Positions 1-64,000 of a stretch of 64,000 bases of DNA are shown piece after piece. Under the pieces are notes generated by a model. The model had not been told where the DNA came from and ran no database searches. It was given only the letters and a program-made list of their open reading frames with translations. The stretch's first letter is position 1. Every line of letters begins with the position of its first letter. A program made the translations under genes and the position numbers. The stretch covers positions 63,952,780 through 64,016,779 of the forward strand of contig OZ018321.1 of the NCBI GenBank assembly GCA_963969495.1, written 5' to 3'. Origin of the DNA: Ceratothoa steindachneri (taxonomy: Eukaryota; Arthropoda; Malacostraca; Isopoda; Cymothoidae).

Positions 1-265
1 GGACCACATTATCTAGCCATGATGCTGCTCCGTCAGCATTTCATGCGCATCATGATTTCACCGAAGTCCGCCGACTGGACTTTACCTCCAGAGGCGGAAA
101 ACCCTTCAATGACAGGTTTACTCTGACTGAGTCGCTTTATGTGCGGCCACTGCCCAAGGTCCGGATCTGATGTCCCGTAAGCTATGCTTCGACACCGGTG
201 AGCCAGGCATGGCCTCTCTTGTTAGATTTGTTCAACGGATCTGTGTAGAGGGTATCCTCCCAGAT

Positions 266-770
266 GATAAGAATCTAGAGAGCTTTTTTTTTTCTCTTTC
301 TGTTTTTGCAGATGATGTGGGATTTTGTCTGAAAATAAATGAGGGGATAATCTTTTATTCTCGCATTATTTTTTTATTATTATGTCACTTATGTTGGTCT
401 CTTTTTCAGATACCACACAAACTTTTGGTGTAAATTTTTATTATTTGTTTAGGTAGAAATAACTGGTTGTGTTAAGGCGCATCTTAGTGAATAGTGAAAG
501 TAAAGTTTCTGGACTTTCCCAACAAGAAAAAAAAGGGGCAAATAAAAGATAGAAAAGTGGCAAAAGGAGACTCAGTGTGCATTAAATGTCTGTTCTTTAT
601 TATTCTCTCACTAGAACGTTATTCTATTTTTGACGCACATATTTCCTTGTACATAAAATACCAATTACATTTTTTCATAAGAACGAGAGAGAAAAATTCA
701 AATAGCGATCAGAAGACATCATCTCAGTGAGTTTGGCTTGTGAAGTTCTTATATTCTACTGGTTAAATCA
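266..770. mobile_element. 505-bp AT-rich insertion with 6-bp target duplication
   Basis: The RT sequence of I-L is broken at CCAGAT (260-265) and resumes at CCAGAT (771-776), exactly where the intact relative reads straight through. The insert between these copies is AT-rich, codes for nothing recognisable and has no obvious terminal inverted repeat, poly(A) tail or known motif. It could be a non-autonomous DNA transposon with decayed ends or another small insertion. The type of element is not identified. Confidence 0.6.
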
Positions 771-2998
771 CCAGATTCCTGGCGAATCCCTACTGTGCTC
801 GCTTTTCGCAAACCGGGGAGAGATGACTCTACCCAGGCCAGTTTCCGCCCAATCACTCTTAACATACTGCATGTGCAAGTTGATAGAGAGAAATTGTTAA
901 ATTTTAGATTAGCTTTTTTTCTGGACAGCGGAGGCCATCTGTCTTCTGCACAGTGCGGCTTCCGCAAGTTCCATCCACTCCACGTCAGATGCTCTGCTCC
1001 GAATGGAAAATCCCGTCTGCGAGGCCTTCTTTCGTAGACAGCTCTACGCCACGGTGTTATTCGATCTAGAGAAGGCCTATGATACCGCATGGCGATACGG
1101 TATCATGGAGACTTTCCACACGATTGGGGCGAGGGGGTCCTCCCAATCTTTATATTTGAATTTTTGCGAGATAGTCGAATCCGCGTACGGGTGAGTTGAG
1201 CCATCTCCGGCTCAATGGACCAGGAAGAGGGTGTCCCGCAGAGAAGTGTCCTCAGTGTCGCACTCTTTGCCCTGAGCATCAACGGTCTCACCTCGGTGTT
1301 GCCGGAAGATCTCTTTAGCGCCGCCCAGAAGCCGACTGGAGCGTCGACTCCAACAGGCATTGAATTGCGTCTCTTGTTATGCCGAAGCGCACAGGCTTCT
1401 GTTTTCATTGGCCAAGACTAAGGTGGTGTACTTCTGCCGCCATCCATGGCTCCACCCTGACCCAGACTTGTTTATAAATGGGGTGCGCCTGGGAGGCTCA
1501 TATTCGCAGCCTTAGGGTCTCTTGTACCCGCGCCATGGATATTCTTCGCTCCGTGACGTTCAGCGCTGATAGAGCTACTGCCTTACTTTTTTATCGATCT
1601 TTTGTTCATTCGAAGCTCGACTACGAATGCGAAATCTATGCATCCGCAGCCGACCGTGTATTGCGGAAGGTGGACTCGATCCACCACACCGGCCTTCGCC
1701 TGATAACCGGTGCCTTTCGCACGTCCCCCCATTCTGAACCTACTTGTCGATGCTTGGGAGATTTCACTCGCTCTGCGCCATGCACAGTGCATTATTCGCC
1801 TGTACGCGTGAGCCCGGTGCCTATGCCGCCGAGAGACGCCAGTCATACCCTAAGCCCATTGTGTTTATGGCTAGTAAACTCCTTCGAGAGCTGGGTATAC
1901 CTCTCGGGCCGGGGATGCCCCTGCCCAGGACGCCACCCTGGAGGGTACCACTTTTGACTTTTTGTCGCCACGCCTCTGCTCCCAAAGCTTGTACAGCCGG
2001 GAGTATTGCGTTCGGCCTTTTTGGAGCACACTTCGTGTCACGCTGGAACCGTGCCAGTGTATACGGATAGCTCCAAGTCTCAGAGGGGGTCGGTTTCCAC
2101 GCTGTATCCCCTCTATTTGAAGTCAGCGGGGCTCTGCCAGTCGCTGCGTTTGTCTTCACGGACGAGCTGGTTGCAATACACCTCTCGGCACTGGAGATAA
2201 CGCGACGTGGTCTGTTCGGAGACCGGATTGTGATTTATAGCTACTCACAAAGGGCCCTGAGTGCTCTCGGAGCATTGGAATCTCCAGATCCCCTGGTTCG
2301 CTATATCCGTGACGCCACGGTTTTGGCAAGCCGGGCGGATGTCGAGATTATCTTCTGCTGGGTTCCTGAACATTTAGGAATTGCGGGTAATGAGGGTGCC
2401 AAAGATTCCGCGAGAACTCGGCGACCGGACCACCGTTTTGCTCTTCCTCACACCGACTACATGGCAGCTATATGGGCAGCTGTCCGGGCTGCTTGGCAAA
2501 GAAAATAGGAGGTGGCGAGGGGAACTTAAAGTTATGTGTCAAAGCGCCGCGACTGTTCCCATAGACCTACCCTCCAAAGGCGCGAGGGCTTCAGGTTGCT
2601 TTCTGTCGTCTCCAAATCGACGCACCACCATTTAATGGTCGCTCGCCTGCACCTTATTGTGACGACTCCGTTGTACCCCAGACTGTTCGGCACATTTTTG
2701 TTGAATGTCCCAGTCTGGGTGATCTTCGTACTCGGTACCGGGACGAGCGGGGTTGCTACCGCCTATCCCTTGAGCTCTGGACGGGTTTGTGCACACACAC
2801 TTGTGGACTACACGACTTTTTGGAGGAGGTTCCATTTATTTGACGAAGGTTTCTTTGTAGGTCGCATGTTCCCACGCCGGGTGGGGGGGGGGGCTACCCT
2901 CGACGCCGGAGCGCGCTTCCTTCATGCCTTTTTACTTTTCTTGTTATTTTTTTAGCCTACTTTTTTATCGTTGTTATTAGTTATTTGTTTTTTAATAT

Positions 2999-3054
2999 AG
3001 CCTAGTATTAGGCTGTCTTGTATACGGCGACTTATGCCCAAGTATGCAGTCGCC
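2999..3054 (+). promoter_or_regulatory. I-group 3' two-hairpin module (copy I-L)
   Basis: The first stem is AGCCTA/TAGGCT (2999-3014). The second is GGCGACT (3026-3032) paired with AGTCGCC (3048-3054). The same pair of stems precedes the A-run in every I-group 3' end in this window, so it is probably the structure the reverse transcriptase recognises on its RNA. That role is inferred from its conserved position. Confidence 0.7.
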
Positions 3055-3075
3055 AGATGGGATCCCCATTTTTTT

Positions 3076-3301
3076 TTTAGAAACCCAAATGCCCAGCCCA
3101 CTTTTGTCCTCGATGAGCTTAAGTCGGGTGACAGTGTGAGAACCCTACCTGCTGCGAGAACCGATGTTGTTTGGGTTGTTTTGGATTTTTTTTTGTTATT
3201 GCAATAGATTTTAAAGTAGCCTAGTACTAGGCAGTTTTTAATACGGCGACTAATGCCCAAGTAGGCAGTCGCCAGATGAGCTCTTTAAAAAAAAAAAAAA
3301 A
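3076..3301 (+). mobile_element. Short 5'-truncated I-group tail copy
   Basis: A second 3' module follows the first within 220 bases: AGCCTAGTACTAGGC at 3218-3232, then GGCGACT (3245-3251) and AGTCGCC (3267-3273), then a 15-A run at 3287-3301. Its loop and tail (GATGAGCTCTTT) match the I-B subfamily end at 32849-32920 rather than the I-A/I-D end. It is most simply a tail-only, 5'-truncated insertion, or a short non-autonomous element that borrowed the tail. Nothing codes in 3076-3217. Confidence 0.55.
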
Positions 3302-5630
3302 CCCTATCACAGGAGACTTCCCAAGAGAGTAGGTAGGCTGCCCAAAATTGACCCCTCCTGGGGGGAGACACCCAATTAGATTAAGCTCCTTATGGGGGGG
3401 GGGCAAGGGAAAGTGAGACGCGTCGGGCCGTGCCCCCCGCAATCATGCATCTTTACATTGCAGGAGGTTGTCATGACTGCCTCCCCTCTCTTCCACAATG
3501 GAGGCTATTTTGCCCGCCAGAGTGCCAGACTGCAATGGAAGATACATCAAATGGGATCTGAGATTCTTTGGGAGGAGGATGGCGGCCACACGGAGCGCGA
3601 CCCTAAGATGGACATGTTCCCGGAATTGACCCAGCCACAGATGGCAGGATCTTCCATTAGGTTGATCCCAGGTTTAGTGCCAAACACCGAATCTGAGTCT
3701 GCCCCTGTGCAAGCTTCTCCTCAGACGGCTCGAGCCCCAAGAGGACACACAAGAAGAGGAGTGAACTCCTCGCCCGACTGCTGTCCCTCTGACAGCTAAG
3801 ACCTAACCTCCCGATAAGTCCTCGAAGGTGACAACGCCCGGAGTTGTTCCTCCGGGAAGCGTACGACCATTCCCATGATGGTCTTCTCTTCTATGGGTGC
3901 CCCTCGCATCTCCTCTGAGCTAGGTCTAAGGGGCATATTCCTTCATGGAATTGCCGCAGAATTCGGGCTGACTGGGAGGAGCTGCGTAAGTTCGTTTCCC
4001 GTTCCCCATTAGCTTTCTTTTTGTGAGAGACCATGCCGGGCGCATTCCTCCTGCACACCCTCCTGGGGTATAAAGGTTTTGCGATTCCACCAACACCGAA
4101 TGGGGGCCGGACAGGAGGATGTGCCATTTACACCCGGAAATAAGTCTCCGTTCTTCTCTTTGCTTTAAATACCTCCTTTCAGGCAGTAACTGTGTATCTG
4201 TACTTTGATAGTAGGTATACTGTTATTTCTTTGTCCACTCCACCGTCAGCTGACGAACAACGTACTGAGGCACGTTTGCCGGGGTTCTTTCTGCTGCTCG
4301 GGAATTTGAACGTTAGACAAATCCTCTAGCAGAAGTGTCTAATCTACTCAAAAAGAATCGGGGCAAGTTATCTCATGACCCCCTTCCCGTTCTCCAGGAG
4401 GATGTGGCCGCAATCTTAGATCCCGCGTCTATGGCCGAGTCTTTCGGGACCTCTTTCTCCTCATTCTCTAGTAGCGATGCTGCTCCGCCAGCATTCAATT
4501 CACGTCGTGATATCGCTGAAGGCCGCCGACTGGACTTTACCTCCAGGGGCGGAGAACCTTTAGCGACATGCTTACATTGAGTGAGTTGCGTTCCGCTCTC
4601 GCTTCCTGTGCGGATAACGCCCCTTATCCGAATGATATCCCGTATGCCATGCTTCGGCACACGTGAGCGAAGCATTTACGTTCTTAGATTTTTTCAACAG
4701 GATCTGGACAATGTATCCTCCCAGACTCCTGGCAAATGGCTACTGTGCTCGCTTTTCGCAAACCGGGGAGAGATCAGTCTTCCCTGGCTGGTTTCCGTGA
4801 ATTCAATCCACCACACTGGTCTCTGCCAGGCGACCGGCGTCTTCCGCACGTCCCCTATTCAGTGACTACTTGTCGATGCTGCGGAAATGCCACTCGCTTC
4901 GCGCCATGTACAGTGCATTCTGTGCGAGTCCGGCGCCTCTCTCAGTCGGCAACAGCTTTCACTGCATCCGCGGCTGATCTCGACGGTGCCTATGCCGCCG
5001 AGAGACCCCAGTCATACTCCAAACCCTTTGGCTTTAGGGCTAGGAAACTCTTTCGAGAGGTCGCTGTAGCTCTCGGGCCGGTGGTGCCTATGGTTAAGTA
5101 CGCTTGATCTTTGCCAGTGTATATATATGGGTAAGTTCTAGGAGGGAGTCGGTTTCCATGCTCGGTACGGGAGATAATGCGTCGTGCCCGTTTCTGAGAC
5201 CGGATTGTGATCAATAGCGACTCACAAAGCGCCTTGAGTGCTCTCGGAGCATTGGAATCTCCACACAGCCCTGGTTCGCCGTATCCGTCCCGCCACGGTT
5301 GCCGCGAGTCTTTGAATGTATAGATTATCTTCTGCATTCCTAAACTTGTGGGAATTGCAGGGAATGAGGGCGCCAATGAGTCCTCGAGGACTAGGTGAGC
5401 AAATTAGCGAGCGTTTGGCTCTTCCTTACACCGGCTTCATGGCAGGAACCAGTTTCGTTCCATTGCGCCGCGACTGTTCCCTTGGACATAACCCCAATGC
5501 CGCGACGGCTGCATGTCGTCTTCAAAGTAGACTCTCTTGCGAGATGCACCATCCTTTCACGCAGCATTAGGCTATATGGTGATTAAGACGACTTCTGCCA
5601 TAGTATGCAGTCGCCATATAGGCTCTTTAA
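3302..5630 (+). pseudogene. I-M: internally deleted I-group LINE copy
   Basis: Order of recognisable pieces: an ORF1 N-terminal piece (about 3600-3735, with ESAPVQASPQTA matching the intact ORF1), the ORF1/ORF2 junction (about 3820-3960), endonuclease start (WNCR...WEELRKFVS...ETMPGA, about 3950-4060) and further endonuclease to LLLGNLNVRQ near 4310. After a jump come RT N-terminal sequence (4335-4760), RNase H pieces near 5210-5430 and a worn 3' end. The zinc-knuckle part of ORF1, the rest of the endonuclease and most of the RT including YVDD are missing, and frames shift repeatedly. At 5586-5615 a degraded second hairpin with AGTCGCC and an A-run marks the 3' end. Confidence 0.75.
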
Positions 5631-5677
5631 AAAAATTGCCCGTGCAGGCAGTCGCTAGATGGCGCTATAAAAAAAAA
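5631..5677 (+). mobile_element. Tail-only I-group fragment
   Basis: GCAGGCAGTCGCTAGATGGC followed by nine As repeats the last arm of the 3' module right after the I-M tail. It is a second tail-only remnant ending 46 bases before the SURF6-like exon. Confidence 0.4.
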
Positions 5678-5723
5678 TGTGTGTCGACCTTCAGGTGTTA
5701 ATATTTGATTTTTCATATTTTAG

Positions 5724-5957
5724 GTGAAGGACGACCCCGCCAAGCTTCAGGATTCCATCAAACGAATTGAAAAGGCAAAACAGAAAAGTGCCGTGCAATG
5801 GGCGCAACGGGAACAATTTGTTGCCAATAGGCAGCGGCAAATACAAGAAAGAAAGAATAGAAATAAAGCTAAGCGCACAGAGAGACGAGAGGCGAAGAAG
5901 AAACATAAGCAAGCTAAATGGAAGGTGAAATCATGTGTGTCTGTTCCTGGATTTTAA
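5724..5957 (+). CDS. SURF6: SURF6-like protein, 3'-terminal coding exon
   Basis: The reading frame runs from a splice acceptor (pyrimidine-rich stretch then AG at 5722-5723) to TAA at 5955-5957 and gives 77 residues beginning VKDDP. The charged, helical, Lys/Arg/Gln-rich segment with KDDP at the start, a SIKR.EK.K.KS spacing, a conserved W and long RK/KK runs is typical of the C-terminal SURF6/Rrp14 domain. The ending PGF is also common in that family. SURF6 is a nucleolar RNA- and DNA-binding protein of large-subunit ribosome biogenesis. Upstream exons are not in the window; they should lie left of position 1, beyond the decayed LINEs at 1-5680. An alternative donor at AAG/GTGAAA (about 5922) is possible. 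Confidence in the exon is high and in the family good, but it rests on recognition, not on a search. Confidence 0.75.
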   Translation: MKDDPAKLQDSIKRIEKAKQKSAVQWAQREQFVANRQRQIQERKNRNKAKRTERREAKKKHKQAKWKVKSCVSVPGF

Positions 5958-6403
5958 ACTGAAAACCCAAGTGTATCATTATATGTCAAGTGAAGTTCTT
6001 ATTGCATTTATTTGATTTTCTATTCTAAAGTGATATTGCTCCCTGGGCTCTTGTCTTTATTTTTAAACGTAACTTTCATGAAAATGATTTACCCACTGTA
6101 AAGAAAAAAAGTAGATTCCAACCGCTTTCATCTATATTTGACAAGGCTTTCTTAAAGACATAAGCACTTGGAACCCTTTTCTTTTTCCTGTCGGTAATGT
6201 CGATTGCCTCTTGATATATTAATTTGATTAGATATGGATATTTGTATATTTAAGACATTTTTTATTTTTTGTCATCAATAAATAGAGAAATTGTTAAAAT
6301 TATTTAAAGAAAACATAGCTGTTAACCTTTCAGCCAGCCATTTTGTTTGAAATTCCCTCATTTGCAATTGGTGGATTTTTTTTGCTCTGGGGTTACTAAT
6401 AAA
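5958..6403 (+). other. SURF6-like 3' UTR with two polyadenylation signals
   Basis: The AT-rich, non-coding stretch after the exon's stop holds AATAAA at 6277-6282 and at 6398-6403, both suitable as polyadenylation signals. The region 6404-6699 holds nothing recognisable. Confidence 0.55.
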
Positions 6404-6699
6404 ACTTTCACCTACTTGTCTAATTGGGGAATTGCTTGGTTTAATTATTTATAACTCAAAATGCATTCTTAACTTATGTTGTTACACTGTATCCGAAAAG
6501 TAATAAGTACTCCTTGAATATATAATCTCCCCGGAACAAGGTTGGTTTCTTTATCATATCCTTCAAAGGCTTTAACTAGCTCCAAGTAGTTTTAGCAAGA
6601 CATACCATCTCCTTCGCTCTTGTTTACTATTAGAGCCCCCCAACTCGAACACATTGGTGCTTAAGAAGCACATAGACACTCATCATTACCCTCCATAGC

Positions 6700-7425
6700 A
6701 ATATGAAATAGGTGATAAAAATCTTAGTCGTGAACGAAGAAAAAGATTTAGGGGTGCGGGTTTCAAAGGATCTTAAGTTTAACGAGCATTGTGACGAAAC
6801 ATGCAAGAAGACGAACCGAATGATTGGATTTATTGCGAGAACTTTTCACTACAAACACCAAGATATAATCATACCTCTATATAGAAGTTTATTAAGACCA
6901 CACCTGGAATACGCGTAACAATTATGGTCACCTTATACACATGTAAACATCAATAAAATGGAATGAATTCAACGACGGGCAACTAAATTAATTCCCTCGA
7001 TTAGAAATAAGTCGTATATCGAAAGATTAGATATATTAAAACTACCGACTCGAAACCAGGCGATTGCGAGGTGAGCTTATCGAAGTATTTAAAATTTTAA
7101 ATAAATTTGGCAACTCAAATTATGAAGAAAAATAATTAAATACGACCAGGGTATCACGTAACAACGGTTTTAAACTAAAGGGACGGAGGTTTCGAACGAA
7201 TAGAGCTAAAAAAAAAATTGCCTTTAAAATCGTGGATAAATGGAACGCAATCCCCGCTGAGGTAGTAAATGCTAGTAGTGTGAAGAGTTGTAAAAACAAA
7301 ATTGACAGATCGCATGATCGCCAATGTCCAGAGGAAGACTACTAGCATTCTAGTATATAATGGGACTGGCCTTTGGGTGACTAAGTAGTTCTTGCTGGCT
7401 TCCTGTAACTATGTAATATGAGGCT
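6700..7425 (+). pseudogene. Decayed CR1/L2-like LINE, RT C-terminus and 3' end
   Basis: The frame at 6712-6918 reads EEKDLGV, then KDLKF, RMIGFIAR and RSLLRPHLEYA, which are landmarks of the CR1/L2 RT C-terminus seen intact at 37180-37350. Further matches continue through stops and frameshifts: QRRATKLIPSIRNKSY near 6970-7020 and WNAIPAEVVNA near 7240-7275. The end holds TGTAACTATGTAAT at 7405-7418, like the short terminal repeats of the chain elements. It is more diverged than any chain copy and belongs to a different, older family. Confidence 0.75.
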
Positions 7426-8048
7426 ATGTATATACTGTTGCATCTATCCATTTAGGGACCAGGCCACTCACAAATCACCACCATGCACACCCATCAGAAT
7501 ATCAGCTCCTCAGTCAACCCCCTCCCTCTCTGTGATCTATTCTTCAGGGGTTGTTCCCAGAGAGGCTCTGGCCTTCTCGTGGCGAGGAGGGGGGGGGGTA
7601 AGCCCTGGGTCCCCTAGGGGACTAATGGTGCTGCCAACAAGACTTTTTAACATGCCCCTCTTTCTTTCCTCCTCTACTACGCTCTTCCACTGCCCTTTAT
7701 TTTCCCTTCTTCCTTCACCTATCTAGTGGTCCTTATCGATACCCGACCTCTGCTCGTTTAATGGATTGATTCCGAATTGTTCTTTTATTAAGGTGAAAGA
7801 GGCTGGGCATCTCCACCGCCTTCGTCTACCGAATGCCCAAGGAGAAACCTATCGTTGGCCCCTTTTCTCCGTGCGTAGGAGAACTCGGGCAGCCTCTTAG
7901 GGTTATAAAGATGGTGTGGTGGATCCGTATCCATTCTCCAAGAGGACATACCGGACGTAACTGATTGTATAGTTGCAGTAGTGCCGGGCCCTTGTAGGCC
8001 TCCATGGTGGGAAACCCCGAGGGAGAATGCGAAGTCTTTCTTTTTGCA

Positions 8049-9461
8049 ATGGCTAGCCATAAACCAAAAACCTCCCGTTCTCGTGCCAAACGTTCCTTAG
8101 CTTCCCTTTCAGCCTTCCCTCGCTCGTTGGACTCCTATTCCAACGAAGTAGACCCAGATCTTGATTATCCTCGCTTTCTTGTCATGAATTCATCATCTGA
8201 CATCCCACTTGCAAAAGTCGATGTGTTTGACGTCAATGAATCTTTTCAGTCCCGCTGTGGTGAACCCCGCCAGATGTGGTCAAGAGGAAGTGGTGATGTC
8301 GTAGTCGAGGTGTCATCCCACTCTCAACACAACCTTGTGCGAAATCTAGCTTCGATAGCTGAAATTCCAATAACTGTCTCGCCCCATCTGCGTCTGAATT
8401 TTGTCGAAGGTTTCGTCCGTTCAAACGAACTAAAGGACTACGACCCCACCCGCCTTCAGAGTAATCTCAGTGCCCAACGTGTCACACATGTACACAGGGT
8501 AACTAAAACATTAAGCTCCACTAAAGTCCCAACCGCCACACTGATTTTAACATTTGAACGACAAGAACTGCCGCAGTATATTAAAGCTGGGTACCTTCGT
8601 GTCCCGGTAAGTCCCTACATCGAACTACCCAGTTGCTGCTTCAATTGCAATCAATTTAGACATGTTGGCCGTGCCTGTCGGCACCCTCGCTCCTGCGTGA
8701 ATTGTAGCTCTGACTACCATAGCCCCGAATGCACCTAAACACCCCACAGTGCTGCGTCGAAACTCTGCTCTATATTTTTATATGAAAAGGAAGTTCTCGC
8801 TTTGCGCGACACCCTATGTCTAGATATAAGAGAGGCCCGCCAGCGTGCCCGAGCACAAACCTCGCCACTCGTCCGGCTCTTCTCTGACGTTTTACGTGAC
8901 GCTGGACAAAACCGACCATCACGCGCGAGTTCCGACTAGCCAGAAGCACTTCACCCTAGATCTACTCGCAGCGGCGAAAAAATTCAGAATATGCAGTCGA
9001 AGCATCGCTCTCACACCGAGATAACCAATGTAGCCCCCCTCTCTCCAGCAGCTCTAGCTGGGAGAGACGCTCAGGGTGAGACACTTGAAGACATCAGACT
9101 CTATTTGAAAGAATCCTCAACATCGACCAGTGAAGGCTTATCCACCCGGCCCCGAGACCCAAAGCCCAGTGGTAAGAGAAAGGATTCCTCACCTGGGTCA
9201 TCGGCCACCAATAAGCGGGCAGCCTCTGGAACTGACTCTGCCGAACCCCGAGAATCTCCAATGGACTCCTCCCCTATGCCTGAACATTCTATGCCCTTAA
9301 GTCCGTCTCGCCCTTCACAGGACGTAGGCCCCATCCTGATCCAAACGATGGCAGATATACACCCAGCTCCACACACCTCGCTCAGATCACCTGTTCGTTC
9401 CGCTCACCCTTCAACCCAAGATCCGATGGAAGCAGTTGAAACTCAACATCACCAATTGCGC
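8049..9461 (+). pseudogene. I-C ORF1 (gag-like, zinc-knuckle protein), interrupted
   Basis: The likely start is the ATG at 8049 (MASHKPKTS); an upstream in-frame ATG at 8004 also exists. The protein has a basic N-terminus, a central region related to the I-D ORF1 (TVSPHLRLNFVEGFV aligns with SVTPHSTMNFVKGVV), then a CCHC knuckle CFNCNQFRHVGRAC and a second Cys/His cluster CVNCSSDYHSPEC near 8640-8735. The frame stops at 8738, but the knuckle region and a Ser/Pro-rich tail continue in another frame through 8991-9461. ORF1 proteins of I-group LINEs bind the element RNA in an RNP. It is broken at 9461 by I-A and resumes at 16307 for about ten codons before a stop. Confidence 0.75.
9448..9461 (+). 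repeat. Target-site duplication of I-A, left copy
   Basis: ATCACCAATTGCGC is repeated exactly at 16293-16306, just after the A-run. The first A of the right copy cannot be told from the tail, so the duplication is 13-14 bp. Confidence 0.9.
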
Positions 9462-9844
9462 CCCCGTAAGGGGCGCGGCGATTTGCCATCCTGGCCGCCG
9501 TGCTGACGGGATCCAGCGCTCCGTCCGGCCCCAGCTTAGCCTCTCTTCCTTCCTTCAGATAGCCCGATTTCTTCCCTACCTCGTCGCTTTTCATACAACC
9601 TCTCCCACAACTTTCTCTGGTCAGCCTCTAATTTCACAGGGTAGATGCTGACCTTCTTCTCAAGCCAACCACCCCGGATCGGGGCTGGGGGGGAGGGGAC
9701 ATTGTTCCCTAACCCCTGAGCTCCGGTTCGGGATGGGGTTTTTTTTAACAACCTGCTTCATCCCCACCCATACCTTCCTCACATCCCTTTTCCTCTCCTC
9801 TTCAAAATCTATCTTTTTTACGCCGTGTCCAAGGTGGAGCCGCC

Positions 9845-9955
9845 ATGCCGATGGACTGCCAGGCCACCAGGCGGGAGGGGTGGTCCCGAATGGCGGCGCC
9901 TGGCTCTGCCGGCCTTGTAAGCACCTCTCGCAGTGCGGGCTACTGCGAGGGGTGA
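9845..9955 (+). CDS. Conserved uORF in I-A 5' UTR
   Basis: This 36-codon ORF begins MPMDCQATRREGW and ends before the ORF1 ATG at 9992. It sits in a GCCGCCATG context, which is favourable for initiation. The same peptide, with a few changes, is open in I-B (19667-19777) and I-D (22858-22971). No function is known; it may tune ORF1 translation. Confidence 0.45.
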   Translation: MPMDCQATRREGWSRMAAPGSAGLVSTSRSAGYCEG

Positions 9956-9991
9956 TGAGCTATTGCGTCCCGTGGCAAAAATAGGGTCACC

Positions 9992-12384
9992 ATGCCCATA
10001 GATGAACACCCAAAAAAAACCCAAACCCCTTTAACTCCCCCCTGCTCATCGACGGAGCCGCCCTTGGGCAGCTCCACCGAAAAAATGGAGGTCCCCCTCC
10101 CTGTGCTTGCACAGGGGACCCTCCATATTTCTCTAACCGGAGAGGAGGCTTACTCCTCTCCTTCGCCTACGGGTGCAGGGGACTCCCCCTCACCCCCTTC
10201 TCTGGAGGTGCTTTCGGGCACCTCCCTTTTCCCAGCGGCAGTCCCATCTTTTCTTTTCAAGGGGACTGCCAAGAAAGCCAGCAGGCAGCCCTTAGCCAGC
10301 CGCTCCCCATCAAAGCGGCTCGGTAGGGCAAACCCCCTTAGGGGGGAGAGGGAAGCCAGGCCCCTTCGGTCGCTTCCCTCAAAAGACCTGCTGGCAAGAA
10401 TATTAAACCTTGCCGGGGTCAAGGCCTGTGCCTCCCCATACAAGACTGGCGACACTGCCAAGGGGACCTGCGATGTCCTGGGAGGGGATGGCCAACTGGA
10501 GGCCCCTCCTGTGATAGACATGGTCCTTGAGGAGACCCAGCCCCAGACGGTAGGGCCTTCCATGGGGGGGAATTCGGGCTCGGCGCCAAGCACCGAACCC
10601 GAATCCGCCCCTATGCAAGGTCCTCCTCAAATGGCTGAGGGCTCCGAGGCAGTAGAAGGAGGGGAGGGATCTCCTCCGACAGGTGCCCCTACGACAACCA
10701 GGACCTTCTCCATTTCGGAGAGGGACCTGGCTGAGGCTGGTCCATCTGGCCTGGGGACTTCTGCCGGCGGAGGTGAAAAGCGGGTTCATTCCCCGCCCTC
10801 TTCTCCGAAAAAGACAAAGACAAAAAAGACTCGGGGCTCCTCTCCATCCGCGGGGGCTGCGGGGACGGATGGTTCTGCTGCCACTCTGGCAAGCGACCAA
10901 GCCAAGATCGGCCCCTGACAAAGAAGACTAATACCAAGAGTGCACAGGGCGGAGCCTCGATGACATCGGGGCCCCTGATTCAGAGGTTACCTGGCGTTTT
11001 CGAGCCCGCTGGCTTCAAACGCTTCCTCGTTATTCGCTCCACTGATGGCACCATGTTGTCCAAGGGCAACATGATCCATCAGAGGAGAGGATTAGCTAGT
11101 GCAATTGGTAGAGAGCCGAAGGTAACCCGTTTCTCGGACGGGAGCCTTCTGGCGAATGCGGCGAATCCCGCCGAGGCGGCTAAGATTAGTGCTCTTCGGA
11201 CACTTCATGGCACCCCGGTGAGTGTGACGCCGCACTCTACCATGAACTTTGTGAAAGGAGTAGTTTATGCGAGGGAACTCGTTAACTACTCCATTGAGGA
11301 CATCACCTTAGAGCTGGCCGACCATGGGGCGGTCAAGGTCGAACGTGTGATGAGAAAACAGGGAGGGGCCTCGAGACCCACCCCTACACTTTTCGTCACG
11401 TTCGACTGTGACAAGCTCCCTGAGTCAGTGCGTGCCGGTTGGTACCGCTACCGCGTGAAGGCATTCGTGCCACTGCCGCGGCGGTGCTATTACTATCACC
11501 GCTTCGGCCATACGAATCGCTCATGTAGACGGGCAAAGTCGGGGTCACCCGAAGTATGTGTAAATTGCTCCAAGGTCGCACACGATAAGTCCAAATCGTG
11601 TGTGGCCAAGTGTGTCAATTGCGGAGAGCCGCACCCTGCTTCTTCGAAGCAATGTGGTGCATATCTCCTTGAGAAAGAAATCCTGGCCGTTCAGGCCCAG
11701 GATCGACTCTCATTCCGCGAGGCAAAGGACTTGGTCCTGGCGCGCCCGGCTCTGCCTGGGACGTCATATGCCTCAATAGTTAGGAAGGCACCCTCTGCTC
11801 CCGGCCCATCCAGGCCAACGAGCACGGTTGTTTCCGCGCCCATTCGGAGCCCTTCTGCCGGCTCTACCCAACCCGGGCGCTCCCCTGGTAAAGCTGGCGG
11901 CAAAAAGGGCTCATACCCTGCCCCGGCTAAAACCAGGGCTCCCCCCTCTTCCCCCAGCGTGACCGTTTCCCGTAAGGCGAAACGGCCACGCGCCTCCACC
12001 GAGTCGTTAGACTCACAGGAGGCAACACCCCTGAAGATGGTCGCTAGGCCATCTTCCGGGGTTCCTAAAGCTGCCCCCCGAAAGGAGGACAGCAACAAAG
12101 GAGCTTCGGCTCCTTCGCCCACGCCCCGAGGTGGAGCGGGTGGCTCGGAGACGGTGGTTCCTCGAAAAGAGGGCCCCCCGCCTCCGAAGCCGCAGCGCCC
12201 GCCTAAGGTTTCGAGGCGGAGGGAGGAAAAGACTCGCATGGCGAGCCCAACCTCCCCCAATAAGTCCTCGAAGGCGACAGCGCCTTGTCCGGCCAACAGC
12301 GCCCGGGGTTCTGCCCCCGGGAAGCGTACGGCCATTCCCGTGAGGGTCTTCAATTCGAGGAGGGCCCCCGCGTCTCCGAGCTAG
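9992..12384 (+). pseudogene. I-A ORF1 (gag-like, three zinc knuckles), frameshifted
   Basis: The start ATG lies in GTCACCATG. The first frame (9992-10918) covers the Pro/Ser/Gly-rich N-terminal half and ends early because roughly 35 bases present in I-D are missing near 10911. The rest continues at 10960-12384: an RRM-like central region, then the three knuckles CYYYHRFGHTNRSC, CVNCSKVAHDKSKSC and CVNCGEPHPASSKQC (about 11485-11655), then a basic Ser/Pro-rich tail. Such proteins coat the LINE RNA. At the position of the I-D premature stop, I-A has TCG (Ser), so that stop is private to I-D. Confidence 0.85.
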
Positions 12385-15300
12385 GCCTGGAGGGCATATT
12401 CCTTCAATGGAATTGCCGTGGACTCCGGGCCAACTGGGAGGAGCTGCGGAGGCTCGTCTCGTCCCGTTCCCCGTTAGCTATTTTTTGCAGGAGACCATGC
12501 TAGGTGCGTGCCCCCTCCCTGCCCTCCCGGGGTATAAGGGTCTTGCGACCCCACCACCGCGGGATGGCCGGGCTGGGGGATGCGCAGTTTACACCCGGCA
12601 TGATGTCTCCGTTCTTCCTTTCTCTTTAGATACCTCCTTTCAGGCAGTGGCTGTGCAGCTGCACCTGGATAGGAGGTATACTATCATTTCTGCGTACATT
12701 CCACCGTCAGCTGACTTCGACGCGGGGGACTTCCGCCGCGTCGTTGCACGGTTGCCGAGGCCCTATCTCTTGCTTGGAGATCTGAACGGCAGGCATCCTC
12801 TCTGGGGAGATTACTCCATAAATCCCAGGGGACAAGTCCTTGCCGATCTGATCGAAGAGCTTGAGATGGGTGTCCTAAACGTGGATGAGTTTACGCATCA
12901 CTGTCCGAGAACCGCTTCATTTTCTTGCCTTGACCTATCTTTGTGCTCTTCGGATGCACAGCCTGATTTTGATTGGGGGGTGGTCGATGACCTCCATGGT
13001 AGTGATCACTTTCCCATTCAAATATCATTTTCAGGGCAACTGCCGCCTGAGAGACCACCTCGGTGGTGCTTGGCGCGGGCGCGGTGGCCTGCATTTCAGG
13101 AAATAACTGAATTCTCTATCTCAGTCGAGGAGTTTAGGTCGGTAGATGAGGCCGTTGAGTTCTTCTCCGGCAACCTCATCGCCGTGGGCCTGACTACTAT
13201 TCCTAGGACGTCTGGCCGTTTTGCACGCCGACCACTCCCATGGTGGTCGGCCGAGTGTGAGACGGCCCTCAAACAGAAGCGTTATGCCTACATGCGCTAT
13301 AAGCGCCGCCCGAACGATTTCACTGTCGCTGAATTTCGTCGGGCTAGGGCTAGGTTCCGGTATATTTCGAAGCACGCCCGCCGCTCTTCTTGGCGGGCAT
13401 ACGTGTCTTCACTTAACGGGAAGACCCCTTTAGCTGAGGTGTGGAAGCGAGTCAAAAGGATTCGGGGCAAGTTCTCGCAGGACCCCCTTCCGTTCTCCAG
13501 GAGAATGGGACCGCAATCTCAGACCCCGCGTCCGTGGCGGAATCCTTAGCGACCGCTTTTTCCGCATTCTCTAGCCGTGATGCTGCTCCGCCAGCATTCA
13601 ATGCACGTCGTGATGTTGCGGAAGGCCGCCGGCTGGACTTTACCTCCAGTGGCGGAGAACCCTTCAACGACAAGTTTACTGTGAGTGAGTTGCGTTCCGC
13701 TCTCGCTTCGTGCGCGGACACCGCCCATGGTCCGGACGATGTCCCGTACACCATGCTTCGACACCTGGGTGAGCGAGGCATGGCCTTTCTGTTAGATCTG
13801 TTCAACAGGATCTGGGTGGAAGGTCTTCTCCCAGACTCCTGGCGAATCGCTACTGTGCTCGCCTTTCGCAAACCGGGTAGAGATCACTCTACTCCGACCG
13901 GTTTCCGCCCAATCTCTCTAACCTCTTGCGTGTGCAAGTTGATGGAGAAATTGGTAAACGTTAGATTAGCTTTTTTCCTGGACAGCGGAGGCCATCTGTC
14001 TTCCGCACAGTGCGGCTTCCGCAAGTTCCACTCCACGTCGGATGCTCTGCTCCGACTGGAAAATGCCGTCTGCGAGGCTTTCCTTCGTAGACAGCACTAC
14101 GCCACGGTGTTTTTCGATCTGGAGAAGGCCTATGATACCGCATGGCGATACGGTATCATGGAGACTCTCTACACGATGGGGGCGAGGGGACGCCTCCCAA
14201 TGTTTATATCTGAATTTTTGCGAGATCGTCGATTCCGCGTACGGGTGGGGGGAGCTCTCTCCGGCCCAAAGGAGCAGGAAGAGGGTGTCCCGCAGGGAAG
14301 TGTCCTCAGTGTCACACTCTTTGCCCTGAGCATCAACGGCATCACCTCGGTGCTGCCGGAAGATGTTCTCGCTACGCTCTACGTGGACGACCTTTCGATC
14401 TCTTTTGGCGCGGCCCAGATGCCAACTCTTGAGCGTCGACTCCAACAGGCATTGAACCGCGTCTCTCGCTATGTCGAAGCGCACAGGTTTCGGTTTTCTT
14501 TGGCCAAGACTAAGGTGGTGCACTTCTGCCGCCATCCACGGCTTCACCCCGACCCAGATTTGTTTCTTAATGGGGTGCGCCTGGATGTGGTTGAGTCGCA
14601 CCGTTTCCTTGGTCTTGTATTCGACCGACGCCTCACCTGGGAGGCTCATATTCGCAGCCTTAGGGTCTCTTGTACCCGCGCCATGGACATTCTCCGTTCC
14701 GTGACGTTCAGCGCCTGGGGGCGCTGATAGGGCTACCGCCTTACTTTTTTATCGATCCTTTGTTCGCTCGAAGCTCGACTACGGATGCGAGTTTTATGCA
14801 TCCGCAGCCGAGCGTTTATTGCGGAAGGTGGATTCGATCCACCACACCGGCCTTCGCCTTGCGACCGGTGCCTTCCGCACTTCCCCCATTGAGAGCCTGT
14901 TGGTCGATGCTGGGGAGATGCCACTCGCTCTGCGCCGCGTGCAGTGCATCACTCGCCTGTACGCGCGAGCCCGGCGCCTCCCTCAGTCGCCAACAGCTCT
15001 CACTGCATCCGCAGCTGATCTCGATGGTGCCTATGCCGCCGAGAGACGCCAGTCATACCCTAAGCCCTTTGGGTTTAGGGCCAGGAAACTCCTTCGAGAG
15101 CTAGATATAGCTCTCGGGCCGGTGGCGCCCCTGGTTCTGCCCAGGACGCCACCCTGGAGGGTACCACATTTGGCTATTTGTCGCCACGCCTCTGCTCCCA
15201 AAGCTTGTACTGCGCCGGGAGTATTGCGTTCGACCTTTTTGGAGCACACATCGTGTCACGCTGGAACCGTGCCAGTGTATACGGATGGCTCCAAGTCCCA

Positions 15301-16111
15301 AGAGGGGGTCGGCTTCCACGCCGTATCCCCTCTGTTTGAAGTCAGCGGGGCTCTACCAGGCGCTGCGTCTGTCTTCATGGCCGAGCTGGTGGCAATACAC
15401 CACTCGGTACGGGAGATTACGCGACGTGCCCGGTTCGGAGACCGGATTGTGATCTATAGCGACTCACAAAGCGCCCTGAGTGCTCTCGGGGCATTGGAAT
15501 CTCCGCATCCCCTGGTTCGCGATATCCGTGACGCCACGGTTTTGGCGAGCCGGGCAGATGTCGAGATTATCTTCTGCTGGGTTCCTGGACATGTGGGAAT
15601 TGCGGGGAATGAGCGCGCCGATGAGGGTGCCAAAGAGTCCGCGAGGACTCTGCGACCGGACCAGCGTTTCGCTCTTCCTCACACCGACTACATGGCAGGA
15701 ATACGGGCAGCTCTTCGGACTGCTTGGCAAAGAAGATGGGAGACGGTCGAAGGGAACTTAAAGTTGCGTGCCATTGCGCCGCGACTGTTCCCATGGACCT
15801 ATCCCCCAATGCCGCGGCGGCTTCAGGTTGCTTTCTGTCGTCTCCGAATCGGACACACTCGTGTGACGCATCGCTATCTGGTGGAGCGCTCGCCTGCGCC
15901 CTATTGCAACGACTGCGTCGTCCCCCAGACTGTTCGGCACATTCTTGTCGAATGTCCCAGTCTGGGTGATCTTCGCGCACGACACCTGTCCCGGTACCGG
16001 GATGGGCGGGGTCGCTACCGCCTGTCCCTTGTACTCGGGACGAGTGCGTGCACTTTGACTGGTGGACTTGCTAACTTTTTGGGGGAGGCCGGCCTTCTCC
16101 CTTTTTTTTAA
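12285..16111 (+). pseudogene. I-A ORF2 (endonuclease-RT-RNase H), three frameshifts
   Basis: This is the counterpart of the intact I-D ORF2. The frame breaks at about 12487 (T6 where I-D has T7), about 13491 (one C fewer in a C-run) and about 14716 (G5 where I-D has G4). Between these the domains are complete: APE endonuclease with LLGDLNGRH and GSDHFPI, RT with FFDLEKAYDTA and YVDD (about 14380-14395), RNase H with VYTDGSKS, a YSDSQSA Asp and NERADE, and the C-terminal CNDC...H...C knuckle. All three breaks lie in or beside short homopolymers, so assembly error is possible. Confidence 0.88.
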
Positions 16112-16205
16112 CCAGGCTTAATTTTTGTTGTTGTTGTTGTTGTTTTTGTTATTGTTTTGTTATTGTTATTTCTTTTTTGTTGTTCCCTGTTCCATTTTTT
16201 GAAGT
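16112..16205 (+). repeat. TTG/TTATTG simple repeat in I-A 3' UTR
   Basis: GTT-rich low-complexity sequence follows the ORF2 stop. A similar tract is at 29175-29260 in I-D, so it belongs to the family. Confidence 0.8.
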
Positions 16206-16260
16206 AGCCTAGAACTAGGCTGTTTGTTTACGGCGACTTATGCCTAAGTCGGCAGTCGCC
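16206..16260 (+). promoter_or_regulatory. I-A 3' two-hairpin module
   Basis: Stem one is AGCCTAG/CTAGGCT (16206-16221). Stem two pairs GGCGACT (16232-16238) with AGTCGCC (16254-16260). An alternative inner pairing GACTT/AAGTC exists. It lies just before the A-run, the expected place for a reverse-transcription initiation signal. Confidence 0.7.
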
Positions 16261-16292
16261 AGATAGCCCCTTAAATTAAAAAAAAAAAAAAA

Positions 16293-16306
16293 ATCACCAA
16301 TTGCGC
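16293..16306 (+). repeat. Target-site duplication of I-A, right copy
   Basis: Exact repeat of 9448-9461. Beyond it the I-C ORF1 frame resumes. Confidence 0.9.
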
Positions 16307-16903
16307 TGGTTGGACCAACTCTTCAGACACTGAAAATACCCTCGACCCATGAATCCGGATCTACCGGCCGAAAATCCCTTCTTGATCTTCCTTTTCTGCC
16401 AGGTTGCGAGCCCGAATTACAATCAAGGGCCTCAGTCGGTTCTCCAAAAACCACGAAAAAATACAATTACTGCTCCATCTAGGATCTTCCCCTCAAAATC
16501 AGCTTTCCGTCTCCCAAGCTCTTTAGGACGAACCTCAAATACAATATCGGCCTCAAAAGAGAAAAAGATATCCCCAGTGGTATCTAATCGTCACACATAA
16601 TATCTTCCATTTTACAATGGAATTGTCAAGGAGTTCTTCCAAAGTGGGAAGAACTCAAAATTCTTTTGACGACTATCCACCCCGCTGTTATTTGTCTCCA
16701 GGAGAATAAACTGGGTATATGGCCCTTTCCGCCGGTACCCGGTTTTCTCACTTTCAACTCTATTGCTCCTGCTGGAAGCCCCTCTCATGGAGGAGTGTCA
16801 ATCATGGTATCTTCATTTTACCATGTTTCTCCCATCTCCCTACATACTACCCTCCAAGCTGTTGCCGTGAGGGTTTTCCTTACTAAGCTTTTTACCTTTT
16901 GTT

Positions 16904-18622
16904 AACCTCCTCAACGACTGCTTCTCTTCAGTGTTTACTGAAGATTGTGGTCCTATCCCCCAGCCAATGGATTCCTACTCGGGGAAAAAGATGGAGGATA
17001 TGGACTTCACCGAAGGGGAAATAAAAAAGAAGATCAGTGACCTAATGACGAACAAGTTACCTGGCCCGGATGGGTTTCTACCTAAAGTGTTGAAAGAAGT
17101 GCGTGATCAAGTGTCACGACACCTGAGCGCAATCTTCAACATGTCAATCCGGACCGAATGCGTTCCTAGAGACTAGCGTGAGGTGGAGGTGACTCTGATC
17201 TTCAAGAAAGGAGACCGAAGCCAACCGTCAAACTATCGACCTATCAGTCTGACTTTGATAGTCGGTAAACTCATGGAAAGCATCATGGTGGACAAAATGA
17301 CGTCGTATTTAGAGTCAAACCTGCTACTGAGGAGTTCCCAGCACGGCCTCTGAAGGCAACGGTCATGCCTGACGAACTTTGTGGAATTTTTCCACTTCAT
17401 CTTCAGTGAGCACGATCGGGACAAGGCGGTGGATATGGTCTACTTAGACTTCCAGAAAGCCTTTGATAAGGTACCACACCGCCGCCTTCTCCGGAAAGTG
17501 CGAGCACTGGGCAGAGACGGAAAAGTAGCCGGCTGGATCGAGAACTGGCTAAGTGGCAGACGGCAACGGGTGGTAGTGAATGGACAGGCTTCTGAGTGGG
17601 TGCCCGTTACTAGCAAGGTGCCTCAAAGTTCTGTCCTGGGACCACTACTATTCATCATCTACGTCAACGACATGGACGGTGACATGGTTGCCAAGATTTC
17701 CAAATTTGCCGACGATACCAAGCTTGGTATGAACGTTGCAAAGGATGGAAATACTGCCCGCCTGCAGGAAGATCTTGAGAAGATTGGGGAGTGGTCGGAC
17801 ACGTGGAAAATGCCTTTTAACGTGAACAAATGCAAAGTAATGCATATCGGCCACAGAAACCCCACAATCTCAGTATATCCTTAAGGGCACTGCTATTGAA
17901 TCCGACACTGAGAAGGACTTGGGTGTAACTATTACTAACGACCTCAAGTTCTCGAAACAGTGCATCGAGGCAGAGAAGAAAGCCCAAAGGATGTTAGGCT
18001 ACATAAAGCGCCAGTTTGGATACCGTAACAAGGAGATAGTACTTTTCTCTGTACAACTTCCTCGTTCGGCCGCACCTGGAGTATGCCGTACAATTTTGGA
18101 GTCCTTCGTTTCGATATGATATCGCAAGGTTGGAACGCGTACAAGCCAGGGCAACCAAGTTGATCCCTCTATCCGACATAAAAGTTATGAGGATAGACTA
18201 AGGGAATTAGATCTGTTCTCGCTGGCAACCCGTAGACTGCGTGGTCAGCTCATCGACGTTTTCAAAATACTTCGAGGGTTCGACAATGTTGACTACCGGG
18301 ATATTTTCACACTGAGTGAGAACAGAACGCGCAATCACGGCTTCAAACTTGAACTGAAGCGTTACAACCGCAATCTGTGTGGAAATTTTTTCACTTACAG
18401 TATCTGCGGTAAGTGGAACGCACTTCCAGTGGAAGTTGTCAACAGTGAATCTGTTGACCAGTTCAAGTCAAGACTAGACAAAGTCTTGAAAAGTGGCCGT
18501 TTAAGGACGCAAAACAATTGAGCAGCCATGTGCCTGCTCGATTGCTAGTCCAAAGGTACCCTCTTTGAATGGACCGTAAGGTCTCCTAGGGTACTTCCTT
18601 TCCTTGCTACTCCTTGTTACCT
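16904..18622 (+). mobile_element. CR1-0: 5'-truncated CR1-like LINE inside I-C
   Basis: It begins at TAACCTCCTCAACGAC, corresponding to 36172 in CR1-1, and covers the RT and C-terminus with stops and frameshifts: TAG at about 17174, a stop within the HG(F)RRQR block, and a frameshift near 17870. Motifs include [36 protein letters not shown] (Gly to Ser in the usual PQGS) and KFADDTKLG. The 3' end has the family's hairpins and CCTTGCTACTCCTTGTTAC. Unlike the chain members it is followed by CTCCCCC, not by (CT)n. No clear target duplication is visible. Confidence 0.85.
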
Positions 18623-19270
18623 CCCCCATCGTTTATCATTGTCAAGATCCTACCTTTTAGAAAATATCGACCAGTTGCCCTCCCCATTCTTATTACTAGG
18701 AGATTTTAACGCCCGTCGCACATACTGGGGTGCCATCACTCGAAATGCCAAAGGCAGTGTTTTAGAGCCTCTTTTATTATCTGAACTTTGTGTTTTACAT
18801 ACTGGCGATTTTACCTCTTATCATGTCCAGACGGACTCTTTTAGCTGTGTTGACCTGTCTGTTTGTTCCTCTGATTGCTTCACGGAATTTCGATGGTCAA
18901 TTCTTGACAATCTCAATGGGAGTGACCACTTCCCTATTGTCTTTTCGGCCCTTCAAGTTAGCCTTCATACAACCATGCCTCTTAAGTGGGACTTAGTTCA
19001 TGCAGATTGGGAAGGTATCCAAGAGGCGTCCTTCACAAATGCATCCTTGAAGACCTTCAATGGAGTGGACGCGGCAGTAGAATACTTTGCATCGACTATC
19101 TACAATGCAGCAACACAGACCATCCCAAGGAGCCGACCTGTCACAGGCCGCTCAACCGTGCCCTGGTGGACCTCGACGTGTGCAACAGCTATCAAAAATT
19201 ACAAGTTAGCCCATGCCCGATTTCGAAAGAACCCAACTTTGTGCAACAAGGTCGACCGAAACCGAGCTTG

Positions 19271-19282
19271 TGCGCTTCGCCA
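19271..19282 (+). repeat. Target-site duplication of I-B, left copy
   Basis: TGCGCTTCGCCA is repeated exactly at 32942-32953, after the I-B tail. Confidence 0.88.
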
Positions 19283-19666
19283 CCCCGTAAGGGGCGCGGC
19301 AATTTGCCACCTTGGCCGCCGTGCTGACGGGATCCAGCGCAACGTCCGGCCCTAGCTTAGCAGCTCATCCTTCCTTCAGATAGCCTGTATTTCTCCCCTT
19401 CTTCGTCGCTTTTCATACAACCTCTCCCACAACTTTCAATGGTCAGCCTCTAATTTCACAGGGTAGATGCTGACCTTCTTATCAAGCCAACCGTCCCAGA
19501 TCGGGGCTGAGGGGGGAGGGGACAATGTTCCCTAACCCCTGAGCTCCAGTTCGGGATGGGTTTTTTTAACAACCTGCTTCTTCCCCAGCCATACCTTCCT
19601 CACATCCCTTTTCCTCTCCTCTTCACATTCTATCCATTTTTACGCCGCGTCTAAGGTGGAGCCGCC

Positions 19667-19777
19667 ATGCCGATGGACTGCCAGGCTACCAGGCGGGAGG
19701 GGTGGTCCCAAATGGCGGTGCCTGGCTCTGCCAGGCCTGTAAGCACCTCTTGCAGTGCGGGCAACTGCGAGAGGTGA
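19667..19777 (+). CDS. Conserved uORF in I-B 5' UTR
   Basis: This 36-codon counterpart of the I-A and I-D uORFs begins MPMDCQATRREGW. It has stayed open although ORF1 of this copy is heavily damaged. Its short length makes that weak evidence for function. Confidence 0.4.
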   Translation: MPMDCQATRREGWSQMAVPGSARPVSTSCSAGNCER

Positions 19778-19813
19778 TGAGCGGTTGCATCCCCTAATAA
19801 AAAGAGGGTCACC

Positions 19814-22240
19814 ATGCCCAATGATGAGTCCAACCAAAAAAAACCTTCAACTCCCCCTGTAGAAACGACTAGCCTCTCTCGGGCAGCTCAACAGAAAAAA
19901 ATGGAGGTTCCTTCCCCTGTGCTTGCGCAGGAGACCCTCCATATTTCTTCAACCGGAAAGAAGGCTTACTCCTCTCCTTCGCTTACGGGTGTATGGGACT
20001 CCCCCTCACCCCCTTCCGGAGGTGCCTTTGGGCACCTCCCTTTTACCAGCGGCAGTCCCCTCTGTTCTTTCCAAGGGGACTGCCAAGAAAGCCAGCAGGC
20101 AGCCCTTAGCCAGCCGCTCCACATCAAAGTTGCTCGGTAGGGCAAACCCCCTTAGGGGGGAGAGGGAAGCCAGGCCCCTTCAGTCGCTTCCCTCAAAAGA
20201 CCTGCTGGCAAGAATATTGAACCTTGCCGGGGTCAAGGCCTATGCCTCCCCACACAAGACTAGTGACGATACGGCCAACGGGGCCTGCGATGAATTGGGG
20301 GGGGGGGGAACTGGACGGCTCCCCTGAGATAGATATGGTCCTTTAGGAAACCCAGCCTCAGACGGTAGGGTCTTCCATGGGGAGGAATCCGGGCTCGGCG
20401 CCAAGCACCAAACCCGAATCCGCCCCTATGCAAGGTCTTCCTCAAACGGTTGTGGTTTCCGAAACAGTACAAGGAGGGGAGGGATCTCCTCCCACCGGTG
20501 TCCCACGACTACCAGGACCTTCTCCATTTCGGAGAATGACCTGGCTGAGGCCGGTCCATCTGGCCTGGGGGCTACTTCCAGCGGAGGTGAGAAGCGGGTT
20601 CATTCCCCACCCTCCTCTCAAAAAAGAAAAATACTAAAAAGACAAAAAAGACTCGGGGCTCCTCTCCATCCGCGGGGGCTACGGGGATGGATGGGTCTGC
20701 TGCCACTTTGGCAAGCGACCAAGCCAAGATCAGCACATCCGGCCCCTCCCCCATCCCCCGTGTGCGGAGCCTCTTACTAAGACTAAGACCAAGAGTGCAC
20801 AGGGCGCAGCCTCGATGACATCGGGGCCCCTCATTCAGAGGTTACCTGGCGTTTTCGAGCCCACTAGCTTTAAGCGATTCCTCGTTATTCGCTCCACTGA
20901 TGGTACCATGTTGTCCAAAGGCAACATGATCCACCAGAGGAGAGGATTAGCTAGTGCAATTGGTAGAGAGGCGAAGGTGACTCGTTTCTCGGACGGGAGC
21001 CTTCTGGCGAATCCCGCCGAGGCGGCCAAGATAAGTGCTCTTCGGAGACTTCATGGCACCCCGGTGAGTGTGAGGCGCACTCTACCATGAACTTTGTGAA
21101 AGGAGTAGTTTATGCGAGAGAACTCGTTGACTACTCCATTGAGGACATCACCCTAGAACTCGCCGACCATGGGGCGGTCAAGGTCGAACGTGTGAGGAGA
21201 AAACAGGAAGGCGCCTCGAGACCCACGCGTACACTCTTCGTCACGTTTGACTGTGACAAGCTCCCTGAGTCGGTGCGTACCGGTTGGTACCGCTATCGCG
21301 TGAAGGCATTCGTGCCACTTCAGTGCGGTGCTATTACTGTCACCGCTTCGGCCATACGAATCGCTCATGTAGACGTGCAAAGTCGGGGTCACCCGAAGTA
21401 TGTGTAAATTTCTCCAAGGTCACACACGATAAGTCCAGATCATGTGTGGCTAAGTGTGCCAATTGCGGAGAGCCACACCCGGCTTCTTCGAAGCAATGTG
21501 GTGCATATCTCCTTGAGAAAGAAATCCTGGCCATTCAGGCCCAGGATCGACTCTCATTTCGTGAGGTTAAGGACTTGGTCCTGGCGCGCCCGGCTCTGCC
21601 TGGGACGTGATAGGCCTCAATAGTAAGAAAGGCACCCTCTGCTCCTCGCCCATCCAGGCCAACGAGCACGGATGTTTTCGCGCCTATTCGGAGCCCTTCA
21701 GCGGTCTCTATCCAACCTGGGCCCTCCCCTGTTAAAGCTTGCGGCAAAATGGTTCATACCCAGCCCCGGCTTAAACCAGGGCTCCCCCCCTCTTCCCCCA
21801 GCGTGACCGTTTCCAATAAGGCGAAACGGCTACGCGCCTCCAACGAATCGTTAGACTCACAGGAGGCAACACCCCTAAAGATGGTCGCTAGGCCTTCTTC
21901 GGGGGTTCCTAAAGCTGTCCCCCGAAAGGAGGACAGCAACAAAGGAGCTTCGGCTCCTTCGCCCACGGCCCGAGGTGTAGCGAGTGGCTCGGAGACGGTG
22001 GTTCCTCGAAAAGAGGGCTCCCTGCCTCCGAAGCCGCAGCGCCCGCCTAAGGTTTCGAGGCGGAGGGAGGAAAAGACTCGCATGGCGAGCCCAACCTCCC
22101 CCAATAAGTCCTTGAAGGCGACAGCGCCTTCAGCGTTTTGTCCGGCCAACAGCGCCTGGGGTTCTGCGTACGGCTATTCCCGTGACGGTCTTCAGTTCGA
22201 GGAGGGCCCTGACGTCTTCTCCGAGCTAGGCCTTGAGGGC
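19814..22240 (+). pseudogene. I-B ORF1 (gag-like), degraded
   Basis: It begins with ATG at 19814 in GTCACCATG like its relatives. Frames change at several points (near 20030, 20270-20345, 20500 and 21070), and an in-frame TGA follows LPGT at about 21608. The three knuckles are still readable near 21330-21500 (CYYCHRFGHTNRSC; CVNFSKVTHDKSRSC with the second Cys changed to Phe; CANCGEPHPASSKQC). The basic Ser/Pro-rich tail continues at 21749-22240. Confidence 0.82.
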
Positions 22241-22474
22241 ATATTCCTTCAATGAAATTGCCGTGGACTCCGGGCCAACTGGGAGGAGCTGCGGAGGCTC
22301 GTCTCGTCCCGTTCCCCGTTAGCTATCTTTTTGCAGGAGACCATGCTAGGCGCGTGCCCCCTGCCCGCCCTCCCGGGGTATAAGAATCTTGCGACCCCAC
22401 CACCGTGGTCTGGCCGGGCTATGGGATGCGCGGTTTACACCCGGCATGATGTCTCCGTTCTTCCTTTCTCTTTA
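22241..22474 (+). pseudogene. I-B ORF2 endonuclease start
   Basis: The frame reads GIFLQ, a stop (TGG to TGA at the Trp of LQWN), then NCRGLRANWEELRRL, QETMLGA and DVSVLPFSL, where I-D interrupts it. Confidence 0.8.
22462..22474 (+). repeat. Target-site duplication of I-D, left copy
   Basis: TCCTTTCTCTTTA is repeated exactly at 29370-29382. Confidence 0.92.
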
Positions 22475-22486
22475 CCCCGTAAGGGG
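22475..22486 (+). promoter_or_regulatory. 5'-terminal hairpin of I-group elements
   Basis: CCCCGTAAGGGG folds as a 4-bp stem with a GTAA loop at the very first base of the element. It is identical at 9462 and 19283, and a GCGGC/GCCGC pairing follows. It may be part of the internal promoter or an RNA signal; the role is inferred only. Confidence 0.45.
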
Positions 22487-22857
22487 CGCGGCGATTTGCC
22501 ATCCTGGCCGCCGTGCTGACGGGATCCAGCGCCCCGTCCGGCCCCAGCTTAGCCTCTCTTCCTTCCTTCAGATAGCCTGTATTCCTATCCTACCTCGTCG
22601 CTTTTCATACAACCTCTCCCACAACTTTCTCTGGTCAGCCTCTAATTTCACAGGGTAGAAGCTGACCTTCTTCTCAGCCAATCGTCCCGGATCGGGGCTG
22701 AGGGGGGAAGGGACAATGTCCCCTAACCCCTGAGCTCCGGTCTGGGGTGGTTGGCTTTTAACAACCTGCTTCATCCCCACCCATACCTTCCTCACATCCC
22801 TTTTCCTCTCGTCTTCAAAATCTATCCGTTTTACGCCGTGTTCAAGGTGGAGCCGCC

Positions 22858-22971
22858 ATGCCGAAGGACTGCCAGGCCACCAGGCGGGAGGGGTGGTCCC
22901 AAATGGCGGCGCCTGGCTCTGCCGGGCCTGTAAGCACCTCTTGCAGTGCGGGCTACTGCAACAGGTGGTGA
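22858..22971 (+). CDS. Conserved uORF in I-D 5' UTR
   Basis: A 37-codon ORF beginning MPKDCQATRREGW in a GCCGCCATG context. It ends 33 bases before the ORF1 ATG at 23005. The copies differ at few codons, with one in-frame length change near the end. Function unknown. Confidence 0.45.
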   Translation: MPKDCQATRREGWSQMAAPGSAGPVSTSCSAGYCNRW

Positions 22972-23004
22972 GCGATTGCGTCCCGTAAAACAAAGAGGGT
23001 CACC

Positions 23005-25440
23005 ATGCCCAATGATGAAAAAAAAAAACATCTCTTCTTAATTCCCCCTATAACAACAACGGAGCCGCCCTCGTGCAGCTCCACAGAAAAGATGGAGGTC
23101 CCCCCCCCTGTGCTTGCGCAGGGGACCCTCCATACCTCTTTAACCGGAGAGGAGGCTTACTCCTCTCCTACGCCTACGGGTGTAGGGGACTCCCCCTCAC
23201 CCCCTTCTCTGGAGGTGCTTTCGGGCACCTCCCTATCTCCAGCGGCAGTCCCTCCTATGCTTTCTAAGTGGACTGCCAAGAAAGCCAGCAGGCAGCCCAT
23301 TGCCGACCGCCCCTCGTACAAGCGGCTCGGTAGGGCAAACCCCCTTAGGGGGGAGAGGGAAGCCAGGCCCCTTCGGTCGCTTCCCTCAAAAGACCTGCTG
23401 GCAAAAATATTAAACCTTGCCGGGGTCAAGGCCTGTGCCTCCCCACTAAAGACTTATGACGCTGCCAAGGGGACCTGCGATGTCCTGGGAGGGGATGGCC
23501 AACTGGAGGCCCCTCCTGTGATAGACATGGTCCTTGAGGAAAACCAGCCTCAGAAGGTAGGGCCTTCCATGGGGGGGAATCCGGGCTTGGCGCCAAGCAC
23601 CGAACCCGAATCCGCCCCTATGCAAGGTCCTCATCAAACGGCTGTGGATTCTCAGGCAGGACAAGGAGGGGAGGGATCTCCTCCGGATGAATCCCCTGCG
23701 CCCACCGGGACCTTCTCCATTTCAGAGAAGGACCTGGCTGAGGCCGGTCCATCTGGCCTGGGGGCTTCTACCGGCGGGGGTGAAAAGCGGGTTCATTCCC
23801 CGCCCTCCTCTCCTAAAAAGAAGAAAAAGACAAGAAAGACGAAAAAGACTCGGGGCTCCTCTCCATCCGCGGGGGCTGCGGGGACGGATGGGTCTGCTGC
23901 CACTTTGGTAGGCGACCAAGCCAAGATCGGCACATCCGGCCCCTCTACCCCCTCGTGTGCGGAGCCCCTGACTAAGACCAAGAGTGCACAGGGCGGAGCC
24001 TCGATGACATCGGGGCCCCTCATTCAGAGGTTACCTGGCGTTTTCGAGCCCGCTGGCTTCAAACGCTTCCTCGTTATTCGCTCCACTGATGGCACCATGT
24101 TGTCCAAGGGCAACATGATCCATCAGAGGAGAGGATTAGCTAGTGCAATTGGTAGAGAGCCGAAGGTAACCCGTTTCTCGGACGGGAGCCTTCTGGCGAA
24201 TGCGGCGAATCCCGCCGAGGCGGCCAAGATAAGTGCTCTTCGGACACTTCATGGCACCCCGGTGAGTGTGACGCCGCACTCTACCATGAACTTTGTAAAA
24301 GGAGTAGTTTATGCGAGGGAACTCGTTGACTACTCCATAGAAGACATCACCCTAGAGCTGGCCGACCATGGGGCGGTCAAGGTCGAACGTGTGATGAGAA
24401 AACAGGGAGGGGCCTCGAGACCCACCCCTACACTCTTCGTCACGTTCGACTGTGACAAGCTCCCTGAGTCGGTGCGTGCCGGTTGGTACCGCTACCGCGT
24501 AAAGGCATTCGTGCCACTGCCGCGGCGGTGCTATTACTGTCACCGTTTCGGCCACACGAATCGATCATGTAGACGTGCAAAATCGGGGTCACCCGAAGTC
24601 TGTGTAAATTGCTCCAAGGTCGCACACGATAAGTCCAAATCGTGTGTGGCCAAGTGTGTCAATTGCGGAGAGCCGCACCCTGCTTCTTCGAAGCAATGTG
24701 GTGCATATCTCCTTGAGAAAGAAATCCTGGCCATTCAGGCCCAGGATCGACTCTCATTCCGCGAGGCTAAGGACTTGGTCCTGGCGCGCCCGGCTCTGCC
24801 TGGGACGTCATATGCCTCAATAGTTAGAAAAGCACCCTCTGCTCCTGGCCCATCCAGGCCAACGAGCACGGTTGTTTCCGCGCCCATTCGGAGCCCTTCT
24901 GCGGGCTCTACTACACCCGAGCGCTCCCCTGGTAGAGCTGGCGGCAAAAAGGGTTCACACCCAGCCCCGGCTAATACCAGGGCTCCCCCCTCTTCCCCCA
25001 GCGTGACCGTTTCCCGTAAGGCGAAACGGCCACGCGCCTCCACAGAGTCGTTAGACTCACAGGAGGCAACACCCCTGAAGATGGTCGCTAGGCCATCTTC
25101 CGGGGTTCCTAAAGCTGTTCCCCGAAAGGAGGACAGCAACAAAGGAGCTTAGGCCCCTTCGCCCACGCCCCGAGGTGGAGCGAGTGGCTCGGAGACGGTG
25201 GTTCCTCGAAAAGAGGGCCCCCCGCCTCCCAAGCCGCAACGCCCGCCTAAGGTTTCGAGGCGGAGGGAGGAAAAGACTCGCATGGCGAGCCCAACCTCCC
25301 CCAATAAGTCCTCGAAGGCGACAGCGCCTTCAGCGCTTTGTCCGGCCAACAGCGCCCGGGGTTCTGCCCCCGGGAAGCGTACGGCCATTCCCGTGAGGGT
25401 CTTCAATTCGAGGAGGGCCCCCGCGTCTCCTCCGAGCTAG
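23005..25440 (+). CDS. I-D ORF1: gag-like RNA-binding protein, one premature stop
   Basis: Starts at ATG 23005 (GTCACCATG) and would run 811 codons to TAG at 25438-25440; codon 716 is TAG (25150-25152) where I-A and I-B have TCG. The first 330 residues are Pro/Ser/Gly-rich with Lys runs. Residues about 340-520 form an RRM-like region (LPGVFEPAGFKRFLVIRSTD...). Then come three zinc knuckles: CYYCHRFGHTNRSC (CX2CX4HX4C), CVNCSKVAHDKSKSC and CVNCGEPHPASSKQC (about residues 510-565). The tail is basic and Ser/Pro-rich. The protein would package element RNA. The premature stop removes only the last 96 residues, so the truncated 715-residue product may still work. Confidence 0.9.
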
Positions 25441-28400
25441 GCCTGGAGGGCATATTCCTTCAATGGAATTGCCGTGGACTCCGGGCCAACTGGGAGGAGC
25501 TGCGGAGGCTCGTCTCGTCCCGTTCCCCGTTAGCTATTTTTTTGCAGGAGACCATGCTAGGCGCGTGCCCGCTGCCTGCCTTCCCGGGGTATAAGGGTCT
25601 TGCGACCCCACCACCGCGGGATGGCCGGGCTGGGGGATGCGCGGTTTACACCCGGCATGATGTCTCCGTTCTTCCTTTCTCTTTAGATACCTCCTTTCAG
25701 GCAGTGGCTGTGCAGCTGCACCTGGATAGGAGGTATACTATCATTTCTGCGTACATTCCACCGTCAGCTGACTTCGACGCGGGGGAATCTCGCCGCGTCG
25801 TGGCACGGTTGCCGAGGCCCTATCTCTTGCTTGGAGATCTGAACGGCAGGCATCCTCTCTGGGGAGATTACTCCATAAATCCCAGGGGACAAGTCCTTGC
25901 CGATCTGATCGAAGAGCTTGAGATGGGTGTCCTAAACGTGGATGAGTTTACGCATCACTGTCCGAGAACCGCTTCATTTTCTTGCCTTGACCTATCTTTG
26001 TGCTCTTCAGATGCACAGCCTGATTTTGATTGGGGGGTGGTCGATGACCTCCATGGTAGTGATCACTTTCCCATTCAAATATCATTTTCAGGGCAACTGC
26101 CGCCTGAGAGACCACCTCGGTGGTGCTTGGCGCGGGCGCGGTGGCCTGCATTTCAGGAAATGACTGAATTCTCTATCTCAGTCGAGGAGTTTAGGTCGGT
26201 AGATGAGGCCGTTGAGTTCTTCTCCGGCAACCTCATCGCCGTAGGCCTGACTACTATTCCTAGGACGTCTGGCCGTTTTGCACGCCGACCACTCCCATGG
26301 TGGTCGGCCGAGTGTGAGACGGCCCTCAAACAGAAGCGTTATGCCTACATGCGCTATAAGCGCCGCCCGAACGATTTCACTGTCGCTGAATTTCGTCGGG
26401 CTAGGGCTAGGTTCCGGTATATTTCGAAGCACGCCCGCCGCTCTTCTTGGCGGGCATACGTGTCTTCACTTAACGGGAAGACCCCTTTAGCTGAGGTGTG
26501 GAAGCGAGTCAAAAGGATTCGGGGCAAGTTCTCGCAGGACCCCCCTCCCGTTCTCCAGGAGAATGGGACCGCAATCTCGGACCCCGCGTCCGTGGCGGAA
26601 TCCTTAGCGACCGCTTTTTCCGCATTCTCTAGCCGTGATGCTGCTCCGCCAGCATTCAATGCACGTCGTGATGTCGCGGAAGGCCGCCGGCTGGACTTTA
26701 CCTCCAGAGGCGGAGAACCCTTCAACGACAAGTTTACTGTTAGTGAGTTGCGTTCCGCTCTCGCTTCGTGCGCGGACACCGCCCATGGTCCGGACGATGT
26801 CCCGTACGCCATGCTTCGACACCTGGGTGAGCGAGGCATGGCCTTTCTGTTAGATTTGTTCAACAGGATCTGGGTGGAAGGTCTTCTCCCAGACTCCTGG
26901 CGAATCGCTACTGTGCTCGCCTTTCGCAAGCCGGGGAGAGATCACTCTACTCCGACCGGTTTCCGCCCAATCTCTCTAACCTCTTGCGTGTGCAAGTTGA
27001 TGGAGAAATTGGTAAATGTTAGATTAGCCTATTTCCTGGACAGCGGAGGCCATCTGTCTTCTGCACAGTGCGGCTTCCGTAAGTTCCACTCCACGTCGGA
27101 TGCTCTGCTCCGACTGGAAAGTGCCGTCTGCGAGGCTTTCCTTCGTAGACAGCACTACGCCACGGTGTTTTTTGATCTGGAGAAGGCCTATGATACCGCA
27201 TGGCGATACGGTATCATGGAGACTCTCCACACGATGGGGGCGAGGGGACGCCTCCCAATGTTTATATCTGAATTTTTGCGAGATCGTCGATTCCGCGTAC
27301 GGGTGGGGGGAGCTCTCTCCGGCCCAAAGGAGCAGGAAGAGGGTGTCCCGCAGGGAAGTGTCCTCAGTGTCACACTCTTTGCCCTGAGCATCAACGGCAT
27401 CACCTCGGTGCTGCCGGAAGATGTTCTCGCTACGCTCTACGTGGACGACCTTTCGATCTCTTTTGGCGCGGCCCAGATGCCAACTCTGGAGCGTCGACTC
27501 CAACAGGCATTGAACCGCGTCTCTCACTATGCCGAAGCGCACAGGTTTCGGTTTTGTTTGGCCAAGACTAAGGTGGTGCACTTCTGCCGCCATCCACGGC
27601 TTCACCCCGACCCAGATTTGTTTCTTAATGGGGTGCGCCTGGATGTGGTTGAGTCGCACCGTTTCCTTGGTCTTGTATTCGACCGACGCCTCACCTGGGA
27701 GGCTCATATTCGCAGCCTTAGGGTCTCTTGTACCCGCGCCATGGACATTCTCCGTTCCGTGACGTTCAGCGCTTGGGGCGCTGATAGGGCTACCGCCTTA
27801 CTTTTTTATCGATCCTTTGTTCGCTCGAAGCTCGACTACGGTTGCGAGTTTTATGCATCCGCAGCCGAGCGTTTATTGCGGAAGGTGGATTCGATCCACC
27901 ACACCGGCCTTCGCCTTGCGACCGGTGCCTTCCGCACTTCCCCCATTGAGAGCCTGTTGGTCGATGCTGGGGAGATGCCACTCGCTCTGCGCCGCGTGCA
28001 GTGCATCACTCGCCTGTACGCGCGAGCCCGGCGCCTCCCTCAGTCGCCAACAGCTCTCACTGCATCCGCAGCTGATCTCGATGGTGCCTATGCCGCCGAG
28101 AGACGCCAGTCATACCCTAAGCCCTTTGGGTTTAGGGCCAGGAAACTCCTTCGAGAGGTAGATATAGCTCTCGGGCCGGTGGCGCCCCTGGTTCTGCCCA
28201 GGACGCCACCCTGGAGGGTACCACATTTGGCTATTTGTCGCCACGCCTCTGCTCCCAAAGCTTGTACTGCGCCGGGAGTATTGCGTTCGACCTTTTTGGA
28301 GCACACATCGTGTCACGCTGGTACCGTGCCAGTGTATACGGATGGCTCCAAGTCCCAAGAGGGGGTCGGCTTCCACGCCGTATCCCCTCTGTTTGAAGTC

Positions 28401-29168
28401 AGCGGGGCTCTACCAGGCGCTGCGTCTGTCTTCACGGCCGAGCTGGTGGCAATACACCACTCGGTACGGGAGATTACGCGACGTGCCCGGTTCGGAGACC
28501 GGATTGTGATCTATAGCGACTCACAAAGCGCCCTGAGTGCTCTCGGGGCATTGGAATCTCCGCATCCCCTGGTTCGCGATATCCGTGACGCCACGGTTTT
28601 GGCGAGCCGGGCAGATGTCGAGATTATCTTCTGCTGGGTTCCTGGACATGTAGGAATTGCGGGGAATGAGCGCGCCGATGAGGGCGCCAAAGAGTCCGCG
28701 AGGACTCTGCGACCGGACCAGCGTTTCGCTCTTCCTCACACCGACTACATGGCAGGAATACGGGCAGCTCTTCGGACTGCTTGGCAAAGAAGATGGGAGA
28801 CGGTCGAAGGGAACTTAAAGTTGCGTGCCATTGCGCCGCGACTGTTCCCATGGACCTATCCCCCAATGCCGCGGCGGCTTCAGGTTGCTTTCTGTCGTCT
28901 CCGAATCGGACACACTCGTGTGACGCATCGCTATCTGATGGAGCGCTCGCCTGCGCCCTATTGCAACGACTGCGTTGTCCCCCAGACTGTTCGGCACATT
29001 CTTGTCGAATGTCCCAGTCTGGGTGATCTTCGCGCACGACACCTGTCCCGGTACCGGGATGGGCGGGGTCGCTACCGCCTGTCCCTTGTTCTCGGGATGA
29101 GTGCGTGTACTTTGACTGGTGGACTTATTGACTTTTTGGGGGAGGCCGGCCTTCTCCCTTTTATTTAA
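25308..29168 (+). CDS. I-D ORF2: APE endonuclease, reverse transcriptase, RNase H
   Basis: Open from 25308 to the stop at 29166-29168. Numbering here counts TTG 25338 as residue 1. APE endonuclease: Asn44 (LQWN), Glu71 (QET), Asp167/Asn169 (GDLN), Asp242/His243 (GSDHFPI). RT: FFDLEKAYDTA, EGVPQGSVLSV, YVDD at 701-704. RNase H: Asp1002 (YTDGSKS), Glu1035 (AEL), Asp1061 (YSDSQSA), Asp1114 (NERADE). A C-terminal CX2CX7HX4C knuckle follows (YCNDC...H...C). All catalytic residues are present. The first in-frame ATG is at 25554 (residue 73), after the endonuclease Asn and Glu, so the true start is not a simple AUG. The frame overlaps ORF1 by about 130 bases in the -1 register. Confidence 0.94.
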   Translation, partial: VLEGDSAFSALSGQQRPGFCPREAYGHSREGLQFEEGPRVSSELGLEGIFLQWNCRGLRANWEELRRLVSSRSPLAIFLQETMLGACPLPAFPGYKGLATPPPRDGRAGGCAVYTRHDVSVLPFSLDTSFQAVAVQLHLDRRYTIISAYIPPSADFDAGESRRVVARLPRPYLLLGDLNGRHPLWGDYSINPRGQVLADLIEELEMGVLNVDEFTHHCPRTASFSCLDLSLCSSDAQPDFDWGVVDDLHGSDHFPIQISFSGQLPPERPPRWCLARARWPAFQEMTEFSISVEEFRSVDEAVEFFSGNLIAVGLTTIPRTSGRFARRPLPWWSAECETALKQKRYAYMRYKRRPNDFTVAEFRRARARFRYISKHARRSSWRAYVSSLNGKTPLAEVWKRVKRIRGKFSQDPPPVLQENGTAISDPASVAESLATAFSAFSSRDAAPPAFNARRDVAEGRRLDFTSRGGEPFNDKFTVSELRSALASCADTAHGPDDVPYAMLRHLGERGMAFLLDLFNRIWVEGLLPDSWRIATVLAFRKPGRDHSTPTGFRPISLTSCVCKLMEKLVNVRLAYFLDSGGHLSSAQCGFRKFHSTSDALLRLESAVCEAFLRRQHYATVFFDLEKAYDTAWRYGIMETLHTMGARGRLPMFISEFLRDRRFRVRVGGALSGPKEQEEGVPQGSVLSVTLFALSINGITSVLPEDVLATLYVDDLSISFGAAQMPTLERRLQQALNRVSHYAEAHRFRFCLAKTKVVHFCRHPRLHPDPDLFLNGVRLDVVESHRFLGLVFDRRLTWEAHIRSLRVSCTRAMDILRSVTFSAWGADRATALLFYRSFVRSKLDYGCEFYASAAERLLRKVDSIHHTGLRLATGAFRTSPIESLLVDAGEMPLALRRVQCITRLYARARRLPQSPTALTASAADLDGAYAAERRQSYPKPFGFRARKLLREVDIALGPVAPLVLPRTPPWRVPHLAICRHASAPKACTAPGVLRSTFLEHTSCHAGTVPVYTDGSKSQEGVGFHAVSPLFEVSGALPGAASVFTAELVAIHHSVREITRRARFGDRIVIYSDSQSALSALGALESPHPLVRDIRDATVLASRADVEIIFCWVPGHVGIAGNERADEGAKESARTLRPDQRFALPHTDYMAGIRAALRTAWQRRWETVEGNLKLRAIAPRLFPWTYPPMPRRLQVAFCRLRIGHTRVTHRYLMERSPAPYCNDCVVPQTVRHILVECPSLGDLRARHLSRYRDGRGRYRLSLVLGMSACTLTGGLIDFLGEAGLLPFI
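25355..25374 (+). promoter_or_regulatory. GC hairpin in the ORF1/ORF2 overlap of I-D
   Basis: CCCGGGG, loop, CCCCGGG form a 7-bp GC stem inside the region where ORF1 and ORF2 overlap. It is also present in I-A near 12302 but broken in I-B. It could influence ORF2 initiation or frameshifting, but no canonical slippery heptamer precedes it. Confidence 0.4.
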
Positions 29169-29281
29169 CTCGATTTAATTGTTGTTGTTGTTTTTGTAAT
29201 TGTTTTGTTATTGCTTTGTTATTGTTATTGTTATTGTTATTGTTATTCCTTTTTATTGTTTTCTGTTTAATTTTTTAAAGT

Positions 29282-29335
29282 AGCCTAAATTAGGCTGTTT
29301 GTTTACGGCAACTTATGCCTTAGTCGGCAGTCGCC
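29282..29335 (+). promoter_or_regulatory. I-D 3' two-hairpin module
   Basis: AGCCTA/TAGGCT (29282-29296), then GGCAACT (29307-29313) facing AGTCGCC (29329-29335). One base of the second stem differs from the other copies (G to A), leaving a mismatch. Confidence 0.65.
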
Positions 29336-29369
29336 AGATAGCCCCTTAATTAAAAAAAAAAAAAAAAAA

Positions 29370-29382
29370 TCCTTTCTCTTTA
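29370..29382 (+). repeat. Target-site duplication of I-D, right copy
   Basis: Exact repeat of 22462-22474. I-B coding sequence (DTSFQAVAVQLHLDRRY) resumes directly after it. Confidence 0.92.
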
Positions 29383-32300
29383 GATACCTCCTTTCAGGCA
29401 GTGGCTGTGCAGCTGCACCTGGATAGGAGGTATACTATCATTTCTGCGTACATTCCACCGTCAGCTGACTTCGACGCGAGGGAGATTACTCCATAAATCC
29501 CAGGGGACAAGTCCTTGCCGATCTGATCGAAGAGCTTGAGGTGGGTGTCCTAAACGTGGATGAGTTTACGCATCACTGTCCGAGAACCGCTTCATTTTCT
29601 TGCCTTGACCTATATTTGTGCTCCTCGATGACCTCCATGGTAGTGATCACCTTCCCATTCAAATATCATTTTCAGGGCAACTGCTGCCTGAGAGACCACC
29701 TCGGTGGTGCTTGGCGCAGGGGCGGGGACCTGCATTTCAGGAAATAACTGAATTCTCTATCTCAGTCGAGTACTTTAGGTCGGTAGATGAGGCCGTTGAG
29801 TTCTTCTCCGGCAACCTCATTGCCGTGGGCCTGACTACTCTTCCTAGGACGTCTGGCTGTTTTGCACGCCGAACACTCCCATGGTGGTCGGCCGAGTGTG
29901 AGACGGCCCTCAAACAGAAGTGGTATGCCTACATGCGCTATAAGCGCTGCCCGAACGATTTCACTGTCGCTGAATTTCGTCGGTCTAGGTTCCTGTATAT
30001 TTCGAAGCACGCCCGCCTCTCTTCTTGGCGGGCATAAGTGTCTTCACTTAACGGGAAAGACCCCTTTAGCTAAGGTGTGGAAGCGAGTCAAAAGGATTCG
30101 GGGCAAGTTCTCGCAGGCCCCCGTTTCTGTTCTCCAGGAGAATGGGACCGCAATCCTGACCCCGCGTCCGTGGCGGAATCCTTAGCGACCGCTTTTTCCG
30201 CATTCTCTAGCCGTGATGTCGCGGAAGGCCGCCGGCTGGACTTTACCTCCAGAGGCGGAGAACCCTTCAACGACAAGTTTACTGTTAGTGTGTTGCGGAC
30301 ACCGCTCATGGCCCGGACGATGTCCCGTACGCCATGCTTCGACACCTCGGTGAGCGAGGCATGGCCTTTCTGTTAGATTTGTTCAACAGGATCTGGGTGG
30401 AAGGTCTTCTTCCAGATTCCTGGTGAATTGCTACTGCGCTCGCCTTTCGCAAACCGGGCAGAGATCACTCTACTCCGACCGGTTTCCGCCCAATCTCTCT
30501 AACCTCTTGCATGTGCAAGTTGATGGAGAAATTGGTAAATGTTAGATTAACCTTTTTCCTGGACAGCGGAGGCCATCTGTCTTCTGCACAGTGTAGCTTC
30601 CGCAAGTTCCACTCCACGTCGGATGCTCTGCTCCGACTGGAAAATGCCGTCTGCGAGGCTTTCCTTCGTAGACAGCACCACGCCACGGTGTTTTCGATCT
30701 AGAGAAGGCCTATGATACCGCATGGCGATACGGTATCATGGAGACTCTCCACACGATGGGGGCGAGGGGACGCCTCGCAATGTTTATATCTGAATTTTTG
30801 CGAGATCGTCGATTCCACGTACGGGTGGGGGGAGCCCTCTCCGGCTTAAAGGAGCAGAAAGAGGGTGTCCCGCAGGAAAGTGTCCTCAGTGTCACACTCT
30901 TTGCCCTGAGCATCAACGGCACCACCTCGGTGCTGCTTGAAGATGTTCTCGCTACGCTCTACGTGGACGACCTTTCGATCTCTTTTGGCGCGGCCCAGAT
31001 GCCAACTCTTGAGCGTCGACTCCAACAGGCATTGAACCGCGTCTCTCGCTATGCCAAAGCGCACAGGTTTCGGTTTTCTTTGGCCAAGACTAAGGTGGTG
31101 CACTTCTGCCGCCATCCACGGCTTCACCACGACCCAGATTTGTTTCTTAATGGGGTGCGCCTGGATGTGGTTGAGTCGCACCGTTTCCTTGGTCTTGTAT
31201 TCGACCGACGCCTCACCTGGGAGGCTCATATTCGCAGCCTTAGGGTCTCTTGTACCCGCGCCATGGACATTCTCCGTTACGTGACGTTCAGCGCTTTGGG
31301 CACTAATAGGGCTACTGCCTTACTTTTTTATCGATCCTTTGTTCGCTCGAAGCTCGACTACGGTCGAGTTTTATGCATCCGCAGCCGAGCATTTATTGCG
31401 AAGGTGGACTCGATCCACCACACTGGCCTTCGCCTTGCGACCGGTGCCTATCGCACTTTCCCCATTGAGAACCCATTGATCGATGCTTTGGAGATGCCAC
31501 TAAATCTGCGCAACGTGCAGTGCATTCCTTGTCTGTACGCGTGAGCCCGGCGCCTAACTCAGTCGCCAACAGCTCCCACTGCATCCGCAGCTGATCTCGA
31601 TGGTGCCTATGCCACCGAGAGACGCCAGTCATACCCTCAGCACTTTGGGTTTATGGCCAGGAAACTCCTTCGAGAGGTACATATAGCTCTCGGGTCTGGT
31701 GGCGCCCCTGGTTCTGCCCAGGACGCCACCCTGGAGGGTACCACATTTGGCTATTTGTCGCCACGCCTCTGCTCCCAAAGCTTGTACTGCGCCGGGAGTA
31801 TTGCGTTCGACCTTTATGGAGCACACATCGTGTCACGCTGAAACCCTGCCAGTGTATACGGATGGCTCCAAGTCCCAAGAGGGGGTCGGCTTCCACGCCG
31901 TATCCCCTCTGTTTGAAGTCAGTGGGGCTCTACCAGGCGTTGCGTCTGTCTTCACGGCCGAGCTGGTGGCAATACACCACTCGGTACGGGAGATTTCGCT
32001 ACGTGCCCTTTTCGGAGACCGGATTGTGATCTATAGCGACTCACAAAGCGCCCTGAGTGCACTCGGGGCATTGGAATCTCTTCATCCCCTGGTTCGCGAG
32101 ATCCGTGACGCCACGGTTTTGGCGAGCCGGGCAGTTGTCGAGATTATCTTCTGCTGGGTTCCTGGACATGTAGGAATTGCGGGGAATGAGCGCGCCGATT
32201 AAGGCGGCAAAGAGTCCGCGAGGACTCTGCGACCGGACCAGCGTTTCGCTCTTCCTCACACTGACTACATGGCAGGAATATGGGCAGCTCTTCGGATTGC

Positions 32301-32660
32301 TTGGCAAAGAAGATGGGAGACGGTCGAAGGGAATTTAAAGTTGCGTGCCATTGCGATGCGACTGTTCCCATGGACCTATCCCCCAAGGCCGCGGCGGCTT
32401 CAGGTTGCTTTCTGTCGTCTCCGAATCGGGCACACTCGTGTGACGCATCGCTATTTGATGGAGCGCTCGCCTGCGCCCTATTGCAACGACTGCGTCGTCC
32501 CCCAGACTGTTCGGCACATTCTTGTCGAATGTCCCAGTCTGGGTGATCTTCGCGCACGACACCTTTTCCTGTACCGGGATGGGCGGGGTCGCTACCACCT
32601 GCCCCTAGTACTTGGGACAAGTGCATGCACACTGACTGCTGGTCGTGTTGTCTTTTAGGG
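29383..32660 (+). pseudogene. I-B ORF2 remainder (endonuclease to RNase H), degraded
   Basis: Resumes the endonuclease after I-D, but a deletion near 29477 removes the GDLN catalytic block and another near 29620 removes part of the next. GSDHLPIQ remains. The RT is partly open at 30738-31544 with LYVDDLSIS. Stops include TAA at about 30036 and 32200; frameshifts are near 30425, 30700 and 31365. RNase H pieces VYTDGSKS and YSDSQSA persist at 31850-32050, and the C-terminal CNDC...H...C at about 32480-32530. Dead copy. Confidence 0.85.
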
Positions 32661-32750
32661 GGAGGCCGGCCGTCTCCCTATTACTTAAGCAGGGTTTGTT
32701 TTTTTGTTTTTTGTTTTTTGCATTTGTTTTGTTTTTCCTTTAGGCTGCAC

Positions 32751-32788
32751 GCTCCTGCGCCGTGGGGACCTCCCCCCGACGCAGGAGC
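32751..32788 (+). promoter_or_regulatory. GC-rich hairpin in I-B 3' UTR
   Basis: GCTCCTGCG (32751-32759) pairs perfectly with CGCAGGAGC (32780-32788), and the loop can pair further (GGGGA with TCCCC). It is absent from I-A and I-D. A decayed relative may be present near 2870-2925 in I-L. Confidence 0.5.
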
Positions 32789-32848
32789 TTGCTTCCTTTC
32801 TCCCATTTGGGGCGTCTTTTTTTCGTTTCTTTAATTTTATTGCAAAGT

Positions 32849-32904
32849 AGCCTAGAACTAGGCCAGTTTTAATACGGCGACTAATGCCCATGTAGGCAGT
32901 CGCC
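32849..32904 (+). promoter_or_regulatory. I-B 3' two-hairpin module
   Basis: AGCCTAGAACTAGGC (32849-32863), then GGCGACT (32876-32882) paired with AGTCGCC (32898-32904). The loop reads TAATGCCCATGTAGGC, the second subfamily type also seen at 3218-3273. Confidence 0.7.
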
Positions 32905-32941
32905 AGATGAGCTCTTAAAAAAAAAAAGAAATAAAAAAAAT

Positions 32942-32953
32942 TGCGCTTCGCCA
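32942..32953 (+). repeat. Target-site duplication of I-B, right copy
   Basis: Exact repeat of 19271-19282. I-C sequence resumes after it. Confidence 0.88.
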
Positions 32954-34250
32954 AAGAACCCTTCGTCAGACCCGCCGAAATTCATGGCGCAGATAAGTTT
33001 CATCGATTTCCTCTATGACACCTACTGCTAAGATCTCGAAGAGGATTAATTAGATCAGGGGCCGTTATGCTAATCATCATACTCCCGCACTCAACTTAGC
33101 CGATTCCTTGGTGAATGACGGCCTGGCGGTTAGCAATGCTTTTGCTCACCACTTCCGCGCCGTCAGCAGTGTCAGCCGTTACGATAAGGCTTTTCAATCC
33201 TACAAATCAAAGGAAGAATCTCATTCTCTCAACTTCGCAACAAAATCTAACCTTCCGTATAAAGCTCTATTCAGCATCTATGAACTGCAAAGCGCTTTGT
33301 CCCTTTGCAGATCTACTTCCCCTGGCCTTGATGAGATCCATTTCGACATGATTCAGCACCTACATCCACACTCTACTCTCTTTCTGCTTGATTTGTACAA
33401 CCTTACATGGGTGAAGGGTTTTTACCCGTCACCATGGTGCATTGGGATCATCCTTCCCTTTGTCAAACCGGGCAGGGAAGGGTTGGATGCAGATCACTAC
33501 CGCCCTATAGCTCTCACCAGCTGTTTGAGTGAGTTGCTGTAAAAAATGATATTGGAGCGCCTAAACTGGTTCCTAGAAGCCAATCACCTTCTCTCTCCAC
33601 TTTAATGTGGCTTCCGCAAAGGTCATAGTACCCTTGACCTACTAGGACGTTTAGAGGGATCAGTCCGTAAAGCTTTCTCATTAAAGCACCGAGTCCTGGC
33701 CATATTTTTCGATATTGAGAAAGCCTACGACACAACATAGATATACGGCACCTTGAAGCAGTTATACGTTTGGGGGATGAGAGGCCTTTTACCTTCATTT
33801 ATTTCAAAGTTTTTTAGCATCTCGATCCTTCAAGGTACGTGTTGGAGACGCATACTCTGACCTGCAACCCCAAGAAGAGGGAGTTCCTCAGGGAAGTGTT
33901 CTAAGTGTCTTATGTTTTATAATTGCCATCAATGATATTATTTCGTCTCTCACAGAAGGTATATCGGCAACTCTGTTTGTCGATGATTTAGCACTATAAT
34001 GTTCCTCACCTCGCCTTCCATCAGCAGTGCGTCGGCTACAACTGGCATTCGATGCTGTACCTAAAAGAGCACAACTTAAGGGATTCAGCTTTTCCACGAC
34101 CAAAACCAAAGCAATGTATTTCCACCGAGGCAGAGGGGTTCTTGTTCCACCATATATCTCCCTACAAGGCGAAGATATAGAGTTTGTCTCCGAGTTTCGG
34201 TTCCTTGGCGTAACTCTCGATCTAAAGTTATCCTGGTTACCACACCTACG
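32954..34250 (+). pseudogene. I-C ORF2 reverse transcriptase, degraded
   Basis: Open piece 33108-33542 holds the RT N-terminal region (LADSLVNDGLAVSNAFAHHF, LPFVKPGREG, YRPIALTSC). Then, through several stops, CGFRKGHSTLDLLGRL, AIFFDIEKAYDTT, QEEGVPQGSVLSV (about 33870-33910) and LFVDDLAL (about 33975-34000). The last recognisable segment is FRFLGVTLDLKLSWLPHLR near 34195-34250. RNase H is not found. Confidence 0.82.
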
Positions 34251-34317
34251 GCTGGTTACCACACCTAAGAGGAAGAATAAGAAGAAGAAGAAAAAAAAAA
34301 TAGAGATACAAGAGGAA

Positions 34318-35014
34318 AGCGGCAAGTCGCCTCCGAAAGGAAAGAATAAAGTCCGCAGGCAAATGTGCAAGAGTCACCCTTATTGGTGATTCTCAAGCAC
34401 GGGGTCTGAAGCCCCTGCTAGCGGCCCGCCTTTGCACAAGCGTTAAGGTGAGCTGCATCCCAGGTTGTGGGAATATGCAGGTAAGAGCTGAGGCCGAGAA
34501 GTCTCAGATTTCAGAGACTTCAGTCGTTGCCCTTATGGTAAGTGGCAACGACCTCTACCTCAGAGGAGGTAGGGTAGGCCCTACAGGTGAAATTATGAGG
34601 ACAGTTATGGGCGCTGTCGACGACTGTGGACTGAAAACCCGCAGACGCGTCGTGGTGGGGATGCTCCCGAGGTGGGGTCCAAGCCGGACTGCCCACTTGA
34701 GGAACATGTCGCTAAACAGGCGCCTTGCAGACCTCTGTACGGCTGAGGGTGTCTTTTTTGTGGACCCGTACGCCGTGTTCTATGGTAGAAAAGACCTCTA
34801 CCAAAGGGACGGGGTGCACCTCTCCTTTAAGGGCAAGGCGTTCCTAGCCAACCTCATCCAGGATGTCGTGGAGCGCACCCAAAGGAGTGTCCGGCCCATT
34901 GGGAAGGCGGACGTACGCCAGTACGCCCGAGTCACTCCCCAAACAATCTTCTCGGAGGTTGTTAAAAATGGTGCCACCACGACAAACAAGAAGCCGGGAA
35001 ACGGAAGAGTATAG
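34318..35014 (+). pseudogene. CR1-1 ORF1, SGNH hydrolase part (5'-truncated)
   Basis: This partial ORF1 contains CARVTLIGDSQARGL (block I GDS Ser), VVALMVSGNDLYLRGG (GxND block) and RDGVHLSFKGKAF (DxxH block), ending GNGRV and TAG at 35012-35014. The hydrolase triad appears complete. The N-terminal Cys-rich and coiled-coil parts are missing, and the Lys-rich entry has a stop near 34305. CR1-family ORF1 proteins with esterase-like domains are known in several animals; the substrate is unclear. Confidence 0.85.
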
Positions 35015-35040
35015 GGGGTCCTACATTAGGGGACTCCCTG
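34996..35040 (+). promoter_or_regulatory. Putative -1 frameshift site, CR1-1
   Basis: GGGAAAC (34996-35002) sits in phase G_GGA_AAC in the ORF1 frame. A 10-nt spacer is followed by a stem AGGGGGTCC (35013-35021)/GGACTCCCT (35031-35039), with one G-T wobble and a possible extra T-G pair. After a -1 slip the ribosome reads directly into ORF2. Confidence 0.7.
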
Positions 35041-37791
35041 AAGGTTCTTCTGTTCAATGCGAGGTCAATCAGGAACAAGTTTCCTGAGCTCCGTGGCCTC
35101 GTAGCGACGGAAGAACCCGAAATGGTAGCCATAACAGAATCGTGGATAAAAACGTCAAACCGAGACTTTGAAGGCGAATTCACGGTTCCTGGCTACCAAC
35201 TGTTCCACAAAGATAGGCCAGACAGAGAGGGTGGCGGTGTAATGTTGTATGTCAAGGATACAATCAAATCTACGAACTCCAACGTTATATCCGACCACGA
35301 GCTCTTAGGCGTTGACCTAGAAATCGGTCCTGCCAAATACAGGACCCTGCTGCTTTACAGACCCCCTTCCCAACCTGTTGAGAAGGACAGGGAACTGTAC
35401 CAGCTGCTGGGTGAGCTGGTTCAAGGCAGAGTGTGCATCGTTGTGGGCGATTTCAACAGCCAAGTTGACTGGGAAACCAGAGCAGCCTGTGGCGAGAGCG
35501 CGCTACTCCTGGAGTTCGCCAACAACGAGTTCCTCACTCAATGGGTCAGAGAACCGACGAGAGGAGACAATATCCTCGACTTGGTCTTCACCTCTGAGGA
35601 TGATATCGTTGAGGATATCTCTGTAGGCGAAGAGCTCGGTGGCAGTGATCACCAGCTAGTTAGATTTAGCGTCAAGATCCCGAAGGTAAGGTCTGTTGTC
35701 AGTCAATCAAAGAAACTTGACTTGAGAAGAGCAGACTTTGCAAGCCTTCGAGCTGGACTGACTGACGTGAGGCTAGAAGTGTGCGATGCCGTTGAAGACT
35801 CGTGGAATAGTTTCAAAACCACATTCATGAGTCTTCAATCGCGTTTCATCCCTCTGAAATGCCCCCGTCTGTCTTCTGTTCAACCTAAGTGGTTTAATCG
35901 AGAAATCGGCCAACTGCTTAGGGAGAAGAGAAATGTGTACCGGCAATCGAAGATCTCGGGTGACTTTGACGAATACCGGAGGCTAGCCAGGAGAGTGAAG
36001 TCCAGCATAAGGGCGGCTAAGCGGTCTGAGGAACTCCGAGTGGCGAGACTCTGTAAAGAGAATCCCAAGGAGTTTTTTGGATATGTGAACAGCCGTAAAC
36101 CAATCCGTCGAACGATTGGCCCTTTGAGGAATGAGGAGGGGACATTAAAGCATTCAGATGCAGAAAATGCTAACCTCCTCAACGACTACTTCTCTTCAGT
36201 GTTTACTGAAGAGTGTGGTCCCATTCCCCAGCCCACGGATTCCTACTCGGGGGAAAAGCTGGAGGCAATGGACTTCACCGAAGGAGAAATAAAGAAAAAG
36301 ATCGCTGTCCTAAAGACGAATAAGTTCCCTGGACCGGACGGGTTTCTACCTAAAGTGTTGAAGGAAGTGTGCGATGAAGTATCACGACATCTGTGCGCTA
36401 TCTTTAACATGTCAATCCGGACCGGATGCGTTCCTAGAGACTGGCGTGAGGCGGAGGTGACTCCTATCTTCAAGAAAGGAGACCGTAACCAACCGTCGAA
36501 CTACCGACCTATCAGTCTGACTTCGATAGTCGGTAAACTCATGGAAAGCATCATGGTGGACAAAGTGACGTCGTATTTAGAGTCAAACCTGCTACTGAGG
36601 AGTTCCCAGCACGGCTTCCGAAGGCAACGGTCATGCCTGACGAACCTTGTGGAATTCTTCCACTTCGTTTTCAGTGAGCACGATCGGGACAAGGCGGTGG
36701 ATGTGGTCTACCTAGACTTTCAGAAAGCCTTTGATAAGGTACCACACCGCCGCCTTCTCCGGAAAGTGCGAGCGCTTGGCATAGACGGAAAGGTAGCCGG
36801 CTGGATCGAGAACTGGCTAAGTGGCAGACGGCAACGGGTGGTGGTAAATGGACAGTCTTCTGAGTGGGTGCCCGTTACTAGCGGGGTGCCTCAAGGTTCT
36901 GTCCTGGGACCACTACTATTCATCATCTACGTCAACGACATGGACGGTGACATGGTTGCCAAGATTTCCAAATTTGCCGACGATACCAAGCTTGGTATGA
37001 ACGTTGCAAAGGATGGAAATACTGCCCGCCTGCAGGAAGATCTTGGGAAGATTGGGGAGTGGTCGGACACGTGGCAAATGCCTTTTAACGTGGGCAAATG
37101 CAAAGTGATGCATATCGGCCACAGAAACCCCCAATCTCAGTATATCCTTAAGGGCACTGCTATTGAATCCACCGACACTGAGAAGGACTTGGGTGTAACA
37201 ATCACTAGTGACCTCAAGTTCTCGAAACAGTGCATTGAGGCGGAGAAAAAGGCCCAAAGGATGCTAGGCTATATTAAGCGCCAGTTTGGTTATCGGAACC
37301 AGGAGATTGTACTGTGCCTGTACAACTCACTTGTCCGACCGCACCTGGAGTATGCCGTACAATTTTGGAGTCCTTCATTGCGAAAGGACATCGCGAGATT
37401 GGAACGCATACAAGCCAGGGCAACCAAGCTGATTCCCTCTATCCGACATAAAAGTTATAAGGATAGACTAAGGGAGTTAGATCTGTTCTCATTGGAAACC
37501 CGTAGGCTGCGTGGTCAGCTCATCGAAGTCTTCAAAATACTTCGAGGGTTCGACAATGTTGACTACCGGGATATTTTCACACTGAGTGAGAACAGAACGC
37601 GCAATCACGGCTTCAAACTTGAACTGAAGCGTTACAACCGCAATATGTGTGGAAACTTTTTCACCTACAGTATCTGCGGTAAGTGGAACGCACTTCCAGT
37701 GGAAGTTGTCAACAGTGAATCTGTTGACCAGTTCAAGTCAAGACTAGACAAAGTCTTGAAAAGTGGCCGTTTATGGACGCAAAACAATTGA
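35003..37791 (+). CDS. CR1-1 ORF2: APE endonuclease and reverse transcriptase
   Basis: Fully open. In the -1 frame after GGGAAAC it reads RKSIGGPTLGDSLKVLLFNARSIRN, placing the endonuclease Asn (FNARS) upstream of the first ATG (35122), from which 889 residues follow. Endonuclease: [101 protein letters not shown] (catalytic ADD). No RNase H, as expected for CR1/L2. The C-terminus ends TQNN; the TGA stop (37789-37791) lies inside the first 3' hairpin. This is the most intact CR1 ORF2 of the window. Confidence 0.93.
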
Positions 37792-37864
37792 GCAGCCATG
37801 TGCCCGCTCAATTGCTAGTCCAAAGGTACCCTCTTTGAATGGACCGTAAGGTCTCCTAGGGTAC
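37785..37864 (+). promoter_or_regulatory. CR1 family-1 3' UTR hairpins (CR1-1)
   Basis: CAATTGAGC (37785-37793) pairs perfectly with GCTCAATTG (37806-37814). GTACCCT (37826-37832) pairs with AGGGTAC (37858-37864), enclosing GGACC-GTAA-GGTCT, a stem with a GNRA-type loop. The same architecture with different bases occurs in families 2 and 3. Confidence 0.75.
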
Positions 37865-37890
37865 TTACTTTCCTTGTTACTCCTTGTTAC

Positions 37891-37907
37891 TCTCTCTCTC
37901 TCTCTCT
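37891..37907 (+). repeat. (CT)n tract between CR1-1 and CR1-2
   Basis: About 17 bases of pure CT. It joins the TCCTTGTTAC repeat of CR1-1 to CTTCGGGG of CR1-2. Confidence 0.9.
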
Positions 37908-38119
37908 TCGGGGACCGTCAGTGCTGCTTGGTTGGGAGCCACGGCACGCCGAGGTTTGACGACTCGGTCGGACGAACAGCAGCACAAGGAGCGTGCCTTC
38001 TGAAAGATCCGAAACCTCTCTGATCGATAGGTGGGAGCGACTCACGCGGGGCGAACTCACCACCCCCTTTCTTTTTTATTGAGTGGTCACAAAGTATTCA
38101 GAGTTATACAGTGTTCAGC

Positions 38120-39355
38120 ATGACTGGAAAGAAAGGACCTGGTGCGTTAAAGTATACCTGCTCCACATGCCAAAAGGACAAGTGGTGCGTAGATTTTCCG
38201 GAGGGGTGTTTCTCAAAATGCCACCCTGGAAGTATCTGCACGGACTGCGTCCTTAGGGCAGAACTTCAGGAGCTTAAGGAACTTTTTAAATCTTCTGAGG
38301 AAAAAACACGACGGCTGGAAGAAAAGGTGAAAATCCTCGAGTCTGAGCATGTGACTCAAATCCGTCATCTCGAAGCCATCATTTCAGAGATTAAAGCCAC
38401 CAATGGACAGCAACGGCAACAAGAAACTCCCAACGACGCGGATGGCTCCTCTGTTGGGCCCTCATGCACCGCGTCGATAGAGATAGGCCAACCATCCGAC
38501 GTCCCAGAGCCAGCAGCTGCTGGGGTTACTCAGGGCGTCAAAAAGAAGAAAAGGAAGAGTAAGAAAGGAAAAACAGAAGAGAAAGTAGAAACGGAAGATA
38601 AAACGAAGAAGAAAAAGAAGAAAAAACCCCAAAAAGTGGGGAAGAAAGAGGAATCGAAAGAGCCCATACTGAAAGGGAAGCCTCTGTCCTCTGAACCCAA
38701 ATGCGCAAGGGTCATCGTGATCGGTGACTCCCAAGCGCGGGATCTACAACCCTTGCTAGCGGCCCGCCTTCGCACCAGTGTGAAGGTAAGCTGCCTTCCA
38801 GGAAAGGGGAACGGAGAAATAAGGGTGGAGGCTGAGAAATCTCACATCTCTGAGAACTCAGTAGTTGCCCTCATGGCAAGTGGCAACGATCTCTACCTAC
38901 GAGGAGGAAATGTAGGCGCCAGCGGGAAGATCCTGACCACGGTTATGGGAGGAGTTGACGACTGTGGGCTAAAAACCCGCAGACGTGTCGTGGTCGGGAT
39001 ACTCCCAAGACGAGGTCCATCCCGCAATGCTCACGCGAGGAACGTCTCCATAAACCAACGCCTGGGAGATCTATGTACGGCGGAAGGAGTCTTTTTTGTA
39101 GACCCCTACCGCACCTTTTACGGGAGAAATGACCTGTACAAAAGTGACGGAGTGCATCTTTCCTTTAAAGGGAAAGCTGCACTCGCAAACATGATCCAGG
39201 ATGTTGTGGAGCGGACCCAAAGAAGTGTCAGACCCCGAGTAAAGGAGGACGTACGCCAGTACACCCGTGTTACTCCAGGAACGACCTTTTCTGAAGTCAC
39301 AAAGAGTGGAGTGATCCCGCCACAGAGAAAGAAAGCGGGAAACGGAAGAGCGTAG
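38120..39355 (+). CDS. CR1-2 ORF1: Cys-rich, coiled-coil, SGNH hydrolase protein
   Basis: ATG at 38120, 411 residues, intact. Residues about 11-45 hold a Cys/His cluster (YTCSTC...WCVDFPEGCFSKCHP...CTDC), possibly a PHD- or zinc-ribbon-like module. About 45-95 is a charged coiled coil (ELKELFKSSEEKTRRLEEK), and about 130-195 is strongly Lys-rich. The SGNH hydrolase has Ser204 in IGDSQARDL, SGNDLY, and Asp343/His346 in DGVHLSF. The protein probably binds RNA and oligomerises; the hydrolase may act on lipid or acetyl esters, as proposed for CR1-type ORF1 proteins. It ends GNGRA-TAG in a hairpin. Confidence 0.92.
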   Translation: MTGKKGPGALKYTCSTCQKDKWCVDFPEGCFSKCHPGSICTDCVLRAELQELKELFKSSEEKTRRLEEKVKILESEHVTQIRHLEAIISEIKATNGQQRQQETPNDADGSSVGPSCTASIEIGQPSDVPEPAAAGVTQGVKKKKRKSKKGKTEEKVETEDKTKKKKKKKPQKVGKKEESKEPILKGKPLSSEPKCARVIVIGDSQARDLQPLLAARLRTSVKVSCLPGKGNGEIRVEAEKSHISENSVVALMASGNDLYLRGGNVGASGKILTTVMGGVDDCGLKTRRRVVVGILPRRGPSRNAHARNVSINQRLGDLCTAEGVFFVDPYRTFYGRNDLYKSDGVHLSFKGKAALANMIQDVVERTQRSVRPRVKEDVRQYTRVTPGTTFSEVTKSGVIPPQRKKAGNGRA

Positions 39356-39381
39356 GGAGTCCTACAGTCGGGGACTCCCTA
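39337..39381 (+). promoter_or_regulatory. Putative -1 frameshift site, CR1-2
   Basis: G_GGA_AAC at 39337-39343 in the ORF1 phase; spacer of 9-10 nt; stem AGGGAGTCC (39354-39362)/GGACTCCCT (39372-39380), extended by T39353-A39381. The ORF1 TAG (39353-39355) is at the base of the stem. Confidence 0.72.
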
Positions 39382-41941
39382 AAAGTTCTTCTGTTTAATG
39401 CGAGGTCTATCAGAAACAAGTTTCTAGAACTTCGTGGCCTCGTAGCAACGGAAGAACCGGAGATGGTGGCCATAACGGAGTCGTGGATAAAAACCTCAAG
39501 CCGAGATTTTGAAGGTGAATTCACGATTCTCGGTTACCAGCTCTTCCAGAAAGATAGGCCAGACAGAGAGGGTGGCGGTGTGATGTTGTATGTCAAGGAT
39601 ACTCTCAACTCGACGGATTGCAACATCGTATCCGACCATGAACTACTAGGTGTTGACCTAGAGATAGGTCCTGCCAAATACAGGACCCTGGTGCTTTATA
39701 GACCTCCTGCCCAACTCGTTGAAAAGGACAGAGATCTGTACCAGCTACTAGGAGAACTTGTTAAAGACAGAGTGTGTATCGTCATGGATGATTTCAACAC
39801 ACAAGTTGACTGGGAAACCAGAGAACCCTGTGGCGAGAACGCACTACTCCTGGAGTTCACGAACAACGAGTTCCTCACTCAATGGGTGAGAGAGCCAACG
39901 AGAGGAGACAATATCCTCGACTCGGTTTTCACCCTTGAGGATGACATCGTTGAGGACCTCTCTGTTGGCGAAGAGCTCGGTGGCAGTGACCACCGATTAA
40001 TTAGATTTGTAGTCAAAGTCCCCAAGGCAGAGCCTGCAACTAGTAAATCAAGGAAACTGGATTTGAGAAGAGCAGACTTTGCAGGTCTACGCGCGGGACT
40101 GACTGACGCGAGGCTAGAGGAGTGCGATGCTGTTGAAGACTCTTGGAACAGTTTCAAAACCACATTCATGAGTCTTCAATCGCGTTTTATCCCTCTGAAA
40201 TGCCCCCGTCGGTCTTCTGTTCAACCAAAGTGGTTTAATCGAGAAATCAGCCAACTGCTTAGGGAGAAGAGAAATGTGTACCGGCAATCGAAGATCTCGG
40301 GTGACTGACGAATACCGGAGGCTAGCCAGGAGAGTGAAGTCCAGCATAAGGGCGGCTAAGCGGTCTGAGGAACTCCGAGTGGTGAGACTCTGTAAAGAGA
40401 ATCCCAAGGAGTTTTTTGGATATGTGAACAGCCGTAAACCAATCCGTCGTACGATTGGCCCTTTCAGGAATTCTGGAGGGGACATTAAAGCATTCAGATG
40501 CAGAAAATGCTAACCTCCTCAACGACTACTTCTCTTCAGTGTTTACTGATGAGTGTGGTCCCATTCCCCAGCCGACGGATTCCTACTCGGGGGAAAAGCT
40601 GGAGGCAATGGACTTCACCGAAGGAGAAATAAAGAAAAAGATCGCTGACGTAAAGACGAATAACTCCCCTGGACCGGACGGGTTTCTACCTAAAGTGTTG
40701 AAGGAAGTGTGCGATGAAGTATCACGACATCTGTGCGCTATCTTTAACATGTCAATCCGGACCGGATGCGTTCCTAGAGACTGGCGTGAGGCGGAGGTGA
40801 CTCCTATCTTCAAGAAAGGAGACCGTAACCAACCGTCGAACTACCGACCTATCAGTCTGACTTCGATAGTCGGTAAACTCATGGAAAGCATCATGGTGGA
40901 CAAAGTGACGTCGTATTTAGAGTCAAACCTGCTACTGAGGAGTTCCCAGCACGGCTTCCGAAGGCAACGGTCATGCCTGACGAACCTTGTAGAATTCTTC
41001 CACTTCGTTTTCAGTGAGCACGATCGGGACCAGGCGGTGGATGTGGTCTACCTAGACTTTCAGAAAGCCTTTGATAAGGTACCACACCGCCGCCTTCTCC
41101 GGAAAGTGCGAGCGCTTGGCATAGACGGAAAGGTAGCCGGCTGGATCGAGAACTGGCTAAGTGGCAGACGGCAACGGGTGGTGGTAAATGGACAGTCTTC
41201 TGAGTGGGTGCCCGTTACTAGCGGGGTGCCTCAAGGTTCTGTCCTAGGACCACTACTATTCATCATCTACGTCAACGACATGGACGGTGACATGGTTGCG
41301 AAGATTTCCAAATTTGCCGACGATACCAAGCTTGGTATGAACGTTGCAAAGGATGGAAATACTGCCCGCCTGCAGGAAGATCTTGGGAAGATTGGGGAGT
41401 GGTCGGACACGTGGCTAATGCCTTTTAACGTGGGGAAATGCAAAGTGATGCATATCGGCCACAGAAACCCCCAATCTCAGTATATCCTTAAGGGCACTGC
41501 TATGGAATCCACCGACACTGAGAAGGACTTGGGTGTAACAATCACTAGTGACCTCAAGTTCTCGAAACAGTGTATTGAGGCGGAGAAAAAGGCCCAAAGG
41601 ATGCTAGGCTATATTAAGCGCAAGTTTGGTTATCGGAACCAGGAGATTGTACTGTGCCTGTACAACTCACTTGTCCGACCGCACCTGGAGTATGTCGTAC
41701 AATTTTGGAGTCCTTCATTGCGAAAGGACATCGCGAGATTGGAACGCGTACAAGCCAGGGCAACCAAGCTGATTCCCTCTATCCGACATAAAAGTTATGA
41801 GGATAGACTAAGGGAATTAGATCTGTTCTCGCTGGAAACCCGTAGACAGCGTGGTCAGCTCATCGAAGGTTTTCAAAATAATTCGAGGGTTCGACAATGT
41901 TGACTACCGGGATATTTTCACACTGAGTGAGAACAGAACGC
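39344..41941 (+). pseudogene. CR1-2 ORF2, frameshifted
   Basis: The -1 frame from the slip site gives KSVGSPTVGDSLKVLLFNARS, then the endonuclease (MDDFNTQVDW, where GDFN has changed to DDFN, and GGSDHRLIRF). A 2-base deletion at about 40306, an altered segment at about 40468 and a 1-base insertion at about 41868 break the frame. The RT block 40455-41903 is open with [26 protein letters not shown] and KFADDTKLG. The Gly to Asp change in the endonuclease motif suggests loss of nicking activity even before the frameshifts. Confidence 0.88.
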
Positions 41942-42141
41942 NNNNNNNNNNNNNNNNNNNNNNNNNNNNNNNNNNNNNNNNNNNNNNNNNNNNNNNNNNN
42001 NNNNNNNNNNNNNNNNNNNNNNNNNNNNNNNNNNNNNNNNNNNNNNNNNNNNNNNNNNNNNNNNNNNNNNNNNNNNNNNNNNNNNNNNNNNNNNNNNNNN
42101 NNNNNNNNNNNNNNNNNNNNNNNNNNNNNNNNNNNNNNNNN
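41942..42141. other. Assembly gap of 200 N
   Basis: Exactly 200 N, a usual placeholder length. The left flank is the ORF2 C-terminus of CR1-2, and the right flank starts mid-RT of a near-identical copy, so the real distance and order are unknown. Confidence 0.98.
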
Positions 42142-43533
42142 GAACTACCGACCTATCAGTCTGACTTCGATAGTCGGTAAACTCATGGAAAGCATCATGG
42201 TGGACAAAGCGACGTCGTATTTAGAGTCAAACCTGCTACTGAGGAGTTCCCAGCACGGCTTCCGAAGGCAACGGTCATGCCTGACGAACCTTGTGGAATT
42301 CTTCCACTTCGTTTTCAGTGAGCACGATCGGGACAAGGCGGTGGATGTGGTCTACCTAGACTTTCAGAAAGCCTTTGATAAGGTACCACACCACCGCCTT
42401 CTCCGGAAAGTGCGAGCGCTTGGCATAGACGGAAAGGTAGCCGGCTGGATCGAGAACTGGCTAAGTGGCAGACGGCAACGGGTGGTGGTAAATGGACAGT
42501 CTTCTGAGTGGGTGCCCGTTACTAGCGGGGTGCCTCAAGGTTATGTCCTGGGACCACTACTATTTATCATCTACGTCAACGACATGGACGGTGACATGGT
42601 TGCGAAGATTCCAAATTTGCCGACGATACCAAGCTTGGTATGAACGTTGCAAAGGATGGAAATACTGCCCGCCTGCAGGAAGATCTTGGGAAGATTGGGG
42701 AGTGGTCGGACACGTGGCAAATGCCTTTTAACGTGGTCAAATGCAAAGTGATGCATATCGGCCACAGAAACCCCCAATCTCAGTATATCCTTAAGGGCAC
42801 TGCTATGGAATCCACCGACACTGAGAAGGACTTGGGTGTAACAATCACTAGTGACCTCAAGTTCTCGAAACAGTGCATTGAGGCGGAGAAAAAGGCCCAA
42901 AGGATGCTAGGCTATATTAAGCGCCAGTTTGGTTATCGGAACCAGGAGATTGTACTGTGCCTGTACAACTCACTTGTCCGACCGCACCTGGAGTATGCCG
43001 TACAATTTTGGAGTCCTTCATTGCGAAAGGACATCGCGAGATTGGAACGCGTACAAGCCAGGGCAACCAAGCTGATTCCCTCTATCCGACATAAAAGTTA
43101 TGAGGATAGACTAAGGGAGTTAGATCTGTTCTCACTGGAAACCCGTAGACTGCGTGGTCAGCTCATCGAAGTTTTCAAAATAATTCGACGGTTCGACAAT
43201 GTTGACTACCGGGATATTTTCACACTGAGTGAGAACAGAACGCGCAATCACGGCTTCAAACTTGAACTGAAGCGTTACAACCGCAATATGTGTGGAAACT
43301 TTTTCACCTACAGTATCTGCGGTAAGTGGAACGCACTTCCAGTGGAAGTTGTCAACAGTGAATCTGTTGACCAGTTCAAGTCAAGACTAGACAAAGTCTT
43401 GAAAAGTGGCCGTTTATGGACGCAAAACAATTGAGCGGCCATGTGCCCGCTCAATTGCTAGTCCAAAGGTACCCTCTTTGAATGGACCGTAAGGTCTCCT
43501 AGGGTACTTACTTTCCTTGTTACTCCTTGTTAC
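42142..43533 (+). mobile_element. CR1-3: CR1 family-1 copy right of the gap
   Basis: ORF2 from [12 protein letters not shown] to the stop TGA at 43432-43434, with one base missing in a T-run near 42610 that breaks the frame before the catalytic [10 protein letters not shown] Ser to Tyr change in the PQGS motif ([10 protein letters not shown]) is unusual. The 3' hairpins are perfect (43428-43507), then two TCCTTGTTAC units. Confidence 0.88.
43428..43507 (+). promoter_or_regulatory. CR1 family-1 3' UTR hairpins (CR1-3)
   Basis: CAATTGAGC (43428-43436)/GCTCAATTG (43449-43457); GTACCCT (43469-43475)/AGGGTAC (43501-43507), enclosing GGACC-GTAA-GGTCT (43484-43497). Confidence 0.75.
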
Positions 43534-43547
43534 TCTCTCTCTCTCTT

Positions 43548-43588
<41 letters not shown>
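43534..43588 (+). repeat. (CT)n tract between CR1-3 and CR1-4
   Basis: About 55 bases of CT with TTT interruptions. Confidence 0.92.
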
Positions 43589-43589
43589 T

Positions 43590-45234
43590 GGTGAAAGAGG
43601 ATGGTGAGCTAGAGCTCAGTGACGAAGCGAATGCGACCATCCTCAACAAGTACTTCTCGTCAGTTTTCACTGAGGAGAAGGACACCACCCCTGAGCCTCG
43701 CGACAAGTACGAAGGCTCAGAGCAATTGGAGAGATTTCACTTCTAGGAGACGACAGTGCGTTCAAAGATCGACGCTTTGAACCGCTACAAGTCGCCAGGG
43801 CCCGATGGCTTCTTACCACGGGTGCTGAAGGAAGTGCGAGATGAGGTCTCCCCACATCTCTGCTCGATCTTCAGGAAATCGCTCGAGACTGGATGCGTGC
43901 CAAAGGACTGGCGAGACGCGGAAGTCACCCCCATATTCAAAAAGGGTAACGCGAGCGAGCCATCTAACTACCGGCCGATCAGCCTGACGTCGGTAGTAGG
44001 AAAATTGATGGAAAGTATCCTGGTTGACGAAATAACGCAGCACGTCGAGTCCAACCACCTATTGAGGAATTCCCAACACGGGTTCCGGCGGCACAGGTCA
44101 TGCCTAACGAACCTTTTGGAATTCTTCCACTTCGTGTTCAGCGAGCACGACCGGGAGAAGGCGGTGGATGTCATCTACCTCGACTTGAAGAAGGCCTTCG
44201 ACAAGGTGCCCCACCGCCGATTGCTGAAAAAGGTTCGAGCGCTAGGCATCGCCGGAGCTGTAGGTGACTGGATCGAAAACTGTCTGCATAGTCGAAGGCA
44301 GCGAGTAGTGGTGAACGGGCAAAAGTCCGGTTGGCTACCGGTAACAAGCGGCGTTCCCCAAGGCTCCGTGCTGGGCCCCCTACTCTTCATCATCTATGTA
44401 AACGACATAGATGATGGCATAACTGCGAGGATTTCCAAATTTGCCGACGATACCAAACTAGGTATGAACGTGGCAGACGCGGAAAACGTCGAGAGACTCC
44501 AAGCCGACTTGAGGAAACTCGGGGAGTGGTCAGACAAATGGCAAATGCCGTTCAATGTCGAAAAGTGCAAGGTGATGCACATCGGCCACAGAAATCCCCA
44601 AGCCGTCTACAGCCTCAAAAACTCGGCGCTAGAGAGCACAGACATGGAAAAAGACTTGGGAGTCGTGCTCACCAGCGACCTCAAGTTTTCCAAGCAGTGC
44701 ATCGAGGCGGAGAAGAAAGCCCAGAGAATCTTGGGGTATATCAAGCGACAGTTTGGGTATCGGAACAGGGAAATCGTTCTCACTCTCTTTAATTCCCTGG
44801 TCCGACCTCACCTGGAGTACGCAGTCCAGTTTTCGAGTCCATTTCTTCGGAAGGACATCGCCCGACTGGAGCGAGTACAAGCCAGGGCGACCAAACTGAT
44901 CCCCTCGATCAGGCACAAAAGTTACGAAGCCCGCCTAGAAGAACTAAACCTCTTCTCACTGGAAACCCGAAGACGGCGCGGTCAATTAATCGAGGTCTTC
45001 AAAATCCTCCGAGGTATTGACCACGTAGGCAACGGGGACATTTTCCAACTAAGCGAGGGCGTAACGAGAAACCACGGCTACAAAATTGAGCTGCCGCGTT
45101 ATCACCGGGACAGATGCGGGAACTTCTTCAGTTACAGTATCTGCAACGAGTGGAACGCGCTTCCGCCAGAAGTCGTGAACAGCGACTCTGTGGAGCAGTT
45201 CAAAAGGCGCCTGGATAAAGTCCTGGATCGCTGA
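43590..45234 (+). pseudogene. CR1-4 ORF2 RT (truncated, one stop)
   Basis: The frame is open from the 5' junction except for TAG at 43744-43746. From 43747 it is open to TGA at 45232-45234. Landmarks: [82 protein letters not shown]. The endonuclease and ORF1 are absent through 5' truncation. Confidence 0.88.
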
Positions 45235-45241
45235 CAGGCCC

Positions 45242-45301
45242 ACGAGTCCCTGACTCGTAACAAGTACCCTCTCGTATGGACCGTAAGGTCTTCTAGGGTA
45301 C
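45242..45301 (+). promoter_or_regulatory. CR1 family-2 3' UTR hairpins (CR1-4)
   Basis: ACGAGTC (45242-45248)/GACTCGT (45252-45258); GTACCCT (45264-45270)/AGGGTAC (45295-45301), enclosing GGACC-GTAA-GGTCT. The first stem has no sequence in common with family 1 (CAATTGAGC) yet pairs perfectly. Confidence 0.72.
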
Positions 45302-45323
45302 TTCTTTTCCTTGTGACTCCTTG

Positions 45324-45327
<4 letters not shown>

Positions 45328-45379
<52 letters not shown>
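45328..45379 (+). repeat. (CT)n tract between CR1-4 and CR1-5
   Basis: 52 bases of pure CT. Confidence 0.93.
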
Positions 45380-45381
<2 letters not shown>

Positions 45382-45599
45382 GTACTGTCTTCTTACACCT
45401 GCAAGGTACTTTTCCCAAATTATTTCATGTACGGCTTTTGCCGGAGGGAGTGGAGGGTGGGGAGAGCCTAAAACTTTTCTATCCTTTACTTCTACTATTC
45501 TATGTGTAAGTGGCAGTAGATTTAAGGCCAGATCACCTTAGTCTGGGCCGTAAGGCCCGTGTGATCTGTGTATCTATGTAACTCTATGTAACTCTATGT

Positions 45600-45602
<3 letters not shown>
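45380..45602 (+). mobile_element. CR1-5: orphan 3' end of a third family
   Basis: A 223-bp non-coding segment between two (CT)n tracts. Its end has AGATCAC (45530-45536) paired with GTGATCT (45561-45567), enclosing GGGCC-GTAA-GGCCC (45545-45558), then three CTATGTAACT units (45574-45603). The layout matches the 3' UTRs of families 1 and 2, so it is read as a severely 5'-truncated member of a third family. No coding part is present. Confidence 0.65.

Positions 45603-45657
<55 letters not shown>
45603..45657 (+). repeat. (CT)n tract between CR1-5 and CR1-6
   Basis: About 55 bases of CT, ending TTTCTCTTT at the junction. Confidence 0.92.
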
Positions 45658-45658
<1 letters not shown>

Positions 45659-47150
45659 TAACATGTCAATCCGGACCGGATGCGTTCCTAGAGACTGGCG
45701 TGAGGCGGAGGTGACTCCTATCTTCAAGAAAAGAGACCGAGACCATCCGTCGGACTACCGACCTATCAGTCTGACTTCGATAGTCGGTAAACTCATGGAA
45801 AGCATCATGGTGGACAAAGTGACGTCGTATTTAGAGTCAAACCTGCTACTGAGGAGTTCCCAGCACGGCTTCCGAAGGCAACGGTCATGCCTGACGAACC
45901 TTGTGGAATTCTTCCACCTTGTTTTCAGTGAGCACGATCGGGACAAGGCGGTGGATGTGGTCTACCTAGACTTTCAGAAAGCCTTTGATAAGGTACCACA
46001 CCGCCGCCTTCTCCGGAAAGTGCGAGCGCTTGGCATAGACGGAAAGGTAGCCGGCTGGATCGAGAACTGGCTAAGTGGCAGACAGCAACGGGTGGTGGTA
46101 AATGGACAGTCTTCTGAGTGGGTGCCCGTTACTAGCGGGGTGCCTCAAGGTTCTGTCCTGGGACCACTACTATTCATCATCTACGTCAACGACATGGACG
46201 GTGACATGGTTGCCAAGATTTCCAAATTTGCCGATGATACCAAGCTTGGTATGAACGTTGCAAAGGATGGAAATACTGCCCGCCTGCAGGAAGATCTTGG
46301 GAAGATTGGGGAGTGGTCGGACACGTGGCAAATGCCTTTTAACGTGGGCAAATGCAAAGTGATGCATATCGGCCACAGAAACCACCAATCTCAGTATATC
46401 CTTAAGGGCACTGCTCTAGAATCGAGTGACATTGAGAAGGACTTGGGTGTAACAATCACTAGTGACCTCAAGTTCTCGAAACAGTGCATTGAGATGGTGA
46501 AAAAGGCCCAAAGGATGCTAGGCTATATTAAGCGCCAGTTTGGTTATCGGAACCAGGAGATTGTACTGTGCCTGTACAACTCACTTGTCCGACCGCACCT
46601 GGAGTATGCCGTACAATTTTGGAGTCCTTCATTGCGAAAGGACATCGCGAGATTGGAACGCGTACAAGCCAGGGCAACCAAGCTGATTCCCTCTATCCGA
46701 CATAAAAGTTATGAGGATAGACTAAGGGAATTAGATCTGTTCTCGCTGGAAACCCGTAGACAGCGTGGTCAGCTCATCGAAGTTTTCAAAATACTTCGAG
46801 GGTTCGACAATGTTGACTACCGGGATATTTTCACACTGAGTGAGAACAGAACGCGCAATCACGGCTTCAAACTTGAACTGAAGCGTTACAACCGCAATCT
46901 GTGTGGAAATTTTTTCACCTACAGTATCTGCGGTAAGTGGAACGCACTTCCAGTGGAAGTTGTCAACAGTGAATCTGTTGACCAGTTCAAGTCAAGACTA
47001 GACAAGGTCTTGAAAAGTGGCCGTTTAGGGACGCAAAACAATTGAGCAGCCTTGTGTCCGCTCGATTGCAAGTCCAATGGTACCCTCTTTGAATGGACCG
47101 TAAGGTCTCCTAGGGTACCTTTTTTTCCTTGTTGTTACTCCTTGTTGTTA

Positions 47151-47151
<1 letters not shown>
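45656..47151 (+). mobile_element. CR1-6: CR1 family-1 copy truncated in ORF2
   Basis: It begins CTTTAACATG, corresponding to 36402 in CR1-1. The RT frame 45663-47045 is fully open (460 codons counted from 45663) to TGA, with [36 protein letters not shown] and KFADDTKLG. The ATG at its 5' end is an internal Met, not a real start. The 3' repeats are TCCTTGTTGTTAC twice, an expanded variant. Confidence 0.88.

Positions 47152-47208
<57 letters not shown>
47152..47208 (+). repeat. (CT)n tract between CR1-6 and CR1-7
   Basis: About 57 bases of CT with one TT interruption. Confidence 0.92.
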
Positions 47209-47213
<5 letters not shown>

Positions 47214-47842
47214 GGTGATTCTCAAGCGCGGGGTCTGAAGCCCCTGCTAGCGGCCCGCCTTCGCACAAGCGTTAAGGTGAGCTGCATCCCAGGTTGTGGG
47301 AATAAGCAGGTAAGAGCTGAGGCCGAGAAGTCTCAGGTTTCAGAGACTTCAGTCGTTGCCCTTATGGTAAGTGGCAACGACCTCTACCTCAGATGAGGTA
47401 GGGTAGGCCCTACAGGTAAAATTATGAGGACAGTTATGGGCGCTGTCGACGACTGTGGACTGAAAACCCGCAGACGCGTCGTGGTGGGGATGCTCCCGAG
47501 GTGGGGTCTAAGCCGGACTGCCCACTTGAGGAACATGTCGCTAAACAGGTGCCATGCAGACCTCTGTACAGCTGAGGGTGTCTTTTTTGTAGACCCGTAC
47601 TCCGTGTTCTATGGTAGAAAAGACCTCTACCAAAGGGACGGGGTGCACCTCTCCTTTAAGGGCAAGGCGTTCCTAGCCAACCTCATCCAGGATGTCGTGG
47701 AGCGCACCCAAACGAGTGTCCGGCCCATTGGGAAGGCGGACGTACGCCAGTACGCCCGAGTCACTCCCCAAACAACCTTCTCGGAGGTTGTCAAAAATGG
47801 TGCACCACTACAAACAAAAAGCCGGGAAACGGAAGAGTATAG
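47207..47842 (+). pseudogene. CR1-7 ORF1 fragment (SGNH part)
   Basis: Starts inside IGDSQARGLKPLL. A GGA to TGA stop lies after SGNDLYLR at about 47394. The DGVHLSFKGKAF block is intact. A 1-base loss near 47804 shifts the frame before GNGRV-TAG. Confidence 0.8.
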
Positions 47843-47868
47843 GGGGTCCTACATTAGGGGATTCCCTG
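47824..47868 (+). promoter_or_regulatory. Putative -1 frameshift site, CR1-7
   Basis: GGGAAAC at 47824-47830; stem AGGGGGTCC (47841-47849)/GGATTCCCT (47859-47867). The two base differences from CR1-2 both keep pairing as G-T wobbles. Confidence 0.62.
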
Positions 47869-50610
47869 AAAGTTCTTCTGTTCAATGCGAGGTCAATCAG
47901 GAACAAGTTTCCTGAGCTCCGTGGCCTCGTAGCGACGGAAGAACCCGAAATGGTAGCCATAACAGAATCGTGGATAAAAACGTCAAACCGAGACTTTGAA
48001 GGCGAATTCACGGTTCCTGGCTACCAACTCTCCCACAAAGATCGGCCAGACAGAGACGGTGGCGGTGTAATGTTGTATGTCAAGGATACAATCAAATCTA
48101 CGAACTCCAACGTTATATCCGACCACGAGCTCCTAGGCGTTGACCTAGAGATCGGTCCTGCCAAATACAGGACCCTGCTGCTTTACAGACCCCCTTCCCA
48201 ACCTGTTGAGAAGGACAGGGAACTGTACCAGCTGCTGGGTGAGCTGGTTCAAGGCAGAGTGTGCATCGTTATGGGCGATTTCAACAGCCAAGTTGACTGG
48301 GAAACAGAGCAGCCTGTGGCGAGAGCGCACTACTCCTGGAGTTCGCCAACAACGAGTTCCTCACTCAATGGGTCAGAGAACCGACGAGAGGAGACAATAT
48401 CCTCGACTTGGGTCTTCACCTCTGAGGATGATATCGTTGAGGATATCTCTGTAGGCGAAGAGCTCGGTGGCAGTGATCACCAGCTAGTTAGATTTAGCGT
48501 CAAGATCCCGAAGGTAAGGTCTGTTGTCAGTCAATCAAAGAAACTTGACTTGAGAAGAGCAGACTTTGCAAGCCTTCGAGCTGGACTGACTGACGTGAGG
48601 CTAGAAGTGTGCGATGCCGTTGAAGACTCGTGGAATAGTTTCAAACCACATTCATGAGTCTTCAATCGCGTTTCATCCCTCTGAAATGCCCCCGTCTGTC
48701 TTCTGTTCAACCTAAGTGGTTTAATCGAGAAATCGGCCAACTGCTTAGGGAGAAGAGAAATGTGTACCGGCAATCGAAGATCTCGGGTGACTTTGACGAA
48801 TACCGGAGGCTAGCCAGGAGAGTGAAGTCCAGCATAAGGGCGGCTAAGCGGTCTGAAGAACTCCGAGTGGCGAGACTCTGTAAAGAGAATCCTAAGGAGA
48901 TTTTGGATATGTGAACAGCCGTAAACCAATCCGTCGAACGATTGGCCCTTTGAGGAATGAGGAGGGGACATTAAAGCATTCAGATGCAGAAAATGCTAAC
49001 CTCCTCAACGACTACTTCTTTTCAGTGTTTACTGAAGAGTGTGGTCCCATTCCCCAGCCGACGGATTCCTACTCGGGGGAAAAGCTGAAGGCAATGGACT
49101 TCACCGAAGGAGAAATAAAGAAAAAGATCGCTGACCTAAAGACGAATAAGTCCCCTGGACCGGACGGGTTTCTACCTAAAGTGTTGAAGGAAGTGTGCGA
49201 TGAAGTAGCACGACATCTGTGCGCTATCTTTAACATGTCAATCCGGACCGGATGCGTTCCTAGAGACTGGCGTGAGGCGGAGGTGACTCCTATCTTCAAG
49301 AAAGGAGACCGAGACCAACCGTCCGAACTACCGACCTATCAGTCTGACTTCGATAGTCGGTAAACTCATGGAAAGCATCATGGTGGACAAAGTGACGTCG
49401 TATTTAGAGTCAAACCTGCTACTGAGGAGTTCCCAGCACGGCTTCCGAAGGCAACGGTCATGCCTGACGAACCTTGTGGAATTCTTCCACTTCGTTTTCA
49501 GTGAGCACGATCGGGACAAGGCGGTGGATGTGGTGTACCTAGACTTTCAGAAAGCCTTTGATAAGGTACCACACCGCCGCCTTCTCCGGAAAGTGCGAGC
49601 GCTTGGCATAGACGGAAAGGTAGCCGGCTGGATCGAGAACTGGCTAAGTGGCAGACGGCAACGGGTGGTGGTAAATGGACAGTCTTCTGAGTGGGTGCCC
49701 GTTACTAGCGGGGTGCCTCAAGGTTCTGTCCTGGGACCACTACTATTCATCATCTACGTCAACGACATGGACGTTGCCAAGATTTCCAAATTTGCCGATG
49801 ATACCAAGCTTGGTATGAACGTTGCAAAGGATGGAAATACTGCCCGCCTGCAGGAAGATCTTGGGAAGATTGGGGAGTGGTCGGACACGTGGCAAATGCC
49901 TTTTAACGTGGGCAAATGCAAAGTGATGCATATCGGCCACAGAAACCCCAATCTCAGTATATCCTTAAGGGCACTGCTATGGAATCCACCGACACTGAGA
50001 AGGACTTGGGTGTAACAATCACTAGTGACCTCAAGTTCTCGAAACAGTGCATTGAGGCGGAGAAAAAGTCCCAAAGGATGCTAGGCTATATTAAGCGCCA
50101 GTTTGGTTATCGGAACCAGGAGATTGTACTGTGCCTGTACAACTCACTTGTCCGACCGCACCTGGAGTATGCCGTACAATTTTGGAGTCCTTCATTGCGA
50201 AAGGACATCGCGAGATTGGAACGCGTACAAGCCAGGGCAACCAAGCTGATTCCCTCTATCCGACATAAAAGTTATGAGGATAGACTAAGGGAATTAGATC
50301 TGTTCTCGCTGGAAACCCGTAGACAGCGTGGTCAGCTCATCGAAGTTTTCAAAATACTTCGAGGGTTCGACAATGTTGACTACCGGGATATTTTCACACT
50401 GAGTGAGAACAGAACGCGCATTCACGGCTTCAAACTTGAACTGAAGCGTTACAACCGCAATCTGTGTGGAAAATTTTTTCACCTACAGTATCTGCGGTAA
50501 GTGGAACGCACTACCAGTGGAAGTTGTCAACAGTGAATCTGTTGACCAGTTCAAGTCAAGATTAGACAAGGTCTTGAAAAGTGGCCGTTTAGGGACGCAA
50601 AACAATTGAG
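47831..50610 (+). pseudogene. CR1-7 ORF2, multiple frameshifts
   Basis: Endonuclease and RT pieces in changing frames. Single-base changes are near 48305, 48408, 48646, 48895, 49324, 49948 and 50470. A 6-base deletion in [10 protein letters not shown] (near 49771) removes two codons. KFADDTKLG and GVPQGSVLGPLL remain readable. Confidence 0.86.
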
Positions 50611-50716
50611 CAGCCTTGTGCCCGCTCGATTGCAAGTCCAATGGTACCCTCTTTGAATGGACCGTAAGGTCTCCTAGGGTACCTTTTTTCCTTGTTGTTA
50701 CTCCTTGTTGTTGTTA

Positions 50717-52225
<1,509 letters not shown>

Positions 52226-52960
52226 CCTTCTCCTTTTTAACTTTTATCCTATCTCTCCCACTTATACAAAAAGAAAAAAACAAAAAAGCCTACTCCTATC
52301 ATGTCACTCTTTCCCTTTTTTCCCTCTATCTACATATAAGGACCTGGCAGCTACCTCACGCGTCAGAAGAGAGGCTTTGGAACCTCTATAAACAACGCCA
52401 ATCGACGTTCACTGGTTGCGAGAGACTAGGACTAGAGGTGTCCTAGGCGTTGGGGCACGATGAATGGGATGAGGGTAGTGCCCTGTTAACCCCTTCCCTG
52501 GCGCGTAATTATTGACCGTTCCCAGTGCCCGTTGACGGGTGCCTCTGGTAGCATCGGTCCGAGGTGACGGCCCTTTGTTCCCAGGTTGGTTGCCAGGCCA
52601 ATAAAAAGCCTTGGGTCGAGTCTCTTGGTGGGGCGGGATATCCATTGAACGCTGCTCCGAGATCCTGGCCGTTGTGAAGGGAACTAGTAGGAGTTTAGTA
52701 AGGGGCGTGTTTCGTTGCTGTTCACCTGGTGACAAATCGATGGCCCCTTCGGGGACAGTCTGTGCTGCTTGGTTGGGAGCCACGGCACGCCGAGGCTTGA
52801 CGACTCGGTCGGACGAACAGCAGCACATGGAGCGTGCCTTCTGAAAGATCCGAAACGTCTCCGATCGATAGGCGGGAGCGACTCACGCGGGGAGAACTCA
52901 CCACCCCCCTTTTTTATCATTGATTGGTCGCAAAGTATTTAAAGAGAGAAAGTGTTCAGA

Positions 52961-54205
52961 ATGACCGGCAAGAAAGGACCAGGAGCTCTAAAATACACGT
53001 GCGCAATATGCCACATAGATAAGTGGTGCGTGGACTTTCCGGAGGGGTGTTTTTCGAAATGCCACCCGGCCAGTTCCTGCACCGACTGTATTTTAAACGG
53101 CCAAATCAAGGAGCTAAAGGAAACATGCAGGGTTTCCGAGGAAAGATCCAGGAAGTTGGAGGAAAAAATAAGCAGCCTCGAATTAGAACACGCCGGACTG
53201 ATTCGCAGGCTTGAGGTGAGAATAGCAGAGCTAACGTCAAGCCCTGTACTAAACACTGCATCTGCAGTATTACCCCCAGAGCTAGGTCCGCATGCTATGG
53301 ATAAACCCTCAAAGAAAAGGAAAAGGAAGGGAAAGAAACAGGAAGAAGAGAAAGTTGAAACAGAAGATAAAGTAGAAGCTGAAAAAGAGAAAGTTGAAGC
53401 AGAGGAAGAAAAGAGAAAAACAGAAGAGTATGTAACAAAGGAAGATAAGGGGGAAGAGACGAATAAGAAAAAGAAGAACAAGAATAATAAGATGGAGAAG
53501 AAAGAGCGAACCAAGAGTTCGCTTCGGCAAGGAAAGCCTCAAACCTCTGCACGGAAATGTCCGAGGGTTACCCTCGTGGGCGACTCCCAAGCACAAGGTT
53601 TGCAGCCCCTGCTAGCGGCCCGCCTTCGCACTAGTGTGGAGGTATGCTGCCAGCCAGGACGGGGAAACCACCACATCAGGGTAGAGGCTGAGAAATCTCA
53701 GATCTCCGAGAATTCAGTCGTTGCCCTGATGGTGAGTGGGAATGACCTCTACCTCCGAGGAGGCAAAGTCGGCCCCAGCGATAAAATTCTCAACACGGTC
53801 ATGGGAGCCGTGGACGACTGTGGATTGAGAACTCGCAAACGGGTCGTTGTAGGGATGCTCCCAAGAAGAGGTCCTAGCCGGACAGCTCACTCTAGGAACG
53901 TGACCCTGAACCAGCGCCTGTCCGACCTCTGTACGGCGGAAGGGGTCTTCTTTCTGGACCCTTACCGCACCTTTTACGGTCGAAACGACCTTTACCAAAG
54001 GGACGGAGTGCACCTTTCATTCAAGGGAAAGGCTGTACTCTGTAAATTAATCCAGGATGTCGTAGAGCGGACGCAGAGGAGCGTCCGACCCAGAGTGAAG
54101 GCGGACATAAGACAGTATGCCCGTGTCACTCCTGGAACGACGTTCTTAGATGTGGCAAAGAGGGGTACTGCCACACAAAAGAATCCGGGAAACGGAAGAG
54201 CGTAG
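52961..54205 (+). CDS. CR1-9 ORF1: Cys-rich, coiled-coil, SGNH hydrolase protein
   Basis: ATG at 52961, 414 residues, intact. Same plan as CR1-2 ORF1: Cys cluster YTCAIC...WCVDFPEGCFSKCHP...CTDC, coiled coil (KELKETCRVSEERSRKLEEK), a long Glu/Lys-rich linker with KVE/AE repeats, then LVGDSQAQGLQPLL, SGNDLYLRGG and RDGVHLSFKGKAV, ending GNGRA-TAG. The linker differs greatly in sequence from CR1-2, while both ends and the hydrolase are conserved. Confidence 0.92.
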   Translation: MTGKKGPGALKYTCAICHIDKWCVDFPEGCFSKCHPASSCTDCILNGQIKELKETCRVSEERSRKLEEKISSLELEHAGLIRRLEVRIAELTSSPVLNTASAVLPPELGPHAMDKPSKKRKRKGKKQEEEKVETEDKVEAEKEKVEAEEEKRKTEEYVTKEDKGEETNKKKKNKNNKMEKKERTKSSLRQGKPQTSARKCPRVTLVGDSQAQGLQPLLAARLRTSVEVCCQPGRGNHHIRVEAEKSQISENSVVALMVSGNDLYLRGGKVGPSDKILNTVMGAVDDCGLRTRKRVVVGMLPRRGPSRTAHSRNVTLNQRLSDLCTAEGVFFLDPYRTFYGRNDLYQRDGVHLSFKGKAVLCKLIQDVVERTQRSVRPRVKADIRQYARVTPGTTFLDVAKRGTATQKNPGNGRA

Positions 54206-54231
54206 GGAGTCCTACACTGGGGGACTCCCTG
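54187..54231 (+). promoter_or_regulatory. Putative -1 frameshift site, CR1-9
   Basis: G_GGA_AAC at 54187-54193 in the ORF1 phase (AAT CCG GGA AAC); stem AGGGAGTCC (54204-54212)/GGACTCCCT (54222-54230). ORF2 of this copy has no ATG at the usual MVAITE position: it reads IVAITE. Confidence 0.72.
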
Positions 54232-57009
54232 AAAGTTCTCCTGTTCAACGCGAGGTCAATCAGGAATAAGTTTCTTGAGCTCCGTGGCCTCGTAGCAACA
54301 GAGGAACCTGAGATAGTGGCCATAACGGAGACGTGGATTAAAACCTTAAGCCGAGATTTTGAAGGTGAATTCACGATTCCCGGTTACCAGCTCTTTCAGA
54401 AAGATAGGCCAGACAGAGAGGGTGGCGGTGTGATGTTGTATGTCAAGGATACTCTCAACTCGACGGATTGCAACATCGTATCCGATCATGAACTACTAGG
54501 TGTTGACCTAGAGATAGGTCCTGCCAAATACAGGACCCTGGTGCTTTATAGACCTCCTGCCCAACTCGTTGAAAAGGACAGAGATCTGTACCAGCTACTA
54601 GGAGAACTTGTCGAAGACAGAGTGTGTATCGTCATGGGTGATTTCAACACACAAGTTGACTGGGAAACCAGAGAACCCTGTGGCGAAAACGCACTACTCC
54701 TGGAGTTCACGAACAACGAGTTCCTCACTCAATGGGTGAGAGAGCCAACGAGAGGAGACAATATCCTCGACTTGGTTTTCACCTCTGAGGATGACATTGT
54801 TGAGGACCTCTCTATTTGCGAAGAGCTCGGTGGCAGTGACCACCGAATAATTAGATTCGTAGTCAAAGTCCCCAAGGCAGAGCCTGCAACTAGTAAATCA
54901 AGGAAACTGGATTTGAGAAGAGCAGACTTTGCAGGTCTACGCGCGGGACTGACTGACGCGAGGCTAGAAGAGTGCGAGGTCGTTGAAGACTCTTGGAACA
55001 GTTTCAAAACCACATTCATGAGTCTTCAATCGCGTTTCATCCCTCTGAAATGCCTCCGTCGGTCCTCTGTTCAACCAAAGTGATTTAATCGAGAAATCGG
55101 GCAACTGCTTAGGGAGAAGAGGAATGTGTACCGGCAATCGAAGATCTCGGGTGACTTTGACGAATACCGGAGGCTATCCAGAAGAGTGAAGTCCAGCATA
55201 CGGGCGGCTAAGCGGTCTGAGGAACTCCGAGTGGCGAGACTCTGTAAAGAGAATCCCAAGGAGTTTTTTGGATATGTGAACAGCCGTAAACCAATCCGTC
55301 GAAGGATTGGCCCTTTGAGGAATTAGGAAGGGACATTAAAGCATTCAGATGCAGAAAATGCTAACCTCCTCAACGACTACTTCTCTTCAGTGTTTACTGA
55401 AGAGTGTGGTCCCATTCCCCAGCCCACGGATTCCTACTCGGGGGAAAAGCTGGAGGCAATGGACTTCACTGAAGGAGAAATAAAGAAAAAGATCGCTGAC
55501 CTAAAGACGAATAAGTCCCCTGGACCGGACGGGTTTCTATCCAAGGTGTTGAAGGAAGTGTGCGATGAAGTATCACGACATCTGTGCGCTATCTTTAACA
55601 TGTCAATCCGGACCAAATGCGTTCCTAGAGACTGGCGTGAGGCGGAGGTGACTCCGATCTTCAAGAAAGGAGACCGTAACCAACCGTCGAACTACCGACC
55701 AATCAGTCTGACTTCGATAGTCGGTAAACTCATGGAAAGCATCATGGTGGACAAAGTGACGTCGTATTTAGAGTCAAAACTGCTACTGAGGAGTTCCCAG
55801 CACGGCTTCCGAAGGCAACGGTCATGCCTGACGAACCTTGTAGAATTCTTCCACTTCGTTTTCAGCGAGCACGATCGGGACAAGGCGGTGGATGTGGTGT
55901 ACCTAGACTTTCAGAAAGCCTTTGATAAGGTACCACACCGCCGCCTTCTCCGGAAAGTGCGAGCGCTTGGCATAGACGGAAAGGTAGCCGGCTGGATCGA
56001 GAACTGGCTAAGTGGCAGACGGCAACGGGTGGTGGTGAATGGACAGTCTTCTGAGTGGGTGCCCGTTACTAGCGGGGTGCCTCAAGGTTCTGTCCTGGGA
56101 CCACTACTATTCATCATCTACGTCAACGACATGGACGGTGACATGGTTGCGAAGATTTCCAAATTTGCCGACGATACCAAGCTTGGTATGAACGTTGCAA
56201 AGGATGGAAATACTGCCCGCCTGCAGGAAGATCTTGGGAAGATTGGGGAGTGGTCGGACACGTGGCAAATGCCTTTTAACGTGGGCAAATGCAAAGTGAT
56301 GCATATCGGCCACATAAACCCCCAATCCCAGTATATCCTTAAGGGCACTGCTATTGAATCCACCGACACTGAGAAGGACTTGGGTGTAACAATTACTAGT
56401 GACCTCAAGTTCTCGAAACAGTGCATTGAGGCGGAGAAAAAGTCCCAAAGGATGATAGGCTATATTAAGCGCCAGTTTGGTTATCGGAACCAGGAGATTG
56501 TACTGTTCCTGTACAACTCACTTGTCCAACCGCACCTGGAGTATGCCGTACAATTTTGGAGTCCTTCATTGCGAAAGGACATCGAGAGATTGGAACGCGT
56601 ACAAGCCAGGGCAACCAAGCTGATTCCCTCTATCCGACATAAAAGTTATGAAGATAGACTAAGGGAGTTAGATCTGTTCTCACTGGAAACCCGTAGACTG
56701 CGTGGTCAGCTCATCGAAGTCTTCAAAATACTTCGAGGGTTCGACAATGTTGACTACCGGGATATTTTCACACTGAGTGAGAACAGAACGCGCAATCACG
56801 GCTTCAAACTTGAACTGAAGCGTTACAACCGCAATCTGTGTGGAAACTTTTTCACCTACAGTATCTGCGGTAAGTGGAACGCACTTCCAGTGGAGGTTGC
56901 CAACAGTGAATCTGTTGATCATTTCAAGTCAAGACTAGACAAAGTCTTGAAAAGTGTCCGTTTATGGACGCAAAACAATTGGGCAGCCATGTGCCCGCTC
57001 AATTGCTAG
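54194..57009 (+). pseudogene. CR1-9 ORF2: one frame with two stops
   Basis: A single frame throughout: endonuclease (KVLLFNARS, ITETW, MGDFNTQVDW, GGSDHRIIRF) and RT ([49 protein letters not shown]). Two in-frame stops interrupt it: TGA at 55081-55083 (Trp in PKWFNRE) and TAG at 55324-55326. The normal TGA stop is TGG here, so translation would run to TAG 57007-57009, adding WAAMCPLNC. Otherwise intact, hence recent. Confidence 0.9.
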
Positions 57010-57078
57010 TCCAAAGGTACCCTCTTTGAATGGACCGTAAGGTCTCCTAAGGTACTTACTTTCCTTGTTACTCCTTGT

Positions 57079-57081
<3 letters not shown>

Positions 57082-57120
<39 letters not shown>
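57082..57120 (+). repeat. (CT)n tract between CR1-9 and CR1-10
   Basis: 39 bases of pure CT. Confidence 0.93.
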
Positions 57121-57124
<4 letters not shown>

Positions 57125-57357
57125 GAAAGTAGAGGGAGAGGTGACGCCCCTAAAGACCTCTTCCAAAGGGATTTAGTGCCCCTCTCCTTTAAGGGCAAGG
57201 CTTTCCTATCCAACCTCATCTAGAATGTTGTGGAGCGCATCCAAAGGAGTATCCGGCCCATTGGGAAGGCGGGCGTACGCCAGTACGCCCGAGTCACTCC
57301 CCAAACAACCTTCTCGGAGGTTGTCAAAAATGTTGCCACTGCGACAACCAAGAAGCC

Positions 57358-57402
57358 GGGAAACGGAAGAGTATAGGGGGTCCTACATTAGGGGACTCCC
57401 TG
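57358..57402 (+). promoter_or_regulatory. Putative -1 frameshift site, CR1-10
   Basis: GGGAAAC at 57358-57364; stem AGGGGGTCC (57375-57383)/GGACTCCCT (57393-57401), like CR1-1. Confidence 0.62.
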
Positions 57403-60153
57403 AAAGTTCTTCTGTTCAATGCGAGGTCAATCAGGAACAAGTTTTCTGAGTTCCGTGGCCTCGTAGCGACGGAGGAACCCGAAATGGTAGCCATAACAGA
57501 ATCGTGGATAAAAACGTCAAACCGAGACTTTGAAGGCGAATTCACGGTTCCTGGCTACCAACTCTTCCACAAAGATAGGCCAGACAGAGAGGGTGGCGGT
57601 GTAATGTTGTATGTCAAGGATACAATCAAATCTACGAACTCCAACATTATATCCGATCACGAGTTCCTAGGCGTTGACCTAGAGATAGGTCCTGTCAGAT
57701 ACAGGACCCTTTTGCTTTACAGACCCCCTTCCCAACCCGTTGAGAAGGACAGGGAACTGTACGAGCTGCTGGGTGAGCTTGTTCAAGGCAGAGTGTGCAT
57801 TGTTATGGGCGACTTCAACAGACAAGTTGACTGGGAAACCAGAGCAGACTGTGGCTAGAGCGCGCTACTCCTGGAGTTCGCCAACAACGAGTTCCTCACT
57901 CAATGGGTCAGAGAACCGACGAGAGGAAACAATATCCTCGACTTAGTCTTCACCTCTGAGGACGATATCGTTGAGGATCTCTCTGTTGGCGAAGAGCTCG
58001 GTGGCAGTGATCACCAGCTAATTAGATTTACCGTCAAGATCTCGAAGGTAAGGTCTGTTGCCAGTCAATCAAGGAAATTTGACTTGAGATGAGCAGACTT
58101 TGCAAGCCTTCGTGCTGGGCTGACTGATGTAAGGCTAGCGGTATGCGAAGATTTTGAGGATTCGTGGAACAATTTCAAAAATAAGTTCATGAGTCTTCAA
58201 TCAAGTTGCATCCCTCTGAAATGCCTCCTTCGGTCTTCTGTTCAACCAAAGTGGTTTAATCGAGAAATCGGCCAACTGCTTAGGGAGAAGAGAAATGTGT
58301 ACCGGCAATCGAAGATCTCGGGTGCCTTTGACGAGTACCGGAGGCTAGCCAGAAGAGTGAAGTCCAGCATAAGGGCGGCTAAGCGGTCTGAGGAACTCCG
58401 AGTGGCGAGACTCTGTAAAGAGAATCCCAAGGAGTTTTGGGGATATGTGAACAGCCGTAAACCAATCCGTCGAAAGATTGGCCATTTAAGGAATAAGGAG
58501 GGGACATTAAAGCATTCAGATGCAGAAAATGCTAACCTGCTCAATGACTACTTCTCTTCAGTGTTTACTAAAGAGTGTGGTCATATCCCCCAGCCCACGG
58601 ATTCCTACTCCAGGGAAAACCTGGAGCTAATGAACTTCACCGAAGGAGAAATAAAGAAAAAGATCGCTGACCTAAAGACGAATAAGTCCCTTGGACTGGA
58701 CGGGTTTCTATCCAAGGTGTTGAAGGAAGTGTGCGATGAAGTATCACGACATCTGTGCGCTATCTTTAACATGTCAATCTGGACCGGATGCGTTCCTAGA
58801 GACTGGCTATGAGGCGGAGGTGACTCCGATCTTCAAGAAAGGAGACTCCAGCTATTCGTCAAACTACCGCCCCATCAGTTTGACTTCGATAGTCGGTAAA
58901 CTCATGGAAAGCATGATAGTGGACAAGATAACGTCTTATTTAGAGTCAAACCTGCTACTGAAGAGTTCCCAGCACGGCTTCCGAACGCAACGGTCATGCC
59001 TGACGAACTTTGTGGAATTCTTCCACTTCGTGTCCAGTTTGCATGATCGGGATAAAGCGGTGGATGTTGTGTATCTTGACTTCCAAAAGGTCTTTGACAA
59101 GGTACCACACCGCCGCCTTCTCCGGAAAGTGCGTGCGCAGGGCATAGACGGCAAGGTAGCAGGTTGGATAGAGAGCTGGCTAAGTGACAGACGGCAACTC
59201 GTAGTGGTGAATGGTCGGGCCTCTGAATGGGTGCCCGTATCTAGCCGTGTCCCTCAAGGTTCCGTCCTGGGACCACTACTGTTTATTATCTATGTCAACG
59301 ACATGGACGGAGACATGGTTGCCAAAATCTCCAAATTTGCCGACGACACCAAGCTTGGTATCAATGTGGCAAAGGAGGGAACACTGCCCGCCTCCAAGAG
59401 GACCTTGAAAGGATTGGGGAGTGGTCGGACACGAAGAAAATGCCTTTCAACGTGGGAAAAGGCAAAGTAATGCATATCGGCCACCGAAACCCCAAATCTC
59501 AGTACATCCTTAAGGGCATTGCTCTTGAATCGAGTGACACTGAGAAGGACTTGGGTGTAACTATCACTAGCGACCTCAAGTTCTCGAAACAGTGCCTCGA
59601 GGCAGAGAAGATAGCCCAAAGGATGTTAGGCTACATAAAGCGCCAGTTTGGATACCGTAACAATGAGATAGTACTTTGTCTGTACAACTTCCTCGTTCGG
59701 CCTCACCTGGAGTATGCCGTACAACTTTGGAGTCCTTCGTTTTGAAAGGATATCGCAAGGTTGCAACGCGTACAAGCCAGGACAACCAAGCTGATTCCCT
59801 CTATCCGACATAAAAGTTATGAGGATAGACTAAAAGAACTAGATCTGTTCTCTCTGGAAACCCATAGACTGCGTGGTCAGCTCATCGAAGTTTTCAAAAT
59901 ACTTCGAGGGTTCGACAATGTTGACTACCGGGATATTTTCACACTGAGTGAGAACAGAACGCGCAATCACGGTTTCAAACTTGAACTGAAGCGTAACAAC
60001 CGCAATCTGTGTGGAATTTTTTTCACTTACAGTATCTGCGGTAAGTGGAACGCACTTCCAGTGGAAGTTGTCAACAGTGAATCTGTTGACCAGTTCAAGT
60101 CAAGACTAGACAAAGTCTTGAAAAGTGGCCGTTTAGGGACGCAAAACAATTGA
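57365..60153 (+). pseudogene. CR1-10 ORF2, degraded
   Basis: The endonuclease is open to TAG at 57856-57858. More stops and frameshifts follow near 58090, 58805, 59378 and 59743. RT landmarks: VYLDFQKVFDKVPHRRLL (Ala to Val), [19 protein letters not shown] (Gly to Arg) and [11 protein letters not shown]. It is more diverged than CR1-3 and CR1-6 and shares variants with CR1-0 (e.g. the GAGGCAGAGAAG spelling in the C-terminus), so it is among the older copies. Confidence 0.86.
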
Positions 60154-60243
60154 GCAGCCATGTGCCTGCTCGATTGCTAGTCCAAAGGTACCCTCTTTGA
60201 ATGGACCGTAAGGTCTCTTAGGGTACTTCCTTTCCTTGTTACT

Positions 60244-61590
60244 CCACTCCTCAACATCTCAACCTCACACCCCTGATTATCTCTCCCCTACACTCCCGTC
60301 CTTAAATTCTCATAGATAACGAATACTTGATAGGTAGCTTCACCCAATTCCGGATTCTGCTACTTCCATAGTCGGGCGATAAGTCAGCGCGGTTGTTTGC
60401 CGCTATGCCCGCCAGGCAACGAATCCAGTCATTGTAACGATTTACTTTGGGTGAGACGCTGCTGCCATCTTGGAAAGTTTTGAAATCATAAGGTAATTGT
60501 ATTTATTTGCCGTTGTAGGCCTGTTAGCTCTAGTACTTGTAAGTAGTGAAGATGTGGACTCCTGCTATTTAAGTGAATAAGTTATAATGTGTGTTAAATA
60601 AGGGAAGCCAGCATATGATACATATATGTTGCTTGGGGAGGGACGCTATATTGATCTAGAAATTGCAAACTTAGCCTTAAGCCTCACAATGCACGCTTTA
60701 ATTTGTAAAATAACTTAAAAGTTATAGCAAAAATTACGTAAATAATACACTAATTTAAATTAATAGTGCATTTAAGCTACAATTAACTTAACTATTATCG
60801 AACGATTTTATTATTCATAGTATTTTATACGTTTGTAAACAAACGAGGACGATTAGGCTTAACAAGATTGCGATCGTCTAAAATTGTCAGAAATGACGTC
60901 CTTGAACACATTCTTTTATACGGCAATATTTCCTCCATTCGGCAAAAATATTCTCAAATATATATTTTTTATTTTGATTTCATTAACCTTGTATCGGCGC
61001 CGATATATCGGTTATCAACTAATTTGCATATCTGTGCAACCCTAATTTATAGTATTGTTTATCCATAGATAACTGTTTATCATAACTGTGATATTAAAAG
61101 TCGTGGCTACGAAACGCACCCTAAACTACACTTTCACCGATGCCTTGGGTTGATCAAATCATCTCTGGCTAGTTATTACGGTAAAATTATATTTTATTGT
61201 CGTTTATCATCATTACTAACTCGATAATTTAATAAGGGTATTTTTTTGAGTATTTGAATAATAATTTCATCTTCGTTTGGTAATGACTTATGTTTTTTTA
61301 TCAAAGTTATTTTTAATAATTATTTTATAATATAAAAAACAAAATGGTGAAGTTCAGAAATAAATATAAGTATCGAAATTTTGCGAATTTTTTAAAACCC
61401 AAATGGTGAAGTTCAGAAAATTTATTTATACGTCTTTTTCTATAACTATTTTAGCAACGTGATATTTTGAAAGGGGGGAAATTTAGTGTAGAGTTCCTTT
61501 TTTTAAATTATTATAATTGACGAAGTTCAGAAAATTTATAAAAATTTAACCATGGCTGCTTTTTTTTAGATTTTTAATTTTTTAATCTTA
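60244..61590. other. AT-rich DNA with no recognisable gene
   Basis: Nothing coding is supported. A motif AATGGTGAAGTTCAGAAA occurs at 61343-61360 and 61402-61419, with a decayed third copy near 61518-61533, suggesting an eroded tandem repeat of about 59 bases. Confidence 0.6.
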
Positions 61591-61650
61591 GGAGCGAAGC
61601 GCAAGCTCCCCACGTAGGGGGGGGAGTGGCGAAGCCATTGCCTGGTAAAT
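61591..61650. other. Short GC-rich hairpin segment
   Basis: GGAGC...GCTCC and GGCGAAGCC-type pairings within an otherwise AT-rich stretch (GGAGCGAAGCGCAAGCTCC). It may be a piece of a small repeat; not identified. Confidence 0.3.
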
Positions 61651-61817
61651 TTATTAAACACAGGTTCAAAGACAGCAATAAAATCTAATTAATAATACTG
61701 TGCTGTTATTCATATGATTACAAATGGTGTATTACTTTGCCAGAAAGGCCCGCAGCCTCCTAGTGTGTTTCTTTCCAGGAGGCTCTAGTAAAAGGCAACA
61801 CCCGTATGCCCTCAGTG

Positions 61818-62160
61818 TAGGTGGCTGATCCCGACAAGCTACCAGAGACTTTCAGAGAGATGATTGAACTCCAGGACCGCGGCGGTCTCCTCTACCCCTC
61901 AAACGAGTACATCCACATGACCATGAAGACCGTGGAAGTCTTCAAGGCGATTACAACACCAGGCGAAAGGACGGCCAAGTTCCTGGCGGCCTATTCTTCA
62001 GAAAAAGTGTTCGTGAGTGTCTACAAGGAAATAATGAGCAATGACTTAGGCATGTCCCTGCTAGACTGTGAAAAGGTTGCAGCCTGGTCAACACCATTGT
62101 CCTGCCATCGCCAAGTCCCTCTTCCATGTCATGGGCAAAAATATGGCGTCAAAAGATAAG
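61818..62160 (+). pseudogene. Possible P-element/THAP-type transposase C-terminal fragment
   Basis: An open frame VADPDKLPETFREMIELQDRGG... follows a splice-acceptor-like CCCTCAGTGTAG. The segment LQDRGGLLYPSN, followed by a helical region (MKTVEVFKAI), resembles the C-terminal part of P-element/THAP9-related proteins, where a GGL..PS motif is common. Downstream, LFHVMGKNMASKDK is readable only in another frame from about 62108, so a frameshift is likely. The remaining Lys-rich end reaches about 62280. The family call is tentative. Confidence 0.35.
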
Positions 62161-62289
62161 TCATGCCCATGCAAAAGTCATATGAAAAGTCATAAAAAGA
62201 GGTAATCCGGATGCACCCGAGAAAGCTACCAGGAGCAAAAGTGACTTCAAGAAGAAGAAACTTTCTAGTGAGAAAAAGTCCTAAGTCAA

Positions 62290-63400
62290 TTTAAGTGTGC
62301 GTAGCCACTGACATTTATTATGTATCTTTATTTTGTAGGGTAGATATTAAAATCAGGTTAACCATGTAATAGGTTACTAGTACAGGGTGTCCACACCTTA
62401 GATTCTTACTAGCTATTTCTTTATTATACCTCTTTCAGAATAATATAGTCGGTACTCACCCATGAGCTATGAAAAAGATTTATAAGTTAAAAAAAAATTA
62501 AATTAAATGCGGGGGTCGAGCTAAACGATACCTAGTGGAAATATAATTGTTTTCTAGATTGGTCAGGTGTCAGCCATGGAGGGATTTCTTCTTTTTTTTC
62601 TTTAATTGATGCTACCTACTTTATTTCATTTATTAGAATATACCTTGAAATATGTTTGTAGTTAAATGTAATATACCCATTTTTCATTACAGTTTTAATT
62701 AGAGATTTTGCCATTTATTTTTTTTAAGTACCTGGAAAACCTATGGAATTTTGAAATTTGATATTAGTAGACATCTGTTAGTATCTAAGAATCCCATTGT
62801 ACAGAGCCTTATTAAATAAAATTGAATTGAATATAACCAACATCGGTTATAAATATAAGGTTTTTCTTTTTTTCTTTTTCATTAAATAAATCACACTTTT
62901 GTTCGTCACGCCGAATATGTTCGTTGAATACAAATTTGACTTCACAGCTCGAAGTACATTGGTCCCAGGGTGCTTCATGCCAAATTTGGGGTGAATATCT
63001 TTAAAAATAAAGAAATGAGAACGATTTTTGTTTTTTTCCTGGCTAGCCCGACTATGGAATCTCCCGATTTTTTAGCTACCCATCAAGTATTCGGTATATA
63101 TGGCCCCTCCAAATAAGTCAAAAAGCGCTCGCATCTTTAAAGGTCTACTTAATATTTCCACCCTATTTTCTAGCTAAGGCTTCAATAGCAATCTTCCCAA
63201 TTAGCCGTTTTTGTTTTTAACCAGCCTCCACAGCGTCACCCTTACCTTCAAACGTTAGCCTCTTTTTTTCTGACACTCTACACAAAAACCTCAATAGAGA
63301 AGTATGATGTCCAGCCCTAATCGGCTAACTGCACGAACTCCCTTCGAGAGCTAATGGGATGTGCAGTCTCGGTGACCCAACACCCCAGCCTGCTGTAAAG
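62290..63400. other. AT-rich DNA, nothing recognised
   Basis: Low-complexity T-runs and isolated AATAAA words only. No ORF with recognisable content on either strand. Confidence 0.6.
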
Positions 63401-63789
63401 TTACCATTTTTGTCAAAGGTCTCTCTCATGGCATCATGAAGGTCCACCGCTTCCAATGGAAGGTCGGCAAAAGCAAAGTGCATAATCCATGGCTGCTAAT
63501 CACATTCAGATCCTTAGTTTCATCACAAGCGAAAGCTTTCCAAAAGGAACATTCATTTGCAAGGACTGTAAACTTAAATTGAGTAAGAGCCAAAGTGGAA
63601 TCAAGGAATAACTCTGTTTAATGGGGGGACTTGCTAGAAGTGCTGCATACACTTGTGGTGAGTCCATCCAAACTATCGAATACATTCACTGTGGATACTC
63701 TGGGATCAAGTTGCTTCGACAAAGGCCTATTGGAAGCGTACCCCTTATATCTTCGGTGGACCCAGTGGCGCAACAATATATGATTCTGG

Positions 63790-63990
63790 GGAATAAATGA
63801 CCTTGAGGCTGTAGATTCGGTGTCCTTCAATATGTGCCATCCCCGCCTGTTGCTTTAAATGCAACAAGTTTGAGACCTTTTGTGCCTGAACCATCCATCT
63901 TGCCCAGCAAACTCGCTGCTCAAATTGCTCTGGAAAACACAGCCTCTTCAAGCGCCTGCCCTTCATACAGATTTCAGGCGAAGGTACAAT
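63790..63990 (+). pseudogene. Possible decayed gag-like zinc-knuckle fragment
   Basis: On the + strand CCFKCNKF (about 63845-63870), then CSNCSGKHSLF (about 63917-63950), separated by a stop, resembles the paired Cys/His clusters of I-C ORF1 (CFNCNQF; CVNCSSDYHS). It runs off the right edge of the window. This is weak evidence, based on two short matches. Confidence 0.35.
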
Positions 63991-64000
63991 CTGATTTTCT

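Follow-up and report, generated by a model that had tools for sequence, protein, structure and literature searches.

A putative programmed −1 ribosomal frameshift signal between ORF1 and ORF2 of CR1-type LINEs

Results

CR1 elements of the window

The window, by which we mean the whole 64,000-nt stretch of DNA that was analysed, carries five copies of a CR1-type LINE that include the ORF1/ORF2 junction. The features of these copies are as follows.

34304–35014, + strand: ORF1 of CR1-1, 5′-truncated, SGNH/GDSL esterase, ending in ..PGNGRV-stop (open frame; Pfam)
34966–37791, + strand: ORF2 of CR1-1, APE endonuclease and reverse transcriptase (RT), −1 frame
34996–35002, + strand: slippery heptamer G_GGA_AAC of CR1-1
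35012–35040, + strand: hairpin of CR1-1, 11 bp (35012–35022 with 35030–35040), with the ORF1 UAG (35012–35014) at its base
38024–39355, + strand: ORF1 of CR1-2, ending in ..AGNGRA-stop
39295–40308, + strand: start of ORF2 of CR1-2, −1 frame, interrupted later
39337–39343, + strand: slippery heptamer of CR1-2
39353–39381, + strand: hairpin of CR1-2
47824–47830, + strand: slippery heptamer of a copy with a decayed ORF1
47840–47868, + strand: hairpin of the same copy, with two internal G·U pairs
52943–54205, + strand: ORF1 of CR1-9, ending in ..PGNGRA-stop
54046–55083, + strand: start of ORF2 of CR1-9, −1 frame, interrupted later
54187–54193, + strand: slippery heptamer of CR1-9
54203–54231, + strand: hairpin of CR1-9
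57358–57364, + strand: slippery heptamer of a copy without the 5′ part of ORF1
57374–57402, + strand: hairpin of the same copy

According to Pfam, ORF2 of CR1-1 contains the Exo_endo_phos and RVT_1 domains, and no RNase H was matched in its 941 codons. ORF1 matched Lipase_GDSL_2/SGNH, below the curated cut-off, and the PDB entry 4c1b, an 'ORF1-encoded protein', with an E-value of 3e-4. An APE endonuclease and RT without RNase H, together with an SGNH esterase ORF1, is the architecture of a CR1-clade LINE; the clade name was taken from the first-pass annotation and this domain architecture rather than from an RT phylogeny with named CR1 references.

Several other elements were observed in the window. 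An I/R1-type LINE at 22972–29168 encodes an endonuclease, an RT and an RNase H, with an open ORF1 of 726 aa and an ORF2 of 1286 aa. In contrast to those of CR1, its ORFs lie ∼155 bases apart without overlap, and no canonical heptamer was found in 24801–25400. A remnant endonuclease–RT–RNase H LINE, split over overlapping frames, occupies 12344–16111. The segments 43822–45203 and 50924–51941 belong to a different CR1 family that is ∼74% identical to the first copy and is truncated before the junction. Between 43480 and 57180, several CR1 copies have at their end a CCTTGTTACTC-like repeat and then a long (CT)n tract. A 5′-truncated copy at ∼47208 starts right behind such a tract and another, at 57152, close behind one; the tails of existing CR1 copies may serve as insertion sites for new copies.

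A heptamer in the ORF1 phase and an ORF2 without its own AUG

The first-pass annotation placed the heptamer GGGAAAC at 34996, 39337, 47824, 54187 and 57358, and all five positions were confirmed. Frame reading also bore out the phase it had assigned, G_GGA_AAC, in the copies with an open ORF1 (CR1-1, CR1-2 and CR1-9). In these copies, with heptamers at 34996, 39337 and 54187, ORF1 is open over 236, 443 and 420 codons, respectively, and its 3′ end reads (C/G)CG GGA AAC GGA AGA GNN TAG. The heptamer is of the canonical form X_XXY_YYZ in zero-frame phase in 5/5 window copies, and the TAG that terminates ORF1 starts 9 bases past it.

The downstream ORF lies in the −1 frame, overlaps the zero frame at the heptamer and has no start of its own in the window copies. 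More specifically, the first codon of the endonuclease motif FNARS, TTC or TTT, starts 57 bases after the heptamer start in each of the five copies. The annotated absence of an AUG before this motif also holds: none occurs between the heptamer and FNARS in any of the five. ORF2 of CR1-1 is stop-free over its 941 codons, and its first AUG falls past FNARS, within the endonuclease.

The number of heptamers in the window is itself unremarkable. GGGAAAC occurs 15 times against 13.2 expected, and 35 of 100 shuffles reached as many. The case therefore rests on place, phase and conservation. Five of the 15 occurrences sit 475 bases further on, inside ORF2, one per copy, in a phase (within TGG GAA ACC) that is incapable of a canonical slip. 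In-phase canonical heptamers number six in 1099 ORF1 codons, three of them being the junction sites, and zero in 941 ORF2 codons. A second in-phase G_GGA_AAC at 53662, deep in the ORF1 of the copy at 52943–54205, is probably a chance occurrence.

Conservation of the heptamer among main-clade copies

The 3.93-Gb source genome (529 contigs) was then used as the search space. Its host is most likely a malacostracan crustacean: an arthropod haemocyanin query yielded three strong hits, and the one compared with the PDB scored 754–758 bits against the chains 6l8s (shrimp) and 1hc1 (spiny lobster) but at most 305 bits against the remaining chains listed. Mollusc haemocyanin matched neither this genome nor the control genomes, so its absence here carries no weight. 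One exact junction form, GGGAAACNNNNGAGTATAG, was found 1762 times, and the same pattern reversed was found 7 times. For a sampling blind to the heptamer, we used the endonuclease pattern FNARSIRNKF, which occurs at 9830 places; among the ∼100 matches listed, 30 were cut out as loci. GGGAAAC was present at the site in 22 of these (one being of the family F1, see below), the site was one base off in six, and the region was lost in two. Among 47 distinct main-clade copies, six of which had been fetched through the heptamer itself, GGGAAAC was present in 33, changed at one base in 10 and absent from four.

Many of these copies are pseudogenes, and the 14 altered or missing sites among the 47 are what would be expected of a relic, that is, a decayed or neutral heptamer that was inherited and has no present role. 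In the copies that appear intact, GGGAAAC does not vary freely: it was at the exact place in 8/8 stop-free main-clade copies versus 23/39 others (Fisher p = 0.04), where a copy counts as 'intact' if the final 450 nt of ORF1 and the initial 1350 nt of ORF2 are free of stops, and all eight come from the FNARSIRNKF listing. Together with conservation across families whose synonymous sites are saturated and the different canonical heptamers of two families, both described below, this makes a relic or chance origin the least probable of the explanations that we considered.

Distant CR1 families

More distant families were drawn from the FNARSIRNKF search, from a codon-variant search (1104 places, ∼100 listed) and from a NAQS-type search (62 places, all listed), of which 20 were fetched plus five more, shorter. 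They were grouped by sight into the main clade, F1–F8, F10, F13, F15–F17, D and E. The number of families is at least 16; they come from the places listed and are related by descent, and so do not constitute independent trials. We excluded L116 and L117, which are another LINE type with a zinc-knuckle ORF1; copies judged decayed or cut before the ORF1 end (L076, L078, L079, L118–L121, L124, L141, L142, L144 and L145); and L143, a single GGGAAAC-TAG copy with a later indel. In L124, an in-phase AAAAAAC lies 60 bases upstream and ORF1 is unreadable. Where readable, ORF1 contains the esterase motif DG(V/T/I/L)H(L/F) followed by a family-specific tail.

A canonical −1 heptamer lies at the ORF1 end in every one of the 16 families in which that end is readable: GGGAAAC in 14 (main, F1, F3, F4, F6, F7, F8, F10, F13, D, E, F15, F16 and F17), AAAAAAC in one and AAAAAAT in one. 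Per distinct copy, GGGAAAC was found in 3/4 of F1, 5/7 of F3, 2/2 of F4, 2/4 of F6, 3/3 of F7, 2/3 of F8, 2/2 of D and 2/2 of E, and in 1/1 of each of F10, F13 and F17, which are represented by a single copy. In F15 and F16 together, it was present in 6/11 copies with the stop directly after it, and in three of the six it was in phase with the endonuclease. F2 has A_AAA_AAC in 6/8 copies, five in phase, and F5 has A_AAA_AAT in 7/8 copies, two in phase. The distance from the heptamer to the ORF1 stop is three codons in the main clade, 10 or 13 in most other families and 11 in F2.

Some individual copies have further peculiarities. In the NAQS-type copies L105, L110, L111, L113, L115 and L143, TAG follows GGGAAAC immediately (GGGAAACTAG), next to the A-site codon. 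The F5 copies L069, L093 and L094 have a long asparagine-rich linker between the heptamer and the endonuclease. In L068, the junction AAAAAAT is at −181, and a separate, unrelated in-phase AAAAAAT is at −45.

In 12 of the 16 families (main, D, E, F1, F2, F3, F4, F6, F7, F8, F10 and F13), at least one copy has the heptamer in phase and a −1 frame that is open into the endonuclease and AUG-free up to it. We also checked for a genuine AUG before the endonuclease in all 94 distinct NARS-type copies. An in-frame AUG between the heptamer and the endonuclease was found in seven (L038, L041, L062, L064, L086, L088 and L094), each otherwise damaged in the fetched stretch. F16 is open in two copies, L113 and L115, in which a 56-codon linker between the heptamer and the endonuclease contains two in-frame AUGs, 33 and 63 nt past the heptamer start. 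The one in-phase copy of F15 and the two of F5 contain both stops and AUGs in the linker, and the sole copy of F17 has a stop in the −1 frame; for F5, F15 and F17, every known copy is damaged.

These linkers bear on termination–reinitiation, according to which ribosomes finish ORF1 and restart nearby on ORF2, the hairpin serving the restart and the heptamer being incidental. Such a route is documented or proposed in other LINEs, and passages on SART1 also describe a structure downstream (PMC5972666, PMC2881922). Moreover, L1 ORF2 expression is described in a section of one review as being thought AUG-independent (PMC5009743), so the absence of an AUG is not fatal to reinitiation. Restart is possible for F16, F15 and F5 because their linkers have in-frame AUGs, and F16 could express ORF2 by frameshifting, restart or both. 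By contrast, the open copies of the main clade and eleven other families are AUG-free in the −1 frame from the heptamer to the endonuclease, the exception being L086 of F3. Reinitiation also leaves unexplained the in-phase canonical heptamer at the ORF1 end in 16/16 readable families, the third codon bases that are kept within it (see below) and the other slippery heptamers of F2 and F5. Overall, we consider reinitiation improbable as the general explanation, albeit the strongest of the alternatives to frameshifting.

RNA structure downstream of the heptamer

The annotated hairpin was present in 5/5 window copies but with different dimensions: the stem comprises 11 bp rather than 9, and it starts 9 nt after the heptamer instead of ten. 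The ORF1 UAG constitutes the first three bases of the 5′ arm. The stem pairs UAGGGRGUCCU with GGGAYUCCCUR, 11 bp counting G·U pairs, around a 7-nt loop, and a lower stem below the window hairpin is also possible.

To survey structure, we used minimum free energy together with a simple hairpin/pseudoknot search, in which a single copy of each family was compared with 40 shuffles. The five window 50-nt stretches yielded fold z-scores of −2.9 to −5.3. For the hairpins of the main subfamilies, the z-scores were −1.3 to −4.1 over 65 nt and −2.3 to −4.1 over 100 nt. In the hairpin/pseudoknot search, 0/40 shuffles were as good in three window copies.

The hairpin did not prove to be a general feature and is nowhere clear outside the main clade. 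F3 has a candidate hairpin at the equivalent place with other letters (AGGGGGC/GCCCCCU); 1/40 shuffles was as good in the stem search, and by minimum free energy it was no better than shuffles. Between the main and F3 stems, two pairs are altered on both sides, a count reached by 467 of 500 shuffles. In the same pair count, 89.9% of cells pair, a value that none of the 500 shuffles attained and that compares with 66% at most in slid registers. In the stem search, 1/40 shuffles was as good for F1, 2/40 for F8 and 3/40 for F2, and minimum free energy does not support these structures. No convincing structure was detected in one copy each of F4, F6, F7, F8, F10, F13, D and E by either method, or of F5, F15, F16 and F17 by the hairpin/pseudoknot search. 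As ∼12 of the 16 families have no structure better than shuffles in the copy tested, a low frameshift efficiency would be predicted for them.

Conservation beyond the encoded protein

Amino-acid identity to the main clade ranges from 31 to 50% among the families, measured over the first 300 endonuclease-side codons. In the tree, the GGGAAAC families are scattered, and sequences from other sources fall between them, although support is low at several deep nodes. Where the same amino acid is encoded, third bases agree in only 30–41% of cases between the main clade and F3, D, F6, F7 and F16; for G, A, P, T and V codons, the agreement is 19–27%. Judged by these comparisons, third codon bases are saturated between families.

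Within the heptamer, the third bases of NNG GGA AAC are nevertheless common to the in-phase GGGAAAC copies, NNG encoding P, A, S, L, Q or R; in L066, this codon is a mutated TAG. Based on ORF1 codon use, the expectation of matching all three third bases is 0.27 × 0.40 × 0.67 = 0.07 per independent lineage. Conservation at the nucleotide level therefore exceeds that of the protein. F2 and F5 encode other amino acids with another word, which still has the canonical slippery form.

ORF1 homologs on metagenomic contigs also have a characteristic terminus: in 21/21 with a C-terminus, the protein ends in xGN plus exactly three residues, where x is S, Q, P, A or T. Two homologs, P0122 and P0141, break off earlier and were not counted. 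The homologs are protein sequences alone, and some are closely related to one another. The tail before xGN is variable, with only a loose VTP..FS.VV motif. A terminal xGN plus three residues is what G_GGA_AAC and a stop nine bases on would give. The M in the MxxLNARS of the protein records cannot be read as an AUG, because the starts there are choices of the gene finder. In IMG/VR, no relative was confirmed by tblastn; the GTDB contigs contain one distant RT locus, which was left out of the analysis.

The uniform ending of these 21 homologs is also what a protein-level constraint would yield, in which ORF1 needs a C-terminal Gly-Asn, such as a motif for binding or sorting, and GGGAAAC is no more than its coding sequence. 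Several observations argue against this explanation. The preceding codon has G as its third base whichever of six amino acids it encodes, and GGA and AAC persist while synonymous sites are otherwise near random between families. F2 (AKN, 11 codons before the stop) and F5 (GKNS-stop) keep a slippery heptamer without GN. Finally, the position of GN is not constant: it forms the last two residues in F15 and F16 and lies 10 or 13 residues from the end in most others. We consider a protein-level constraint very unlikely, more so than reinitiation.

Discussion

The ORF1/ORF2 junction of these CR1-type LINEs probably carries a programmed −1 ribosomal frameshift signal, and we put the probability of this reading at about 0.86. 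The first-pass annotation had proposed that an ORF1–ORF2 fusion is made by programmed frameshifting, and the place of the heptamer, its phase and its conservation across families support that proposal at the level of sequence. The −1 frame of ORF2, the lack of an AUG in most families and the occurrence of two alternative heptamers point in the same direction. From these features, we infer that ribosomes slip at the junction, the frequency at which they do so and that the fusion is the active enzyme.

In the proposed mechanism, most ribosomes would complete ORF1 and, in the main clade, terminate three codons past the heptamer. A minority would slip back, with the P- and A-site tRNAs moving from G_GGA_AAC to GGG_AAA, and continue into ORF2, the product being an ORF1–endonuclease–RT fusion. 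The enzyme would thereby be produced in cis and at a low ratio to ORF1, similar to Gag and Gag-Pol in many retroviruses. The hairpin 9 nt downstream is a probable stimulator of the slip in the main clade. Elsewhere, slippage would depend on the heptamer alone or on structures that escape detection.

More broadly, −1 frameshifting might be the ancestral and general route to ORF2 in esterase-type CR1 LINEs, those of crustaceans and of the other organisms with an ORF1 ending in xGN plus three residues. A Gag-Pol-like fusion would then be made in a set ratio instead of two separate proteins, the heptamers would be exchangeable for other slippery ones, and the hairpins would be later additions in some lineages. 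We hold this extension tentatively, giving it slightly less than an even chance.

The means by which LINEs synthesize a second protein, and the ratio of that protein to the first, are open questions for which reviews, in the sections that treat them, give unconventional reinitiation, StopGo and unknown initiation. If CR1 uses a retrovirus-style frameshift, the ORF1/ORF2 ratio becomes directly measurable. A fusion would also suggest a simple reason for cis preference, as the enzyme would already be joined to the ORF1 protein when it is synthesized on its own RNA. For annotation, the practical rule is to seek a slippery heptamer before assigning a start to CR1 ORF2.

Passages of the literature on related elements provide a context for this proposal. 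ZfL2-1 and vertebrate CR1 subgroup 7 have an esterase-type ORF1 followed by an APE–RT ORF2, as here, and the portions of the papers that deal with them describe two ORFs and no frameshift into ORF2 (PMC3905857, PMC4120745); words starting with 'frameshift' are absent from the main text of both. Nothing on the CR1 ORF1/ORF2 junction appears in passages of PMC1925062, PMC11203168, PMC2734521, PMC7175516 and PMC6740152. Among open-licence papers, the titles and beginnings of abstracts disclosed no report of frameshifting between ORF1 and ORF2 of CR1 or any other LINE.

Comparison with known systems

The reinitiation of SART1 and L1 is likewise a coupled expression of the second ORF in LINEs, and for SART1 the relevant passages include a downstream RNA structure (PMC5972666). 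Its restart is proposed to occur at an overlapping UAAUG together with that structure (PMC5972666, PMC2881922, in the passages concerned). The SART1 restart codon overlaps the ORF1 stop, whereas the window CR1 copies have no AUG overlapping or adjoining the ORF1 stop. StopGo/2A recoding requires one continuous frame and an NPGP-type motif. Unlike in that system, the CR1 ORFs are in different frames and the junction translations contain no NPGP motif. StopGo/2A is used by L1Tc and sea-urchin LINEs, according to the section of PMC5972666 that covers them. For mammalian LINEs, a passage of the recoding review rates unknown initiation as likelier than bypassing (PMC5009743).

Frameshifting has a precedent in a non-LTR element. 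In HeT-A, a telomeric element of Drosophila, gag is frameshifted, as mentioned in the same review (PMC5009743). In that element, the frameshift serves a Gag-like protein, and the passage describes HeT-A as being without its own RT (PMC5009743); ORF2 of CR1 encodes an RT.

The closest likeness is to the −1 frameshift of retroviral and LTR-retrotransposon gag-pro-pol, which the CR1 junction resembles in heptamer class, in phase and in having a downstream enzyme ORF in the −1 frame. For mammalian ribosomes, part of a review lists G_GGA_AAC among the shiftiest −1 heptamers (PMC5009743). The 9-nt spacing of the main-clade hairpin, within the 5–9 nt expected of a stimulatory structure, also matches that of the retroviral and LTR-retrotransposon signal. 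Unlike the retroviral type of X_XXY_YYZ plus structure, most CR1 families are without an evident stimulatory structure. Furthermore, CR1 differs from retroviruses and LTR elements in being a LINE without LTRs, whose ORF1 is of the esterase type and whose ORF2 encodes an APE endonuclease and an RT. If the frameshift reading is correct, LINEs and LTR elements would have arrived at the same signal.
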